From Romanomermis culicivorax (lineage: Eukaryota > Nematoda > Enoplea > Mermithida > Mermithidae): 64,000 bases of DNA. The notes under the pieces were generated by a model. That model was not told where the DNA came from, did not search any database, and saw only the letters and a list, made by a program, of their open reading frames with translations. The stretch's first letter is position 1, and every line of letters starts with the position of its first letter. Position numbers and translations under genes: made by a program. Below are positions 1-64,000 of this stretch, piece after piece. The stretch is from assembly GCA_963922205.1 (NCBI GenBank), contig CAWUHX010000292.1, positions 310,001 to 374,000 of the forward strand, given 5' to 3'.

Positions 1-26
1 AAATTTCCAATATTGCCCCGGCTCCG

Positions 27-2459
27 ATGGAGGAATCTACTCCCGTCCAACCCGCCGCGATTGATTCCAAAACAATGACGTCAGAACAAATGTTGACCGA
101 CATACCCGAAGAAAGCACGGTGGATCAGTCCACGTCTATGGAGGTTGCCCCTATCGAACCCGCCGCTACGATACCGACCACGGCACCCGCCGTGGACCCA
201 CCAATATATTTGGCGATGCGGGCAGTCTTGCCGGGACCTCCGATCATTGCTACTGTTGCCGCAGCCAGGTATAGTGCCCCCGTACGTTTTTCACAACAGA
301 TTATTTCAGCTACGCAATGGGACGCCTTGGCCGCAGCACTCGCCGCGTATCATTTTCCCCCACTGCCGCCCGGTATGTTGTTTCCCGAACATCAGTGGAA
401 AGATTTCCCAGCAGCTCTAAAAGACGAGATACAACGAATTTTGTTGCCTCCACTGACGTTGATCGCCCCAGCCCCGCAAGTCGCTCAAACGGCTCCTGCG
501 ATGGCCCAACCCATCGTGCAAACACCGGTTCCTTTACCGCCGCCGGTCACATCGCAACCGCCGCAACCAGCAATTCTCGTGCCGCCGACGGCGCCTGTGG
601 ATGTTCAAACCCCACAGGCAACCAGCACGTCCGTGCCGGCTCTAGATCGCTACGGTAATCCTATCCGAAGACCCGGCCGGTATGAACACTCAACAAAGCG
701 AAAACAACATCTCCAGGAAGAATTGGCGTACCGCAAATCCCACAAAACACGAACAACGGACGGACCGAGCATGCGGCGTACGCCGCCACCCAGCACTTCG
801 CGTGCTGAGCGCGGCTGAACGCCCAGCGAACGCACAACTTGACGCAGCGAACAACGCGATAAACAGAGAGCCCGCGAAGAGGCTGAAAGATCTTCGCACG
901 CCACGTCAACGCCGAAACCCAAATGGGACTCCTCCAAAACAGCAGCGCGGGCAACGAAACTGCCGCCTGCTCACCAACCCGATAGCCACCGTTCACGCCA
1001 CGAGTCTCACTCTCATGACGATCGCCACCGTAGAGAAACAAAACAAACTCCATCAACCGGCAGGGATAGTCGCCAACACGAATGCCGCAATGACGCACCG
1101 CCGCATCGCACGCAAAGTGAACAAACACGCAAGGTGCACACGACCGGTTTCTACGAAGAGGCACATCGCCACCACTTCCGCCAGTCACCACCCAAATTGA
1201 TGGACTTTATTAGCCCGTTGCATAGGGACGCTGAGATCCAACGACGTCTGGAAGCCTTGGAAAATCTCCCGAAAGATGAATTCAAAGTCCCGCTTCCACT
1301 GCCTCCTATGGAGGTGGAACCCCCAACACCCTCGATTCCACCTACGGTAATGTCGCAGCCGTCTATGGCTCCGACATCCGCTACAACGACTACGGTAACC
1401 CACACCACGTCGCTGCCGCCTACGGCCCTGACGTCGGCTTCGGTTACCGCATTCAAACAGCCGCCGGTGGTCATCGCCACTAGGCCGGTTCTTGGAGCTC
1501 CTCTGCCACCAAGTTCCGCACCAGCCATTAAACCCCGGTAGCCTAGCGAAGCCACACGTTTGCCAAACTACACGCGTTTCCGAACCACCGATACGCCACA
1601 TTGCGTTACGTTATTCACACCGGGCTACCCGCCACACATTGACCCGGCCGTTGAATTTTTCTCGCCGCGCACGCTACACGAAATGGTACTGATCAACTTT
1701 TTCGGCCGCCTCGGTATTCGCATTATCATGCCCGTGCACATCCGTGCTATGAACGCTTCGCTGGGGTTGTACCAATATTTCCGCGACCATTACCGCCCTG
1801 CATATCAAGAACAACAGCCGCCGATCTCGCACGAGGTAGCCACATTGATATTGAAATGGGTCGCCGGTCTTTGGGCTGAGGAGCTCGGCGTCGTTGACGC
1901 CGTTCACACTGCCCACTTGACACTTTTCCTATACGAAGCCCGCGGCTTGGATAATCCTTCATACCTACTACAAGCCTACAACACCACTGTCGGACTCATC
2001 GACAGCTGGATGGCTTATCTGCGCTACGCCCCGTTTCCACAGCCGCCGGAAATCGCCGACATCCAGCAAATTTATTTGCAGTATCACAGCGAAACGGATG
2101 GCCCCGCACCCCTGCTGCGTCGGCAGGACTTTTCTGCCCGGTGGAACCTTTTGCCACCGCGACCGTTGCCGCCAACAGGGACGCCGTCCGATAGACCGTC
2201 TCTAATCGCCACTCAATTGCCACCACGAGGCCTGAACCCGCTCTCACCGCTTCAACTTCAAACGTCCACCTCGTCGTCGCGCCGCCGGGATACCTCTGAT
2301 TACAGTCGATCCCGCTATTCCCGTAACATCCATTTTGATGGCCACGACGACCCTCGCGATCCACATGGCTACCCCAACGATCTTTACCGACGAAACGAAC
2401 GCGACCGCCGGGATCCCCCACGAAACCACCGCTCCGCATCCGATACTCGTTACCGCTGA
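27..2459 (+). pseudogene. Proline-rich, GC-rich gag-like reading frame with three stops
   Basis: One frame stays open from 27 to 2459 apart from stops at 816-818 (TGA), 840-842 (TGA) and 1539-1541 (TAG). The first third is rich in Pro, Ala and Thr. A short basic block follows near 640-740, then a charged Arg/His/Ser region (850-1200), then an alpha-helical globular-looking domain (about 1560-2150). The tail, about 2290-2459, is Arg/Asp/Ser-rich. No catalytic motif or zinc knuckle is visible. Layout (disordered N-terminus, helical core, basic tail) and the purine tract plus TG downstream suggest a retroelement structural protein, but I know no named family for it; the assignment is inference. 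All three stops could come from C-to-T changes. The frame may begin before the window. GC content is far above the rest of the window. Confidence 0.5.
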
Positions 2460-2866
2460 CGCCATTGAACGAAAGCTTTTGTACAGTAACATTGTTTTTC
2501 TTCGTTTTTGTGTTTCTTAACCTCATTTTGCCCGGTTGTTTTATTTCTAATCTCGTTCATGCTTTATATTTTTGTACTAGTGTTTCCAGCACACGTGCAG
2601 CCGACGCTGCAACCACACAGTAAGTTGACCGCCGGTGGCCCGCTACACGCCCCCACTTGCCCCGTTTTGCCCTTACACTTCGCCGCAGGATGCACTATTG
2701 TCGCCGCCCCAAAAAATCGGCTCAAACTACCCCAACAACTCCGCCGGCCCCGCTGTGTGACGCTGAAGAATTCTTCGGCAACCCCGGTGACGGCCTGTAG
2801 TGGCGGAGCCCTTCCCCTTGCACGTTTTGCAGTATTTCTTGACGATCGCTTAGGGCGATCTACTGC
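2460..2866 (+). other. Untranslated stretch after the gag-like frame, with hairpin
   Basis: No supported gene. A stretch near 2508-2640 is hydrophobic in one frame but shows no family signature. At about 2829-2868 an imperfect hairpin pairs TTGCAGTA with TACTGCAA and, inside it, GATCGC with GCGATC, directly before the purine tract. Confidence 0.4.
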
Positions 2867-2879
2867 AAGGGGGGAGGGG
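2867..2879 (+). promoter_or_regulatory. Candidate polypurine tract
   Basis: A 13-base run of A and G only is followed directly by TGTTGTAG. This is the arrangement expected of a plus-strand primer site next to a 3' LTR. The 5' LTR would lie outside the window, so it cannot be confirmed here. Confidence 0.4.
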
Positions 2880-3300
2880 TGTTGTAGTGTGTTTTCCGCC
2901 GATTTTTTATTGTTTTGTCAAAACGCGTCAGAGGCCCGCAGGTGGCAAGTGGAGAGAGCAACGCGGACCACCAGCAGCCATCTTACTGTAGCGCACGTCG
3001 GTACGCGTGCGCTGGTCTCTCTTCATTAGTATCTTTAGTGTTAAAATTTTTATATGTTTGTTTACTAGTTGTGCGCCCCGTTGGCCACCACTAGTCCATA
3101 CTCGTCGCCTCCCACCACGCCTTTTTCGTCTTTCTCTCGCCCGTGCGTGGGAGTTGATTTAGTGTTTTTATTCTTCGTCTCGCCCGTCTCCATTTTTTGT
3201 TCACGTAAGTTTTGTACATTATTGTGTAACATTAAAAGGTAGAAAATCCTTCGCCTTTCAATCTTGCGTAACAAGGGAGACAATTAAAGGAAGCACTTCT
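2880..3300 (+). repeat. Candidate 3' LTR of the gag-like element
   Basis: It begins TG right after the purine tract and contains T-rich, CpG-rich sequence of promoter type. The right end is not defined: I see no clear CA end or target duplication, so 3300 is approximate. No second copy lies in the window. Confidence 0.3.
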
Positions 3301-3896
3301 TTCTTTAATTGTTGGGATAATTAGTGTCGGGGTTTAAGTACCAGTAATTAGGTTATCGGGTAAAGGTGGGCGTGGGACGCACGTACATTAAGGACGTAAC
3401 CTCGGAATCCCAATCCTGCTCACGCCGCATCATCTCCGCCCCGACCAAACCAAACAAAGATACAACAAATGTCCTGGGAATGGAACATCTGTGACGGCAA
3501 ATTGACTTTTGCGACATTAAGACGAAAATCTTCATCTCTGATGCATTGCAGGATGGCCCATAGTTGTTCATCGTGGGTTGTGGGTCAGTAGGTCAATTTA
3601 GTCATGGGTGAGGTATCAGTTAGGCTGACCGATTTGCATAATTTATTGGTAAATATACACAATGATGAATAAAGACAAAAAGGACGGCCAAGAAGACAAA
3701 ATAGACAAATGAATAGTTGGCCAAGGGAAAAACTATATATGCATGGAAAAGGACATAAACATAAATTAACATAAGTCGGCAGTGGACCAAAAACAACATA
3801 GCAAAACATGGGCAAAATTTGCATGCCTAAAAACTATAGGCATGTGCACCAGCATGATGTGCATGTGCAAACACATCACGGTCCACATTTGATTCT
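3301..3896. other. No gene seen
   Basis: AT-rich DNA without a supported reading frame or terminal repeats. GC content falls from the GC-rich left block to the background level across this stretch. Confidence 0.5.
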
Positions 3897-4309
3897 TCAC
3901 AACCAGCTTTCTTGCAATTGAAATGGCACTTTGATCTCATCCCAAAAAATCTGGAACTCTGTGTAACAGGCTGCCTTAAGAGTCTCTTCAAGAGTTGTAA
4001 ACTCCCTCAACTTAATAGTATCTTGGAGGACTGGTCTCAGTCCCCTCAGAAAGATAAGTTTTATAATCAAATCTCTGACCTCAGTCGCGAGATACGGGTA
4101 AGCCACCCTGGATAGTCTCTTAAGGTGCTCAAGATAAACTATTGCTGACTCACTCAACTTCTGCAGGCGATCTTGGATCAGCTGCTAATGTAGATCTGAG
4201 TCATGCTCTACCGGAGAGTCTTTCCATTGAAAAGTCATAAACTCTTCATAGCGGGTGGGCTGTGGAGTACCACTGCTAAAGTTCAGGTAGAATTCAAGAG
4301 CAGGACCTG
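3897..4309 (-). pseudogene. Gag relic, C-terminal half, cut by the BEL insertion
   Basis: Minus-strand frame that reads as a Ty3/Gypsy-type capsid: an RYEEF stretch, then a helix with SESAIVYLEHLKRLS, then a conserved FLRGLRPVLQ-type end. One in-frame TAG lies near 4184. The frame runs into the BEL element at 4309 and continues on the other side, at 14267, in the same orientation; the two halves together cover a typical capsid domain. No protease or polymerase belonging to it is seen nearby. It is an old element that served as the BEL target. Confidence 0.6.
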
Positions 4310-4582
4310 TGTAGTTGTACTAATGTCAAGAGGACTGTAATAAAAAATAATTTATTTCCAAATGCGAAATTTCTGTATAAAGTATGACGAATAAAAATAA
4401 TCAAGCACGCTAGAAAGCTTATATAAAAAAAATTACCTAACATTTTGATTCATTTAACCTTATCGTGACATATATGATATATAAAGGTTAAAATTTGTTA
4501 TCGCGGCTAAAAACAAGTGACAAAATAACATTTAAATGTTAAGGAAAAATTGACATTTGTAGTAAAATCGCTATTTGCGACA
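4310..4582 (-). repeat. 3' LTR of the BEL element
   Basis: 273 bp, TG...CA ended. It matches 13994-14266 except for two substitutions (near 4435 and 4529). The element's left target duplication ACCTG lies at 4305-4309. The last four codons of the accessory frame, including its stop, lie inside this LTR. The sequence just before the LTR in element sense is C-rich, not the usual purine tract. Confidence 0.93.
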
Positions 4583-5134
4583 CTCGGGGGGCCCAGCAGT
4601 GTGATTCCTACTTTGTTCTTGCAAACATCGTACCCTGTCCATGACTGCTCCACGAATCCGTCGACGTTTTTGTTCCATCTGAGGTGAATCCAAATCGAAT
4701 TCTGGTTCAAAAGTGTCACACCAAAACTCCAAAAACTTTTGGAATTCAGCTTTTGTTCTTTTGTGCATGTTATTGTCAGTGAAGTAGTTACTAAAATTTT
4801 TGTGTAGGGGTCCCAAAATTTTGTTAAGAAATTTAACTTCTAAAGCATTTAATACAACTTTGTTTTTTGTTTGTGGTCTGGGTGGTAAAGTTAATTGTAA
4901 AATGTCAATATCGTACCTGGATTCGGAACAAATACTTAACGATGATGACATTTCCTGTTGCTGTCTTTGTTCAAGTTGTTGTTCATTGATTGGCGTGGTG
5001 TCAGACTCCATGGTGTCAGATGTATTTTTGAAGTGTTGTCGTTTCCAGCATTTGTTGGAGGACGTGTCAACATGTTCATCATCACTATCACTCCGTGGAT
5101 TTGGAGTAGGAGGTAGCGAGCTTGTGTGTGACAT
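4571..5134 (-). CDS. Accessory protein of the BEL element, unknown function
   Basis: An uninterrupted frame of 187 codons, about 120 bp downstream of the envelope stop and ending inside the 3' LTR. The N-terminal third is Ser/Thr/Asp-rich and probably disordered. A Gln-rich patch follows (about residues 50-65), then a likely folded segment (about 90-150) with aromatic and Leu-rich helices around FLEFWCDTFEPEFD. A basic stretch (QKRRRIRGAVMDRVR) lies near the C-terminus. No signal peptide or membrane segment is seen. I do not recognise the family. BEL elements usually carry only gag and pol, and some an envelope, so an extra intact frame is unusual. It could be a regulatory or nuclear protein; that is a guess. 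Confidence 0.65.
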   Translation of the reverse strand: MSHTSSLPPTPNPRSDSDDEHVDTSSNKCWKRQHFKNTSDTMESDTTPINEQQLEQRQQQEMSSSLSICSESRYDIDILQLTLPPRPQTKNKVVLNALEVKFLNKILGPLHKNFSNYFTDNNMHKRTKAEFQKFLEFWCDTFEPEFDLDSPQMEQKRRRIRGAVMDRVRCLQEQSRNHTAGPPECRK

Positions 5135-5255
5135 CTATAAATAATTTTATAATTAATTTACAAGTTTAACATAATATAACACAAGATTAGATTACAGACG
5201 TATTCATATAAATATACAGTATATACATGTATTATATTTTTCAATAACATTGTAT
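5135..5255 (-). other. Spacer between envelope and accessory frame
   Basis: About 120 bp, AT-rich. It may hold a splice acceptor or internal start signal for the accessory frame, but none is distinctive. Confidence 0.3.
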
Positions 5256-8200
5256 TTAAAATTGTTTGTAATGTGAAATGTTCTGTGTAGTTTGGTGTGG
5301 TTTATTGTGACAAATTGCCAGAATAAGTGGTCGACAAAAAAATATTAGTCGTGGGATTATTAAGCAAAATAATACAAAACTGATGACAGTAACTATTATT
5401 ACTACTGTATATTTGCGCCAATTAGAAGGTAATATTGAACCGACCATGAAATTAAAGTCTAAAGCTTGTGTTGTGTCATTTACTATAGTTATGACGTTAG
5501 TGACATTAATAAGACGCTCCTTGTCAATGAAAACGAGGATGCCTGCTAAATGTAAAAATGTTTCACCAGCTGGACATGTTACAGTACAAGTTTCATTAAT
5601 TAGAGCATGATTAAAACGCAAAGTTTTCGTGTAAAAAAGTTCTTGATCAGTACAAATCGTCGAAAATGTTGTACTTAAGCATGCTACATGTGCTAGTGCT
5701 TGTCCAAAATCTGATGTACAAGTGTAGGTTAATTTGGCTCCTGTTAAGCAATTATAACAGCCAACCAATTCCACCGGTTTTACCACACATTTATTTTTGT
5801 TAACAGTTGTTTTTAGATGAAAACCTTGCATTGTAAGTTGTAGTTCTAGAGCTGCTATGTTATTGTATTCTGCTTCGATATTAGTTCCGTGTCCTGTTAT
5901 AGAAATCCCTTCTGTCATCAGTGGTATCAAATATTCGTCTTTTTCAAAAAGTGTTTCTACTATTTGTTCAGTACATGTACATGAAGCTCGAGACTCTTGT
6001 GACTGACAACTGCAAATGTCGTGAGGTAAATAACAGTCAAATTTTGAAGCTTTGTCATGGTTTGCACACTGTAGTTGTCCAAATGTTCCAGATATTGGTT
6101 GTCCAGATGCAGATGCTTTTATCATTACTGTACGTATTCCATCTGTCATGAGCTGGCTCCCTAAGATTGGCACTGGCGGGTTTGAAATACTAGGAATTTG
6201 TAGTTTCATATTTTTCCAGTCATGTGATATTCCCAGTTTTAGTGAAAAATCATGTTTAAAGTTTTCATCTTGAAATATCATTCCAATGTTTACTTGTATT
6301 TTATATGACCAAACTGGACAAGAGAAAACTTCGTAAACTGTATCAGTAAGTGCTTTTGCATAAGTTCTGTAATACAGACAAGCTGAACTGCAAGTAAAAC
6401 ATCCACATGCAGCACAGCCACATGACTCTGCACAGTATGTAAAACCAGGATTGTTATTAGCTTCTCCTGAAAGTTCATTTACCATTGTATCGATTTTAAT
6501 GTCAACACATTTGTTACCTGTACATGAACCACGTGAATAACACCGTTTTGAAGACCGTACATGCATTGTAAATGATTGTGTAAAATATTCGTTTTTATTA
6601 TGACATTCAAGTGAAATTTTTTTAACTTCTACTGTAATTGTTCCAATGGGTTCACGTTGTTCACTGTAAATTGTTAAACAAGTTTCTTGACCTTGAGGTA
6701 CTAATGAAAGTCGTATTGTTTCAGACAATGTACATTCAAGTGAACCATTTCCTGTTCGAGTACAGGCAGAGTTAGCTGCAGTGAGGGATGTCACATCACT
6801 GCAACTCATTGTTAGAACTGGTAAAAGTAATATGCAAATAATTGTCATTAGTATATTGTTTTTAGCAAATTTTGGTCGAAAATTAAATGGTTTGAAATTA
6901 ACAGTACTCATTCTAGATACTGTAACAGTATTTGTACGTTTCTGAAATATGCAGTAATGCAGATAATAAAGTAATGACTGAAGTCCTCCAATTACTAAAT
7001 GAAGTATTAAATTTCCACAGTGACAAATATTACAAAATGATTTTGTCAACTTGCATAGAAAATAAAAAGCTCCAAGTACAAAATATAAAATAAAAATGAA
7101 CATGATAAGTGTCACCTTTGGTATGCACTGTGGATTGTAAAGTAAATCACGGCACATGTAACAGTTGACCATTTCACAATACGGAAATGATGTGCAGTGA
7201 ATGCTAATTTTTTTAACAAGTACACCATGAATCCATATAGAAACGTCAACGTCATATGGTTTAATAATAATTTCATGTGTAAATTGTACAGTTTCATGTA
7301 GTTGTGGATGACTAATTTTGTAACAGAATGGTTTTGAACATACTTCAATGAAACTAATATGTTCCTCTAAGTGTATAGATATACCACCAATTGTACAAGA
7401 CAGTGTACAGTTGCTACATGTCTGAGTGATGTCAAAGTTGTGATTTGATTTGGCATAGTATACTGTAACTAGAATAGAACCCCAACTTTTAATGGGGATT
7501 TGTCCATCGTCATTTACAAAGTTAACAATGTCATGTTGATTGTATAGACAAAATTTTTTGCCAAAAGCTGAGCATTTGTGATTTTCACAATATTCAGGTG
7601 TTCCGACTGTAAAGCCGCCCTCCCCATAACAAAAAAATTCTTCAGTGTTGGCTGTAGAAAATGTAAGTTGTAGATCTTTGACAAAATGTGTTGTATTATC
7701 GTATAACTGAATTTGATTTAGTCGAATATGTATTGGAGTCGTGTCACAATTTAAATCTGGTTTAAATGAACAAATATTAGGTTTTGATAGCTCAAGTATG
7801 TCCTTTTGATTTGAAACTGGTTTTGATAACAGTCCAGTGTAAAATGAGCAGTCATAGGCCCATTGTGGGCATTGGCATTTTATTCCACATTTGCCCTGTG
7901 CTGTTAAGTGAACAATTGGACATGAGACCTTTGAGAAGCATAAGTTTTCATTGTCTGTTTTTTGAATTACGATTCCATTTGTGACACAGTTCTGAGAATA
8001 AACTAATGCACGAAAATCAAAGCTTTTGCACATATGACTGACAGTTTTTTGTCGTGTTATTAAAGTTTGACAATGTACTGAGGTAAAAAAATAAAAGCAT
8101 AATGAAATGAACAAAAATAATGATTGAAGCTTTAATGTCGAAGTGGGCTGATAAACAACGTTCACTATTTCATGTTCAGGTTGAATTGAATTATCACTGT

Positions 8201-8366
8201 TACTCGGTATTTCAAGTGGATATAAATGATTAATTGGTCTTCTGAGTGTTGACTTATTGCTAAGTTCAACTTCAGCGGATCTGATCTCATTGTCTGCACT
8301 TGGATTAAGTTTTATTATTCGACCAAGTTTCCATTGTCCACATGTTAAATTTTCGTCTTTGATCAA
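5256..8366 (-). CDS. Envelope glycoprotein precursor (Gn/Gc type), joined to integrase C-terminus
   Basis: The frame is open for 1036 codons. Residues 1-60 are still the integrase C-terminal domain (GQWKLGRI... RRPINHLYPLE). A signal-peptide-like hydrophobic stretch follows at about 79-100, then a Cys-rich ectodomain with N-glycosylation sites. A membrane segment lies near 420-440. A second signal-like stretch at about 500-517 ends before CSDVTSL, and a second Cys-rich ectodomain contains the CGCAACGCF cluster near 645. The final membrane anchor is at about 990-1012. The CGC cluster and two-part Gn-then-Gc layout match phlebovirus-type class II fusion glycoproteins, as in Tas and Cer7. The envelope has no start of its own in a separate frame, so it is probably made from the Pol polyprotein and released by signal peptidase. 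No internal stop. Confidence 0.85.
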   Translation of the reverse strand: MIKDENLTCGQWKLGRIIKLNPSADNEIRSAEVELSNKSTLRRPINHLYPLEIPSNSDNSIQPEHEIVNVVYQPTSTLKLQSLFLFISLCFYFFTSVHCQTLITRQKTVSHMCKSFDFRALVYSQNCVTNGIVIQKTDNENLCFSKVSCPIVHLTAQGKCGIKCQCPQWAYDCSFYTGLLSKPVSNQKDILELSKPNICSFKPDLNCDTTPIHIRLNQIQLYDNTTHFVKDLQLTFSTANTEEFFCYGEGGFTVGTPEYCENHKCSAFGKKFCLYNQHDIVNFVNDDGQIPIKSWGSILVTVYYAKSNHNFDITQTCSNCTLSCTIGGISIHLEEHISFIEVCSKPFCYKISHPQLHETVQFTHEIIIKPYDVDVSIWIHGVLVKKISIHCTSFPYCEMVNCYMCRDLLYNPQCIPKVTLIMFIFILYFVLGAFYFLCKLTKSFCNICHCGNLILHLVIGGLQSLLYYLHYCIFQKRTNTVTVSRMSTVNFKPFNFRPKFAKNNILMTIICILLLPVLTMSCSDVTSLTAANSACTRTGNGSLECTLSETIRLSLVPQGQETCLTIYSEQREPIGTITVEVKKISLECHNKNEYFTQSFTMHVRSSKRCYSRGSCTGNKCVDIKIDTMVNELSGEANNNPGFTYCAESCGCAACGCFTCSSACLYYRTYAKALTDTVYEVFSCPVWSYKIQVNIGMIFQDENFKHDFSLKLGISHDWKNMKLQIPSISNPPVPILGSQLMTDGIRTVMIKASASGQPISGTFGQLQCANHDKASKFDCYLPHDICSCQSQESRASCTCTEQIVETLFEKDEYLIPLMTEGISITGHGTNIEAEYNNIAALELQLTMQGFHLKTTVNKNKCVVKPVELVGCYNCLTGAKLTYTCTSDFGQALAHVACLSTTFSTICTDQELFYTKTLRFNHALINETCTVTCPAGETFLHLAGILVFIDKERLINVTNVITIVNDTTQALDFNFMVGSILPSNWRKYTVVIIVTVISFVLFCLIIPRLIFFCRPLILAICHNKPHQTTQNISHYKQF

Positions 8367-9932
8367 AACTATGTCATTCTGTTTTGGTTCTAGTGTTTGA
8401 TGTACTCTTGGTGTTTTGTGATGTAATGCAGTTCGTTCACGTAAACTGAGTAAGTAATCGTTTGACCACTGCCCCCAAAAGTCATCAAGTATTTCTTGTG
8501 TTCTTTTCCAGTATTGTGTAAGTTGTAAAACTGAATTAAGATATTGTTGTGGATGTTATTCAGGATCATCTATTGTTTCATTGTACAATGGAGTGCCAAT
8601 TTGTGAATGAGGTATTAAAAAATCAACTGGTCGAAGTATTCGAGGTACTGTTACATCATCTTATGGATATGTTAATGGTCGTGTATTGACCACTGCTTCA
8701 ACTTCAGGTATGAGAGTTATGAATTGTTTGAAGTCAAGTAATTGTCTACCAATGCATTGTTTCAGTGCCTGTTTAATGATACCAATGAGTCTTTCGTAGA
8801 AACCTCCTTGCCATGGAGCATAATCAACTATTAATGTCCATGTTATTTTGTTAGTTGCAAAGTATGATGTTACAGTTTCATGTATAAAAATATCACTCCA
8901 AACACTGTCCAGTACTTTTCTTGCAAGTTTAAATTGTGGCGCATTGTCTGAGATAATTTTGTCAGGTTTACCTCGTCTTGACACAAATCGTCTGAAACAG
9001 TTCAAAAAAGTGATAGCACTTAAGTCAATGATGTATTCCAAATGTATGGCACGAACTGTTAAACATGTGAAAAGACAAACCCAGATCTTTGTTTTTTCTA
9101 TGGGATATTTAACCCACAGTGGTCCAAAGTAATCAATGCCTACAAATTGAAAAGGTCTTGATTGTATCACACGTTCTTTTGGTAAAGGAGGCATTTTAGG
9201 TAATTGATAAGGCCCATTGTTGTATTTTTGACAAATGAAACATTGTTTTATGTTTTGTTGTACTGCCGTACGTCCTTTTGGTATCCAGTAAGATCTATGA
9301 ATTTCTGATAATGTATGGTTTACACCAAAGTGCATTACCTTTCTATGTCTGTCTAAAATGATAAGTTTTGTGAATAATGCTTGTCGAGGTAATAGTAAAG
9401 GAAATTTTGTATCGTAGTTCATGTTTGCATTTTGTAATCGTCCATAACATCGAATGAAACCCAATTTGTCAAGTTTTAAACCCAATTGTTTGTGACTTTT
9501 TATCTGTAAATTTTGTTTTAAGTCTATGATAATGTCTTGGTAGTATCGTTTTTGTGCGTCTTTGATCAAAATGCTTTCAGCTAATGTAACTTCGTCTGCT
9601 GTTATTGGACCAGAATCCTTAATTAGTTCAAACATGTGTCTTAGTTTACACATATTTAAATGTAACAAGTGTCCAGGTTCAACCTGTAATTTATTCCAAA
9701 TTGTCAGTTTAATGTAACGTAATGTGTAAACAACAATATTCAATGCCTTCGTTAATGATGAGAAGCGAGTCAAATCAAATATCACTGGTAATTGTTCAAT
9801 TTTGTTTTCTGTTACTGTAATTATTTTTGTGTATGTGTCCTCATCATTTGAAACTGGTACACTTGAAAAGATTTTGTTTTGTGGCCATGAATCAGGAGCC
9901 CCCTGCAACCAGGTTGGTCCATTCCACCACAA
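8367..9932 (-). pseudogene. BEL integrase, with two stops near its C-terminus
   Basis: Reads in order a short linker from RNase H and an HHCC zinc domain (HFGVNHTLSEIH ... CFICQKY). The DDE core follows: GIDYFGPL, SDNAPQF and GGFYERL carry the three acidic residues. A C-terminal domain of the kind found in BEL integrases (WKRTQEILDDFWGQW) comes last. Stops TAA at 8661-8663 and 8556-8558 interrupt the C-terminal part; after them the frame continues straight into the envelope entry. Upstream, the join to RNase H needs a frame change near 9900-9930 (a one-base indel next to a TGGTGG run). Confidence 0.85.
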
Positions 9933-11137
9933 TTTGGACTGTTTAGTTCGAGTGCAGTGAATCCACGTGTAGCTAAATCAGCAGGGTTTTCACTTCCTTG
10001 GACATGACGATATGTAAATGAATTTGTTTCATGAAATAATTTGACTCTGTTTTGGATGAAAGTACACTGTGGTTTTTGAGAATGTATCCATGAAAGCACA
10101 ATTTCAGAATCAATAAAAATTGTTTTTGTCTCTATAGAAATATGTAATTGTTGCTCAACAAATTTTGAGGCCTTTAATCCGATAACTGCGCCTAAAAGTT
10201 CCAGACGTGGTATTGTAATTTGTTTATTTGGTACTAACCGAGATTTGGCAAATATCAAAGTTGTGTTCGATGTTCCATCAGAGTTTTCTGTTTTTAGGTA
10301 AACTGCTGTTGCATATGCGACTTTCGATGCATCAGTAAAAGTGATCAAATGGTACTTAATCGTGTTATCTGAATATGGAGATACGTGTCTGTTGAGTGAA
10401 AATGTGTCATTTGTTCGCCAGTCATTTAATATTTCACGCCATTCTTGTTCCATGTCAGTAGATAAATGTTCATCCCAGGACATTCCTTTATGCCAAAGTT
10501 TCTGTATAAATAGTTTACCTCGAATAAGTACTGGTGAAAGTAAACCTAGGGGGTCAAAAACACTGGCAAGCTGTTTTAGCACTTGTCGTTTTGTCATATA
10601 TTCTGTCATGCAAGGTTTTGTACAAAGTGAAATATGTAATGTGTCTTGAATAATGTTCCAATTGATACCAAGTACCTTTGTTTCAGGTTTGTTCAAAAGA
10701 TCAGTTAAGTCAATGTTTTCCCGGAATGTTTGTGAATTTGATGTCCACTCACGTAAATTCATACTAGCTAATTGCAGTAATTGTTTTGCTTCCTTGTAAA
10801 TGTTTAATGCTTCAGTATCATTTTGTGCACCCATGATTAAATTGTCGACATAAATATTTTGTCCAAGTTCCTTACTTAATGGTGTCTCATGTTGTGAAAA
10901 ATGATATTTTAGTGTAGCATTAAGTAAAAATGGACTTGAAATTACTCCAAAGGGTACCCGACAGAATCTGTAAATTTGTATGTTTTTGTCAATGCTTGGG
11001 TTTGTTGGATCCTTGTACCAAATAAAACGAGTTACATCTCTGTCTTCTTCTTGTAATTCAACTTGTAAAAAAGCTTTCTCAATGTCAGCAATGATCGCTA
11101 CTGGGGTCAGTCTGAATCTCATAAGGAGTCCACACAA
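9821..11137 (-). pseudogene. BEL reverse transcriptase and RNase H
   Basis: The RT palm motifs read IADIEKAFLQV, then FCRVPFGVISSPFLLNATL, then the active site IYVDNLI (YVDN in place of YVDD). A connection region and RNase H follow: TFTDAS, an LELLGA helix with the catalytic Glu, FIDSE, and ENPADLATRG at the end. The BEL hallmark region (KQLASVFDPLGLLSPV) is present. The frame shifts at its downstream end and is preceded by the TAG at 11216-11218, so this copy cannot make a continuous polymerase. Confidence 0.9.
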
Positions 11138-11215
11138 ATCAGGTAATAATATAGGACCTCTGTATAAGTTGTCATTAAGTGATTTGTCATTCTTTGTAAC
11201 TTTTGCTGATGCATC

Positions 11216-12470
11216 CTACACTATTCTGACCTTTGTCATTGTTTTTTGTGGTGTAATAACTGCATGGTGTGGTAAGTAATGTTTTCTGTATGGTGTTTCT
11301 ACTACGACTTTCTCAATAATATTTCTCGAAAGTTGTTCTTGTATAATGTTGTCATATTTTAGTAGAAGCGTTGAATCAAGTGTAAATCGCTTTGATATTG
11401 ATCGTAGCCTCCCTGAGCTTAAGGTGAAGTTGTCTTTCAAATTGGGTGTGTCATGTTTCCATGGCCACTTGACAGAGTAATGATTATTTTCGAATTTTAC
11501 TGTCTTATTGAAATTGTCTAATGCAATGTCATCATCTTTTACAATAGGATCATCCCTGACCCCAATCGTTTCCAAATCCCAAAATGTTTCAAGATTTGGT
11601 ATTAGGAGTTGCCTTTTGTCGTCATTTGTTTGGGTAATGTCACACAATTGTGTCATAATATGTAGGTCACTATGTCCATTGTGGTGTCCATCCAAATTAT
11701 GTTTTCCAGAAAATACAAGTCCCACCTTGGAATGTATTACACGTAAGCCTGAGGGAAGTGCAAGTACTGTTTTGTGCCCAATAAGATCCCAGTAGAAGTC
11801 CATGCCAATTAAAATGTCTGGTTTTATTTTACCTCCCTGTTGTACATAGTGAGGAATGTCTAGTGTACTGTAGTCATCAAGTTCAAATTCTAAGATATCT
11901 CCTATGTCTAATATTGACAATCCAAGTACACCAGTAATATATGGTACTGACGATCCTTGAATTATAACAGAAGTTCCATCTACCAACTGAATGCCGAATT
12001 CGACTAGTTTAGTGTTTATTTGTTGTTGATTTCGAGTTCCAAAAGTTTGAATCGATAGTGTTTCCTGTGTCAAAACTGGTAAATTCAACGTTTTAGTTAA
12101 TGTGTCAGTCACATAAGTCCTTTGGCTACCACTGTCAAACATTGAGAAAACACTGATTTGTTTATTAGTGTCCAAGTGGAAAACATTCACTTTTGCAACC
12201 ATTAATGGGACAGATGTACGGATATTAGTTTGCATAGTTATTAAATTACTACTGATCTGTTCATGTTCTTGGTCAATTTCTGTAAATTCGTCGTTAGTTA
12301 CATTGTTATTGATTGCAGTACAAGTATCTTGTAGAACAGTATTAATCTCTGTTGGAACTGTAGACGAAATTTGTAGTCTTAAATTGTCTGATTGTTGTAA
12401 ATTAGTACACAGTGCTCTATTGTGATTGCCTTTACAGTGGAAGCAGAGTCTGTTACCAAAACATTTCTAT
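11216..12470 (-). pseudogene. BEL nucleocapsid end, aspartic protease and RT N-terminus
   Basis: After a zinc knuckle pair (the first broken by TAG at 12467-12469, the second reading CFHCKGNHNRALC) comes a retropepsin with FDSGSQRTYV as catalytic motif and ILIGMDFYWDLI as the matching hydrophobic-Gly motif. The RT N-terminal region follows (LPHHAVITP), ending at TAG 11216-11218. That stop lies inside the conserved DASAK region that opens the palm; DASAK itself is read straight after it. Confidence 0.85.
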
Positions 12471-13684
12471 GATATATGGCCAGTTTTTAAACAACGAAAG
12501 CAAAGTTTCTGTTGTTGAATTCGTTGTGTTCGTGATTGTAATGTAGGATGAATTGTACACTCGTCGTTGATTAACATTACAAAATGCACAAATTAAATTT
12601 ACTGGTTTAGATTTAAAATTTCGATCCAAGTTTTGATTATGCATTGCAACTGAGTTTGATAAGTTTCTGTATTTCCATTTATAGGAGTCTCTGCAGAAGT
12701 TTTGTTTTGAAATCTAAAGTTTTGTTTCTGTTCATTGTCTCTATTGCCAGAAGCAACGGTTATTTGATACGCCTCTTCACGTACTGTAATAAGGTTTTGT
12801 AAATTTTCTTGCAACTCTGTCATATCCCAAGGTTTATTGACGTTTTTTAATCGGCCAAGGTCCACGAGTAAAGTGTTTGGAAGTTTTTCGAGTACTGTCA
12901 TAACTAAAGACGGATGATTTAAATTTTCACCTAAAGCTGTCAATTGCCTACAAACACGTTCAATTGATTCTAAAGTTGAACGTAGATCTGTTGTTCTGTT
13001 TGTAGAAGCCGGAATTTTCCTAAGTTCTGTATATAGATGTCGCCTGATTGTGTTTGGATCACCAAATCGCTTTTTAAGTATGTCAATAGCAGTAATGTAG
13101 TTTGCATTCGTGACTGAGATACCATCAATAGCCTTGTGTGCAGCACCTCGTAATGTACTCAGTAAATAAGTAAATTTTTGCACAGCAGGTATGTTTTGGG
13201 TGTGTACTGCTGACTCGTAAGAATCCCAAAATTCACCCCAGTGAAGTGGATCACCGTAGTACATGGGTAACTGTAATTTTGGAAGATGAATACTTATTGG
13301 TGATTCTAATGTAGTAGTAGTTGGTATGTTATGTGTTATTGTTTTATCAGATCGTGTATCAGATATTATGTGTTTTATTTCATTGAGTTTTGATTGCAAA
13401 TTCAGTATGACATCAGTAGCAGTACTCATATTTTCTAAAAAATTTCCTGATTGACTTGTCCATTGTTCATTAAGTGTGGATTCATGTATTAATTGGTCTT
13501 GTGGTAAATGTTTTTGTAAATTAAACCACTCATGATTTTGTTCTGAAAGTGTATCTATGCAACTTTTTAAACGTTTGATGAAATTTTCTGTAATGTATGA
13601 TAAGTTTTCTATTTCTGTCAAATGAGTAGTTGGAGTAATATGCATATCCGTGTTTTGTATCTCAGTTAGACATATTTCTAGTCA
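12471..13684 (-). pseudogene. BEL Gag
   Basis: An uninterrupted block of 348 codons (13645-12599) shows the BEL-type Gag core: LPKLQLPMYYGDPLHWGEFWDSY, then TYLLSTLRGAAHKAI and ILKKRFGDPNTIRRH. Just after it the frame changes near 12640 and back near 12560, inside the nucleocapsid; the first knuckle (CAFCNVN...) lies between. An in-frame TGA at 13682-13684 precedes the block, so the true start may lie upstream (an ATG exists near 13747) and be cut off in this copy. Confidence 0.85.
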
Positions 13685-13993
13685 TTTCTGTGTGATTTGT
13701 ATCAATTGTCGAAGTGGAACAGAACATGAAACAAATGCTGTCATTAATGAAACTCTTACTATTTTCCTCCAAATTGTTCGCTAAATACTGGACTGGATTA
13801 GGGCCTGGATGCTCGAAAATTTACTGATTTGCTGACGCCGAATTGGGATTGGATGTACGTCAGCCAATAACAACAAATTAACTCGAAACTTTGGTAATTC
13901 GCCGGTGCCGAATTGGGATCGGATGTACACCAGCACAAACAACAAATAAATGAAATGTAAATTAGGGATCCGGTTTCGCGGACCAAAAAGAAA
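13685..13993 (-). promoter_or_regulatory. BEL leader with candidate primer-binding site and direct repeat
   Basis: In element sense, about 8 bases after the 5' LTR comes TGGTCCGCGAAACCGGATCC (13973-13984 region and onward), a candidate primer-binding site because it starts TGG; I cannot name the tRNA. Further in, a 28-bp unit containing GCCGAATTGGGAT is present twice (about 13837-13866 and 13908-13935). Repeats of this kind could be packaging signals or remnants of LTR slippage. Confidence 0.4.
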
Positions 13994-14266
13994 TGTAGTT
14001 GTACTAATGTCAAGAGGACTGTAATAAAAAATAATTTATTTCCAAATGCGAAATTTCTGTATAAAGTATGACGAATAAAAATAATCAAGCACGCTAGAAA
14101 GCTTATATAAAAAAAATTACCAAACATTTTGATTCATTTAACCTTATCGTGACATATATGATATATAAAGGTTAAAATTTGTTATCGCGGCTAAAAGCAA
14201 GTGACAAAATAACATTTAAATGTTAAGGAAAAATTGACATTTGTAGTAAAATCGCTATTTGCGACA
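13994..14266 (-). repeat. 5' LTR of the BEL element
   Basis: 273 bp, the near-identical partner of 4310-4582. The target duplication ACCTG follows at 14267-14271. It contains an AATAAA-like polyadenylation context and a TATATAA-like box in element sense. Confidence 0.93.
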
Positions 14267-14640
14267 ACCTGTAAGACAAGATCCCAAAACCCCAATTCTA
14301 TATGCATGATCCGTTTTGATTACACCTTGAAGTGTAAAGAAATGGGTCAAGTAGGATATAAAATGGGTTATAGACTCATCAAAAGCACCGAAAAAAGGCA
14401 GGAGGGGCCATGAAGCTGGACACGGGAGGGTGTCTCCGGCCACTCATTGCCTCCAACTTTTGGTTGAGAGGTCCAAGGGCATTCTCAAATGCAACTTGTA
14501 CCTTGTTCTCAATATGTGATGGGAGATCAACTTCTGACTTCATGTCTGAGAACTCATCTTTTTGTAGAGTACCTAAGACTGACTTATGAGCTTGTGAAGC
14601 TATCCTATCAAATTGAATAGAGAGAGGCTCACTCAGAGGT
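14267..14640 (-). pseudogene. Gag relic, N-terminal half, other side of the BEL insertion
   Basis: Minus-strand coding remnant preceding the part at 3897-4309. It reads a coiled-coil-like N-terminus (near 14640-14470), then a Met/Pro/Ala-rich stretch, then capsid helices (FFGAFDESITHFISYLTHFF ... YRIGVLGSCLTG) that stop at the BEL target site. One frame change lies near 14400. Together with the other half it forms one Ty3/Gypsy-like capsid domain with about 10 kb inserted inside it. Confidence 0.6.
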
Positions 14641-15488
14641 CCCCAAGGTCGAAAATTTAGGTAGGGGTAAAATCGTAAAGTTTAGGGGTAGTACTTGAAA
14701 TATGCCGTGACCTTTTTTTTTTGCTCTCAACTTTTTGCTAAGGAGGCGGGAGTTGTAGTTTTTCGAACTTACAAAAATGATTAATGCCCCTACTTTACAC
14801 TTGTTGTGTCAACTGATTCCTGCACATTTCAAGAATCGGGCTGCTTTCAATTGAAAGTGCTCATGCCGAATGTGGCTTTAGTAAAATTAATCCTATTAGA
14901 TTATGAACCAGGAGGTTGAAACCAGGTACCACTCCTGATTCACATCAACAGACCTCACATGTCTCAACTCATGAACAGACCTCACATGTCTCAACTCAGG
15001 AAAGTATGCCACAGCTTGGATAACCATATGCGCACAGAAAACCCAATGCAGAAGCGGGGAAAAGGAAAGGAGAGCATGAAGAGGCAGAATTTTAAGAACA
15101 TAATGTTTTTCTTCCCAAGGGGCGATTTTTTGATTAATCACATATACATAAGTCATTATTTCATCTCCCAATTATATTTATAATGATCTCCTACAATGGC
15201 ACAGAAGTTGCATACTTTCTCATTATCATTTGCTCAGTAAATGTGTCAAGAAGAGCAGTGAGTAATTCCTCAGAATCACACATTCTGCAATTTTTCTCAA
15301 ATTAGTATAACCTACTGGGGAGAGGATGAAGTCTACCAAAATTTTTTGCCATAGTGAGCTGTTTTTATGGGGGTAGTTAATGAATTTCCAAATATAAGAC
15401 GGGGGTAACACCCCCCCCCCATACTCCCCCATGGGGTGCTCTGGGCTCACTGGTCCATTTAAACCTAGTACTGAGATGGCAGGAACGT
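14641..15488. other. No gene seen; short tandem duplication
   Basis: Non-coding. At 14945-14999 a 27-bp unit containing CAGACCTCACATGTCTCAAC is repeated twice in tandem. A C-rich run lies at 15409-15428. Confidence 0.5.
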
Positions 15489-15740
15489 CTATAGCCTGTT
15501 TTTTATAAAATGCTTCCAAATAGAAAAGTGACACAAATCAGTACTGTCATCAAAATCATTTACATAAAGTTCCTACTGTAAAATTTTTCACTCGAAAAAT
15601 TGGTGAAGGTTAGGTCAGTAAGCTCGCAAATTTCCAGTCCTTCATGATATACTGTTTATCAGGAAATCACAAAAATGTGAAATACTACTAGCTTCCCACT
15701 TTCATTATTTGGAAGCATTTCAAGAAAAACAGACTATAGG
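15489..15740. mobile_element. CTATAG-ended MITE, copy 1
   Basis: About 250 bp with inverted ends CTATAGCCTGTTTTTT... and ...AAAACAGACTATAG, the inversion extending some 35 bp through an AAATGCTTCYAAATA-type block. No coding sequence. A second full copy lies at 21367-21613 and single ends at about 21852, 38266, 59516 and 59986. Confidence 0.75.
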
Positions 15741-17360
15741 TGTCTCTATTTTGCAGGGAAAAGTAAGTGTTACTTTTGGAAACTTGCTGTGAGGATGCGT
15801 GGGAGGCTCTTGACCATTTTGGCGATGGCATTTTTGAGGCGTTAACGGCTTGTTCTTTGAAATAACAGCTAGGGACCACTCGTTAATGGGGCTAGAAAAA
15901 AACAAGGTTGTAGCACTCAAAACCCAGCCTATGTTAATTAGGTTGACACAGAAGGAAATTTATCTGGTCACCTGTGTACTTAGAGGTGTAACCTACTGTG
16001 GGGTACTGATTACCTCCCAATTAAATGAAGAAATGGGGCCTGGACATAATAATTTGAATGAAAAAATTAAAAAATTTGAAATGGATGGCTGTTTACTAGC
16101 CAAAGAAAACCAAGGGGACTTGTGTGGATGGATAAACCCACTCAAAAGGGATTTTATTTGGAGGCTAAACCCATAGGTACTAGTTTACAAAGTCTTGGAT
16201 TTGGGAGAACTCGTCAAAGTCGTACTCACCAGGAGTAGTGCGTGAAGTAACTTAGAAACATAAGTAAAGGTGGACAACTTAAAATGAACTCAAGATGGAG
16301 ATAAATAGGGACAAAATTAGTTTACATGCCTGATAACACAAAGGGGCTGCGCTACTATGCAACCAGCCTCACTCACTAGGAGCAATTGCGATCTCTGTAC
16401 AGTGTGATGACTGCACAGGAGGTTCCGTCAGGAAGAACATTTGCATATACTACAACCATGCCCAAAATGGGATCTCTCATTTAGAACAGAACGGGTACTC
16501 TGCAAGAGCATTATATACAGCTGGTGGCTGGGATTCCAATCATTGTGATGCAATGAAGCTCACTAGGTCACCAGTGGAGGCAAGAGCACCAGGCACCAAG
16601 TTGCTATTCTGACACACTCAGTCTGTAAAAGAGGTGGCATGGAGGTCCTTGGCCCAGCTGTGCCTAAACGGAGGTGGGGATTCACCTGACTTCCTCCAAA
16701 TGGTTCGAGGCAGACACAAAGCATCTTGAGACAGGGGTACAGTCTGTCCCAGGTAATAAGTGTAAAGTGAGGGCTGAGGGGGACTCAGTTTTAGTGTTTA
16801 GGCGGTCTCTAACACCTTCACTGAGACTAACCCGTGGCTTATATCATGCTATAGGGACAACCAACAAAGTCAGGCTTGGGGTTATGGGTGACTTTAGTGC
16901 AGAGATTATTAGGCCAGCTAATGAAGGCCTTTGAGTGAATAAAGCATTACAGGGGGGTCTTTTACACTCTAGGCCCAACTGGAGGCTATGTGGTGATTCC
17001 TAAGGAACCTCTCCTGCCCGGACACTAAGGAAGATCATAGATGAGAGAAATGTGAGAGATTTAGATAAGAAATTTACAAGAAGGTTGCTAAACCCTTGCA
17101 GACATCAGACACAGGCAGTACTGACTGCAAATGCTTAATGTTCTCGTAAGTGCAACCAACCCAGTTTGAGGCTGAGTGTGACTAGTTCAAACCTGCAGTT
17201 AAAGCTTGAAGGGAGCCATGTGCTTGACCAACAGTGCTGCTAAGGTGGACAACGTGATCAGTGACACAGACTAAAAGCATCTCAGGTTGAGTTAGCATGT
17301 TGACTGATGTTTTCTAGGCATCAGTTAGATGCAAACATCAACCCTTTGACAAGAGCGGTA
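15741..17360. other. No recognisable gene
   Basis: Frames up to about 108 codons occur (for example 15850-16176 and 16674-16934, plus strand) but show no family motif, and the reading is typical of chance. GC content is somewhat above the AT-rich background. Confidence 0.45.
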
Positions 17361-18270
17361 GGTGAGAAGGTCATATTCCAACAATCACCTAAAACTCAAG
17401 TAATACTGTGATAACCAACAGTAACCCAGTACTGATGTCAAACGTATGGTATAAACCACTACATGCCCTTGGTGCTGACCTCAGGTAACTGGGATGTGAG
17501 TGCCAAAGTCCCATGTTGCTGTTGCGGATGTCAGAGGTAGGGGCCTGCAGCCATCAAACCTCTACGGTAATGCTGGGTGTTGCTGTTGCAGACATCAGGA
17601 TAGGATTTTAAGCCTCAATTCTGCTACCAGAACATGAAACATTGTCATTGCAGACGTCAGAGGGTAGGGCTCTGAGGCCAAAGACCCCTCTAGGGTAACA
17701 GGGAGTGTCACTGTTGCTGATGTTAAAGGGCATAGCTGAGTATCAACCACCCTACAGCAATGGCGTGAGATGCAGTTGTTGCAAACATCAGATGTAGGGT
17801 TTGTAAGGCCCATACATCTCAGAACAACAACAGGTGGTGTTGCCATTGCTGATGTCAAGGACTTAAGTGGGTAAACCAACCAGTCCTAGTGCAACAACAT
17901 GAGCCTCTGCTGTTGCAGACATCAGATGGATGGTGCCGTAAGCCAATCGACCCACAACAACAACATGTTATGTTATCCTTGCTGACGTTAGAGGTAGAGC
18001 CTGTGAGGCCACCCACCCCTTAAGACAACAGCAAGGGATGCAGCTGTTGCAAATGCCAGGGGAAGGATACTGAAGGTCAGCAACCCCTGAATGGCTACAT
18101 GTGATGTGGCCATTGCTGACCTCAAAGGTAGGACCCATGGGGTGACTGCCTCGAGGCAACAGCAGTGTATGAGTCAGTTGCAGATGTCAGAGGTAGGGTC
18201 TGTAAGACACACCACCTGAGAACAACAACACGTGATGTTGTTGTTGCTGACGCCAGCAGTTATGACTTGT
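17361..18270. repeat. 66-bp minisatellite, about 13 degenerate copies
   Basis: Units recur at about 17506, 17579, 17641, 17708, 17773, 17840, 17908, 17974, 18041, 18107, 18172 and 18237, spacing 62-73 and mostly 65-67. Two monomer types tend to alternate: one contains GTTGCAGACATCAG, the other ATTGCTGATGTCAA, giving a 132-bp higher-order unit. The period is divisible by three, so minus-strand frames (17595-17879 and 17968-18159) look repetitive; I do not consider them genes. Confidence 0.85.
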
Positions 18271-19190
18271 GAAATCATCACCGCTTTGCATTAACTCATA
18301 CAGGCAGAAGAAGAGACCTTACACTAAGTTGAAGAAAAACAAAAAGAAGGAAACCTACTAAATGGCTGCCGAACAGTAAGGCATGTGTGACTAGGTAGAT
18401 GCGAAAAGTTTTTTTCTTTAATAGAGAAAGTATGATTTAGTAAAAGGAAAAAGATAAAATGTATTTATTTATTTAGAAAGGAAAGAAAGTAGGTTATGAG
18501 TTTTTATTTGATTTGATTTTGAGATAAGAAAATTTATTAGGTGAAAAAGTTATTATAATTGGTTGTCACACAAGATGTGCAGATGACTGAAAAAGGAAAG
18601 TAGAGTAAATAAAAAGTTTGAGGCCAATGAGATAAGCAATGTGATCTGATAAGCACGGTGTTAAATGTGTCAACAGTATGATTTAATTTGTTTTTGACTG
18701 GAAAATTAGCAACTTTGCTTGTGCTCAGTGAAGGTAAGAAAAATATGAAATTTGTTGACACCAGTACTGGACACAAATAGTGAAATCACAACCACACGTG
18801 ATGGTCAGAATCAAGTATGGAAGGAATACTGTATCTCATGATTGTGAACCACGAAACCTTAGAGGTTGTTAACCGCATGGGCTGTGATACTCAGGTACCC
18901 AGGGCCAGGCATACTGTAGTCAGAGTATGTGCTAAACGCAGGTGTACTGTGACTGATCCAGTGCTGCAGCAGTACAGTATACCATTCAGAACAAAGCAGA
19001 TTAGAGAAAAGGCCCAAAGAAAGAGAATTTACAAAAAATGGAAGAAAAGCAGAGGACTCAGAGGAGATTTAGCAGAATACTCGATTTTATAATCCACTCT
19101 GGGAAATTCGATTCTTTGGGGCTCAACTCTAGGGGAAAGACTCTACACTGGGGAATTTATTTAAACCTACAGGTGGTACACACACATAAG
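18271..19190. other. No recognisable gene
   Basis: Mixed-composition DNA. The plus-strand frame 18817-19092 (91 codons, basic C-terminus) has no motif I recognise. Confidence 0.45.
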
Positions 19191-19550
19191 GGCGATAATA
19201 TAGACACAGGAATCAATTTTTTGATCACTCATAAGGGCTAATTCCAGCTTACAGTAATAGAACTCGACTCAAGGGCGCTCTGGCTTGAGTGGGTGACAAA
19301 CCCCAATACAAGGGCCAATTTCCGACCTAAGGGGCAGTATACCTGCCTTAAGGGAGGTTTCTGACTTATAAGAGGGCTAGAGGCCAACCTAAGGGTTAGT
19401 TTTCGGACTTACAAGGCGATTCACATGACCTAAGAGAGGTTTCTCCACTCAAGTGGTGATTCATCTGATTTGAGAAAGGTTTCTCCACTCAAATGGTGAA
19501 GGTTTGTACTTAAGGGTGATTAGCCAGGCTTAAAGTCGATTTTCCAGCCT
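19191..19550. repeat. Degenerate short tandem repeats
   Basis: Units of roughly 28-40 bp with a core like AAGGGTGATT / GAGAAAGGTTTCTCCACTCAA recur, best seen at 19432-19500 where the unit is nearly duplicated. Strongly diverged. Confidence 0.5.
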
Positions 19551-21366
19551 CGCCATGTCACTTTAACTGAATTTGGAGCCATGTCACATTAAGTAAAATT
19601 GTGGCCAATCACATTGATAAGAAAACCCATGCCATATTGCTAGAGAATATGGCCACATCACTGTGAGTGATATGCTGTGACCCCCTTGGGTGGCTCGGTT
19701 TGGTATTTAGTTTGGGAACCTGACCCAGCTGGTACTGGCTATAGGAAGGCCTATAGAGTACCTTGGTACTGTCCTGGGGTTCTGCTGTAAAGCAATGGAC
19801 AATGCCGCGGGGCCAAGAGTGGCAATCCCTGGTTCTATTCAGTGAGAATGAAGGACAAGGTCACTCGTGGAATGACTTAATGTAGGGGAACTGATTGTAA
19901 ACCTAAATCCCCTTTTTAGTCCTGAGCCAAGTGGTACAAGGGCTCCTCTAACTGAGGGGAATCTCAAGGGAAAACCAACTTAAGAAAAGGGTTCCCGAAG
20001 ATACACCCTCAACAACAATAATCCCCTGAGAAGACTTACTTAGTCCTGCTCTCAAATACGATTTGGTGCGAGGGTGACAGGTCCCTGTTGATTCAGGGGT
20101 TCACGGGTCTTGGATGGCAGGAACGGAGAGTGGCCGTGATCCGGTTGGTTCGGCGCTGAGGGCGAGATGAATGGGTCAATGGGGGGAGCACAAACAGTCC
20201 AAGGGTGGAGCAACAGGAGCAAACTAGGGGCAAGGGGTGACAGGTATATTCCTGAGTAGGATTCAGGCGGCAGACGCAGTGGACACAATAAACGTATGCA
20301 AATTTATTGATGTAAGGAGTATGGTGGCGGACGCAATGCAATACCAATTCAAATATATATAAATTGGATGAACGCAGAGCTAAAAACGCAAGGAAAACTT
20401 ATAGAGCCCAAAAATGAGTGTAAAACTAACAAAACAGGCCCTTTTAAGGACCTCGTAGACCTACAGTATGCCCTGGGAGGAGCTTACAATGCCCAAGCTA
20501 ACTTCTTCAGCGGAAATTGGTGCAGAAGATGCCTATGGTCACATAGACATTTTCCAGTTCAAATACGTTAAGCATTGGGGCAAGTTTCACTCTCCATACT
20601 AAACATGTGAACATCTTTTAATGAGAATTTCCAAACTAGTTGTTTTGCATTGCAAAACGTAACTAGTTATTACTGATAAGAGGTGCACATAATGCTCCAA
20701 TTATGGCCATGAGCTCGTAGAGCTTATCTCGCAGAAATTCTGATTAATGGGTTACATACCGTAGTCTACGTGGGAAATGGAAAAACAACAAAAACGTAAC
20801 AGAAATGAAACACAAAATGTCACACAAGAATGCATGTAAAACATAATGAATGAAATGAAACAAAAGTAAGTAATTGTTAAACAAAAAGTGATGAAAAACA
20901 TAAAGTGTGAACATGATGTAAATCATGTGATGTTGGGCAAAATTGATCAGCACATGACACATTTAATCAACAACAGTCGCAGATTTCAAGGAATATATCG
21001 AAAATCGGCAGAATTGCCGATTTCTAGGATTTAATTGGCGAATTTTATCAATCATTCGGGGAATGAGAATTTCATTTCATTCTGTATTCAGAGAATCGGA
21101 ATGTTCAGCTAATAGGGATGAATGTATCAGGGAAATGGGAATTCGATTTTTTATTCAGTGAATTGGGACATTCAGGGGAAAAGAATGTTGGCAGAATCAG
21201 GACACAATAAAAAAAGATAACATTTTTGCAGAAGTGAGAGTGGACATTTCCCTCATAGAAAACAAAATTATGTTGCACCTGCAAATAGCAAACAAATGTA
21301 GATCGTACGCACTGCACACTGGATGTTTTTGGGGTTTTATATTGTTTAGGCAAAGCTAAAAATAAC
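19551..21366. other. No recognisable gene
   Basis: Includes a GC-richer stretch (about 20050-20350) with chance minus-strand frames, a TATATATAAATT box at 20355-20366, and AT-rich DNA with GAATCGG/GGGAAT words near 21050-21180. Nothing here supports a gene or a defined mobile element. Confidence 0.4.
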
Positions 21367-21613
21367 CTATAGTCTGTTTTTTTAAAATGCTTCTAAAATG
21401 AAAATTGACAGAAATATGCGGTGATTTGAAATCTGCCACATAAACCATTTACTGTAGAATTTCTTTACTCGAAAATTTCTGAGTGTCGGTTGAGTTTTGT
21501 CAAAACTTTTCATTCTCACATGACGTACAGTTCGGCAGAAAATGCTGGAAATTTAAAATAGTACTCACTTCCCGCATTCATTACTTAGAAGCACTTTGAA
21601 AAACAGGTTATAG
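21367..21613. mobile_element. CTATAG-ended MITE, copy 2
   Basis: Inverted ends CTATAGTCTGTTTTTTT... and ...AAAACAGGTTATAG, with internal sequence aligning with copy 1 (the TTACTGTAGAATTTCTTTACTCGAAAA region). About 247 bp. Confidence 0.7.
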
Positions 21614-22116
21614 TGATGATGGCTCGAGCAATCTTAACTTCCTATGCTTAGCATGTAAAAATCGGCGACAAACCTGAAAAATAGAATACTAATCTACTTC
21701 TGATTTCATCCCCGATACCGAGGATTGAAATTGGCGACTGTGGGCGACAAGAATCCTTGGATTCCTGAATTGGTAAAATGCGGAACAGTCTCCGATGAAA
21801 TTTCCATAAAATCGGTTGTACTTGTCGAAAATCCTGTTACGATAAAAAATCATATAGTCTGCTTTTTTCAAATGCTTGTAACGCAAATAAGCTGAAAGTG
21901 AGTACGCATGCAGAATTTCAAGCGAGATAATATCGTTGTTGACTGTATGTCAGAATTCGATCAACCGGCGGCAGTAAACTGTGACTTAACTGTTAACCAA
22001 ACTTGATAACTCTTTCAACAATAATTTCCGTCCAGTGCGAGAAATGCCCAAAAAAATTCGCCCGGCTGAAAAAATATTCGCTCTGCGCAGAAAAAGCTAA
22101 GCAAATGACAAGTACG
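21614..22116. other. MITE end and flank of foldback element
   Basis: A lone CTATAG-family end (TATAGTCTGCTTTTTTCAAATGCTTG) sits at about 21853. A similar lone end lies at the mirror position 59516-59545 next to the inverted second copy of the foldback element, but the sequence between differs. No gene seen. Confidence 0.5.
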
Positions 22117-23131
22117 AAATGCGACAAGGGCCATTTGATTTTCCAAAAAAATTTTTTCAAAAAACTGATATGACGGCGAACATTTGGTTTTCAACTAAAT
22201 ATTTTTGAACAACCCGGTTCAGTTTTCCGTAAATCATCTGATTTTTCAAGATTTTATCGAGTTTTTAAAAAAATATCAAGTTTTTCAAAAAATTTATCGG
22301 TTTTTTCAAAAACTGTAGGTAAATTCTATCGGTTTTTTCAAAGTCAAAACGCATCGGTTTTTTCAATTTGTTGATTTGATTGGCTGAAAATCCTAGTCAC
22401 GAGATGACTTATGATTAGCCGATGGGCGGTCTTTTGTGTTTTCCGATTGGTTAACCGCATTTTTGCATTTTGTTTTTAGCGGCAGTGCGCCGCTCTAATG
22501 TTTTGGTTTTTTCGGTTCTTAAAAGGCAGAAAAATAGCATTTTTCATAGCATTTTTCTGTGATCACATCGATGATTTTCGTTGATATTTGACGAGATTTC
22601 GTCGATTTTTAAAGAATATTGGTGAGCAGCTCAATCACAGAATTTTTTTAGGCTTAATTTGACGTCGTCGATCGAATATCGGGATGATTATCGGTTTTTT
22701 GCGCCACTTTAGAACATTTTTGACACTGCTCTGCTAGTGAGTTTTGAATCATTTGAGATAATCAAATGCTTAAGATAAGAATTGATTGACGTCGGTAAAT
22801 CCATAATCAAGATTTTTAAATAGGTTGCTATGCTAGAACTATTTCGTCGAGCATAATGTAACAACTTCATGACAGTAGGGCTTTAGCACGTTTTTTGGTA
22901 CGGGATAAGCTGATGCGGTTCATTAGTGGGAGGGGCGAACCGGACGCAGCCCAAAAAACACGAATTTTGACTTCCAATAGAAAGAAAATCGAATATGCAT
23001 TCCTTAGTGTAAAAAAGTCCACAAATTTTATGGTACGAAGCATCAAATAAATTAACTTTTTCAAATCTTTTAATAAAAATCAGCGTATTTAGCCTTGAGG
23101 TTGCTATTTTTACAAGTCTGACTGAGGTTTG
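22117..23131 (+). mobile_element. Foldback-like DNA element, copy 1, left part
   Basis: Starts with GCGACAAGGGCCATTTGATTTTCC followed by iterated TATCGGTTTTTTCAA blocks (22230-22370) and a subterminal block (GATTGGCTGAAAATCCTAGTCAC) that recurs inverted near 36850-36990. It aligns with 59405-58130 in reverse. The element is interrupted after 23131 by a complete Gypsy provirus and continues at 33979. No protein family recognised; a 29-codon start (MDLPTSINSYLKHLI, minus strand near 22820) is shared with copy 2 but breaks thereafter. Confidence 0.65.
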
Positions 23132-23761
23132 TGTGAGAGCGCCCTGAACAAATCGATAATTAGGAAACCTACAGTAAACAGCGACTCTCCCCCAATCGCA
23201 CACACGTCAGGCAAACCTACGTTATCCAATCCTACTGTAGACATCATGTCGAGATTCTTCATTTACGTAATCTAACTTTTTTATTTTTGTACGACTACGC
23301 TTATTAAGATTATAATCTAAGATTATATGAAACTATGACGTCAATGCTTAGTTTTTATGCCTTTTTTTATGTCTTTTTATTTATATAAATATGTTGGTTT
23401 TGTATGTTAAAATCACTTCACTTCACTTCAACATTTTATTAATAAATTCGGCTTCACTGCTTTCTCTGCTCTTTACCATCATCGTAGGGTCGCTGGATAA
23501 ATCGTCGATTGTTCCGTCCGGCTTTTGCGACCATTGGAAGCTGGAAGAAATATATTTTCGTTTCGAGACTAAGATTTTCCTTTTAATTACCTTGGCGTTT
23601 TCCTAAATCGTCGCCATTGCCGCCCATCTTTGACGTTTTCGTTGACGATTCTGAAGAAGAAAGAATAAATTAAGAACGTTTTAGTATTCAGTCCGATCTG
23701 CAGGTTATTCAGCTACAGTAACCTGTATTTTCCATTGACCCAAAAATTGACAAACCTTACA
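23132..23761 (+). repeat. 5' LTR of the Gypsy provirus
   Basis: 630 bp, starts TGTGAGAGCG and ends CCTTACA. It carries a TATATAAATATG box at 23391-23402 and AATAAATTAAG downstream (23664). Eight substitutions separate it from the 3' LTR; six of them are CG versus TG or CA. Confidence 0.95.
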
Positions 23762-23763
23762 AG

Positions 23764-23781
23764 TGGCGATTCGTGGCAGGA
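23764..23781 (+). promoter_or_regulatory. Candidate primer-binding site
   Basis: TGGCGATTCGTGGCAGGA begins two bases after the LTR end. The TGGCGA start resembles primer sites of several Gypsy-type elements, but I cannot name the tRNA. Confidence 0.55.
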
Positions 23782-24127
23782 CCGTCGACTACAATTTTCG
23801 GATCGAATTGACGTTGAAGAAGCCTGAAAATAAAGAAGAAATAAAGAAGCACGAAGGCCGACGATTTTATTTGGCGATTTACCTGGCGTTTTTCGAATTT
23901 TTCGAGCTTGACGATTTTCTTGAAGAACGGCTGAAGAAGAAAATTCACTTTTTTCGATTTTTAACAACGTAATCGCCTGCGCTCGCCAGAATCCTACAGA
24001 ACACCGATGAACTAGAAGTGGACGACCATTATTTGAACGTGCACCACCAGAAGAAAATTTAGAAGAAGAAAATTTACAAGTTTTGGCGAATCAAGAAGAT
24101 CAAGTTTTAGTTGAAAATAGAGACGCA

Positions 24128-26090
24128 ATGGCCATGGAAGAAATCAACGATTTGTTAGGAAATACAGTGGCTTGAGTTACAGAACTGTATGAAACCCGCC
24201 CGATGATTCCCACCGGTCTAGGCGATCTATCCCCATTTGCTGGCGATCCCAACGATTTAAATTGGTCAGAATGGGAAAGAAAATTTTCGAGATTAGCGAT
24301 TTTGGCAGGTGCTACCGCCCTAAGTAGAAAAACGGCCCTGCTAGCAAATTATTTACGAGGCGCTGCGCTCAATTATTTTGGAGAATTAGAAGCAAGACAA
24401 CCACCTTTGGCTGACTGGGATGCATGGACTGGTGCTTACCTAGCCAAATTTCCCGATAATCGCCAAATCGACGTCAAATACGAGCAATTAGTCGCCAGAA
24501 CGCAGTCGTTGGGAGAACCCGTCGCCGTTTTCGCCGCTGACGTCCGTCGTTTAGCCAAACGAGCTTTTCCAACCTGGAACGGAGCCGGGGAACCTGATAT
24601 AATTATTAAAAATCATTTCATAAATCGACTAATACCTGACATTCATCGTTGGGTCCAAAACGCCGAACCGGATTCGTTTGAGGCCGCCGTTGCTGAAGCT
24701 GAAAAACAAGAATTACGAGAAAAACAATATCACGGTGAAAATAACCCTTCGTTTCAAGTTCTGGCGAATTCCGTCAGTCAGCTGACAAATTTAGTGCAAC
24801 AGTTGAGTGCTGTCAACTTAGCTGGAAATTCGAATCCCGAAAGAAGACGCGAACAAAGGACGAATCAAAATACTAATTTCAACAGATGGCCATGGCAAGA
24901 AAATCGTTTTTGGTCTAGGAATAATGCAAGAGATTTTCAGATTCAATCGAACGGACCCCAAGAGCCCAACAGGATGGGAGGTCGCCCAAATCGCGCGATA
25001 AATACCAACTTTAACCGCGGCCGCCCATCAGGAAGGTCCTCAGATGGTACCGTTTCTTGTTATAGATGTGGTAGAAGTGGGCATTATTCTTCTACTTGCC
25101 CCATGCTCGAACAAAATCAAGATTCCAGATTTTCGAGTTCCCCGTGTAGCACGTGGCGTGGTGGACCGCCCCGAGTACAGATGCCAACCCGAGGCGTTTC
25201 GAACCCTAGGAGTCCAGGAGATGCCCTTTCTGGAACCCGAGGAGTCAATAGTCAGCTTTGTCTTGCCGAGGCTAATGGGCCCAATGTGTCAGAATTTAAT
25301 CCTGACACCATCGCAGAACAGTCCGATCCCTGGAATTGCGATGATTTCGATCTGTATGGAAATTCCAATGTGAGGCCTCAGGCACATGTTTTTATGGCCC
25401 GATATAATGAATTTTATTTTGGAACCGGACACTCCACATTGGTGAGTAGTGGGACAGGATCTGAAGAAATTAGCGATAATCCCACTATTGCCTCCCATGG
25501 GTATACTGGCAATTATTATGAAGTCCCAGAACACTTAGAAAATGGTTATTTAGAAAGTGGTTCAGACGAAACTGATTTTGATGAAACTTCTGATTTCGAC
25601 TATTATGAAGATAGATGGCGCCGTCAGCAATTTGGAAATTCTGGGCAAGTCGAATCAGTTAATGTTTTCATGAACACGGCTCAGACTGGAGGTCATAATT
25701 CCCACCGTCCCTCTGGAAGCCGCCCCATGGGTGAAGTTTATTTTATTTTGAATGGGCCTGCTGCAGCCAGTATTTGTAATTTATGTGATATTTTAAATTT
25801 TATGCATATGCACGAATTTGGAAGCCAGTCACGACGAGGAGTGATCGCTAGACAAGGACCCTTGGAATTTACGACAGAAGGATGGATCAATGAGTCGATA
25901 CCATGGATCGTTCGGAGGCCCGAAGTCACCTCCCTAGAAGATCCCATGCGACATCAGTCAGCTCAAACTGACTCAAGAACGGATCCAGGAAGGCTAGAAG
26001 ATTTACAATTTCAATTTAGAGCAGAAGCAGTTCAAAGAAGCAGAGAATGTAACAGAAGAAGAGTTCCTCAACACCATTTCCAACGAATTC
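24128..26090 (+). pseudogene. Gypsy Gag, fused in frame to envelope
   Basis: The frame is open from 24203, and from 24128 if an early TGA (24173-24175) is passed; open sequence in this frame reaches further upstream into the leader. A capsid domain (FAGDPNDLNWSEWERKF ... ALNYFGELEAR ... SLGEPVAVFAADVRRLAKRAFP) occupies about residues 1-190 counted from 24203. An Asn/Arg-rich linker follows, then one CCHC knuckle (CYRCGRSGHYSSTC) near 288-301. After the knuckle comes a long region without known motif (about 300-630): Ser/Gly-rich, then an acidic Asp/Glu/Tyr stretch (DETDFDETSDFDYYEDRW), then a mixed segment. No stop separates it from the glycoprotein that follows. Confidence 0.85.
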
Positions 26091-27679
26091 TTCGAAATTT
26101 AGTCTCACTTACCTCTTCTTATTTTTTGTTCGCCGCCGTATTGTTACTTTCTTTTGTTGTCGGCTATTCCTCTGGTGAACCTTTTTATCAATGTGGCGCT
26201 TCACGAGGCGGTCGTGCCTTGATGGTCCCGAAAACGACGCAATGTCGCCCTCCGCCACTGATCAAAGCTGAAAAACACGAAATAAAGTTGCATATTTGGT
26301 CCACGAATGGACATTTGAATCAAATTATAGCCGTTCGCTGCGTTTTACGAAACCGAACCGTTTGTACGAACACAGGAGTTTTTGGATCACGAGGAATTGT
26401 ATCCGATACCACTTTGCAGAATATTGTCACTCCAGGCTTATGCAGACAAGTCTGGTCTGATAAAAGCTATATGGGACGCAATTTAGCAGAAATTCAACCT
26501 GGAATTTGGACCACAAATCAGACATTGCAAGTAGAATTCAAGTGGTGCTGCAAAGATACTTGTCGATCAGTCCAGAATTTACTCATGGAAGTTGGGACGA
26601 TAGCAGCTGTTGATCACAAAGTAACTATTAGTGATCTTGGAGACACTGGTGGTTGCCCTCCCGTTGCTGGACAATGTTTGAACGCTGGAGGAACAATCAT
26701 TTGGAATGCCACCACCTTCGAGAATTATTGTCCATTGGCCCTAGTAGGAAATTTCACAGGACACATCCTACAAGATCATGTGATAGTGGAAGAAGTTCAA
26801 GGAGCTTTTCAGCTCTCTGCGACAATTTCTACGTGTCATTTACAAAACGCTTATTCCACTGAGCAAGGACCTATTCTGCAGTTCGAAGAAGATGTTCATC
26901 AACTCTTGGCCGATCGAGACACATCAAATATCAATCCTGGATCACTCGAAAAAGATCCTATGAATTCGAAATTTCAGTTTCTATACGACAAAATGATCGA
27001 GCAAGAAAGTCGAATTTTCCAAACTATTTGGACCGAATTATGTCATTCTTCAAAACAACGTTTAGTGATGATTTGGCAACTTTTGAAACTCGATCCGACT
27101 CTAGGAGCCAGAGCCTTACTCATGCGAAATGATATTATCGCTTCCTTTGCCGGTCAAGCTCTCATGGTTTGGGAATGTGAAAGAATCGTACCAGATCATA
27201 TATTTTGGGACTACCAAGTTAATCAAACCTGCTACGCCTATTTGCCAATTTCCTTCCAAAATCACACACTTTTTGTGGTTCCCGGAACGAAGGATGTGAT
27301 TGGAACATCGCCTGTCGTAGATTGCAATCACCATGTGGTTGGTATCTATCACGAAACAGGAACTGGATGGAGAACATCTACTGGCCCAGTGCACGTTGCA
27401 ACAATCCCTTACGGTATCCAGTGGCAAGGCAGAACTAAATTGCAAACTTTCAATACGCCTTCCTATTTTCAGGATCAACAAGCTGGCGTTTTACACACTT
27501 TTGGCCTTATGAGAAGCTATTTTTCCAAAATTTCGATCCTTGAAAGCGCTTTGAACCGACTCACAAAATATGCTCGTTGTCCTAGCAGTCCTAATCGTTT
27601 TACTCTTGATAGGATATTTCGTTTTTCGTCATTACCTCAAAGCAAGAATTGGGAAATGTTTTGGCCACCGAGAGAATGA
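26091..27679 (+). pseudogene. Envelope-like glycoprotein inside the Gag frame
   Basis: A hydrophobic signal or anchor (LTSSYFLFAAVLLLSFVVGY, 26104-26163) opens a Cys-rich ectodomain of about 450 residues with several NxT/S sites (NRT, NQT, NAT, NFT, NHT). Its cysteine pattern and a segment around IIWNATTFENYCPLALVGNF followed by CHLQNAYSTEQG recall class III glycoproteins of chuvirus/rhabdovirus type; that assignment is inference at low confidence. The expected C-terminal membrane anchor is not in this frame: it is read in the next frame from 27570. The frame itself ends at 27677-27679 after about 36 codons of unrelated sequence. A one-base indel near 27563-27570 is the simplest explanation; a programmed +1 shift is possible but less likely. 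Confidence 0.65.
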
Positions 27680-28211
27680 TCGTGAACCAATTGTTCGATT
27701 TTCTGATTTGCAAGAAACAGAAAGAGGAAATGAAGAACAAACGCGAAACGAACATGCAGACCCCATAGCATCTGAAGTAGCTTATTCTACCATGTTGAAG
27801 AAAGCTTTTTCACCCTGGCTAAGTCGCAAAACTTCATCAAAAGACGAATCTTCGACCTCGAATTGCAGTATAAGACTCAGCACCCAACCGACTCAAGATC
27901 GATGCCCCACCATTGATGTATGGTTGAACGAAGACGTAGAAGAACCCATAACTACATTAGTCGACAGTGGTTCAGATATCTCCCTTATTGGTTACAGCTT
28001 AGCGATAAAAAGAGGATTTCAAATACTCCCCCCGATGATCAAGAATTACAAGGTTTTTAATAGTCAAACTGCAGAAGTTACGGCTTCTTGTTGGGTTAGA
28101 ATCTCGCTTACAGTGGAGCAAAATTTGTCGTCACCGCCCGAATTTCTTCGAGTACATGTAGTCAAGAATTCCACCTATGATTTGCTATTGGGAACTGATT
28201 TCTTACGATGA
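27570..28211 (+). pseudogene. Membrane anchor, linker and Gypsy aspartic protease
   Basis: Begins with a strong membrane segment (VVLAVLIVLLLIGYFVF), a basic cytoplasmic-looking stretch and a charged linker, then a retropepsin (TLVDSGSDISLIG ... YDLLLGTDFL). It ends at TGA 28209-28211; the frame continues beyond without shift. The anchor completes the envelope-like protein upstream, so envelope and protease share one chain. Confidence 0.8.
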
Positions 28212-31200
28212 TTCGCAAAAACCGAGCTACATTGGAAAGCCGCCCGTATCGATTTTGGTTCAATCACCGTACCCATGAAGAATCCGAAAATTTTCCTGCC
28301 CGATACCACCCGAGGAATAGTGGTCCTGGCCGAGACAGTAGTCATTCCACCCTGAACTATTAATTTTGTGGATGCCCAGCTAGAGATGCCTTACACTCAA
28401 TTGAATTCGTTGATTTTTGAACCGTTGTCGAAATTTGTACTCCGTTTTCACCTACAAGTCGCCTCTAGTTTAGTCAAACCCGACAATGGACTTATTCCGG
28501 TCAGCATTCTCAACACTACGGAAAGCCCTATTACCCTTTATCAAGGAATCAAAATTGGAAAAGTTCGAGCCTATCAGAATTTGTATTCTGATCAACCAAC
28601 ATCCTGCCATCAAAAAGTTTGTTTATCTCAAGATTTTTGCGAAAAGAATGAAGAAGAAAAAGCCGAGATTTTGTTAGCAAATCCTGAACTTCAGAGTGAT
28701 ATAAAAGAAGCTCACCTGACTGATGTCCAACGTCGCCAATTTTTCGGTCTTCTGGCCCGCTTTTCGACCTTGTTCGCCACCGACACCGATCTTGGACGAA
28801 CCACTTTGGTCGAACATCGAATTGAAACCGGCGACAACGTTCCCGTCCGACAAATTCCGTATCGAGCACCTTATAAACAAAAAGAACAAATAAACGAGGA
28901 AGTTCAGAAAATGTTAGACAAAGGAGTTATCACTCCGTCTCAAAGTCCATGGGCCAGCCCAGTCGTCCTAGTGCCTAAGAAGACAGGAGGATTTCGTTTT
29001 TGTGTCGATTACAGGAAACTGAATGCCGTTACCAAAAAGGATAGTTATCCATTACCCAGAATCGATGATATTTTTGATGCTGTTCAAGGAGCTACTCTAT
29101 TCTCCACTTTAGATCAAGCTTGGGGCTATTGGCAGATACCAGTTGCTCAAAAAGATAAAGAAAAAACAGCATTTATTACCTATAATGGTCTTTACCAATT
29201 CGACGTTGTCCCTTTTGGTCTTTGCAACGCCCCTGCGACTTTTCAACGATTAATGGACCTCGTTTTGAGCGGGCTCCAGTGGTCGACTTGCCTTGTTTAT
29301 CTTGACGACGTTTTGATCTTCGGTCGAACGTTCGACGAACACCAATCGCGGCTGGACGAAGTCTTTCAACGTTTGCAGGCCGCCGGTTTAAAACTTCGCC
29401 TGGAAAAATGTCACTTTCTAAAATCGAAAATTGCTTACTTAGGACATGAAATCTCAGCGCAAGGAATAAAACCGGACGAAAACAAAGTTAGCAGCGTGAA
29501 GAACTTTACACCACCAACAAATATTGATCAATTGCGCAGCTTTTTGGGCTTAGCAAGTTATTACAGACGTTTTATACAAGATTTCGCGAAAATTGCCTAT
29601 CCCCTACATTTTCTACTGAAGAAAGCTCAGAAATATGAATGGACGAACGCCTGCCAACAAGCTTTCGACACGTTGAAAGAAAAATTAACGACTGCGCCAC
29701 TGCTGATTCATCCGAATTTTCATGCACCTTTTATCTTATATACAGACGCTTCTAATGAAGGATTAGGTGCTGTTCTATCTCAGAAAACAGAAGATGGAGA
29801 AAAACCTATCCCCTATGCCAGCAGAAGTTTAACGAAAGCAGAGAAAAATTACGCAATTACAGAACAGGAAGCTTTAGCCATAGTTTGGGCAGTAAAATAT
29901 TTTCGTCACTATTTGTATCAGCAGCGCGTCACTGTTTTTACGGATCATTCAGCCTTACAGAGCGTTTTTTCAAAACCAAACCCTTCCGGTCGTATAGCTA
30001 GATGGGGACTAGCGTTGCAAGAATTTCAAGAACTCAACATCAAACATCGCACCGGAAAAATCAACAAAAATGCGGACGCTCTTTCAAGAAATCCAGTATG
30101 TGGAGAAAATGACAAGAAAGGCGTAAAATTTCACATAAACGCGATTACACGCTCACAAACTTGTAAAAACAAGCCAAAAAACTCAACCTCCATTATAGCA
30201 GAAGCAGGTTCCGAAAAAACATCGACTATAGCAAGAACTAGTCTAGATGAAACTCAACCTACATGCTCAAAAACGCCTGATAACTTCTTTCCAATTCAAG
30301 AAGACGCGAATTTTGAAGAACTTCCAACTATAGAAAGAACTACTTTCCAGAAAACGCGTACTATAGTCACAGAGGAGGAAGAAAACGAGTTCAACGCGAG
30401 CAATATAAACAACTTTCGTAAAGCACAAAGAAGTGATCAATTTTGTAGTCAACTATTAGCTTATTTACAGTCTGACTACCTGCCTGAAGATCTTAAGCAA
30501 GCCAAGAAAATTGTTTCACTAGCATCCCAATTTACGATAAAAGACGAAATTCTATATTATTTGGGCGATGCAGACGAAAACGAATTGAAATTAGAAGTTC
30601 CAGTTTCGAAGAAAGAAGAAATTTTAGAAGCTTGCCATGATGACGTTTTTTCTGGACACTTTGGTTTTACGAAAACATTGGCAAAAATTCGCCTACGTTA
30701 CCATTGGCCTACAGTATACCGCGACGTACGAGAACATTGCTTAAATTGTATCAGTTGCAGTATGAGAAAAACATCTACAAAAAGAAATTGCGCCGCTCTT
30801 ATGCCTATATCAGTCACCGGTCCATTTGACAGAGTGGCTATGGACATTTTAGGTCCTTTGCCTATAAGCGAAAATGGAAATAAATACGTCATTGTATTCA
30901 GTGAATATTTAACGAAGTATGTGACGGCAGTAGCTCTACCAGAAACTACGACAGAAAAAGTTGCCCAAGCTTTTATGACAGAAATAGTGCTACGTTTTGG
31001 CGCTCCACTAACATTACTTTCAGATAGAGGAGCAAATTTCTTATCTGATCTAATGTTACGCATTTGTGAAATATGTGCAACGAGAAAAATAAACACGAGT
31101 CCCTACCACCCACAAACAGACGGACTAGTGGAGAGATTCAATAAAACGTTGGCTACAATTATCTCGATGTACATCAATAAAAAACACAATGATTGGGATT

Positions 31201-31751
31201 CTTATCTGCCCTACGCGTGTTTTGCATATAACACGGCCACACAAAAATCAACAAAGTACTCACCATTTTTTCTTCTTTTTGGCCGCCATCCAAATTTGCC
31301 GATCGACGCCGCTCTTCATTTCTCGCCGGCTTTTTATCGAATCGATGTTGACGATTACGGCGACAACATCCAACGTCTTTTGTCCGACGCCTGGCAATCT
31401 GCCAAAGAAAATATAAAAATTGCACAGAACGCTCAGAAAATTGCATACGATAAAAAAGAACATGGAGAAGAATTTGCAGTAGGAGAAGAAGTTTTTAAGT
31501 ATAGTCCAGTGGTGAAGCCCAAACACTCGCCTAAATTTACTTTTCCCTGGACAGGACCATACATCATCGTTGAAAAGAAACATCCGACATATTTATTGCA
31601 ATTGAAAGAAAATCCGAGCCGCCCGCACGAAAAAATACATTTCAATATGTTGAAGAAGAAAAAAACAGACGACCATTTGTCCATGATTCAGACTTCGATT
31701 GTATCATCAGACCAGTCTCCAGAAGTCTTATCTACATGTTTGTCCATGTGA
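28212..31751 (+). pseudogene. Gypsy Pol: RT, RNase H, integrase
   Basis: After the TGA at 28209-28211 and another at 28353-28355 the frame is open to 31751. RT motifs: FRFCVDYRKLN, LDQAWGYWQI, FGLCNAPATFQ and active site YLDD (29298-29309). RNase H: LYTDAS, EQEALAIVWAV, FTDHSAL, KNADALSRNP. Integrase: HHCC zinc domain (ACHDDVFSGHFG ... CLNCISC), the three acidic residues in VAMDILG, SDRGANF and GLVERFNK, and a GPY/F-type C-terminal module (FTFPWTGPYIIVEKK). A Ser/Thr/Glu-rich spacer of about 100 residues separates RNase H from integrase. All active-site residues are present. Confidence 0.93.
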
Positions 31752-31974
31752 AGAAAGAAAAAAAAGAGGAAAATAGATAAATACTTGTATATAACGTATA
31801 TTATTTATTGAGAAGGCTCATTTTTATTCTTTTATTCAGTTGTGTACTCCGCCGCTTAAGTATTTCTATATTCTTTCATCAAAGTATTTTTCATATACGC
31901 TTTTTCGGTAAATTGTTATTTTATTTATGTACTCATTTATACTTCGTTATTAACTAATTTCCACATCTGAAGAG

Positions 31975-32790
31975 ATGCCTTTCGCGAAAATTACAATAGA
32001 CAAATTATTGTTGTCAACCATTCATCTAAAGAACCCAACGTTATACGAAGAATTTAAGCGAAATTGCGCCTCACGAATCTACGCGACATATAGAAAATTG
32101 ATCGCCGGTCAAAAACATTCAAAAACTTCTCGATTAGGCGATGCTTTACAGCAACCACCCCATTTGTTGCCGAAGAGAACCGAAAATTCGTCCAAATAAC
32201 AACCGGAACGCCGAATATTTTCAAACCAAAACCGCCGCCACCGATGAGCGATGCCTCAGGAGGTAATGTCCCAATGATTCCTCCTCACAACCGTGTATCA
32301 ACGAATGAACATTATTTGATCAGTCCAACATCTGAATCTTTCTTGCAATCAGTTATACCCTCGCCGACACAAAATGCATGATTGAAAGTTTCCAGTTTAA
32401 TGGTAGCCAACATCAAAGGTAAATTGCCTCCATTATCAAATGTTCCCAATTCGATTAATAATAGCTTAATCAAAGTTGCACCGACTCCCGCGGTTACCCC
32501 ATAGTTGCTTCCCAAGTTCTCTCAACATCATCTGCGGATAAAATCAACCTCGAGGGGCTCAAAATCATTTCATCGAATTTCAACCTACAATTTATCCCCG
32601 GGAGCCATTTACGGAATCAATAGCCACTTTCATTGTCTGCTATATGCCGCCGTATTATACCAAAATGACGCCCGCCGTCAAAGAATTTGTTGCCGAATAC
32701 CGACGCATTTACTTACGAATCCGATTGTGACGCGATCCCCGATTATCACCCGAACAAATTGATGCCCTAATGGCCAAATTCTACAATATA
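31975..32790 (+). pseudogene. Decayed accessory frame after Gypsy pol
   Basis: About 220 bp after the integrase stop, coding-like sequence runs through at least three frames. The first 74 codons start MPFAKITIDKLLLS and are basic. A Pro/Ser-rich section follows in a second frame (near 32190-32500), then a hydrophobic-helical section in a third (near 32540-32790). I do not recognise a family. It may be a third gene of the element, now broken. Confidence 0.35.
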
Positions 32791-33348
32791 CTTACGAGAA
32801 CCATATCGTTCATCATCCTCGTCCCCAAAATCGTTGTCACCATTGGTTAATTCATGGTCGTGACTTTGTTCCAAATTTTTGTCGCCCCCGTCATCGAATC
32901 GTCACCAATATCGTCGTATCCCTCGTCCTTTTTCGTTGAATTTTCGTCGATTTTTGTCCATTTTACGTCGTATATATATGAAAAAAAACACAACCGAACA
33001 CATCATCTTAATTTTTGATTATTTTCAAATTTGTAAAATTTAAATCTATGCGAAATGGGAAAATTATAAAACAGAACAGGAAAAATCATAAAGAAAAACC
33101 CGAACATAAAATTGGAGAAAATGGAAGACAAAAAAAAGAAGCGAAGAAAATTATAACGAGAAAAATCTGAGGATTGGAAGAAAAAACAAAGAACAAATTT
33201 TATCATCATAAAACACTTACCCGAACTCCCGCCATCACTTTCGCCGCCGATTTCGCCGCCGATTTCACCGCCGATTTCCCCGCCGATTCGCCATCCAAAC
33301 CTTGCCAAACGTAGGCTGGGGACAGCCTTTTCATCAGCGCCGGAAGAA
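32791..33348 (+). other. Gypsy 3' untranslated region
   Basis: No frame supported. At 33236-33290 a GATTTCGCCGCC-type unit of 12 bp recurs four to five times. The sequence before the LTR (GGAAGAA) is only a weak purine tract. Confidence 0.5.
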
Positions 33349-33978
33349 TGTGAGAGCGCCCTAAACCAATCGATAATTAGGAAACCTACAGTAAACAGTG
33401 ACTCTCCCCCAATCGCACACACGTCAGGCAAACCTACGTTATCCAATCCTACTGTAGACATCGTGTCGAGATTCTTCGTTTACGTAATCTAACTTTTTTA
33501 TTTTCGTACGACTACGCTTATTAAGATTATAATCTAAGATTATATGAAACTATGACGTCAATGCTTAGTTTTTATGCCTTTTTTTATGTCTTTTTATTTA
33601 TATAAATATGTTGGTTTTGTATGTTAAAATCACTTCACTTCACTTCAACATTTTATTAATAAATTCGGCTTCACTGCTTTCTCTGCTCTTTACCATCGTC
33701 GTAGGGTCGCTGGATAAATCGTCGATTGTTCCGTCCGGCTTTTGCGACCATTGGAAGCTGGAAGAAATATATTTTCGTTTCGAGACTAAGATTTTCCTTT
33801 TAATTACCTTGGCGTTTTCCTAAATCGTCGCCATTGCCGCCCATCTTTGACATTTTCGTTGACGATTCTGAAGAAGAAAGAATAAATTAAGAACGTTTTA
33901 GTATTCAGTCCGATCTGCAGGTTATTCAGCTACAGTAACCTGTATTTTCCATTGACCCAAAAATTGACAAACCTTACA
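33349..33978 (+). repeat. 3' LTR of the Gypsy provirus
   Basis: 630 bp, same length as the 5' LTR. The target duplication TTTG follows at 33979-33982. Confidence 0.95.
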
Positions 33979-34972
33979 TTTGGGTTCTTGCTTAGATATT
34001 AATGTGTTTTTTGACAAGAATTTTTGCATTTTTCGATTCAATATTTCATTAGAGTTCTATCGCCAATATGAAAAGCTCAAAAATAACCCACAATTCAAGA
34101 GCCGTTTCACATTCGAAGTGATTTTTCTGAGATATTAGTTGCCAAAAATTAAAAATTGTTTCTTGTCGCTCTGCAGGATTTTACGAATTACGAATATTTT
34201 TCTGTATAAATTGTTCATTTAAAAAATATTCTAATATTATATAGAATGTCAAATTTGGTACTCATTTGACATTCTTGGCCGCTTTTTTATTAAACATACG
34301 TTCCCTGTTAAAAAAATTTTTGATATGCGCCTCACTATCGAGTGGTGATGCCACAGATTGTTATATAATGCAAACATTTCTGAGCGCATTTCTTTCGCCA
34401 AGTTGATGTCTTTGACGAGAGGTATTCTGCAATGTAATCAATTGGGCGCTACCGCCACATGATGAAAAAAATTTTAGGATTTCTAAATCGGAAGGACTTC
34501 ATTTTAACATCATTTTACAAGGATAAAACCCCAAAATTTTCTTGCGTGAAGTGCTGGTTATGTTCATAGTATTTGTATATTTCTAAAATCCAGCTCAGCA
34601 TTAGCATATAATTTTGAAGATTTTTTTATTTCGATTAGTTCTAGCTTACAACTGGCACATTGAAGGTTTTATTAAAGCCTTCGAAATATTGATTCAAATG
34701 CCAACTCATCTGACCGAAAAACCATCAGAAACCCGAAGTTCAGAATTCCGAAAAGTATGTCTTTGCCAGCTGTTTTTTTGCTGGTTTATGATGTGATAGG
34801 AGTGGGGATTTGGACCATACATGCACATAGGGGGTAGGGGGTAAACTCTCCCACCCGAGAACCTGGAGACCCTCCCCCCGGCCTGAACAAAATCATCAAA
34901 CACCCCCGCCTGAAGGTTTTTGAAGATAGTATTTTTGATGATTTTTATGCATATTTTGTTTGGAAAAGACGG

Positions 34973-35335
34973 TTGTGGTGCTTTTTTGCTCGCCTACGCC
35001 CCTCAATAAAAAGTCCAATTACCCTTCCTCCTGGAAAATTCTTGCTGCGCATGTCTGATTTGGACGGTTGTTCTTTCAGCTGTGTATTGAAAATCGTTAC
35101 TGCTGTAATCGAATCAACGGCTGGAGTATATTATGTGAAAAATTTCATGGATTCGGCAAAAATGCTTGAAGTAAATTAAAAGTAAATTAAAAAGTAAAAC
35201 TTTGAAATTTTTCAGCCCGAATTTGACATGGTTGCTGCTCTCAGACAATTAGAATTTCCCCTGTCTCATTTATTCTCAATTATTGAATTTCATTTCATGC
35301 AATTCAAGCGCACTAATCTCATGATTGATTCGTAA
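34973..35335 (+). CDS. Possible captured two-exon gene fragment
   Basis: Exon 1 (34973-35170, 66 codons) ends in GAA and is followed by GTAAATT; a 45-bp intron (35171-35215) ends TTTTTCAG; exon 2 (35216-35335) continues in phase zero for 39 codons to TAA. The product has helix-forming segments (VYYVKNFMDSAKMLE joined to PEFDMVAALRQLEF). The exact phase match over a short nematode-size intron suggests real coding sequence, perhaps a host gene fragment carried by the element. It is missing from the other copy. The family is unknown and the 5' end is uncertain. Confidence 0.35.
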
Positions 35336-35571
35336 ACTTATTGAAACCCTAGCCTATGTCTCAGGCTTGATTTCAGGAGACTTATCAGTTGTTTCATGGT
35401 TAATTTAAACAATGAGCTCCTGGTATCGGTAAGGGTTCTACTAGATCTTTGCTTGAAATGTGTCAAACAACTTTAACAACTCTATGTTAAAGACTTGAAT
35501 ATTTTCTGAACTGCAATTTTTGCATCTGTTCTACAGATATTTTTACTGATTAGGTTTCTATTAGAGATGTA

Positions 35572-35855
35572 TCTAGTCCAAAATTTTGAAAGTATCGTGT
35601 CTGGGTCCTAAATTTCAAGAATATCGGGTCCGGGTCCACAATTTTAAAAATATTGGCTCCGGGTTTGTGTCCAAACTGGTACGAATCCATTATGTTTTCC
35701 AAAACGCTAATCTGTGTACTTTTGTGTACATCTCCATATAGTAGAGACTAGACATGTATCGGGTCCAAAATTTTGAAAATATCGGTTCTGGGTCCAACAA
35801 AATAGTCGAGTGATTTTGGGTCTCATTTCAGGTCCGGCTCCGCAATACATCTCTA
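35572..35855. mobile_element. hAT MITE
   Basis: 284 bp with inverted ends TAGAGATGTAT and ATACATCTCTA and a perfect 8-bp target duplication GTTTCTAT (35564-35571, 35856-35863). The 8-bp duplication and the TAGAGATG end are typical of hAT. The inside holds three diverged copies of a GGGTCCAAAATTTTGAAAATATCG-like unit. Non-coding. Confidence 0.8.
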
Positions 35856-36970
35856 GTTTCTATAAATCAAATTCTCGCCACATTTGTCATGAAATATTGA
35901 AGACTCGAACTGTGAATACATTTTTTCATCAGGTAGATTAAATTTGAACAAGAAAAGTAGTTCCCAGAAATTCTAATTTTATGAAATAAGTAAATAATGG
36001 TGCATGATTGTTCTTATAATTCTTGCAGCTAGAGCATTATTTAGGTTTAAAACTTCTGCAATCAGTCTCAGTTGACAATAATTGATTGTAAATGAAATCT
36101 TCAAAAATTTAAGATCAAATGTCCCTATTAATTCCAAACTTTTTCAATTTATTTTCGCAGGAAGATAAATTTTTTACATCTAGAGTTCTGATTTTTAGAT
36201 AAATTCGGTGAGCACTTCATTGAATTCCAGCGGCAAAAGCCCCACCACTAGGTCAATCGGCCGCCCAGAAATGAAAATTCCGCTGTCACGTTTTTGGCAA
36301 CAGCGGAAAGAAGTTAGGTGCTGCCAGTGACGAAAATTTTTATGATGACAATCAGAGGAAAACGCCACTAGTAAAAAAAGTCATCAGCGCATCGACGAAA
36401 AATTTCGAGAAAAAATGAAAATATTATAGCTTTTATTTTTAAATCTATTCGAATTATTCACTATGTTGCTCGTTTTGCTCGGTTTTTTGCTTTGCGTTCG
36501 TCAAATTTTGTATTTTTAACACAATTATCGCATATTTTACAGGACTCTAACTTTCTTGTGAAAGCTTTCATTGCTTATTAAAGCTTTTGTATTACTGCAA
36601 AATGTTGAGTTGAATTCTGCTTTCATGAAATGATTAAGAACTGCAAAATGGCGAATTATGTAAACGAGCCTTCCTGCAGAATGTTTGCTCAAAAGATTGG
36701 TTGAGTGTTACACATTCCCAATATCACGAAACGCAAAGCTTGTCAAAAAAGTCGTTAATTCTCCTACTTGAATCGTAACAACTTCAAAACTATGGATTTC
36801 AGCATTTGTGTAGGAAAAAACTTGACCATTCGATAGGGGGTATAGGGGCGTTCAGCCAATCGGAAGACATCAAGAGCCGCCTATCGACCAATCAACAATC
36901 ATCTCGTGACTAGGATAGTCAGCCAATCAAATTAGCGGATTGAAAAAACCGATAGATTTTTTCAATCCGC

Positions 36971-37023
36971 CTCAGCGGAAAGCTGTAAGCGGTTGAAAAA
37001 ACCGCTTACAGCTTTCCGCTGAG
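36971..37023. repeat. Perfect 24-bp stem hairpin at element-satellite junction
   Basis: Arms 36971-36994 and 37000-37023 are exact reverse complements around the loop GAAAA. The right arm resembles the start of each unit of the satellite that follows; the left arm is its inverted copy, abutting the foldback element. Confidence 0.9.
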
Positions 37024-38300
37024 TAGTGTGGTCTAATGACAGATTAACAGACTGGTCCAATTACCTTTTTACCATTTATGCCCACGACATAATATATCCA
37101 CTTGATTTAAGTGAAACATTATTTCGACCGGTTGTAACAAAACTGTAGCATGTGTTTTTTGTTTGTAGTATGATGGGTCTTATCCAACATTGTAGTGTGA
37201 TCCGTCTGATCCGGCATTCACATAACACAATGGTCTGAAATGGAAAAAAAGTTTTAAAGAAGAAAAGAAGATAATTTGGACCAGCCAATTTTAGGTTGGT
37301 CTTTGGCCTTACAAGCCACTTACAGCTATTTGCTGAGTGTGGTCTAACGACAGATTGACAGACTGGTCCAATTATCTTGTTAGCATTTATGTCCATGACA
37401 TAATATATCCACTGGATTCAAGTGAAACATTATTTCTAGGGGTTGGAACAAATATTTAGCATTTTTAGTATGTAGTGTTATCCATCTTATCCGATATATG
37501 TTAGTATCACAATAGGTTGCAATGCAAAAAATAGGTTGCAATGCAACAAATTTTAAAAAACAGTAGTCGAACCTGCTTTTTGTTTTTTGCCCTTAGCATT
37601 TGAAACCTGCTTTCCACTTTTTGATGAGGAATGTGGTTTAACGACAGAATAACAGAGCCCGACCTACTGTCTTGGTTGTATTATTCACATTTGTTATATG
37701 AATCTGCTTCATTTGAATGGAACATTATTTCTATGGGTTGAAAAAACTATTTAGCATGTCTTTATAGTTTGTAGTGTGTAGATAGCTGTCAATGTTAAAA
37801 AAAGCTTTAAATGATCAAAAAATCAAAAACAGTAGTCCAGCCCTGTAACTTCATGATTTGCCATTTGATAATTGGCATGGTTTAACTGCAGAATAACAGA
37901 ATTCATAATTTCAGATTTTATGATTGGCGTGGTTTAACTGCAGATTAACAAGTTGAGGGTTGTCCTACTGTTCGACAACAATATTCGTGTTTGGTATATC
38001 TATTTGCTGCATTCGAATGGAACATTATTTCTACGGGTTGGAAGAATTATTTAGCATGTGCCTTTTCAGTTATAGTGTGATCCGTATGATCCCATCATAG
38101 GCAAATACGAACATATAGGCATACAAATACAAACATAAAGGCATGTTGTATAAAACATTTCTACAGTTGAAAAAACTATTTAGCATCCGATTCGGTGTGT
38201 TTGTCGTACATTATTAGTTAGAAAATCATGAAACACTGAAACACTAACATCTTCCAGTTTTATTATTTAGAAGCAATTGAAATAATCAAATCAAGTAAAC
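37024..38300. repeat. Satellite-like tandem repeats, left array
   Basis: Diverged units of about 250-310 bp begin with GTGGTYTAAYGACAGAWTAACAG at about 37027, 37335, 37630, 37878 and 37927. Each continues to a GAACATTATTTCTANGGGTTG block and TTTAGCATG. No coding sequence. Confidence 0.7.
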
Positions 38301-38577
38301 TGTGAATTATATTTGTATGTTATTTATATATGTAGTTTGCGTATTCCAGTTACTTATTAAACTATTTACAGATACTAAACTAGTGTCCCCATCAACCGTA
38401 CAGTTTCCCTCAGTAAATAAGAATGTGAAACTTAATTTACTTGAAAGAAAAATTGCGTTGGACTAGTATGTACAAAAACTAATACAAAAAGTTGAGTACA
38501 AACAAAAAACTGCACCCGGAACACCGGTAGACTAGTAACAAAAACAATAACAAAAAAAATACAGAAAAATACAAAAA
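38301..38577. other. AT-rich flank and helicase 3' untranslated region
   Basis: In helicase sense it is T-rich with repeated TTTTTGTA. No gene seen. Confidence 0.4.
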
Positions 38578-38984
38578 CTAATAGAATACGTCCATCGGGA
38601 CGTGTATACCCCTTTGACGGGCTTTATTGGCCAATTCATCGGCCTCCTTCCTCGCCTGTTGATTTTTACTCATTCTGGCTCATTGGACCAATAGGTCCCT
38701 CAAGCAGTGGACGAAATAATTGTAAGCCGTTTCGAGGCTCCACTGTTCTTTCGGCCTGTAACCTCGCGTCGTCGTCAAATATCCGCACATAAATTCGTAC
38801 ACAGTGGCGATTTGTCCATCTTCGGTTATCAATTTAGAATATTGTGTTTCTTATATTCGTCATAAATTGAATAGGGCCATTTGGTTAATTGCCCCACCAT
38901 CAATCGGATAATATCCTGGTGTAAATGTATATGCCACACAACAATATGTCACCTAAGAACTGAAATAAATGATTATGAGTTTTT

Positions 38985-39300
38985 GGAATACCTGGATCCG
39001 ATTCTCACGGATCACCTAAATTTCTGACTCAAAAATGTCGAAAAAAGTTGGCCAACTTGTTCAACATACTCAACAGGGTCAGGGGAACACGTTAAAATCA
39101 AAATTTTGAAATTTTAAAATTTTTTTAAATTTTTTAAAATTTTTAAAAAAATTTTAAATTTTTTTAAAATCGTCATAGAAATGTCCGCCCTACTCAGAAA
39201 CGTAGGAAAACAAGTTTCCCAAACCCCAAACCCAATTTTTCACTTCAAAAATTGAGAGATCTGCGAAAAAAAATTTTAAATTTTTTTAAAATCATTATAG
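38985..39300 (-). repeat. Repeat B, single copy in the last helicase intron
   Basis: In helicase sense it carries TTTTAACGTGTTCCCCTGACCC, TTGAACAAGTTGGCCAACTT and GTCAGAAATTTAGGTGATCC. It matches the three copies at 50680-51530, which are in plus orientation. Poly-A/T stretches (39110-39170) are part of the unit. Confidence 0.8.
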
Positions 39301-41854
39301 CAATGTCCGGCGAAAGTGTTTCAGGACTCAGAAACGTTAATTTTGAGTTTGAAGAACCATATAAAAACTATCTAACAGAAAACATATCCATAAATAGGAA
39401 AATAAATACCTTTTATGCCATGCCATACAGCGTAATTTGCATCCCGATAATGTCAGTTGTCCATAAAATTGGGTAGCTGTAAATCGTTCTTGAAAATTTG
39501 TGATTTCCAAGTTCGACAAGTGACGCCCCGATTAGCATCCGACGGGTTTATGAAACAATTTCTTGTTGCTGTTAAAATTGTAAGTGCAATTTAAATTGTA
39601 TAACATGTCCCAATTAATACTACTTACAGAGTCGCATTTTGTCGTAATTTTGCAAATTGTTCCCAATTAAGTTGACAACGTAATCGTGGAGTCTCTGTTG
39701 TACATCTGACACCACAATTTCAGCCCAACCGGCAACATAGGTGGAAACGGGAGCCATGTACACCTGGCAATGATTTTGGACCAAAATAGGCATAACGACG
39801 TGAGGAAATTTGTTTACTAGATGTTCGCGTATGCCTAGGGTCAGTGCATATGGCGTCGACATTATTTCTAAACCCAGAGATATAAATGCAACTTTGAAAT
39901 TAGTATATGCTTAAAATAACTCAGTCTGTCTTACTTCTAACCAACACTATTTTGTGTTGGTCGCCTATGCAAGGCCAAGTGGCTTCAAATGGAAGTGATA
40001 TTTCATGGCCAATGGCATCAAGTATGCAGTGATGTTTAATACACCTAAACATCAATATTTAGTGGAATAACTGCACTAAAATGCACTACTAAAATACTAA
40101 AATAGAATTAAGGTTATAAACGATCAATTTTTGCCTACCATTCTACCAATTTACGCCAATGTCGTCGGCCCTCTGTGTTGATTTGATCTTTGTTAACCAT
40201 GAAACACTTTCCTGCTTCCAAGGATGGAAACATAGTAGCGTTGCCAACGACAATAAGCAAGCATCGAGCACGGCTGATTGCGACGTTTAAACATTTAAAG
40301 TTTTCCAAGAATCGGATGGTCAGATATTGATTTGATCGCACGATGTCGTAGATGACAATGTCGGATTCTTGTCTCTGTGAAAAACCCTAAAGTAATGTAT
40401 TGTGATTTAAGTACTAATCATAATTTACCACCTGAAACCCATCTACTGTTCCAATTCGAATTTTACGTAGATCTTCAACGAATAATTCGCTATGTGAGTA
40501 GCTGTGATTCGGCAAATATGTGCCACTTAAAATGGCTTTGCATGCTTCCTCTACTTTTGCTCATAGTTGTTTAACCTGTGGGCTGTACGACCTTATAATA
40601 ACTATGTCGTCGCAGCGCATTTTGTGTTGTCCAATTAAGGAAGCTGCCAGATTGATACAAGCAATTGCTTCGCCTATATTTTGCAGAGATCTTGAATTAT
40701 CATCGGCAGATTCTTCTTTCGCTATATGAATCCAAGCTATGGGATGGCCAGTCATCATTGTCGGAAATGATTTCGGAAGTTGCAGCATGCGTTGTTCTAT
40801 AAGCACAAATGTTGAAACGACAAAATTTACCAGCACTCAAATCATTTTAAACATTGTCCCTATACTGAGTCACATTGTTACCTTTTGTGGTACAATTTTG
40901 TACCCGATTATCGTACGTCAAACTACTGACTATGCTTCCAATTGTGGGGTGCATTCGATATTGTTGGTTCAATAAGATGTACAGCATATCCATGTTGAAT
41001 AACCGCTCAAACAGGGTCTGACTGAATCCTTTTCGTTCTGCTTCTTTGGAAGTCACACACGGCCCTAATTGGCAAGGATCGCCTAAAAGGGTGACCTGAA
41101 AGAGCGAAAATGAAAGGAAAACATAGTACTTGGAAGGAAAATATTCAACAGTTCATTACTCTTCCACTTATGTGAAGTCTTGTAACCGGAATCAAGGTGG
41201 TTGGTTCAGTATCCTGGGCTGCTTCGTCGATCAATACCAGTTTGAAAAAGCACGGTTTTAAGCGGGCATCGGCTGCTCCATTGCAAGTCGTAAAGATTAT
41301 ACGATATTTGCACCTGAGTAGCTGTTTTTTGTATTTGAATAGGCACGCATCTGCTTTTTTGTCTTCGTCTTTCGTGAGTGGTGTCTGGTGTCGAACACCA
41401 TACTTCATTTTGATGCATTGCCTCCAGTTTGGTTTGCTGATGTTAAAAAGAGAGAAACAAGTACAATGTTAAACAGACGGAAACAAATTATGTATTATAA
41501 AGTTTCGAAATCTTTACCAAAATGCCAAATTTTCCGGCTGCATTGCTACAGCTCGCATTGTGTAGGGTCGAATATCATCGTCCGGCTGGTAGTACTTAGC
41601 TCGGCTGGTAAGGCGCACGATGTTATTTTGAACGGGTTCTTTTTCATTGCCTGCATTTTCAACACTTTTCAAAAGTGCTCGTATGATATTGTCTACGGCA
41701 GTGTTTGAAGGCGCCGTTATCAATATTTTTTGACCCTGATCAAGGTCAAATGCTCGTCTGATAATACAAGTAGCTGTGGATGTTTTTCCGGTTCCAGGCG
41801 GGCCCAACAACAATGGGGTTTTTTGGCGTTTCTGGGCAGAAAAAATTATGTGAA

Positions 41855-42047
41855 AAAAAAAATTTAAAAATTTTCTAGCGCTTCAGGCCAGATTAGGGAA
41901 CAAATTACACTTCATCAATCTGATTTCAATTTATTTCCAAACGTTATGCATCCGTAGCCGTATTATAAGCTTTTTTAAAATTTTGGGGAATTTTTGGAAA
42001 ATAAAGAAAAGGAGTTTGGGTCTGGTTCTCACGTGGAAAAAAATAAC
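41855..42047. repeat. Repeat C in helicase intron 2
   Basis: Aligns in two blocks with 53995-54390 inside the hAT-like element: the CTTCATCARTCTGATTTYAATTTATTTCC part and the GGAAAATTTTTGGAAAATAA part. It is probably an old mobile repeat with an internal deletion. Confidence 0.6.
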
Positions 42048-42474
42048 GGAGGACTTACGCAGCTTTCTGACAGGGTTTTTCAAATTCGTCTGATTCAACT
42101 GTCCGATCCACAAAAGTGCGGAATCCAGTTTTGTAATCAAAACTGCATTTCACATTATTATGGTCGTACAACGAAGTATTCGGCGCGCTTTCTTTTATTG
42201 GTTCTTAAGGTTCATGGAATTCTTCGTAGTGTACTTCTATGGCGTCTAATTCATCAAACTCATCCTCAACTTTGGCGTTGATCGGAGGCTACAAATAATT
42301 ATACAATTTAGAATTATTACAAATGTGTGATATTGAAAGACAACTTACTTCAAACGGCGCAGGCTCATCAATATGTGGGTGTGAATAGGACATAGTTGTC
42401 GTGAAAAAGGAAACACGAATGCTTGTTCAACAATAAATAAATTAAATGAGGCCTCACGTTTATCGTTGTAAATG

Positions 42475-42584
42475 TGAGTAGCTGTAGAACAAGTTGCACA
42501 GAGCAGTAAATGGCTTCTTCAACAATCAAGGAAAGAAATAAATCATAAAGCTTATTGTTGTAAACGTGGCTACGTGAGTAGCTG
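42475..42584 (-). promoter_or_regulatory. Two CAGCTACTCA sites upstream of the helicase start
   Basis: Exact 10-mers at 42475-42484 and 42575-42584 (minus strand), 100 bp apart, in the likely 5' untranslated region. The second sits in a partial palindrome with CAGCTACTCACGTAGCC. Confidence 0.55.
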
Positions 42585-42659
42585 TGTAGAACAACACGTA
42601 GTTTTACAAAGCAGTCTAAAAAAAAGTGACGTAAATCCGGATGTCCGCCCCCCATCATA

Positions 42660-43076
42660 ATTAATGGTTACCTATTGTTCTGACAGTTGCGATAAGCTAT
42701 GACAGTAGCTCTCGGCTTCCCGTTTTGCACAAGCGAAGCGATGATGATGGGCTGGGCGGCGGGAGACAGAGACAGACGGTGTTTTTAAAAAACTTTTTGC
42801 GAGTAAGTTGATATACAGTAAACTATTCATCCTATTCCTCCATTTTCAGGAATCAGATACAACTTGTTTGTCATAACACAAAATGCATATGATAGTTTTA
42901 TGCACTTTCGCGTTAGCATGAATCAACAATGAAAATTTTTAGTCACTTATAATGAATGTCGGTAAAATATTTCCAAACCGAACTCCTCCATTTGCCACTA
43001 GTGCAAATTAAATTGCATTAGTGCCCAGCCGTGGGGACGTGGACCCTGAGGTATCCACGGCCATGTGCAAAACTTA
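42660..43076. other. No gene seen
   Basis: Probable upstream region of the helicase gene, with a GC-rich patch at 42700-42780. Ends at the Harbinger target site. Confidence 0.4.
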
Positions 43077-43916
43077 GGGCCGTATTCACGAAAGTGAATT
43101 AGAATTAGAATTAGAATAACTCTAATTCGAATTAGTAATTCGAATTAAGTGCCTTAATTCGAATTACATTTTTTTCGTATTCACGAACATGAATTAGAAT
43201 TAGAATTACTCAATTCGAATTAAACATTTGTAATTCGAATTAAATATCACTAATTCGAATTAAGTCGTGCAATCTGGGCAACGTTTTGCAAAATGTACCT
43301 GTTAATTGAATTTTTATATGACTGCAACTGTTTATTCATCAGGAACTAATAATGCTTAATTAATGTCAGTTTTATGATATATCAGATACAAATTATTCAA
43401 TATGTACTATCACGTATCTCTGCGCTATATACCTTTTTCATCACAGCTTATTAAATTTTATTCAATTTGGAGTTCTATTCGTAATGTCAAACCATCATGA
43501 CCGTGATCAAAATTTCGGATCTACCGAATTGGAGTTTTTGTATTTGTGTGTGAACGAAGGAGTTCAAGTGATCAAAAATAAACGAACTGATGCGAAAAGC
43601 ATGAAAGCAAAGAATCGAGCGTGGGCGGACATAGACAAAGCTTTTGCTAGTAATGCTGACATGAAAAACAATTCATCGATTTCATCCAGTACTAATAACA
43701 AATCCATCACTTATCGCACCAATTGTCAACAATAAACTGACTAATTCGCTCTTTAATTCTACCCCCTAGTAGAATTACGATCTTGAATTGAAATTGTGTA
43801 ATTCTAATTCTAATTCGCCTTCGTGAATACCGATTTTCCCTAATTCCACATTTAATTCAGCTTTTAATTCGAATTAGCTTAATTCTAATTCTAATTCGCG
43901 TTCGTGAATACGGCCC
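43077..43916. mobile_element. PIF/Harbinger-type element, non-autonomous
   Basis: 840 bp with inverted ends GGGCCGTATTCACGAA and TTCGTGAATACGGCCC and target duplication TTA (43074-43076, 43917-43919), as in PIF/Harbinger. The ends continue into iterated GAATTAGAATTA units. A second, inner pair of similar ends (43168 and 43840) suggests a duplicated or nested terminus. It carries a Myb-like frame but no transposase. Confidence 0.85.
43484..43735 (+). CDS. Myb/SANT-like DNA-binding fragment
   Basis: 83 codons starting MSNHHDRDQNFG. The segment around KNKRTDAKSMKAKNRAWADIDKAF matches the start of Myb/SANT-like proteins that Harbinger elements encode beside their transposase (the WxxI helix). 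The usual second half with further Trp residues is missing, so this is a truncated copy, unlikely to function. Confidence 0.55.
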   Translation: MSNHHDRDQNFGSTELEFLYLCVNEGVQVIKNKRTDAKSMKAKNRAWADIDKAFASNADMKNNSSISSSTNNKSITYRTNCQQ

Positions 43917-43919
43917 TTA

Positions 43920-44710
43920 AAGAACTTAAAAAAACCGTGCAAAACATGAAACAAATATATATAGAAAAACATACACAACCATGACTAGAAAAAATAGATG
44001 GATAGAGACAGAATTAGGAAATTAAAGAATTTTTTTGGGGTTTTTTAATTTTAAAATTTTTTTTGGGGTTTTTAAAATTTTTTTTTGTTTTTTGGTTTTT
44101 TAATTTTTTTGTGGTTTTAAAATTTTTTTATGAATGAGCGTAATATAAACCTGAAAAAATTAAATAAAGTAATAAACAAAACATTAACAAATTAGGAAAA
44201 CTGTAAAACTTAATTTGACAAAAATTAACATAAAACATAATATAAACATAATGAATTAAAATAAATGTTAAAAAAACTTACAATTTAAATTAATGTGCAC
44301 CAATTAAAACATTGTAACAGTACATATATACAAAGCGTGGTTTCTTCCAAACAAGTGTTAATCTTAAATGTATCGATGAATTGAAATTGTTAAACCTCTC
44401 TATTTTCTATGTTACGTTTCAAATTATAAAATTATTCACTTATGTTTTGGGTTAAATTTGTACAACAACAGTAAACTTTTGAGCATACTAACCTAAGTAG
44501 CATTTGGGAAAAACCACATCGAATACATAGTAACTAGAAGTAAACAATGAACACATGCACACACAATCACAATAAAATGAAAACTCACAGTAGTTATGAA
44601 ACACAATAAAATACATTACTTTTCATTAGAATTAGAAATTTAAACTGGTATTGAAGGAGGATCTAGGCCGGCAAGGAACCCAACCATTAGAATTCCACCA
44701 TCGTACTCTG
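43920..44710. other. AT-rich, no gene seen
   Basis: Runs of T with GGGGTTTTTT (44030-44130) and A-rich DNA. In minus sense this may be the 3' untranslated region of the arginine-rich gene. Confidence 0.4.
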
Positions 44711-45380
44711 TTATATAAACTTACCCCAATTCGCCAGCAAACTCGGCGTGCTCCTCCAAATTTGGCCAATGTTTATGTCCGCATCAACATCCATGTTTTC
44801 GAACATAGGTGGTGGATTTTCTATTTCTGCAAAGCCTTGGCCGATTTGATTAATAATTACATCGTTGAAATGATCAACATTAACATGATTAGGTTCATTG
44901 ATCAGTAGATCATCCGGATTTTCTTCACGGCGTGGAAGATTTGCACCACGTCTCATGTTACGACGTCTAACCCCAATTTGTCTATTGTTGCCCCGCCGAC
45001 GTTGTTGTCCTCGTCGCACTGCACATTCATTGGAAAAAAAATTAACGTAGAGTGCAGACATACATTAACTTTCAATGTATCTGCTTTATACAGCTTACAT
45101 AATGATCTTTCTTTTTAATCTTTTACATATGATTATGATTAAAATGTGGAATCTATTTACCTCTTCGGGGTGTTCTTATTAGAATCAATGGCAAATCATC
45201 GTCGATTAACGGTTGTTCTTCCCCATTGAGTAGCTGTTCTTCTTGCGGGGGGGGGGTATATTCGCGTTGGTTAATTTCCGGAATCGGATTAGCCATATCA
45301 ACGACATGATCTTCATTGCCGTTGAGTAGCTGTCTGGCCCGTCTACGCAAACAACGTGGATGACGCCGGGCATTGTCCAC
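44711..45380 (-). CDS. Arginine-rich and acidic protein, two exons, unknown
   Basis: Exon 1 (about 45380-45162) encodes a basic start (RRHPRCLRRRARQLL) and an acidic Pro/Glu-rich part (EEQPLIDDDLPLI). It ends at a GTAAATA donor. Exon 2, from about 45018 after ACATTTTCCAATGAATGTGCAG-type acceptor sequence, opens with an Arg-rich block (RRGQQRRRGNNRQ) and continues acidic (DDLLINEPNHVNVDHFNDV). The start is unclear: upstream ATGs are in other frames, and a run of eight or nine C near 45248 may have slipped. Two CAGCTACTCA sites, both read as Gln-Leu-Leu, lie in exon 1. A nucleic-acid or histone-binding role would fit the composition; that is a guess. Confidence 0.45.
45227..45332 (-). promoter_or_regulatory. 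Two CAGCTACTCA sites in the arginine-rich gene
   Basis: Exact copies at 45227-45236 and 45323-45332, minus strand, 96 bp apart. This matches the 100-bp spacing of the pair upstream of the helicase. Confidence 0.5.
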
Positions 45381-46115
45381 TCTTCTTCATTGTCTTCTAA
45401 TGCTTATTGACACATGAATGCGAGGCATTTTGAGTGAAAAAATGTTTGTTGAGTAATTCTTCTTTTAAGCAAGAATGATACACTATTCTATGAAGGGGCA
45501 TCTTAGGGGCAAAGTCCATTTTTGTGCATAAAGGTAAACATTCATTTCCTACTGTAATGTTTACTGGTCACTCATTTCATGTGGAAAATGGACAGGAAGC
45601 AAAAATTGATTATGTGTTGAGCAATGAGGAATGTTACGAATCTTGGGTTGGATTGATAGGTTATGTATAGAATTGTACATAGGAAAACAGTTTTGCAAGC
45701 TTGTGTTGAAACAGGAGCAAAATCTGGGCTTGAAAACCTAAAGAAGATAAAATGTGGTTATATTGTTTATGTGAAAGAAATATTGTGACTGTTAGATACA
45801 ATTGTGTTCATGTTTGTACACATATCACATTTCAAATTGCAGGTAGCTGTTTACTGTAACATTGTTATTCGCGCCTCATTTTTTTATCACACAACGCAAC
45901 ACAGATAAATATTTTTGCCCGTGTCTTGCGTTTCAAAGAAACAACAAATGATGCCTAAAAGTAAGATTGACAACTAATATTACTTTTTGTATTAGCTTAA
46001 CGTATTGAGTAATTTTAGTTAATGCTTATGGTATTGATTGTTATTTATTTTTCGCATTTTTTGCTTTAGCAAACGAATGAAATTGTATTTTTTTGCAATT
46101 ACGTAATTGGATCCA
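45381..46115. other. Divergent intergenic region
   Basis: It separates minus-strand genes to the left from the plus-strand transposase to the right and should hold both promoters. No TATA box stands out. AGGTAGCTGT at 45841 is a partial form of the 10-mer. Confidence 0.4.
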
Positions 46116-46333
46116 CAGCTACTCATTGTCTACGGTACAAAATAAAAATTCAACGATTTACTGCTTTTACATCAGCTACTCACATGTCACCAAATATTTC
46201 TCTGTTGATATAGACCACGACGTAGCATTTCGAATTTATAGTAATTCGCCATCTGCTACTCACAAAGTCAACAATAATTGACATTTTCAATTCTACGATT
46301 TTGACCTTCCACAAAGTTGCTTACAGCTACTCA
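46116..46333 (+). promoter_or_regulatory. Cluster of CAGCTACTCA sites before the transposase start
   Basis: Exact copies at 46116-46125, 46173-46182 and 46324-46333, and one with a single mismatch (CTGCTACTCA, about 46253-46262). The last lies four bases before the first ATG (46338). Confidence 0.6.
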
Positions 46334-48119
46334 ACAAATGTATTCGGACAACAACCAATACGACTCCGATGATGACTTCAAGCAAACTCCTGGTCTACCA
46401 TCCCAAGTTGATCAACCTAAAGATGATCTGCCGAAGATCGAATCAAATGCAAATGCAACATCTGCCAAAACGGAAGATACGCCAGTTTCTTCAGGATGTT
46501 CCATTCCCGTTATGACCAACAGACAATGCAGATTAGAACCTAAGGATTTGGATAAGTTAATTGGTAAGTGAATTGTTTATTTTTGTGAAACTTACATCCA
46601 AAATTAATTACCAGTTGTTTTTATGTTTTCCAACTGTATCTAATATTTCAGCTTCAGCTAACGCAGAACGATTAATCGACAAACCGTCACCTTGTCAAAA
46701 AGGAGGAGATGTTTACTTGTTTCCATACTCCCACAAAGAAGATAGTAATATACTTGTCACATTATTTATGTTAACCTTATATAATATTTGTACTTCCTCA
46801 TAGAATCCTTTCTCTGCGATTGTTATAATTGGATAAATGATGGAGTTCGAAAACTTCCAAGGTCTAATCCAAAGTATTCAGCTACTCACTACGCGGTCGC
46901 CTGCGACCGAAATTCCAAATCAAAGAAGAACTTTAAAAGAATGGAATATCGGCAGATAAATCCAACGTCCGACAATCATCTATTCATCGGAGTAGTCCAC
47001 TACATTGGCGATGAAAAAGATGGCGTCAGGCCAAAGCATTTTAATTCAAACAGTGACAAAGTCTTTATTCGAAATGCTCCAGTCATCAAGAAACTGGTTG
47101 AAGTCGAACTAAAACGAGACCCGAACATTACACCTTCTCAATTGTATGAAAAATTTAAATAGACAATCCTGCTCCATTGGGCCTGGAAGCTGTCGTACAT
47201 GGCAGAGGTCGAAAACAGGTAAATATATTTAAATAGATATCTCAAGTAGTACAATTTTTATAACACTCATATTTGTAAATTATAAATATGCCACAAACTA
47301 AAATTACTCTTTTAGATGGCCAACTTCAAATATGGCATTCAAAATAAATTTCGGCCGACAATGGACGCCATTTACAATTTAAACACTTTCATTCGCGAGA
47401 ATGAACACCAATTTATAATGAGCATAGAACAAACGGCTCAAGACTTTTTGGTATCATGTATGTTGCCAGACACGCCTGAAATAATTAACGAATTAATAAC
47501 GGAATATCCAAACGAGCCATTTGTCGTTCTTTACGACACGACGTTTGAATTGGGTGATTTTTATGCATCAGCAGCAATTTATCACCAAAAAAGCTTTATT
47601 GGCCAACCAGTTTTCCCACTCGGCGTCCTTATACATGAGAAAAAATTCAAAGAAAACCATTGTGGCTTTATACAAAGAATTTTTCGACAGCTACCCATTC
47701 GTATGACAAATGGGAACATCAAAACCGTTATAATTACGGATCGCAAATTTGATTTCCGAAATTTGACGCCAAACACGGTGCACGTTTATTGCTGGCGACA
47801 TTTAGTAGAAAATGTTACTCGGAAAATTACCGAATTATGTCCCAAAAATAACAACTTGTGTGTTGCGATAGTGAACAATTTATATTTGATTCTAAAATCT
47901 GACTCCGAGAATCTAGCAGCATTAAAAGCTGAAGAACTAAGTGAAAAATGGCCAAAAAAGTTCTAACAATATTACTTTTCATCCATTGCGCCAGCTGTTC
48001 GAAAAATGAGTGTTGGAACCAATCGGGTTGTACTCCAGCTTCTCAGGTATATTAATTTAAACACACCTACATATCAAGGTTTTTTGATATTATTTCAAAT
48101 ATTAACAAATGAAATGTTT

Positions 48120-48345
48120 CCATATGTCAAAAGCCTATAGTTTTAATTAATTATAGTTAATAATGTATAATTTTAATTAATTAATTTAAATACATATTTT
48201 TTAATTAATAATTTATAGTTTTACTTAATTAATTTAAATACATATTTTTTAATTAATAATTTATAGTTTTAATTAATTAATTTAAATACATATTTTTTAA
48301 TTAATAATTTATAGTTTTAATTAATTAATTAAAATACATATTTTA
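48120..48345. repeat. AT-only tandem repeat in transposase intron 4
   Basis: Three to four units of about 57 bp built from TTAATTAATTTAAATACATATTTT and AATAATTTATAGTTTT. Probably local slippage. Confidence 0.8.
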
Positions 48346-50669
48346 GGCCTAACGACCAACGCCAGCGAAAGTTTCAACAAAGTCCTGAAGACCTGGACTT
48401 CTTGGAGAGAAATGCCCATTGACGTGGCCGTTCTGGCTTTCTACACCCTATTTCATTATAACAACGTCGATTATGACCGCGCCAAATATGGAGTTGGGGA
48501 TTTCAAGCTCAACACCCACATTCCAATGAGGCCTGCCAACAAAATGCTGAAAAGAGAAATAATTGAACCGGGAAACATTTTACAATACTGTCGATTTGGC
48601 CAAGTTTGCATACAACTACCGCAGCGGGAAGAGCCAAAATCACATTGCCGTGGAGATGCTGATTCAAATTTCCGAATTGGTCAATTTTTGGTCGAAAATG
48701 GAAAGGTAGTCCACGACACCCTATCAAGAGTAATAATTCATAATGTAGTTATTGACTCTGTTGTCTATATTTTTCAATTAATTTACAAATTTTTTTTGGT
48801 GCTTCAACATAACTGAAAATGGCAAGGTGTATCTAGTTCGATTCAACCCTACCAGCTGCGGTTGCAGCGACAAGGCATGCGCCCACTTGATAGCCGCTCG
48901 TTTGTCCTGCAGTTTACCAGTTACCGTAAAGGCCAACAGAAACATCACTACTTTGCGACGTGCAGACAAACGAAAGATAAGCAAATCAAAGTTGGGACGC
49001 AAACATCCTCGCAAGGACGACTTTACGAACATAAAGCCGAAAGTTACCGATATTGAATTTGACGACGAGGAGTCCGAAACTCAAGTACAAACAGCTACTT
49101 GTGATGACGACCTCGAAATCAGGAAGCCTGCAAACACACAAGTAGAAACAGCTACTTGTGTTGATGACATCAAAATTCGGAAGCCTGCGACAAAAGATTT
49201 GGATTTCGACACTCAAGTAGATACAGCTACTTGTGACTACGATTCCCAAAGTGATGCCGTTGAAAAAAATAACAACGATTTTACAAATTGCCGCGGGCAT
49301 CCAGTGGAAACAACTAATTGTGCCTACAATGCCGGTCGGTTATCTGTAAAACATCTTGAGTAAGTGGTTAAAATATATTTGTTATCATTGTGGTTAAAAT
49401 TCAAATGTACATATATTCAATTCAGGCACATAGAAGAAGAATGTGAATCATTATTTGATAACATTGGTAATGCATCTCCGCCCAATTTCAACTCACAGGC
49501 TACAGTTTTGGTTGATTCACAATCGCAAACTACTGAAGCTCTAAATACAAAAAGGTAAACATTTAACAAGTAGGATCTGCACTTATATCTTTTAATAAAC
49601 TGACATATTCCGACCAATTTCATTCACATTAACATTTTCTGTTTAAAAGAGGCTACAATTATAATTGATTCGCAAATTTCAACCTGCGATGAAATTGAAG
49701 ACATGGATATAATACCTCAAATGTGACCAAAACCAGTAATATTTAATTGATATTTGAATTATTTTTTAATTAACTAATTTAATTTTTGCATTCAGATGGA
49801 CTTATCAATGCTAATTAGTAACAACCTCTCGAATTTAGAACCCGAAGAGGATGAGGAAATAATTGCCCGCCTTAGCGATGTCGACGACAATGCTTTATTG
49901 AACGTATCATTAAAATCGAAAGATGCGAAGCAGACATTCTGGGAATGTCAAGTCGATAAAACTGTTAATCACATGCTTGAATGTGATGCACAAGTTGACG
50001 ACAATTGCCGAATATGGTACCATCCGGAGTGCGAAAATATTTCCAATATTTATTTTTCGCTTAAAAACAATCGAAGAAAACCCGACAACAAATTTTATTG
50101 GGAATGCGCGCACTGCTTCATTCTTCAATACTTCGGAAATTCGCCGCAAATCGATTTGGCTCTGCAAAAATGTCAACTACAGAATACTTGTACGATCGAT
50201 CCTGGCCTTACAACTTTCTATATTAAGGCAAAGTTTTGCCCAAAATTCCTGCAACAGGTAATTTAAATGCTGTATTACATAACATTCATGAATTAATTTC
50301 AAACATTACAGCTACCCATCGAATTGTCAATGTTAAAAAAATCATTGACATTGGCACTTAAACACCAATTCGGGGAAGCTGAATTGGAGTGGATGAATTA
50401 CATACGCTTCCAGAAGAATGCAGTAGAAGAAAAAAATATAACCAGAGATGGCTCGGGCAATTCGGTGCTGCCGACGAGTTCTTCTTGAGCCATATCAGCA
50501 CCATGTACACTCTCCAACGACGCAGCGAGTGTTCCATAGCCAAATGCCCAATGCGGATTAACACCCAAGAAATAACACGCTATGCACTGTAAGTCTTTTG
50601 TTAATTAATCTCTTGAGGTTTTTGAGATACTTGTTAAAAGTTCTACAAATTTTGATTTTAATGTGTTCC

Positions 50670-51590
50670 CCAGACCCAATTAGGAGTGAAAAAATTGTTT
50701 TCCTACGTTTCTGAATACGGGGGACATTTCTATGACGATTTTAAAAAAATTTAAAATTTTTTTAAAAATTTAAAAAAATCTAAAAAAATTTTAAATTTTT
50801 AAAATTTTGATTTTAACGTGTTCCCCTGACCCTGTTGAGTATGTTGAACAAGTTGGCCAACTTTTTTCGACATTTTTGAGTCAGAAATTTAGGTGATCCG
50901 TGAGAATATGATCCAGGTTTTCCCGGATCACTCGGCCACGGATCACTCAATTTTTGAAGTGAAAAATTGTGTTCTGGGTTCGGGAAACTTGTTTTCCTAC
51001 GTTTCTGAGTACGGCCGACATTCCTATGACGATTTTAAAAAATTTTAAAATTTTTTTAAAAATTTGAAAAAATTTTAAATTTTTAAAATTTTGATTTTAA
51101 CGTGTTCCCCTGGTCCTGTTGAGTATGTTGAACAAGTTGGCCAACTTTTTTCGACATTTTTGAGTCAGAAATTTAGGTGATCTGTGAGAATATGATCCAG
51201 GTTTTAGTCGTGCACATCTAAAACCCGAATGACTCGGCCACGGATGACATAAATTTTTGAAGTGAAAAATTGTGTTCTGGGTTCGGGGAAACTTGTTTTC
51301 CTACGTTTCTGAGTACAGCGGACATTTCTATGACGATTTTTAAAAAATTTAAAATTTTTTAAAAAATTTAAGAAAATTTAAAAAAATTTTAAATTTTTTA
51401 AATTTTGATTTTAACGTGTTCCCCTGACTATGTTGAGTATTTTGAACAAGTCGGCCAACTTTTTTCGACAATTTTGAGTCTGAAATTTAGGTGATCCGTA
51501 GGAGCCGATACACTCTGTTTTAAAGTAAAAACTTGCGTTTGGGGTTTGGGAAAATTGCTTTTCTATGATTTTTAATTACGGCGGACATTT
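50670..51590 (+). repeat. Repeat B, three tandem copies in transposase intron 10
   Basis: Three units of about 300-310 bp, each with TACGTTTCTGARTACGG, GGACATT..TATGACGATTTT, a poly-A/T core, TTAACGTGTTCCCCTG and GGTGATCYGTGAGAATATGATCCAGG. A single copy sits in the last helicase intron, so the repeat lies in gene-sense orientation in both genes. Confidence 0.85.
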
Positions 51591-52104
51591 CTCCTCACGT
51601 TAGTGAGTAAAGGACTTTACGGTTTATGTTATAGTACCAAAAAAGATAAAACGATCGAGAATTTGGTGAATAAACATCTTCGCAAAATTAAGCAAATTTG
51701 TGGACAAAGACATGAGAACGGGTCAACAAAATGTCCAGGTATACGAACTTTTTCTGCGCCTACCTTTACGATGCAACAGCTACTCATGTTGCCCCCAATT
51801 TATTTGTGCAACGCACCATTCGATGACGTTTTTGCATTGCCAACAGAGTTGACCTTTAATCGACGATGGTAAAAACAAACTGGTGTTGTGTTTTGTTTTT
51901 TTTAACTCTACATTCTTCAGATATCATCTGTTGTCGGTTATCGTTTATATCTCCAACCACTTCGCATGCATATTCCTTCGACCGGGGACTTCATCAAAAG
52001 AATATTTCCTTTGCGACGATTTGCAGAAAAGAATGGTACGAGTAGCAGAAGGTAGTGGAAACAGGCATCTTTTACAATATGCCTTGTATTTTCTAGATTG
52101 TTAA

Positions 52105-52700
52105 ATATTTTTAATTTTGTTTTGTTAATTTTTTTCTCTTTTCGTTGTGTTTTATTTACCAGTTTTACCTCGTGCAATTTTTTAAAATTTTATCTTGCTT
52201 GTTATTGTGAGTTTAAATTTTATCGCTTTATAAATTTTATCTCGTTTGTTACTGATTGTTAAAATTCTATCGTAATTGTTCGTTTAAATTTTATCTCGTC
52301 TGTTATTGATTGTTAAAATTCTATTGCTTTATAAATTTTATGCATACTGTAAATAATTGTTAAATTGTTATTGTATTTGTGATTGTATTTGTATAGTATC
52401 TCTGTATACATTTTTCCATTTTTTATTTTTTAATTATTTTTATCGTTTTTCTTTTTTTTAGTTTTTTTTTGTTTTTTTAGTACTTGTTTTTATTTTTTTA
52501 TGGTTTTTTATTACTTTTTTGGTTTTTTTAATACCTTTTTTTGTTTTTTGGCTATTCTTTTTTTTGTTCTTTTCTTTTTTTTCATTTACTGTACATGGTT
52601 GTTTGTTTAAATGTAAGTAAAATTTGGTACATAATTGGTACATAATAGGAATCCTGTGATTGATTGAAAAATAGATAATCTGTCTCTATTTGAACTCGTT
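52105..52700. other. T-rich 3' region of the transposase gene
   Basis: Long T runs with GGTTTTTT, TACTTTTTT and AAATTTTATC repeats (52180-52340). No coding sequence. Confidence 0.5.
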
Positions 52701-54830
52701 TTATGAGGTTTCTGACTATATGCATTAAATCTCTTCCAACCCATAGTTTTTATGTTTCATACAAAAACACCAATATATAAAAAAGTTCGAATTAATTTTG
52801 TATGAGTGGTTTAACCGCAGATTAATAGAATTAAACTGCTGCTAGAGCACCCTTTTTACTTTTTTCCATTTTTAAAATGTTTGAATTATTGGAAAAATAT
52901 TTTCCATTTGAATTACCATTTTATTCAAAAAAACAAAAATAGAACAGGCTAAACATTATATCAATGATTTAACGACTGTTCTATCATACCAGCTGAAAAG
53001 CAATCCTGTATATATTTTCAACTTTCCTGTTAAAACATAAAAGTAACGGGTTGCAAATGTATTCCAGCATTGACAACAGAATGTATCGATCTGGTGACTG
53101 CACTTGCCCACTTTTGATGTGGTTTTAGACACACATTAAAAATTTGCACCAACCCCTCAATTTGATGTTCCTACAGTTTCCTCATGTTTATATACATATG
53201 CCAATATTGGCTCATTAGGATTTGAACAAACCAAAAAGGACTAAATCGATGACTTAACGACTGTTCTATCAAAGTTTATTTCCTGGATTATGGAATTATA
53301 GAACCTTGAGGTTATTCAATCCTTTTGCAGTTTAAGTTGCACATCCTCAAAACCCATTCAAGATTGCTCATAAAAACTATTTACATGGCGCCAGATCAAA
53401 ATGTACTGATCTGGTGACTCCACTTGCCTACTTTTGATGTGGTTTTAGACACACGTTAAAAATTCGCGCCAACCTGTCAATTTGATGTTTCTACAGTTTC
53501 ATCATATTTATATACGTGTGCCTATGGCCATGTGCAAGGAGGGGGCAGGGGGCGGCCGCCCCCCCCCCATTGAGGCAGTAACTCTAAACCAAAAACATGG
53601 GTTTTGGTGGACTTTAAAAGGTCAAAATCTCAAAATTTTCCGGCGCTTAGCGCCGGTCATGGGTATAATTATAACTATATTCTATCAGGCGCGGCCGTTA
53701 GCATATCTACTCCGACCTACTAATTAATGCTCAACAGTTTCTATCAATCAAGCTAGCTCGTTTCATTTTCTGATCATTTACAGTCAATTATGTCCCCGAA
53801 AATAGAGATTTTTCATCAAGTCTCTCAATTTTTTCCCTCGATGATTGGAATTTTTTAAAGGTTTGCAATCTGAACTTTTGAATTTATTGAAGGTGGAAAT
53901 TGAAGACATTACTCTAGAATGCGATTTCAAAACATTTGTTCGCAAATTATCTGTTGGAAAGATTTATTTTTCAGCGTTTTACAATACAAAAACCCGAAAA
54001 TTTTTCCGGCACTTCGCGCCGGAATGGGAGGCAAATTAGGCTTCATCAGTCTGATTTTAATTTATTTCCCAACGTTATGAAGGTTCATTTTCCAGCGTTT
54101 TGGAAAGCGAAAATCAAAAAATTTTTCCAGCGCTCCGCGCCGGACCATTCTATAGAACACCAATATATTCTTCATGAGCTCATTTTGACTAACATAAACA
54201 GAATTTTCTCAATTTTTTTCCTCATTTTTGCAGGTTTCTGACTACAAATACAACAAAATGCTTGGGTATGCTCCTAAAATGCTTAAAAAAGCATCCATAG
54301 CCACATTATAAGCGTTTTTAAAAATGTGGAAAATTTTTGGAAAATAAGAAAAAAAATTTTGGTTCCAGTTCTCATGTGGAAAAAATCTTTGAGGAAAAAA
54401 AACGGTGATGCACACAGTATATCCACGTATGATCAACATTTTCTGGGGCTATTCAGTGAAAAAATCTAGGCCGCCCCCCCATGAAAAAATCCTGCGCACG
54501 GCCCTGCGTGTGCCTATATGGGCTCATTAGGATTTGAACAAACCAAAAAGGCAAAAACTTAATTGATGAATTAACAACTGTTCTATCAAGGCAAAAACTT
54601 AATTGATGAATTAACGACTGTTCTATCAAAGTGTATATTGTTGACTTCGGCAATACCGAACCTTGAGGTTGTTCAATCCTTTTGCAGTTTAAGTTAAACA
54701 TGGACAAAACCCCTTCGTATAAAAAGTATATACATGGATCCAGATCCGTAAACTTTTTTTTATTCAAACCTAGGTGCAGTTTAACATAATACAAATTAAA
54801 ATATTCTATTTATGGGAATAAAAATCATAA
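52701..54830. repeat. Satellite-like tandem repeats, right array
   Basis: Units of about 290-340 bp marked by TTTAACGACTGTTCTATCA (about 52977, 53264, 54551, 54611) and GATGTGGTTTTAGACACAC (53115, 53435). One unit is split by the hAT-like element. It shares a GGTTTAACYGCAGATTAA word (52808) with the left array, in the same orientation. Confidence 0.7.
53526..54506. mobile_element. hAT-like non-autonomous element
   Basis: About 980 bp in a satellite unit, flanked by the direct repeat CGTGTGCCTAT (53515-53525 and 54507-54517). The right end reads inward CAGGGCCGTGCGCAGG, the left GGCCATGTGCAAGG, both followed by GGGGGCGGCC blocks. Inside, a short palindrome of CCGGCGCTTAGCGCCGG type recurs after AAAATTTT at about 53640, 54005 and 54120. 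No transposase. Confidence 0.6.
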
Positions 54831-55119
54831 ACTACTGTTCTATCAATTTTCTCATTTCGGAATTAGCTACACAAATATATGTAAAGTCATGGAATCAATA
54901 ACTAATAATTTGTTCAATGACTAACCTGTTACCTTCCTTAATGCAGTCAGCCAGAAAACTATGCCGACTCTTGATTGCATAATAAAGCACAATAAATGGC
55001 AAACATTTTATTTGCACAACATTATAGATGGATCCGGCTGCGCACACAAAAGTGCAATAAAAATACTTTACGTATTCACATATAAAAATACAGATCCGTA
55101 CACAAAATTTAAAAATTTT

Positions 55120-55683
55120 ACTTTGGGTAAAGTTTGAAAAAAATTTTGATCTGGATCAAAAATTTTGATCTGGATCAAAATCTGATTATGTGACGAGAAA
55201 ATACTCATCACGCGGGAAAAATACAAAAAATTTTACTGTAGGGGAAATTTGAAAAAAAAATTTGATCTGGATCAAAAATATTGATCTGGATCAAATTCTG
55301 ATTATGTGATGTGAAAATACTCATCATGACGAAAAAATTCGAAAAAATTTGATCTAGATCAAAAATTTTTGATTCGGATCAAAAATTTTGATCCGGATCA
55401 AAATATTATGATCCGGATCAAATATTCGGGTTCCCGATCAAAAATTAATACATAGAAACCGGATCCGTGGAGGGTGATCCATGATGAAAATCCGGGTTTT
55501 AGACGAATTTTCCACGGATCTGGATCACCAGACTGATCCACCGTGATCCGTGGTGATCCGGGTTTTAGGCACCAAAAACCATGGTTTAGCGAGCCAAACC
55601 CCCGATCCGCCGATCCGTGGTGATCCGGGTTTTAGGCACCCGATCCGGATCCGTGGACCCGATCCGGGTTTTAGTGCTACCCG
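55120..55683. repeat. GATCC-palindrome-rich block
   Basis: Dense GATCTGGATC, GATCCGGATC and AAAATTTTGATC palindromes followed by GTGGTGATCCGGGTTTTAGGCACC-like units repeated two to three times. The GATCC / GGTTTTAG words also occur at the ends of Repeat B (38985 and 51180-51240). Non-coding. Confidence 0.75.
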
Positions 55684-58600
55684 GTTTTTTCAAATACTGT
55701 AGGAAAAATCTATCGGTTTTTTCAAAGTGAAAACGTATCGGTTTTTTCAATTCGCTAATTTGATTGGCTGAAAATCCTAGTCACGATATGATTGTTGATT
55801 GGTCGATAGGCGGCTCTTGTTGTCTTCTGATTGACTGGGCAATTATCTGAATGCCTCGGTACCCTAATTTCCATTGTTATTGGATTCTAGTGACACACTG
55901 CGCGAAAATTCTCTACAACTTCATTGCAAATGTTTTTTCCTACCCAAATTCTGATATCCATAGTTTTGAACTTGTTACGATCCAAATAAGAAAATTAACT
56001 ACTTTTTTGGTAAGCTGAGCGTTCCGTGGTATGGGAATGTGTGAACACTGAACCAATCTTTTGAGCGAACATTCTACAGGAAGGCTCGTTTACATAATTA
56101 GCCATTTTGCAGTTCTTGATCATTTCGTGAAAGCAGACTTCGACTCTACATTTTGAAGTAATATAAAAGCTTTAATAAGCAATAAAGGCTTTCACAAGAA
56201 AGGAAGAATCCTATAAAATATGTGATAACTGTGATAGAAAATAAATTTGACGAATTCAAAGCAAAAAATCGAGAAAAACGAGCATTGTGAATAATTCGTA
56301 TACATTCCAAATTAAAACCTGGAATAATTTCATTTTTTCTCGAAATTTTTCGTCGATGCGCTGATGACTTGTTTCGCTAGTGGCGTTTGTAAGGGTTTTC
56401 AATGTGTGGGTCAATGGTAAATACAGGTTACTGTAGCTGAATTATTCTGTTTTCTTCAGAAACGTCAACAAAAACGTCAATGGATGGACCGCAACGGCAA
56501 TGATTAGGAAAGCGCCAAGGTAATTTTAAAAGGAAAATCTTAGTCTCGCAACGAAATTATATTTCTTTCCAGCTTCCAACAGTCGCAAAGCCGGACGGAA
56601 CGAATGACGTTTTATCCAGCGACCCTACGACGTTATTCAAGAGCGGAGAAGAAAGCAGGTAAGCTAAATTTATTAGTGAAATGAAGTAATTTTTACATAC
56701 AAAACAGACATATATATATATATAAAGAAAAAGACATAAAAACTAAGTTATAACGTCATAGTTTCACATAATATTAGATCATAATCTTGGTAGGCGTAGT
56801 CATATATTTTTAAATAAGTTCCATGACGTAAGGCAAAGAATCTTGGCACAATGTCTACAGTAGGATCGGATAACGTAGGTTTGCCTGGTATGTGTGTGAC
56901 CGTGAGAGCATCGCCGTTTACTGTAGGTTGCTCAACGGCTATTATTAGTGATTGATTTGTAGCGCTCCCACACGTTGTTTGATTGTCATCATAGAAATTT
57001 TTGTTACTGGCGGCACCTAACTTCATTCCGCTGTTGCCAAAAACTTCACAGCGGAGTTTTCATTTCTGGGCGGCTGATTGACCTACAGTGGCGGAGCTTT
57101 TGCATCTGGCATTCAATGAAGGGCTCATCAAGTTTATCCAAAAATAACTCTAGATGTAAAAATTGTTTTCCATACAAAATATGCATAAAAATCATCAACA
57201 ATACTATCTTCAAAAACGTTCAGGGGGTGTTTGACATTTTTTCTCAGGCCGGGGGGTGTCCAGGGTCTCGAGTAGGAGAGTTTACCCCCTACTCCCTATG
57301 TGCATGTATGGTCCAAATCCCCACTCTCATCACACCATAAACCAGGAAAAAACAGAGCTGGCAAAGATATACTTTTCGGAATTCTGAATTTTGGGTTTCT
57401 GATGGTTTTTCTGTCAGATGAGTTGGCATTTGAATCGATAATTCGAAGACTTTAATAAAACCTTCAATGTGCCAGTTGTAAGTTAAAACTAATCGAAATA
57501 AAAAATCTTTAGACTTATGCTGGATTACAGAAATATACAAATATTACTATAAACATAACCAGCACTTCACGCCAGAAAATTTTGGGGTTTTGACCTTCTA
57601 AAATGAAGTTAAAATGAAGTCCTTTCGATTTAGAAATCCTGAAATTTTTTTCATCATGTAGCGGCAGCACCCAGTTTATTTACATTGAAGAATACCTCTT
57701 GTTGCATCAACTTGGCGAAAGAAATGCGCTCAGAAATGTTTGAATTATGTAACAATCTGTGGCATCACCACTCGATAGTGAAGCCCAATCAAAAATTTTT
57801 TTAACAGGGCACGTTTGTTTAATAAAAAAGTGGCCAGGAACGTAAAATGAGTACCAAAATTGACACTATATATAATAGAATATTTTTTAAATGAACAATT
57901 TATATAGAAAAACATTCGTGATTCGTAAAATTCTACAGAGCGACGAGAAAAGATTTTTAATTTCTGGCAACTAATATCTCAGAAAAATCACTTCGAATGT
58001 GAGAAATGGCTCTTGAATTGTGGGTTATTTTTTAGCTTTTCAGGTTGATGATAGAACTCTAATGAAATATTGAATCGAAAAATGCAAAAATTCTTGTCAA
58101 AAAGCACATTAATATCTAAGCAAGAACCCAAACCTCAGTCAGACTTGTAAAAATAGCAACCTCAAGGCTAAATACGCTGATTTTTATTAAAAGATTTGAA
58201 AAAGTTAATTTATTTGATGCTTCGTACCATAAAATTTGTGCACTTTTTTACACTAAGGAATGCATATTCGATTTTCTTTCTATTGGAGGTCAAAATTCGT
58301 GTTTTTGGGCTGCGTCCGGTTCGCCCCTCCCACTAATGAACCGCATCAGCTTATTCCGCACCAAAAAACGCGCTAAAGCCCTAACGTCGTGGTGTTGTTA
58401 CATTATGCTCGACGAAATAGTTCTAGCATAGCAACCTATTTAAAAATCTTGATTATGGATTTACCGACGTCAATCAATTCTTATCTTAAGCATTTGATTA
58501 TCTCAAATGATTCAAAACTCACTAGCAGAGCAGTGTCAAAAAATGTTCCAAAGCGGCGCGAAAAACCGATAATCCTCCCGATATTCGATCGACGACATCA

Positions 58601-59405
58601 AATTAAGCCAAAAAAAAATTCTGTGATTGAGCTGCTCACCAATATTCTTAAAAAATCGACGAGATCTTGTCAAATATCAACGAAAATTATCGATGTGGTC
58701 ACAGAAAAATGCTATTTTTCTGCCTTTTAAGAACCAAAAAAACCAAAACATTAGAGCAGCGCACTGCTGCTAAAAACAAGATGTAAATGGAAATTTGGGT
58801 CCGAAGGCGCACAAAAATGCGTTCAACCAATCGGAAAACACAAAAGACCGCCCGACGGCCAATCGAAAGTCATCACGTGACTAGGATTCTCAGTTAATCA
58901 AATCAACAAATTGAAAAGACCGATACGTTTTCACTTTGAAAAAACCGATAGAATTTACCTACAGTTTTTGAAAAAACGGATAAATTTTTTGAAAAACTTG
59001 ACATTTCTTCAAAAACTCGATAAAATCTTGAAAAATCAGATGATTTACGGAAAACTGTGCCGGGTTTTTCAAAAAAATTGAGTTGAAAATCAAATGTTTG
59101 CCGTCACATCGGTTTTTTCGAAATATTTTTTGGAAAATCAAATGGCCCTTGTCGCATTCCGTAATTTTCAGCCAATCAAATCAACAAATTGAAAAAACCG
59201 ATACGTTTCACTTTGAAAAAAACCGATAGAATTTACGTACAGTATTTGAAAAAACCAATAAATACTTTGAAAAACTTGATAATTTTTTGAAAAATTCGAT
59301 AAAATTTTGAAAAATTAGATGATTTGCGAATGTTCACCGTCATATCGGTTTTTTCGAAATATTTTTTTGGAAAATCAAATGGCCCTTGTCGCATTCCGTA
59401 TCAAT
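55684..59405 (-). mobile_element. Foldback-like DNA element, copy 2, inverted
   Basis: Reverse-orientation copy of 22117-36990 without the Gypsy provirus. The ends carry iterated TATCGGTTTTTTCAA; at the right the terminal block (GCGACAAGGGCCATTTG) is present twice, near 59140 and 59385. A solo LTR of the Gypsy family is inserted at 56388. The 1.2 kb with the hAT MITE and the gene fragment is absent. A plus-strand frame of 113 codons (58389-58730) is broken in copy 1, so I do not call it a gene. Confidence 0.7.
56388..56972 (-). repeat. Solo LTR of the Gypsy family
   Basis: 585 bp, reverse orientation, about the same ends (TGTAAGG ... CTCCCACA) as the provirus LTRs but clearly diverged. The target duplication CGTT lies at 56384-56387 and 56973-56976. 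The other foldback copy has the unoccupied site near 36360. It formed by LTR-LTR recombination or loss of an older provirus. Confidence 0.88.
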
Positions 59406-60742
59406 TTTGTCAAACTTCGATCGCCCGTTTTTCCCCATAATACAGTATAGTATGCGCACGCGCGGTAATTGAATAAGCAATGTGTACTTCATTTCATCTT
59501 TTTTCAGTTACAAGCATTCCAAAGAAAACAGACTATGGGATTTTTCATTTCTTAATGGCGCTTCACAACCTAAAAAGCGACTTCCTGATATTGTGGAAAG
59601 ATAGGCGAAAATAATTGGGCAAAAAAGGAATGAAAAATAAGAGGGTTCAAAGCATTGTTATTGCGACGAATCATCATTTTAAATCATTGTACCTGCCCGA
59701 CCAATCTGACTGAAAACCCGTTTTTTCTCAACAAGCGAGAAAAAGCATTTGCTTCGCGATAATCAGCGGTTTTTAAAATTTTCAGATTAAGCCTGTTCTA
59801 TATTCTTAGAAGATTCTCGTTAAAGCTAGTCTATACTCGTTAGCGGCGCTCAGGGATCCTTAGCAGAAGTCACAAACGATGAAAGTATTTCGATTTTTTT
59901 GCACATTCGATTGGTCATCAGATGAAAATATTCTTATTGACTCAGCTGACATACTCAGGAATTGACTCATCGATATGGATTATAGTCTGCTTTTCTAGAA
60001 ATGCTTCTGAATAATAGAAATGGAAAGTGTCAGCATTATGTCAGGGTTAAGTCAGGCTACTGTGAGATTGATATGTACCTAGGGAAGTTGAGTTTTCGAT
60101 TTTACTAATTTACAACTTACAACCTTCGTACAAGTACGAAATTCGCGTTGATTTGATAGGCAACGTAAACTGGTGCGAAATTACACAACGTACAACTGGC
60201 GCGAAAATGCACAGAACGAAACAACAATCCAGATGGGGACGATTCTCGTAAGGAAAAATTACTGACAGAATCCAGCGCGGGATTCAATTGCTGAGGTCGA
60301 CGCAAAAAACCAAAGACTCGTTAAGAAAAATTACCAATGGAATCCGGCGCGGGATTCTACTATTCGGGTTGATGCGAAAAACCAAAACTGGTCATCTTCC
60401 CAAAAATAGGGTCTTCTTCTTCGTCTCAGACCCACTTGACCCACATTTCAGACATAAAAAACACCCACAGTGGTTGGCGGGGACCAAACTTGAATTACTG
60501 TAGGTTCTGAAATCCACAGGGCGCCACAATTAGCCCTGTTATGCAAGTGTCCATAATTAGTGTTTTTTGAGATGTCATCACCATTTACGTTGAAGTGTGC
60601 ATAATTACAATAAAAAGGTGCTTGAGTGCACAAAACTCGTAATTCCAACAAACGAAAAATAGCTGTACAAAAACAGGTTTTAACCCAAATTTTTGGGGGG
60701 AAACATGGTAGAATTTGCAGAAAATGTACAGTACATAATTTT
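59406..60742. other. No gene seen; MITE ends and a tandem duplication
   Basis: Lone CTATAG-family ends at about 59516-59545 and 59986-60020. At 60245-60388 a 71-73-bp unit containing CGGGATTC and GACGCAAAAAACCAAA is duplicated in tandem. The rest is AT-rich and may include the 3' untranslated region of the second Gypsy copy. Confidence 0.45.
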
Positions 60743-63700
60743 TCATAACTTTACATTTTTGTCACCCCTTGCGACATTCCTGTCCTTCAAAAAGCGGATG
60801 TCCTCATTCGCAGTCCAGACGTCGATTTTTTGGATGCGAATCAGTTGTATAGATGGCGCTATTTGTTGCCAGCCGATTTCGAACTGTTGATCAATGGACG
60901 AGTTGAGATACCGTATTTATTCCAATAAACGGTGCGCCGTTTATTATTTCAATACCTTATTTGCTGCGCCGTTTATTAGAGGGCGCCGTTAATTAGAGGG
61001 CGCTGTTAAATATATTTTTCACGAAGTTTGGGTTTGCTTTTCCATTTACTAATTCATAAACAATGTGTGATGCAAACAAAAACGAGATTAACCACATTTT
61101 ACAATTCAATTTCTTCATCGGATGCAATATTGTTGAAAAAATTCAAATCCAGATTATTTTCATCTAAATCTTCATCATTTATGATGACATTGATTTCGCT
61201 GGTCTACAGTTTACACTGACATTTGGTACCTAAATTCCTCTATTAAAGGGCGCACCGGATGTTGCGACATGGAATCCTCTAATAAGCGGAGCGCCGTTTA
61301 TTGGAGGGTGCTGTCTATTACTTTTTCCAGCTTGTAGTCGCGCCGTTTATTAGAGGGCGCTGCTTATTAGAGGGCGCTGTTTATTAGAATAAATACGGTA
61401 ATTGTACAATTTGGCATTGAGGGTCCATTTCCTTGATATGCGACCCTTGAGTGAAAGGGTACTGTTTCGTTGACATGGATGGTGAATTGCTCACCCTTTT
61501 CATTTTCCAGAATGATATTTGGGTACGAAATACCAATGATTTTAAATGGTCCATGTTGTTTGGTTATGAATTTTGGATATTCTAACCATTTCATTGTATG
61601 TGTTTTCCGAAGAACGTAGCCTCGAATTTCATTCTGGGTGTCGTTGGCATTCTTATTGTATTGAGCAGTGTAATTGGATTGGGGTTCATTGGTTGCTCTG
61701 TTCACTTTGTCAAATGCGGATGAAAGATAAGTTTTTACCTTTATTAAGTAATCGTCTGGGTCAACCTGATAAGGAGACCGCAGGAAAAGGGTTTCTGAGG
61801 GCAATGGGGGCCAATTCTTCCACATCAGTGGCCTCATTTTCTAGACCTTGGATTGGGGCTTGGATAATGTTTATTGAGCCCGTACTTTCCGTTTGTTCAA
61901 GGTCTATTTGAACCATGTTAGTCTCTGTACGAGTCTCTAAGGTATCAATATCAAAAGTGGGTTCAGATTTTGGATCGGGGAAGCACGAAACTGCATCAGC
62001 ATTTCAGTTGGCCACACCACAACGGGGCCTGATATCCAACTGGAAGCCAGATAAGGCTAAACCCCAACGTGCAATGCAAGGGGAGAGGTTCTATTTGCTG
62101 AGAACCGCTTTGACAGCAGTGTGGTCAGTATGGACTATGACTTATTGTTGAAACAAATAAGCCCTGAAGTACTTGACAAATTCGACAACTGCAAGGGCTT
62201 CTAGTTCAGTTATCGGATAATTTTTCTCAGCAAGCTCTAGCCCACAGCTTCCAAAAGCAATGGGATGCTCAAGCATATCATCCCCAATTTGACTCAAAAC
62301 AGCGCCTATACCAAGCAGAGAGACGTCTGTTTGTAAAATGAAAGCTTTTGAGAAGTCTGGATGAGCCAAAAGAGGGGCCCAAATGAGGCAAGTTTTGAGT
62401 GTGTCAAAGGCTGCTTGTTGCTCTTCGCCCCAGGCAAAAGGGGTATCTTTTTTCAGTAACCTTGTCAAAGGGCTGGCAAGCATAGAGCAGCCCTTTATGA
62501 AATGTCGATAATACGATGGAAGACCCAAAAATGACCTGACTTCCCTAACATTAGTCCGGGCAGGAAGTTGGGAAATAGCTCCCACTTTTCCAGGGTCTGG
62601 AGCTATTCCTTTTTCAGAGATTATGTGGCCCAAGTAGAGAACTTTAGTCTGCCAAAACTTACATTTTTCGAGCTTCAATTTCAAGCCAGCATTATCCATG
62701 CCGCTCAAAATGACATCTAGCCGAGCCAACATTCCTGCATGGGTCCATGCAAATACCAAAACATCGTCCAAATAAACGAGGCAATTCGATCATTGTAACC
62801 CTGAGAGCAAAACATCCATTAAGCGTTGGAAGGTTGCCGGGGCATTGCAAAGCCCAAAAGGCAGATACTTGAAGTAATACTGCCCAGACGAGCAGTTGAA
62901 CGCTGTTTTTTCCTGATCCTGGTCAGCAATTGGTATGCTGTAATATGCGTTCATTTGATCTTAAGTCGTAGAATATTGCATACCCCTCGAAGCATCAAAA
63001 ATGTCATCAATGCGGGGAAGGGGGGTATGTATCCTTTTTGGTCACATTGTTCAGGCCTCGAAAATCAATGCAGAGGCGAAAACCACCGTCCTTCTTTTTA
63101 ACCAGGACTGTATTTGTGCACCAAGGGGAACTGCTCTTTGAGATTATCCCACTATTTTCCAGCTTTCTGATTTCTTCTTCAATCAAAGCCTTCTCTTTAG
63201 GGGCTGTTCAAAAAAGGGGTCTTTTCACTGGGGTGCTACCCTGTGCCTCAATTGAATGTTCCACAAGTGTTGTACGACCAACATCCGCTTTTGTTTTGGT
63301 GTATAAGTTTGGATATTTAGTCAGCAGATCCAAAAGAAGTTGCTTTTCCGTATCTGTAAGGTCAGAACCAGACAAATCTACAGTTTGGTTCAACCATTCT
63401 TTTATGGGTTTCTCCTTGGCTGACCCATCTAGATTACCATTGTATGCTTCTTTTCTGGTTGCCATGTAACGGACCACGGAGCCAATGCACATGTTCGGAT
63501 ACATTGTGACTTCTGAGTTCAAGGGATTCATTACTGAAACCCGCAGGTTGTGGTTGATGGCTGGACTCACAGTGGCGGCAAAACATACGTGTAGTTTTTC
63601 TGCCACAGTTAGGGCGAGAATTGGACCATAGTCTCGTTTCTATAAAGATTTGACACAAGGACCGAAAATTAAGTCACACTTCTTGGGGTAAGAATGACCC

Positions 63701-64000
63701 GTTCATTTATGTAAATGCCGCCTTGTTGGCGTAACAAATGATATTTAACTCCCGTGCAGGGTACGATTTCATTATCCAATTTCACATATGATTTCTCATT
63801 GTTTATAGCCCACTGTTTGAAGCGAAACAAGAAATTTGACCCCAGTAAAAGGTCTGCAGCACAGTTTTCTTGAACGAGTGCTGTGACCATTTCGTTGATA
63901 GTACCAACTTCAATTGTGAGATAAACTGCACCCAAAACGTGAATGCTCATGTTGTTGGCAGCTATAGGGGTCATATTTTTGGGTTCAATTTTAATATCAC
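60743..64000 (-). pseudogene. Second Gypsy pol, decayed and internally deleted
   Basis: Reads leftward from the window edge. Protease remnant (LLLGSNFLF, 63974-63669). Linker ending in a conserved GRTTLVEHSIE segment (63606-63208). RT with stops and frame changes (63200-62772), then an intact stretch from the active site to RNase H (MDDVLVFAWTH ... FLGLPSYYRHF ... ITELEALAVVEFVKYF, 62771-62142). The RNase H end has three stops (62142-61990). The integrase zinc and DDE domains are missing; the C-terminal module follows (KQHGPFKIIGISYPNIIL, 61837-61401). After the MITE an open stretch of 55 codons ends at TGA 60743-60745. It is a different lineage from the provirus at 23132 and clearly older. 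Confidence 0.8.
60911..61398 (-). mobile_element. pogo/Tigger-like MITE
   Basis: 488 bp with ends CCGTATTTATTCCAATAAACGG and the inverse TTAGAATAAATACGG, TA duplicated at 60909-60910 and 61399-61400. GCGCCGTTTATTAGAGGGCGC-type units are iterated near both ends. Inside, on the minus strand (about 61210-61100), a short frame reads INDEDLDENNLDLNFF ... DEEIEL and stops; this resembles the acidic C-terminal tail of pogo/Tigger transposases. It inserted into the second Gypsy pol. Confidence 0.8.

What the first reader, a model, noticed from the sequence alone, without database searches (positions are those of the whole stretch)
40495..51786. CAGCTACTCA: an over-represented, strand-polarised 10-mer across the helicase-transposase block
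Exact copies: minus strand at 40495, 41315, 42475, 42575, 45227, 45323; plus strand at 46116, 46173, 46324, 46879, 51777. About 0.1 copy is expected by chance in the whole window, and I noticed none elsewhere in it. The strand always matches the local gene and flips at the divergent midpoint (about 45.4-46.1 kb). Copies lie in 5' untranslated sequence and in coding sequence in all three phases (Gln-Leu-Leu, Ser-Tyr-Ser, Ala-Thr-Gln/His), so protein sequence alone does not explain them. Near forms: CAGCTACCCA at 39470, 47698 and 50309; CAGCTACTTG three times at 49097-49230. It may be an RNA- or DNA-level signal recognised by the element's own proteins.
Basis: seen in the sequence. Interest (0 to 1): 0.88.

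Follow-up and report, generated by a model that had tools for sequence, protein, structure and literature searches.

The report
Strand-matched sequence tag in nematode transposon
A large jumping gene in what looks like a mermithid worm genome carries about twenty copies of one short sequence, all reading in the direction of its own genes, and a distant cousin family in the same genome carries a different short sequence in the same layout, as if each family labels its own messages.

Summary
All 11 CAGCTACTCA copies exist (0.05 expected). The core is CAGCTAC: 19 copies in 38.9-52.0 kb, 4 in the rest of the window, with perfect polarity: 9 minus, then 10 plus.

The window lies in a 359-Mb eukaryote genome, probably a mermithid nematode. 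The carrier is a multicopy Mutator-like (MULE) transposon encoding a transposase (plus strand), and a UPF1-like helicase and a small arginine-rich protein (minus strand). Seven other fetched copies, several partial, share most of the sites; the motif is better conserved than its flanks in coding sequence and in 5' leaders. In hand gene models no site lies wholly inside an intron.

A diverged clade in the same genome (about 35-45% identical transposase) lacks CAGCTACTCA but carries C[AG]GATACCTC in the same polarised layout, twice at the orthologous position. The word was found in one element, then recovered in others.

Best reading: a clade-specific tag on the element's own transcripts, read by an element-encoded factor. 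Action on RNA is inferred, not shown; a DNA-level, VANC-like reading remains open.

The parts
40495..40504 (-). CAGCTACTCA, exact copy, in helicase coding sequence (His-Ser-Tyr-Ser frame)
   Evidence: exon e9 in copy B
41315..41324 (-). CAGCTACTCA, exact copy, in helicase coding sequence (Gln-Leu-Leu); CAGCGACTCA in copy C5
   Evidence: exon e7 in copy B
42475..42484 (-). CAGCTACTCA, exact copy, upstream (5' leader) of the helicase ATG
42575..42584 (-). CAGCTACTCA, exact copy, upstream (5' leader) of the helicase ATG; CAGCTACTCG in two copies and in B
45227..45236 (-). CAGCTACTCA, exact copy, coding sequence of the small Arg-rich gene (Gln-Leu-Leu)
45323..45332 (-). CAGCTACTCA, exact copy, coding sequence of the small Arg-rich gene (Gln-Leu-Leu)
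46116..46125 (+). CAGCTACTCA, exact copy, upstream (5' leader) of the transposase ATG
46173..46182 (+). CAGCTACTCA, exact copy, upstream (5' leader); CGGCTACTCA in 13 of 31 aligned sequences
46253..46262 (+). CTGCTACTCA in the window, CAGCTACTCA in 27 of 31 aligned sequences; upstream (5' leader)
46324..46333 (+). CAGCTACTCA, exact copy, ends 4 nt before the transposase ATG (46338)
46879..46888 (+). CAGCTACTCA, exact copy, transposase coding sequence (Ser-Ala-Thr-His)
51777..51786 (+). CAGCTACTCA, exact copy, near the end of the transposase coding sequence (Gln-Leu-Leu); CAGATACCTC at the orthologous place in clade-2 element D
39470..39479 (-). near form CAGCTACCCA, helicase 3' coding region
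41767..41776 (-). near form CAGCTACTTG, helicase P-loop exon (Thr-Ala-Thr-Cys)
45840..45849 (-). near form CAGCTACCTG, upstream (5' leader) of the small Arg-rich gene
47688..47697 (+). near form CAGCTACCCA, catalytic-domain exon
49092..49101 (+). near form CAGCTACTTG, first of three in a coding tandem repeat
49149..49158 (+). near form CAGCTACTTG
49224..49233 (+). near form CAGCTACTTG
50309..50318 (+). near form CAGCTACCCA straddling a 3' splice site (CAG|CTACCCA); CAGATACCTC at the orthologous place in clade-2 element D
38581..42393 (-). UPF1-like SF1 helicase gene (hand model with introns; one in-frame stop and a deletion in this copy). Pfam AAA_11/AAA_12. That the coding pieces left of about 39.3 kb belong to the same transcript is inferred
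44711..45428 (-). small gene: arginine-rich blocks and acidic C-terminal part (open in copy B, interrupted in the window)
46338..52104 (+). MULE transposase gene, about 12 exons by hand (11 stretches checked, one more splice seen): CG-1-like N-terminus (weak, through a homologue), catalytic domain, SWIM-like CxC..CxH (by eye), PHD (weak), C-terminal region
38985..39309 (.). repeat unit, inverted relative to the 50691-51592 array
50691..51592 (.). tandem array of about 300-bp units in a large intron of the transposase gene (hand model)
43076..43916 (.). MITE-like insertion with inverted ends, absent from the six other copies aligned here; not part of the element
55667..55682 (.). right end of the element: last sequence shared by four copies, each followed by different DNA

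Best explanation
CAGCTAC-YYR (mostly CAGCTACTCA) is an element-specific, sense-strand recognition tag built into the transcripts of a helicase-carrying MULE transposon. About 20 copies sit in the 5' leaders and exons of its three genes, so each messenger of the element carries several. I propose that a factor encoded by the element reads the tag and marks its own messengers as self. The UPF1-like helicase, perhaps with the arginine-rich protein or the transposase, is the likeliest reader. Marking would help export, translation or stability, or shield the RNA from decay and from the RNA-triggered silencing reported for clade I nematodes. In a diverged clade of the element the tag and, I infer, its reader have changed together to C[AG]GATACCTC. 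Shown: over-representation, complete polarity, conservation above the flanks, clade-specific replacement in the same layout.
For: Polarity: 19 of 19 sites in the window and 24 of 24 alignment positions over seven copies (window included) follow the local gene. No antisense CAGCTAC in the gene spans of five clade-1 copies checked (19, 24, 22, 21 and 19 sense). Location: of the 19 window sites 12 are coding, 6 lie upstream of an ATG, 1 straddles a 3' splice site (hand models); none in 5,166 bases of element outside the genes (P about 0.0015). Selection: between copies C1 and B, 13 coding sites keep 129 of 130 motif letters (flanks 933/1070) and 7 leader sites keep 68 of 70 (flanks 461/576). Clade shift: D, E and C284 have GATACCT 8, 5 and 5 sense, 0 antisense, and CAGCTAC 1/1, 1/0 and 0/0. 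CAGATACCTC then appeared, perfectly polarised, at 4 further elements not used to derive it (24 of 24 sites). Two D sites sit within 1-2 nt of clade-1 sites. In both clades a site lies just 5' of the inferred transposase ATG. The helicase core best matches UPF1.
Against: No RNA data at all. Exon confinement is modest evidence: exons are 73% of the helicase span and roughly two thirds of the transposase span (hand count). Motif sites are not more single-stranded than random places. The arginine-rich gene is not seen between helicase and transposase in C284, so it is unlikely to be the universal reader. The transposase has a weak CG-1-like (DNA-binding) N-terminus, which would suit a DNA target. 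Within family A the conservation contrast is small at some sites (46173: 0.935 against 0.931; 46116: 0.967 against 0.957). Near forms are only slightly above the reversed control genome-wide. Of five distant transposase matches on contigs covered by the CAGATACCTC list, C7:96172 has one site nearby and C7:584920 none. In E, GATACCT ranks fifth among 7-mers, among satellite and other words.
Confidence: 0.5

Rival explanations
1. DNA-level, VANC-like tag: an element-encoded DNA-binding protein (for example the CG-1-like N-terminus of the transposase) binds the motif along the element body to oppose silencing or drive transcription; the motif changes together with the protein between clades.
For: VANDAL MULEs use family-specific 8-9-base motifs linked to their own VANC proteins, differing between families (PMC5735166, passages). 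Clade-specific motifs in one genome. The N-terminus aligns with a homologue that has a weak Pfam CG-1 match, E 0.0035, below its curated cut-off. DNA-methylation machinery is reported in R. culicivorax (PMC4323106, passages).
Against: A double-strand target gives no obvious reason for 19 of 19 orientation with transcription, for lying in coding exons, or for absence from introns and from the non-genic ends. VANC motifs lie in non-coding tandem repeats; here 12 of the 19 window sites are coding.
Confidence: 0.27
2. Small-RNA target: a clade-specific small RNA pairs with the tag in sense transcripts. The YYR end is what G-U wobble pairing with a 5'-UGGGUAGCUGU guide would tolerate.
For: 7-10 conserved bases, sense only, in leaders and exons; in the window all variants at the last three positions are transitions.
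Against: The best conserved bases are the 5' seven, not the 3' end that would face a guide's 5' end; no candidate small-RNA gene was sought; the reason for about 20 sites is unclear.
Confidence: 0.12
3. General host signal (splicing, translation or transcription) that the element happens to use.
For: Sites begin with CAG, one window site (and a second position, in other copies) straddles a 3' splice site, one precedes the start codon.
Against: Two clades in one genome use different motifs. In the window's other roughly 51 kb, which holds two coding retroelements, CAGCTAC occurs 4 times. Genome-wide, 52 of 100 listed CAGCTACTCA places lie by element genes under a rule that misses partial copies, where the reversed control predicts about 30 background places per 100; the other listed places were not examined.
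Confidence: 0.06
4. Chance, protein constraint, or inheritance from copied blocks without function.
For: Three CAGCTACTTG sites lie in one coding tandem repeat.
Against: Shuffles, three codon phases, leader sites, differing flanks, conservation above flanks, and replacement in clade 2.
Confidence: 0.03

Closest known systems
VANDAL/VANC anti-silencing system (Arabidopsis MULEs; PMC5735166, PMC10398659, passages seen)
   Same: MULE transposons; short motifs accumulated inside the element; related families with different motifs; proposed co-change of motif and element protein.
   Different: VANC motifs are DNA sites in non-coding tandem repeats. Here the motif is dispersed, strand-polarised, in coding exons and leaders; no VANC-like protein was identified; the host is an animal.
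Rehavkus MULE-like elements (PMC6446971, passages)
   Same: PHD finger with a MULE-type transposase, invertebrate hosts, tandem repeats toward the 3' side.
   Different: The table lists one ORF and no helicase; listed hosts are arthropods and annelids; no dispersed polarised motif is mentioned in the passages seen.
UPF1/NAM7 family SF1 helicases (PDB 2xzo)
   Same: Helicase core of the element's minus-strand gene, E 3.5e-46.
   Different: Encoded by a transposon; no UPF1 CH-domain match in the hand-spliced N-terminus.
Polarised DNA octamers read by motor proteins (Chi, KOPS; recalled, no call)
   Same: Short oriented motifs that diverge from a midpoint, near a helicase gene.
   Different: Those span whole replichores (recalled); here sites stop at the gene ends and are not seen wholly inside introns.

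Membership tests
VANDAL/VANC-type anti-silencing system | MULE transposase in the element | tested here: met
   Homologues P0002 and P0004 carry Pfam MULE (PF10551) and cover 82% and 88% of the query; our own protein has no direct Pfam hit
VANDAL/VANC-type anti-silencing system | family-specific short motif differing between related families | tested here: met
   CAGCTACTCA against C[AG]GATACCTC
VANDAL/VANC-type anti-silencing system | motifs in non-coding tandem repeats | tested here: not met
   mostly dispersed; 12 of 19 window sites coding
VANDAL/VANC-type anti-silencing system | element encodes a VANC homologue that binds the motif as duplex DNA | not testable with these tools
   no VANC model or binding data used
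Rehavkus | MULE-like transposase with PHD finger | tested here: met
   PHD weak in the window copy (E 0.0049, below the curated cut-off), above cut-off in homologue P0004
Rehavkus | 26-400 bp terminal inverted repeats and 9-bp target duplication | tested here: inconclusive
   right end mapped at 55682, matching left end not found in the stretches held
Rehavkus | phylogenetic placement with Rehavkus transposases | not tested
   no Repbase sequences on hand
UPF1-like SF1 helicase | AAA_11/AAA_12 helicase core, closest to UPF1 among solved structures by sequence | tested here: met
UPF1 proper | N-terminal CH domain | tested here: not met
   no such Pfam match in the hand-spliced N-terminus; splicing is approximate

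The most novel reading that the evidence does not exclude
Clades sharing a genome have diverged in both word and reader, giving separate self-recognition channels that protect or license only their own transcripts.
Probability: 0.42. Interest if true: 0.92.

Novelty: new variant of a known kind. Interest (0 to 1): 0.8.

Why it matters
If true, it is an animal transposon with a short sequence code for self-recognition that ignores codon phase, and two versions of that code coexist in one genome. That would make the question of how transposons mark or shield their own transcripts directly testable, since the sites, the candidate readers and a natural swap control (two clades, two words) are all in hand. 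It would also place a captured UPF1-type helicase in a transposon-host contest, in a nematode group reported to lack piRNAs (PMC4323106, passages).

Tried and rejected
Minisatellite word in D: the first enriched words in D (GATGTTTCAACA type) turned out to be a tandem satellite outside the genes, not a dispersed motif.

Transposase end-recognition: not supported, because no CAGCTAC site lies in the 5,166 bases outside the genes, the mapped right end included. The left end is not mapped.

RNA structure around sites: no difference from random places, mean unpaired 0.465 over 22 sites against 0.460 over 220 controls.

Rfam (gathering threshold) and ARAGORN scans of the window: no hits.

Arginine-rich protein as the one reader: weakened, as none is seen between the two genes in C284.

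Near forms genome-wide: CAGCTACYYR 4,472 against 3,316 for the reversed control. Taking out the exact 10-mer leaves 3,014 against 2,884, so near-form support rests on position, not on genome counts. In other copies one position reads CAGCTACAAG, not YYR.

My nearest-gene strand test used the 100 listed places per motif: 52 and 24 fell near element genes, of which 47 and 20 agreed in strand. The 9 exceptions lie on the transposase side, upstream of its ATG, and were given to the helicase by the distance rule; they read with the transposase. At C2:1223691 and C9:951638 no transposase exon is listed nearby, so that reading is inferred from layout. Other small groups in the CAGATACCTC list (for example C2:327342-341622 and C4:1880039-1888487) have no listed element gene near and were not examined; C13:2107000 and 2107848, about 12 kb beyond the C13 transposase exon, were not counted.

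F (L050) was set aside as a truncated or composite copy.

The helicase homology search (637 proteins, 120 listed) returned mostly general SF1 helicases and gives no genomic context. A paper search for a transposon-encoded UPF1-like helicase or MULE returned one paper, on helicase domains in insect retrotransposons (listing only). The exact-motif and MULE/Ulp1/PHD searches listed nothing relevant (listings only). PMC13359780 was seen only as passages and adds no helicase or motif. A C-terminal Ulp1-like peptidase was not confirmed by Pfam.
Full report
What was claimed. All 11 are there, on the stated strands, and nowhere else in the window (100 shuffles, mean 0.05). Counting the 7-base core CAGCTAC gives 19 sites in 38.9-52.0 kb against 4 in the remaining roughly 51 kb. 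They are strictly ordered: 9 on the minus strand (39473-45843), then 10 on the plus strand (46116-51777). The three bases after the core are YYR in all 19. In a sense-strand word count against an order-3 Markov expectation, CAGCTAC is the top 7-mer of the region (19 sense, 0 antisense, 2.1 expected). The chance that 19 random strands fall in a minus-then-plus order at any breakpoint is 4e-5.

What the carrier is. The window is G000:C292:310001-374000 in a 359-Mb, 595-contig genome. Two of the five homologues found for the transposase come from the mermithid nematode Romanomermis culicivorax (P0001, P0003); P0001 is 84% identical to the window's catalytic exon over 116 residues. The plus-strand gene is a MULE transposase by homology: P0002 (30% identity, 82% of the query) and P0004 (28%, 88%) carry the Pfam MULE domain. 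P0004 also has PHD, C48 peptidase and a weak CG-1 match in the stretch that aligns with our N-terminus. Our own protein had no Pfam hit in the 690 residues tested (copy B) and a weak PHD in the window (E 0.0049). A SWIM-like CxC..CxH is visible by eye. The minus strand carries an SF1 helicase (AAA_11/AAA_12) whose core is closest by sequence to UPF1 among solved structures (E 3.5e-46). It also carries a small arginine-rich, acid-tailed protein with no Pfam match. In the window copy several frames are broken (for example an in-frame stop at 47160 and one in the helicase), a piece present in other copies is missing near 41.8 kb, and a MITE-like insertion sits at 43076-43916, absent from the six other copies aligned.

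It is a repeated element, and the helicase belongs to it. Six further copies were fetched whole or in part. Between them they align with the window from 36999 to about 55.7 kb; three are partial (C2_446 lacks most of the helicase side, C5 and C2_1216 most of the transposase side). The right end lies at 55682, where four copies part company. The left end was not found. A search with the catalytic exon gave 151 matches, a lower bound, from close copies down to about 35% identity. Of 80 helicase matches that I compared (of 107 found), 66 have a transposase match from my typed list within 25 kb, and 64 of those are divergently arranged.

The motif is conserved between copies, with its polarity. 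In the seven-copy alignment (window included) there are 24 CAGCTAC positions, 12 minus on the left and 12 plus on the right, with no exception in strand. Single copies depart at some positions: C5 has CAGCGACTCA and CAGCTAGTTG, C2_446 CGGCTACTTG, and one position reads CAGCTACAAG in three copies and CAGCAACAAG or similar in three others. In 31 aligned sequences (30 loci plus B) covering ten sites, seven sites have the dominant 10-mer in at least 27 (45843, 46116, 46253 and 47688 in 27; 46879 in 28; 46324 in 29; 49224 in 30). 49149 has 25; 46173 is split 16 CAGCTACTCA to 13 CGGCTACTCA; 49092 lies in a tandem repeat that is hard to align. Two of the 30 loci, L024 and L039, lack the exact 10-mer altogether. 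The window's own CTGCTACTCA at 46253 occurs in no other of the 31. Motif columns are better conserved than flanks at all ten sites, but at some only just (46173: 0.935 against 0.931), as expected if old copies decay neutrally.

The comparison of two subfamilies is sharper. With B as reference, 189 of 190 motif letters are kept against 1,362 of 1,630 flank columns (P 6e-13). With C1 as reference, all 23 sites together give 207/230 against 1,529/1,886 (P 5e-4); two of those sites fall in gaps of B and account for 20 of the 23 misses. Split by class, leaving out those two sites and one splice-site case, 13 coding sites keep 129/130 (flanks 933/1070, one-sided P 1e-6) and 7 leader sites keep 68/70 (flanks 461/576, P 6e-5) (the one variant coding site was checked to lie in exon e3). 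Flank counts include gap columns. The leader result cannot be due to protein constraint if the hand models are right.

Genome-wide. CAGCTACTCA occurs 1,458 times against 432 for the reversed word. Only the first 100 places are listed (contigs C1 to part of C7). In them, runs with the same minus-then-plus order appear at C1:1567301-1578615, C2:453028-461144, C2:1223691-1229886, C2:2992501-3004045 and C7:324802 onward. C5:353820-363197 has six minus sites and no plus side.

A diverged clade uses another word. D (L045/L046; 43% identity to the window in the catalytic exon) has the same divergent layout, though without the central region, and no CAGCTACTCA. The strongest polarised 8-mer in its genes is GATACCTC (7 sense, 0 antisense, 0.2 expected), read as C[AG]GATACCTC. 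Its site at 11857 (CAGATACCTC) maps within 2 nt of the window's 51777, and 11384 within 1 nt of the splice-site form 50309 (measured on copy C7). Other D sites (for example 5327, 8567, 9022, 12085) align to clade-1 sequence without the motif, so sites are both kept and turned over. E (L049) is the same family as D, roughly 80-90% alike in most aligned blocks; there GATACCT is 5 sense to 0 antisense but ranks fifth among 7-mers. C284 (L051, 3 kb, 45% identity) shows the layout around the promoter: GATACCTC twice on the minus strand on the helicase side and three times on the plus strand on the transposase side, one of them directly before the inferred ATG. In clade 1 a site also lies just before the ATG.

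The word was then tested on loci not used to find it. CAGATACCTC occurs 635 times against 406 reversed. Within the 100 listed places (contigs C1 to part of C23), four elements show perfect outward order: C4:2069735-2079929 (5 minus, 4 plus), C13:2089746-2094553 (3, 2), C21:1339068-1347520 (3, 3), C9:951638-956167 (2, 2). Helicase matches lie at all four, and transposase matches at C4, C13 and C21. Two further distant transposase matches on the covered contigs do not add support: C7:96172 has a single site nearby, on the gene's strand, and C7:584920 none. Cross-check within gene spans: clade-1 sets have 19, 24, 22, 21 and 19 sense CAGCTAC, no antisense, and no CAGATACCTC. D, E and C284 have CAGCTAC 1 sense/1 antisense, 1/0 and 0/0, and GATACCT 8, 5 and 5 sense with no antisense.

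Where the sites lie. By hand models, minus-strand CAGCTAC sites of copy B are in exons (820, 1859, 2678, 3133, 3343, 6963, 7047), upstream of the coding starts (5111, 5193, 7535) or at a 3' splice site (912). A further GCTACTCA is in an exon (3951). Plus-strand sites in the window are upstream of the ATG (46116, 46173, 46324, and the variant 46253), in exons (46879, 47688, 49092, 49149, 49224, 51777) or at a 3' splice site (50309). None is wholly inside an intron. None lies in the 5,166 bases of element outside the genes (P about 0.0015; 3e-4 with a narrower gene span; both took 55687 as the right end, five bases too far). Transcription starts are not known, so leader means upstream of the ATG on the gene's strand.

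How it most likely works. A signal that always reads with the gene, ignores codon phase, is not seen inside introns or at the element's ends, and sits in leaders and exons fits a mark on RNA. Because two clades in one genome use different words in the same layout, its reader is most simply something each clade carries itself. The UPF1-like helicase is present in both clades and is the obvious RNA-type candidate; the transposase is the other shared candidate. The benefit is a guess. Clade I nematodes are reported to lack piRNAs, and for Trichinella silencing of transposons through RNA-dependent RNA polymerase, Dicer and DNA methylation is proposed, with methylation machinery present in R. culicivorax (PMC4323106, passages), so an element would gain if its RNA is handled as a normal messenger. 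The main rival is a DNA mark like VANC in VANDAL MULEs (PMC5735166 and PMC10398659, passages), which shares the family-specific short words but not strand, exon or coding placement.

Novelty. I found no description of this in the searches made (listings of an open-licence library only). The Rehavkus group of MULE-like elements (PMC6446971, passages) is the nearest filed kind for the transposase, but it is listed with one ORF and no helicase, and its defining ends were not established here. I file the motif system as a new variant of family-specific transposon self-recognition, with a fair chance that it is a new kind acting on RNA.

Noticed in passing
4310-14266: BEL/Pao-type LTR retroelement on the minus strand with 99.3% identical direct repeats and a Phlebovirus G2-like glycoprotein domain (Pfam PF07245, E 3e-89) (the BEL/Pao name is recalled)
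   Followed up: partly
23132-33978: LTR retroelement on the plus strand, 98.7% identical 630-bp direct repeats, RT/RNase H/integrase and a Monjiviricetes-type fusion glycoprotein domain; it sits inside a copy of another repeat
   Followed up: partly
55683-59256, with a second copy at 22106-23131 plus 33979-36960: a roughly 3.5-kb repeat with inverted ends abutting the right end of the MULE; the second, inverted copy lies at its left side, interrupted by the LTR element
   Followed up: partly
43076-43916: MITE-like insertion with about 50-bp inverted ends (AGGGCCGTATTCACGAA...) and a small open frame; not in the six other element copies
   Followed up: partly
36999-38095: tandem array of about 300-bp units at the left side of the element; the other copies show several overlapping matches to it
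   Followed up: no
L045 (C214:284922-294921) 1000-4700: in clade-2 element D, a satellite array next to the genes repeats a unit containing GATGTTTCAACA; window 52.9-54.9 kb matches the same array
   Followed up: partly
L050 (C212:584306-593305) 5500-7700: open frames that look by eye like a family B DNA polymerase right beside a clade-2 transposase fragment, perhaps a nested Polinton-like element
   Followed up: no
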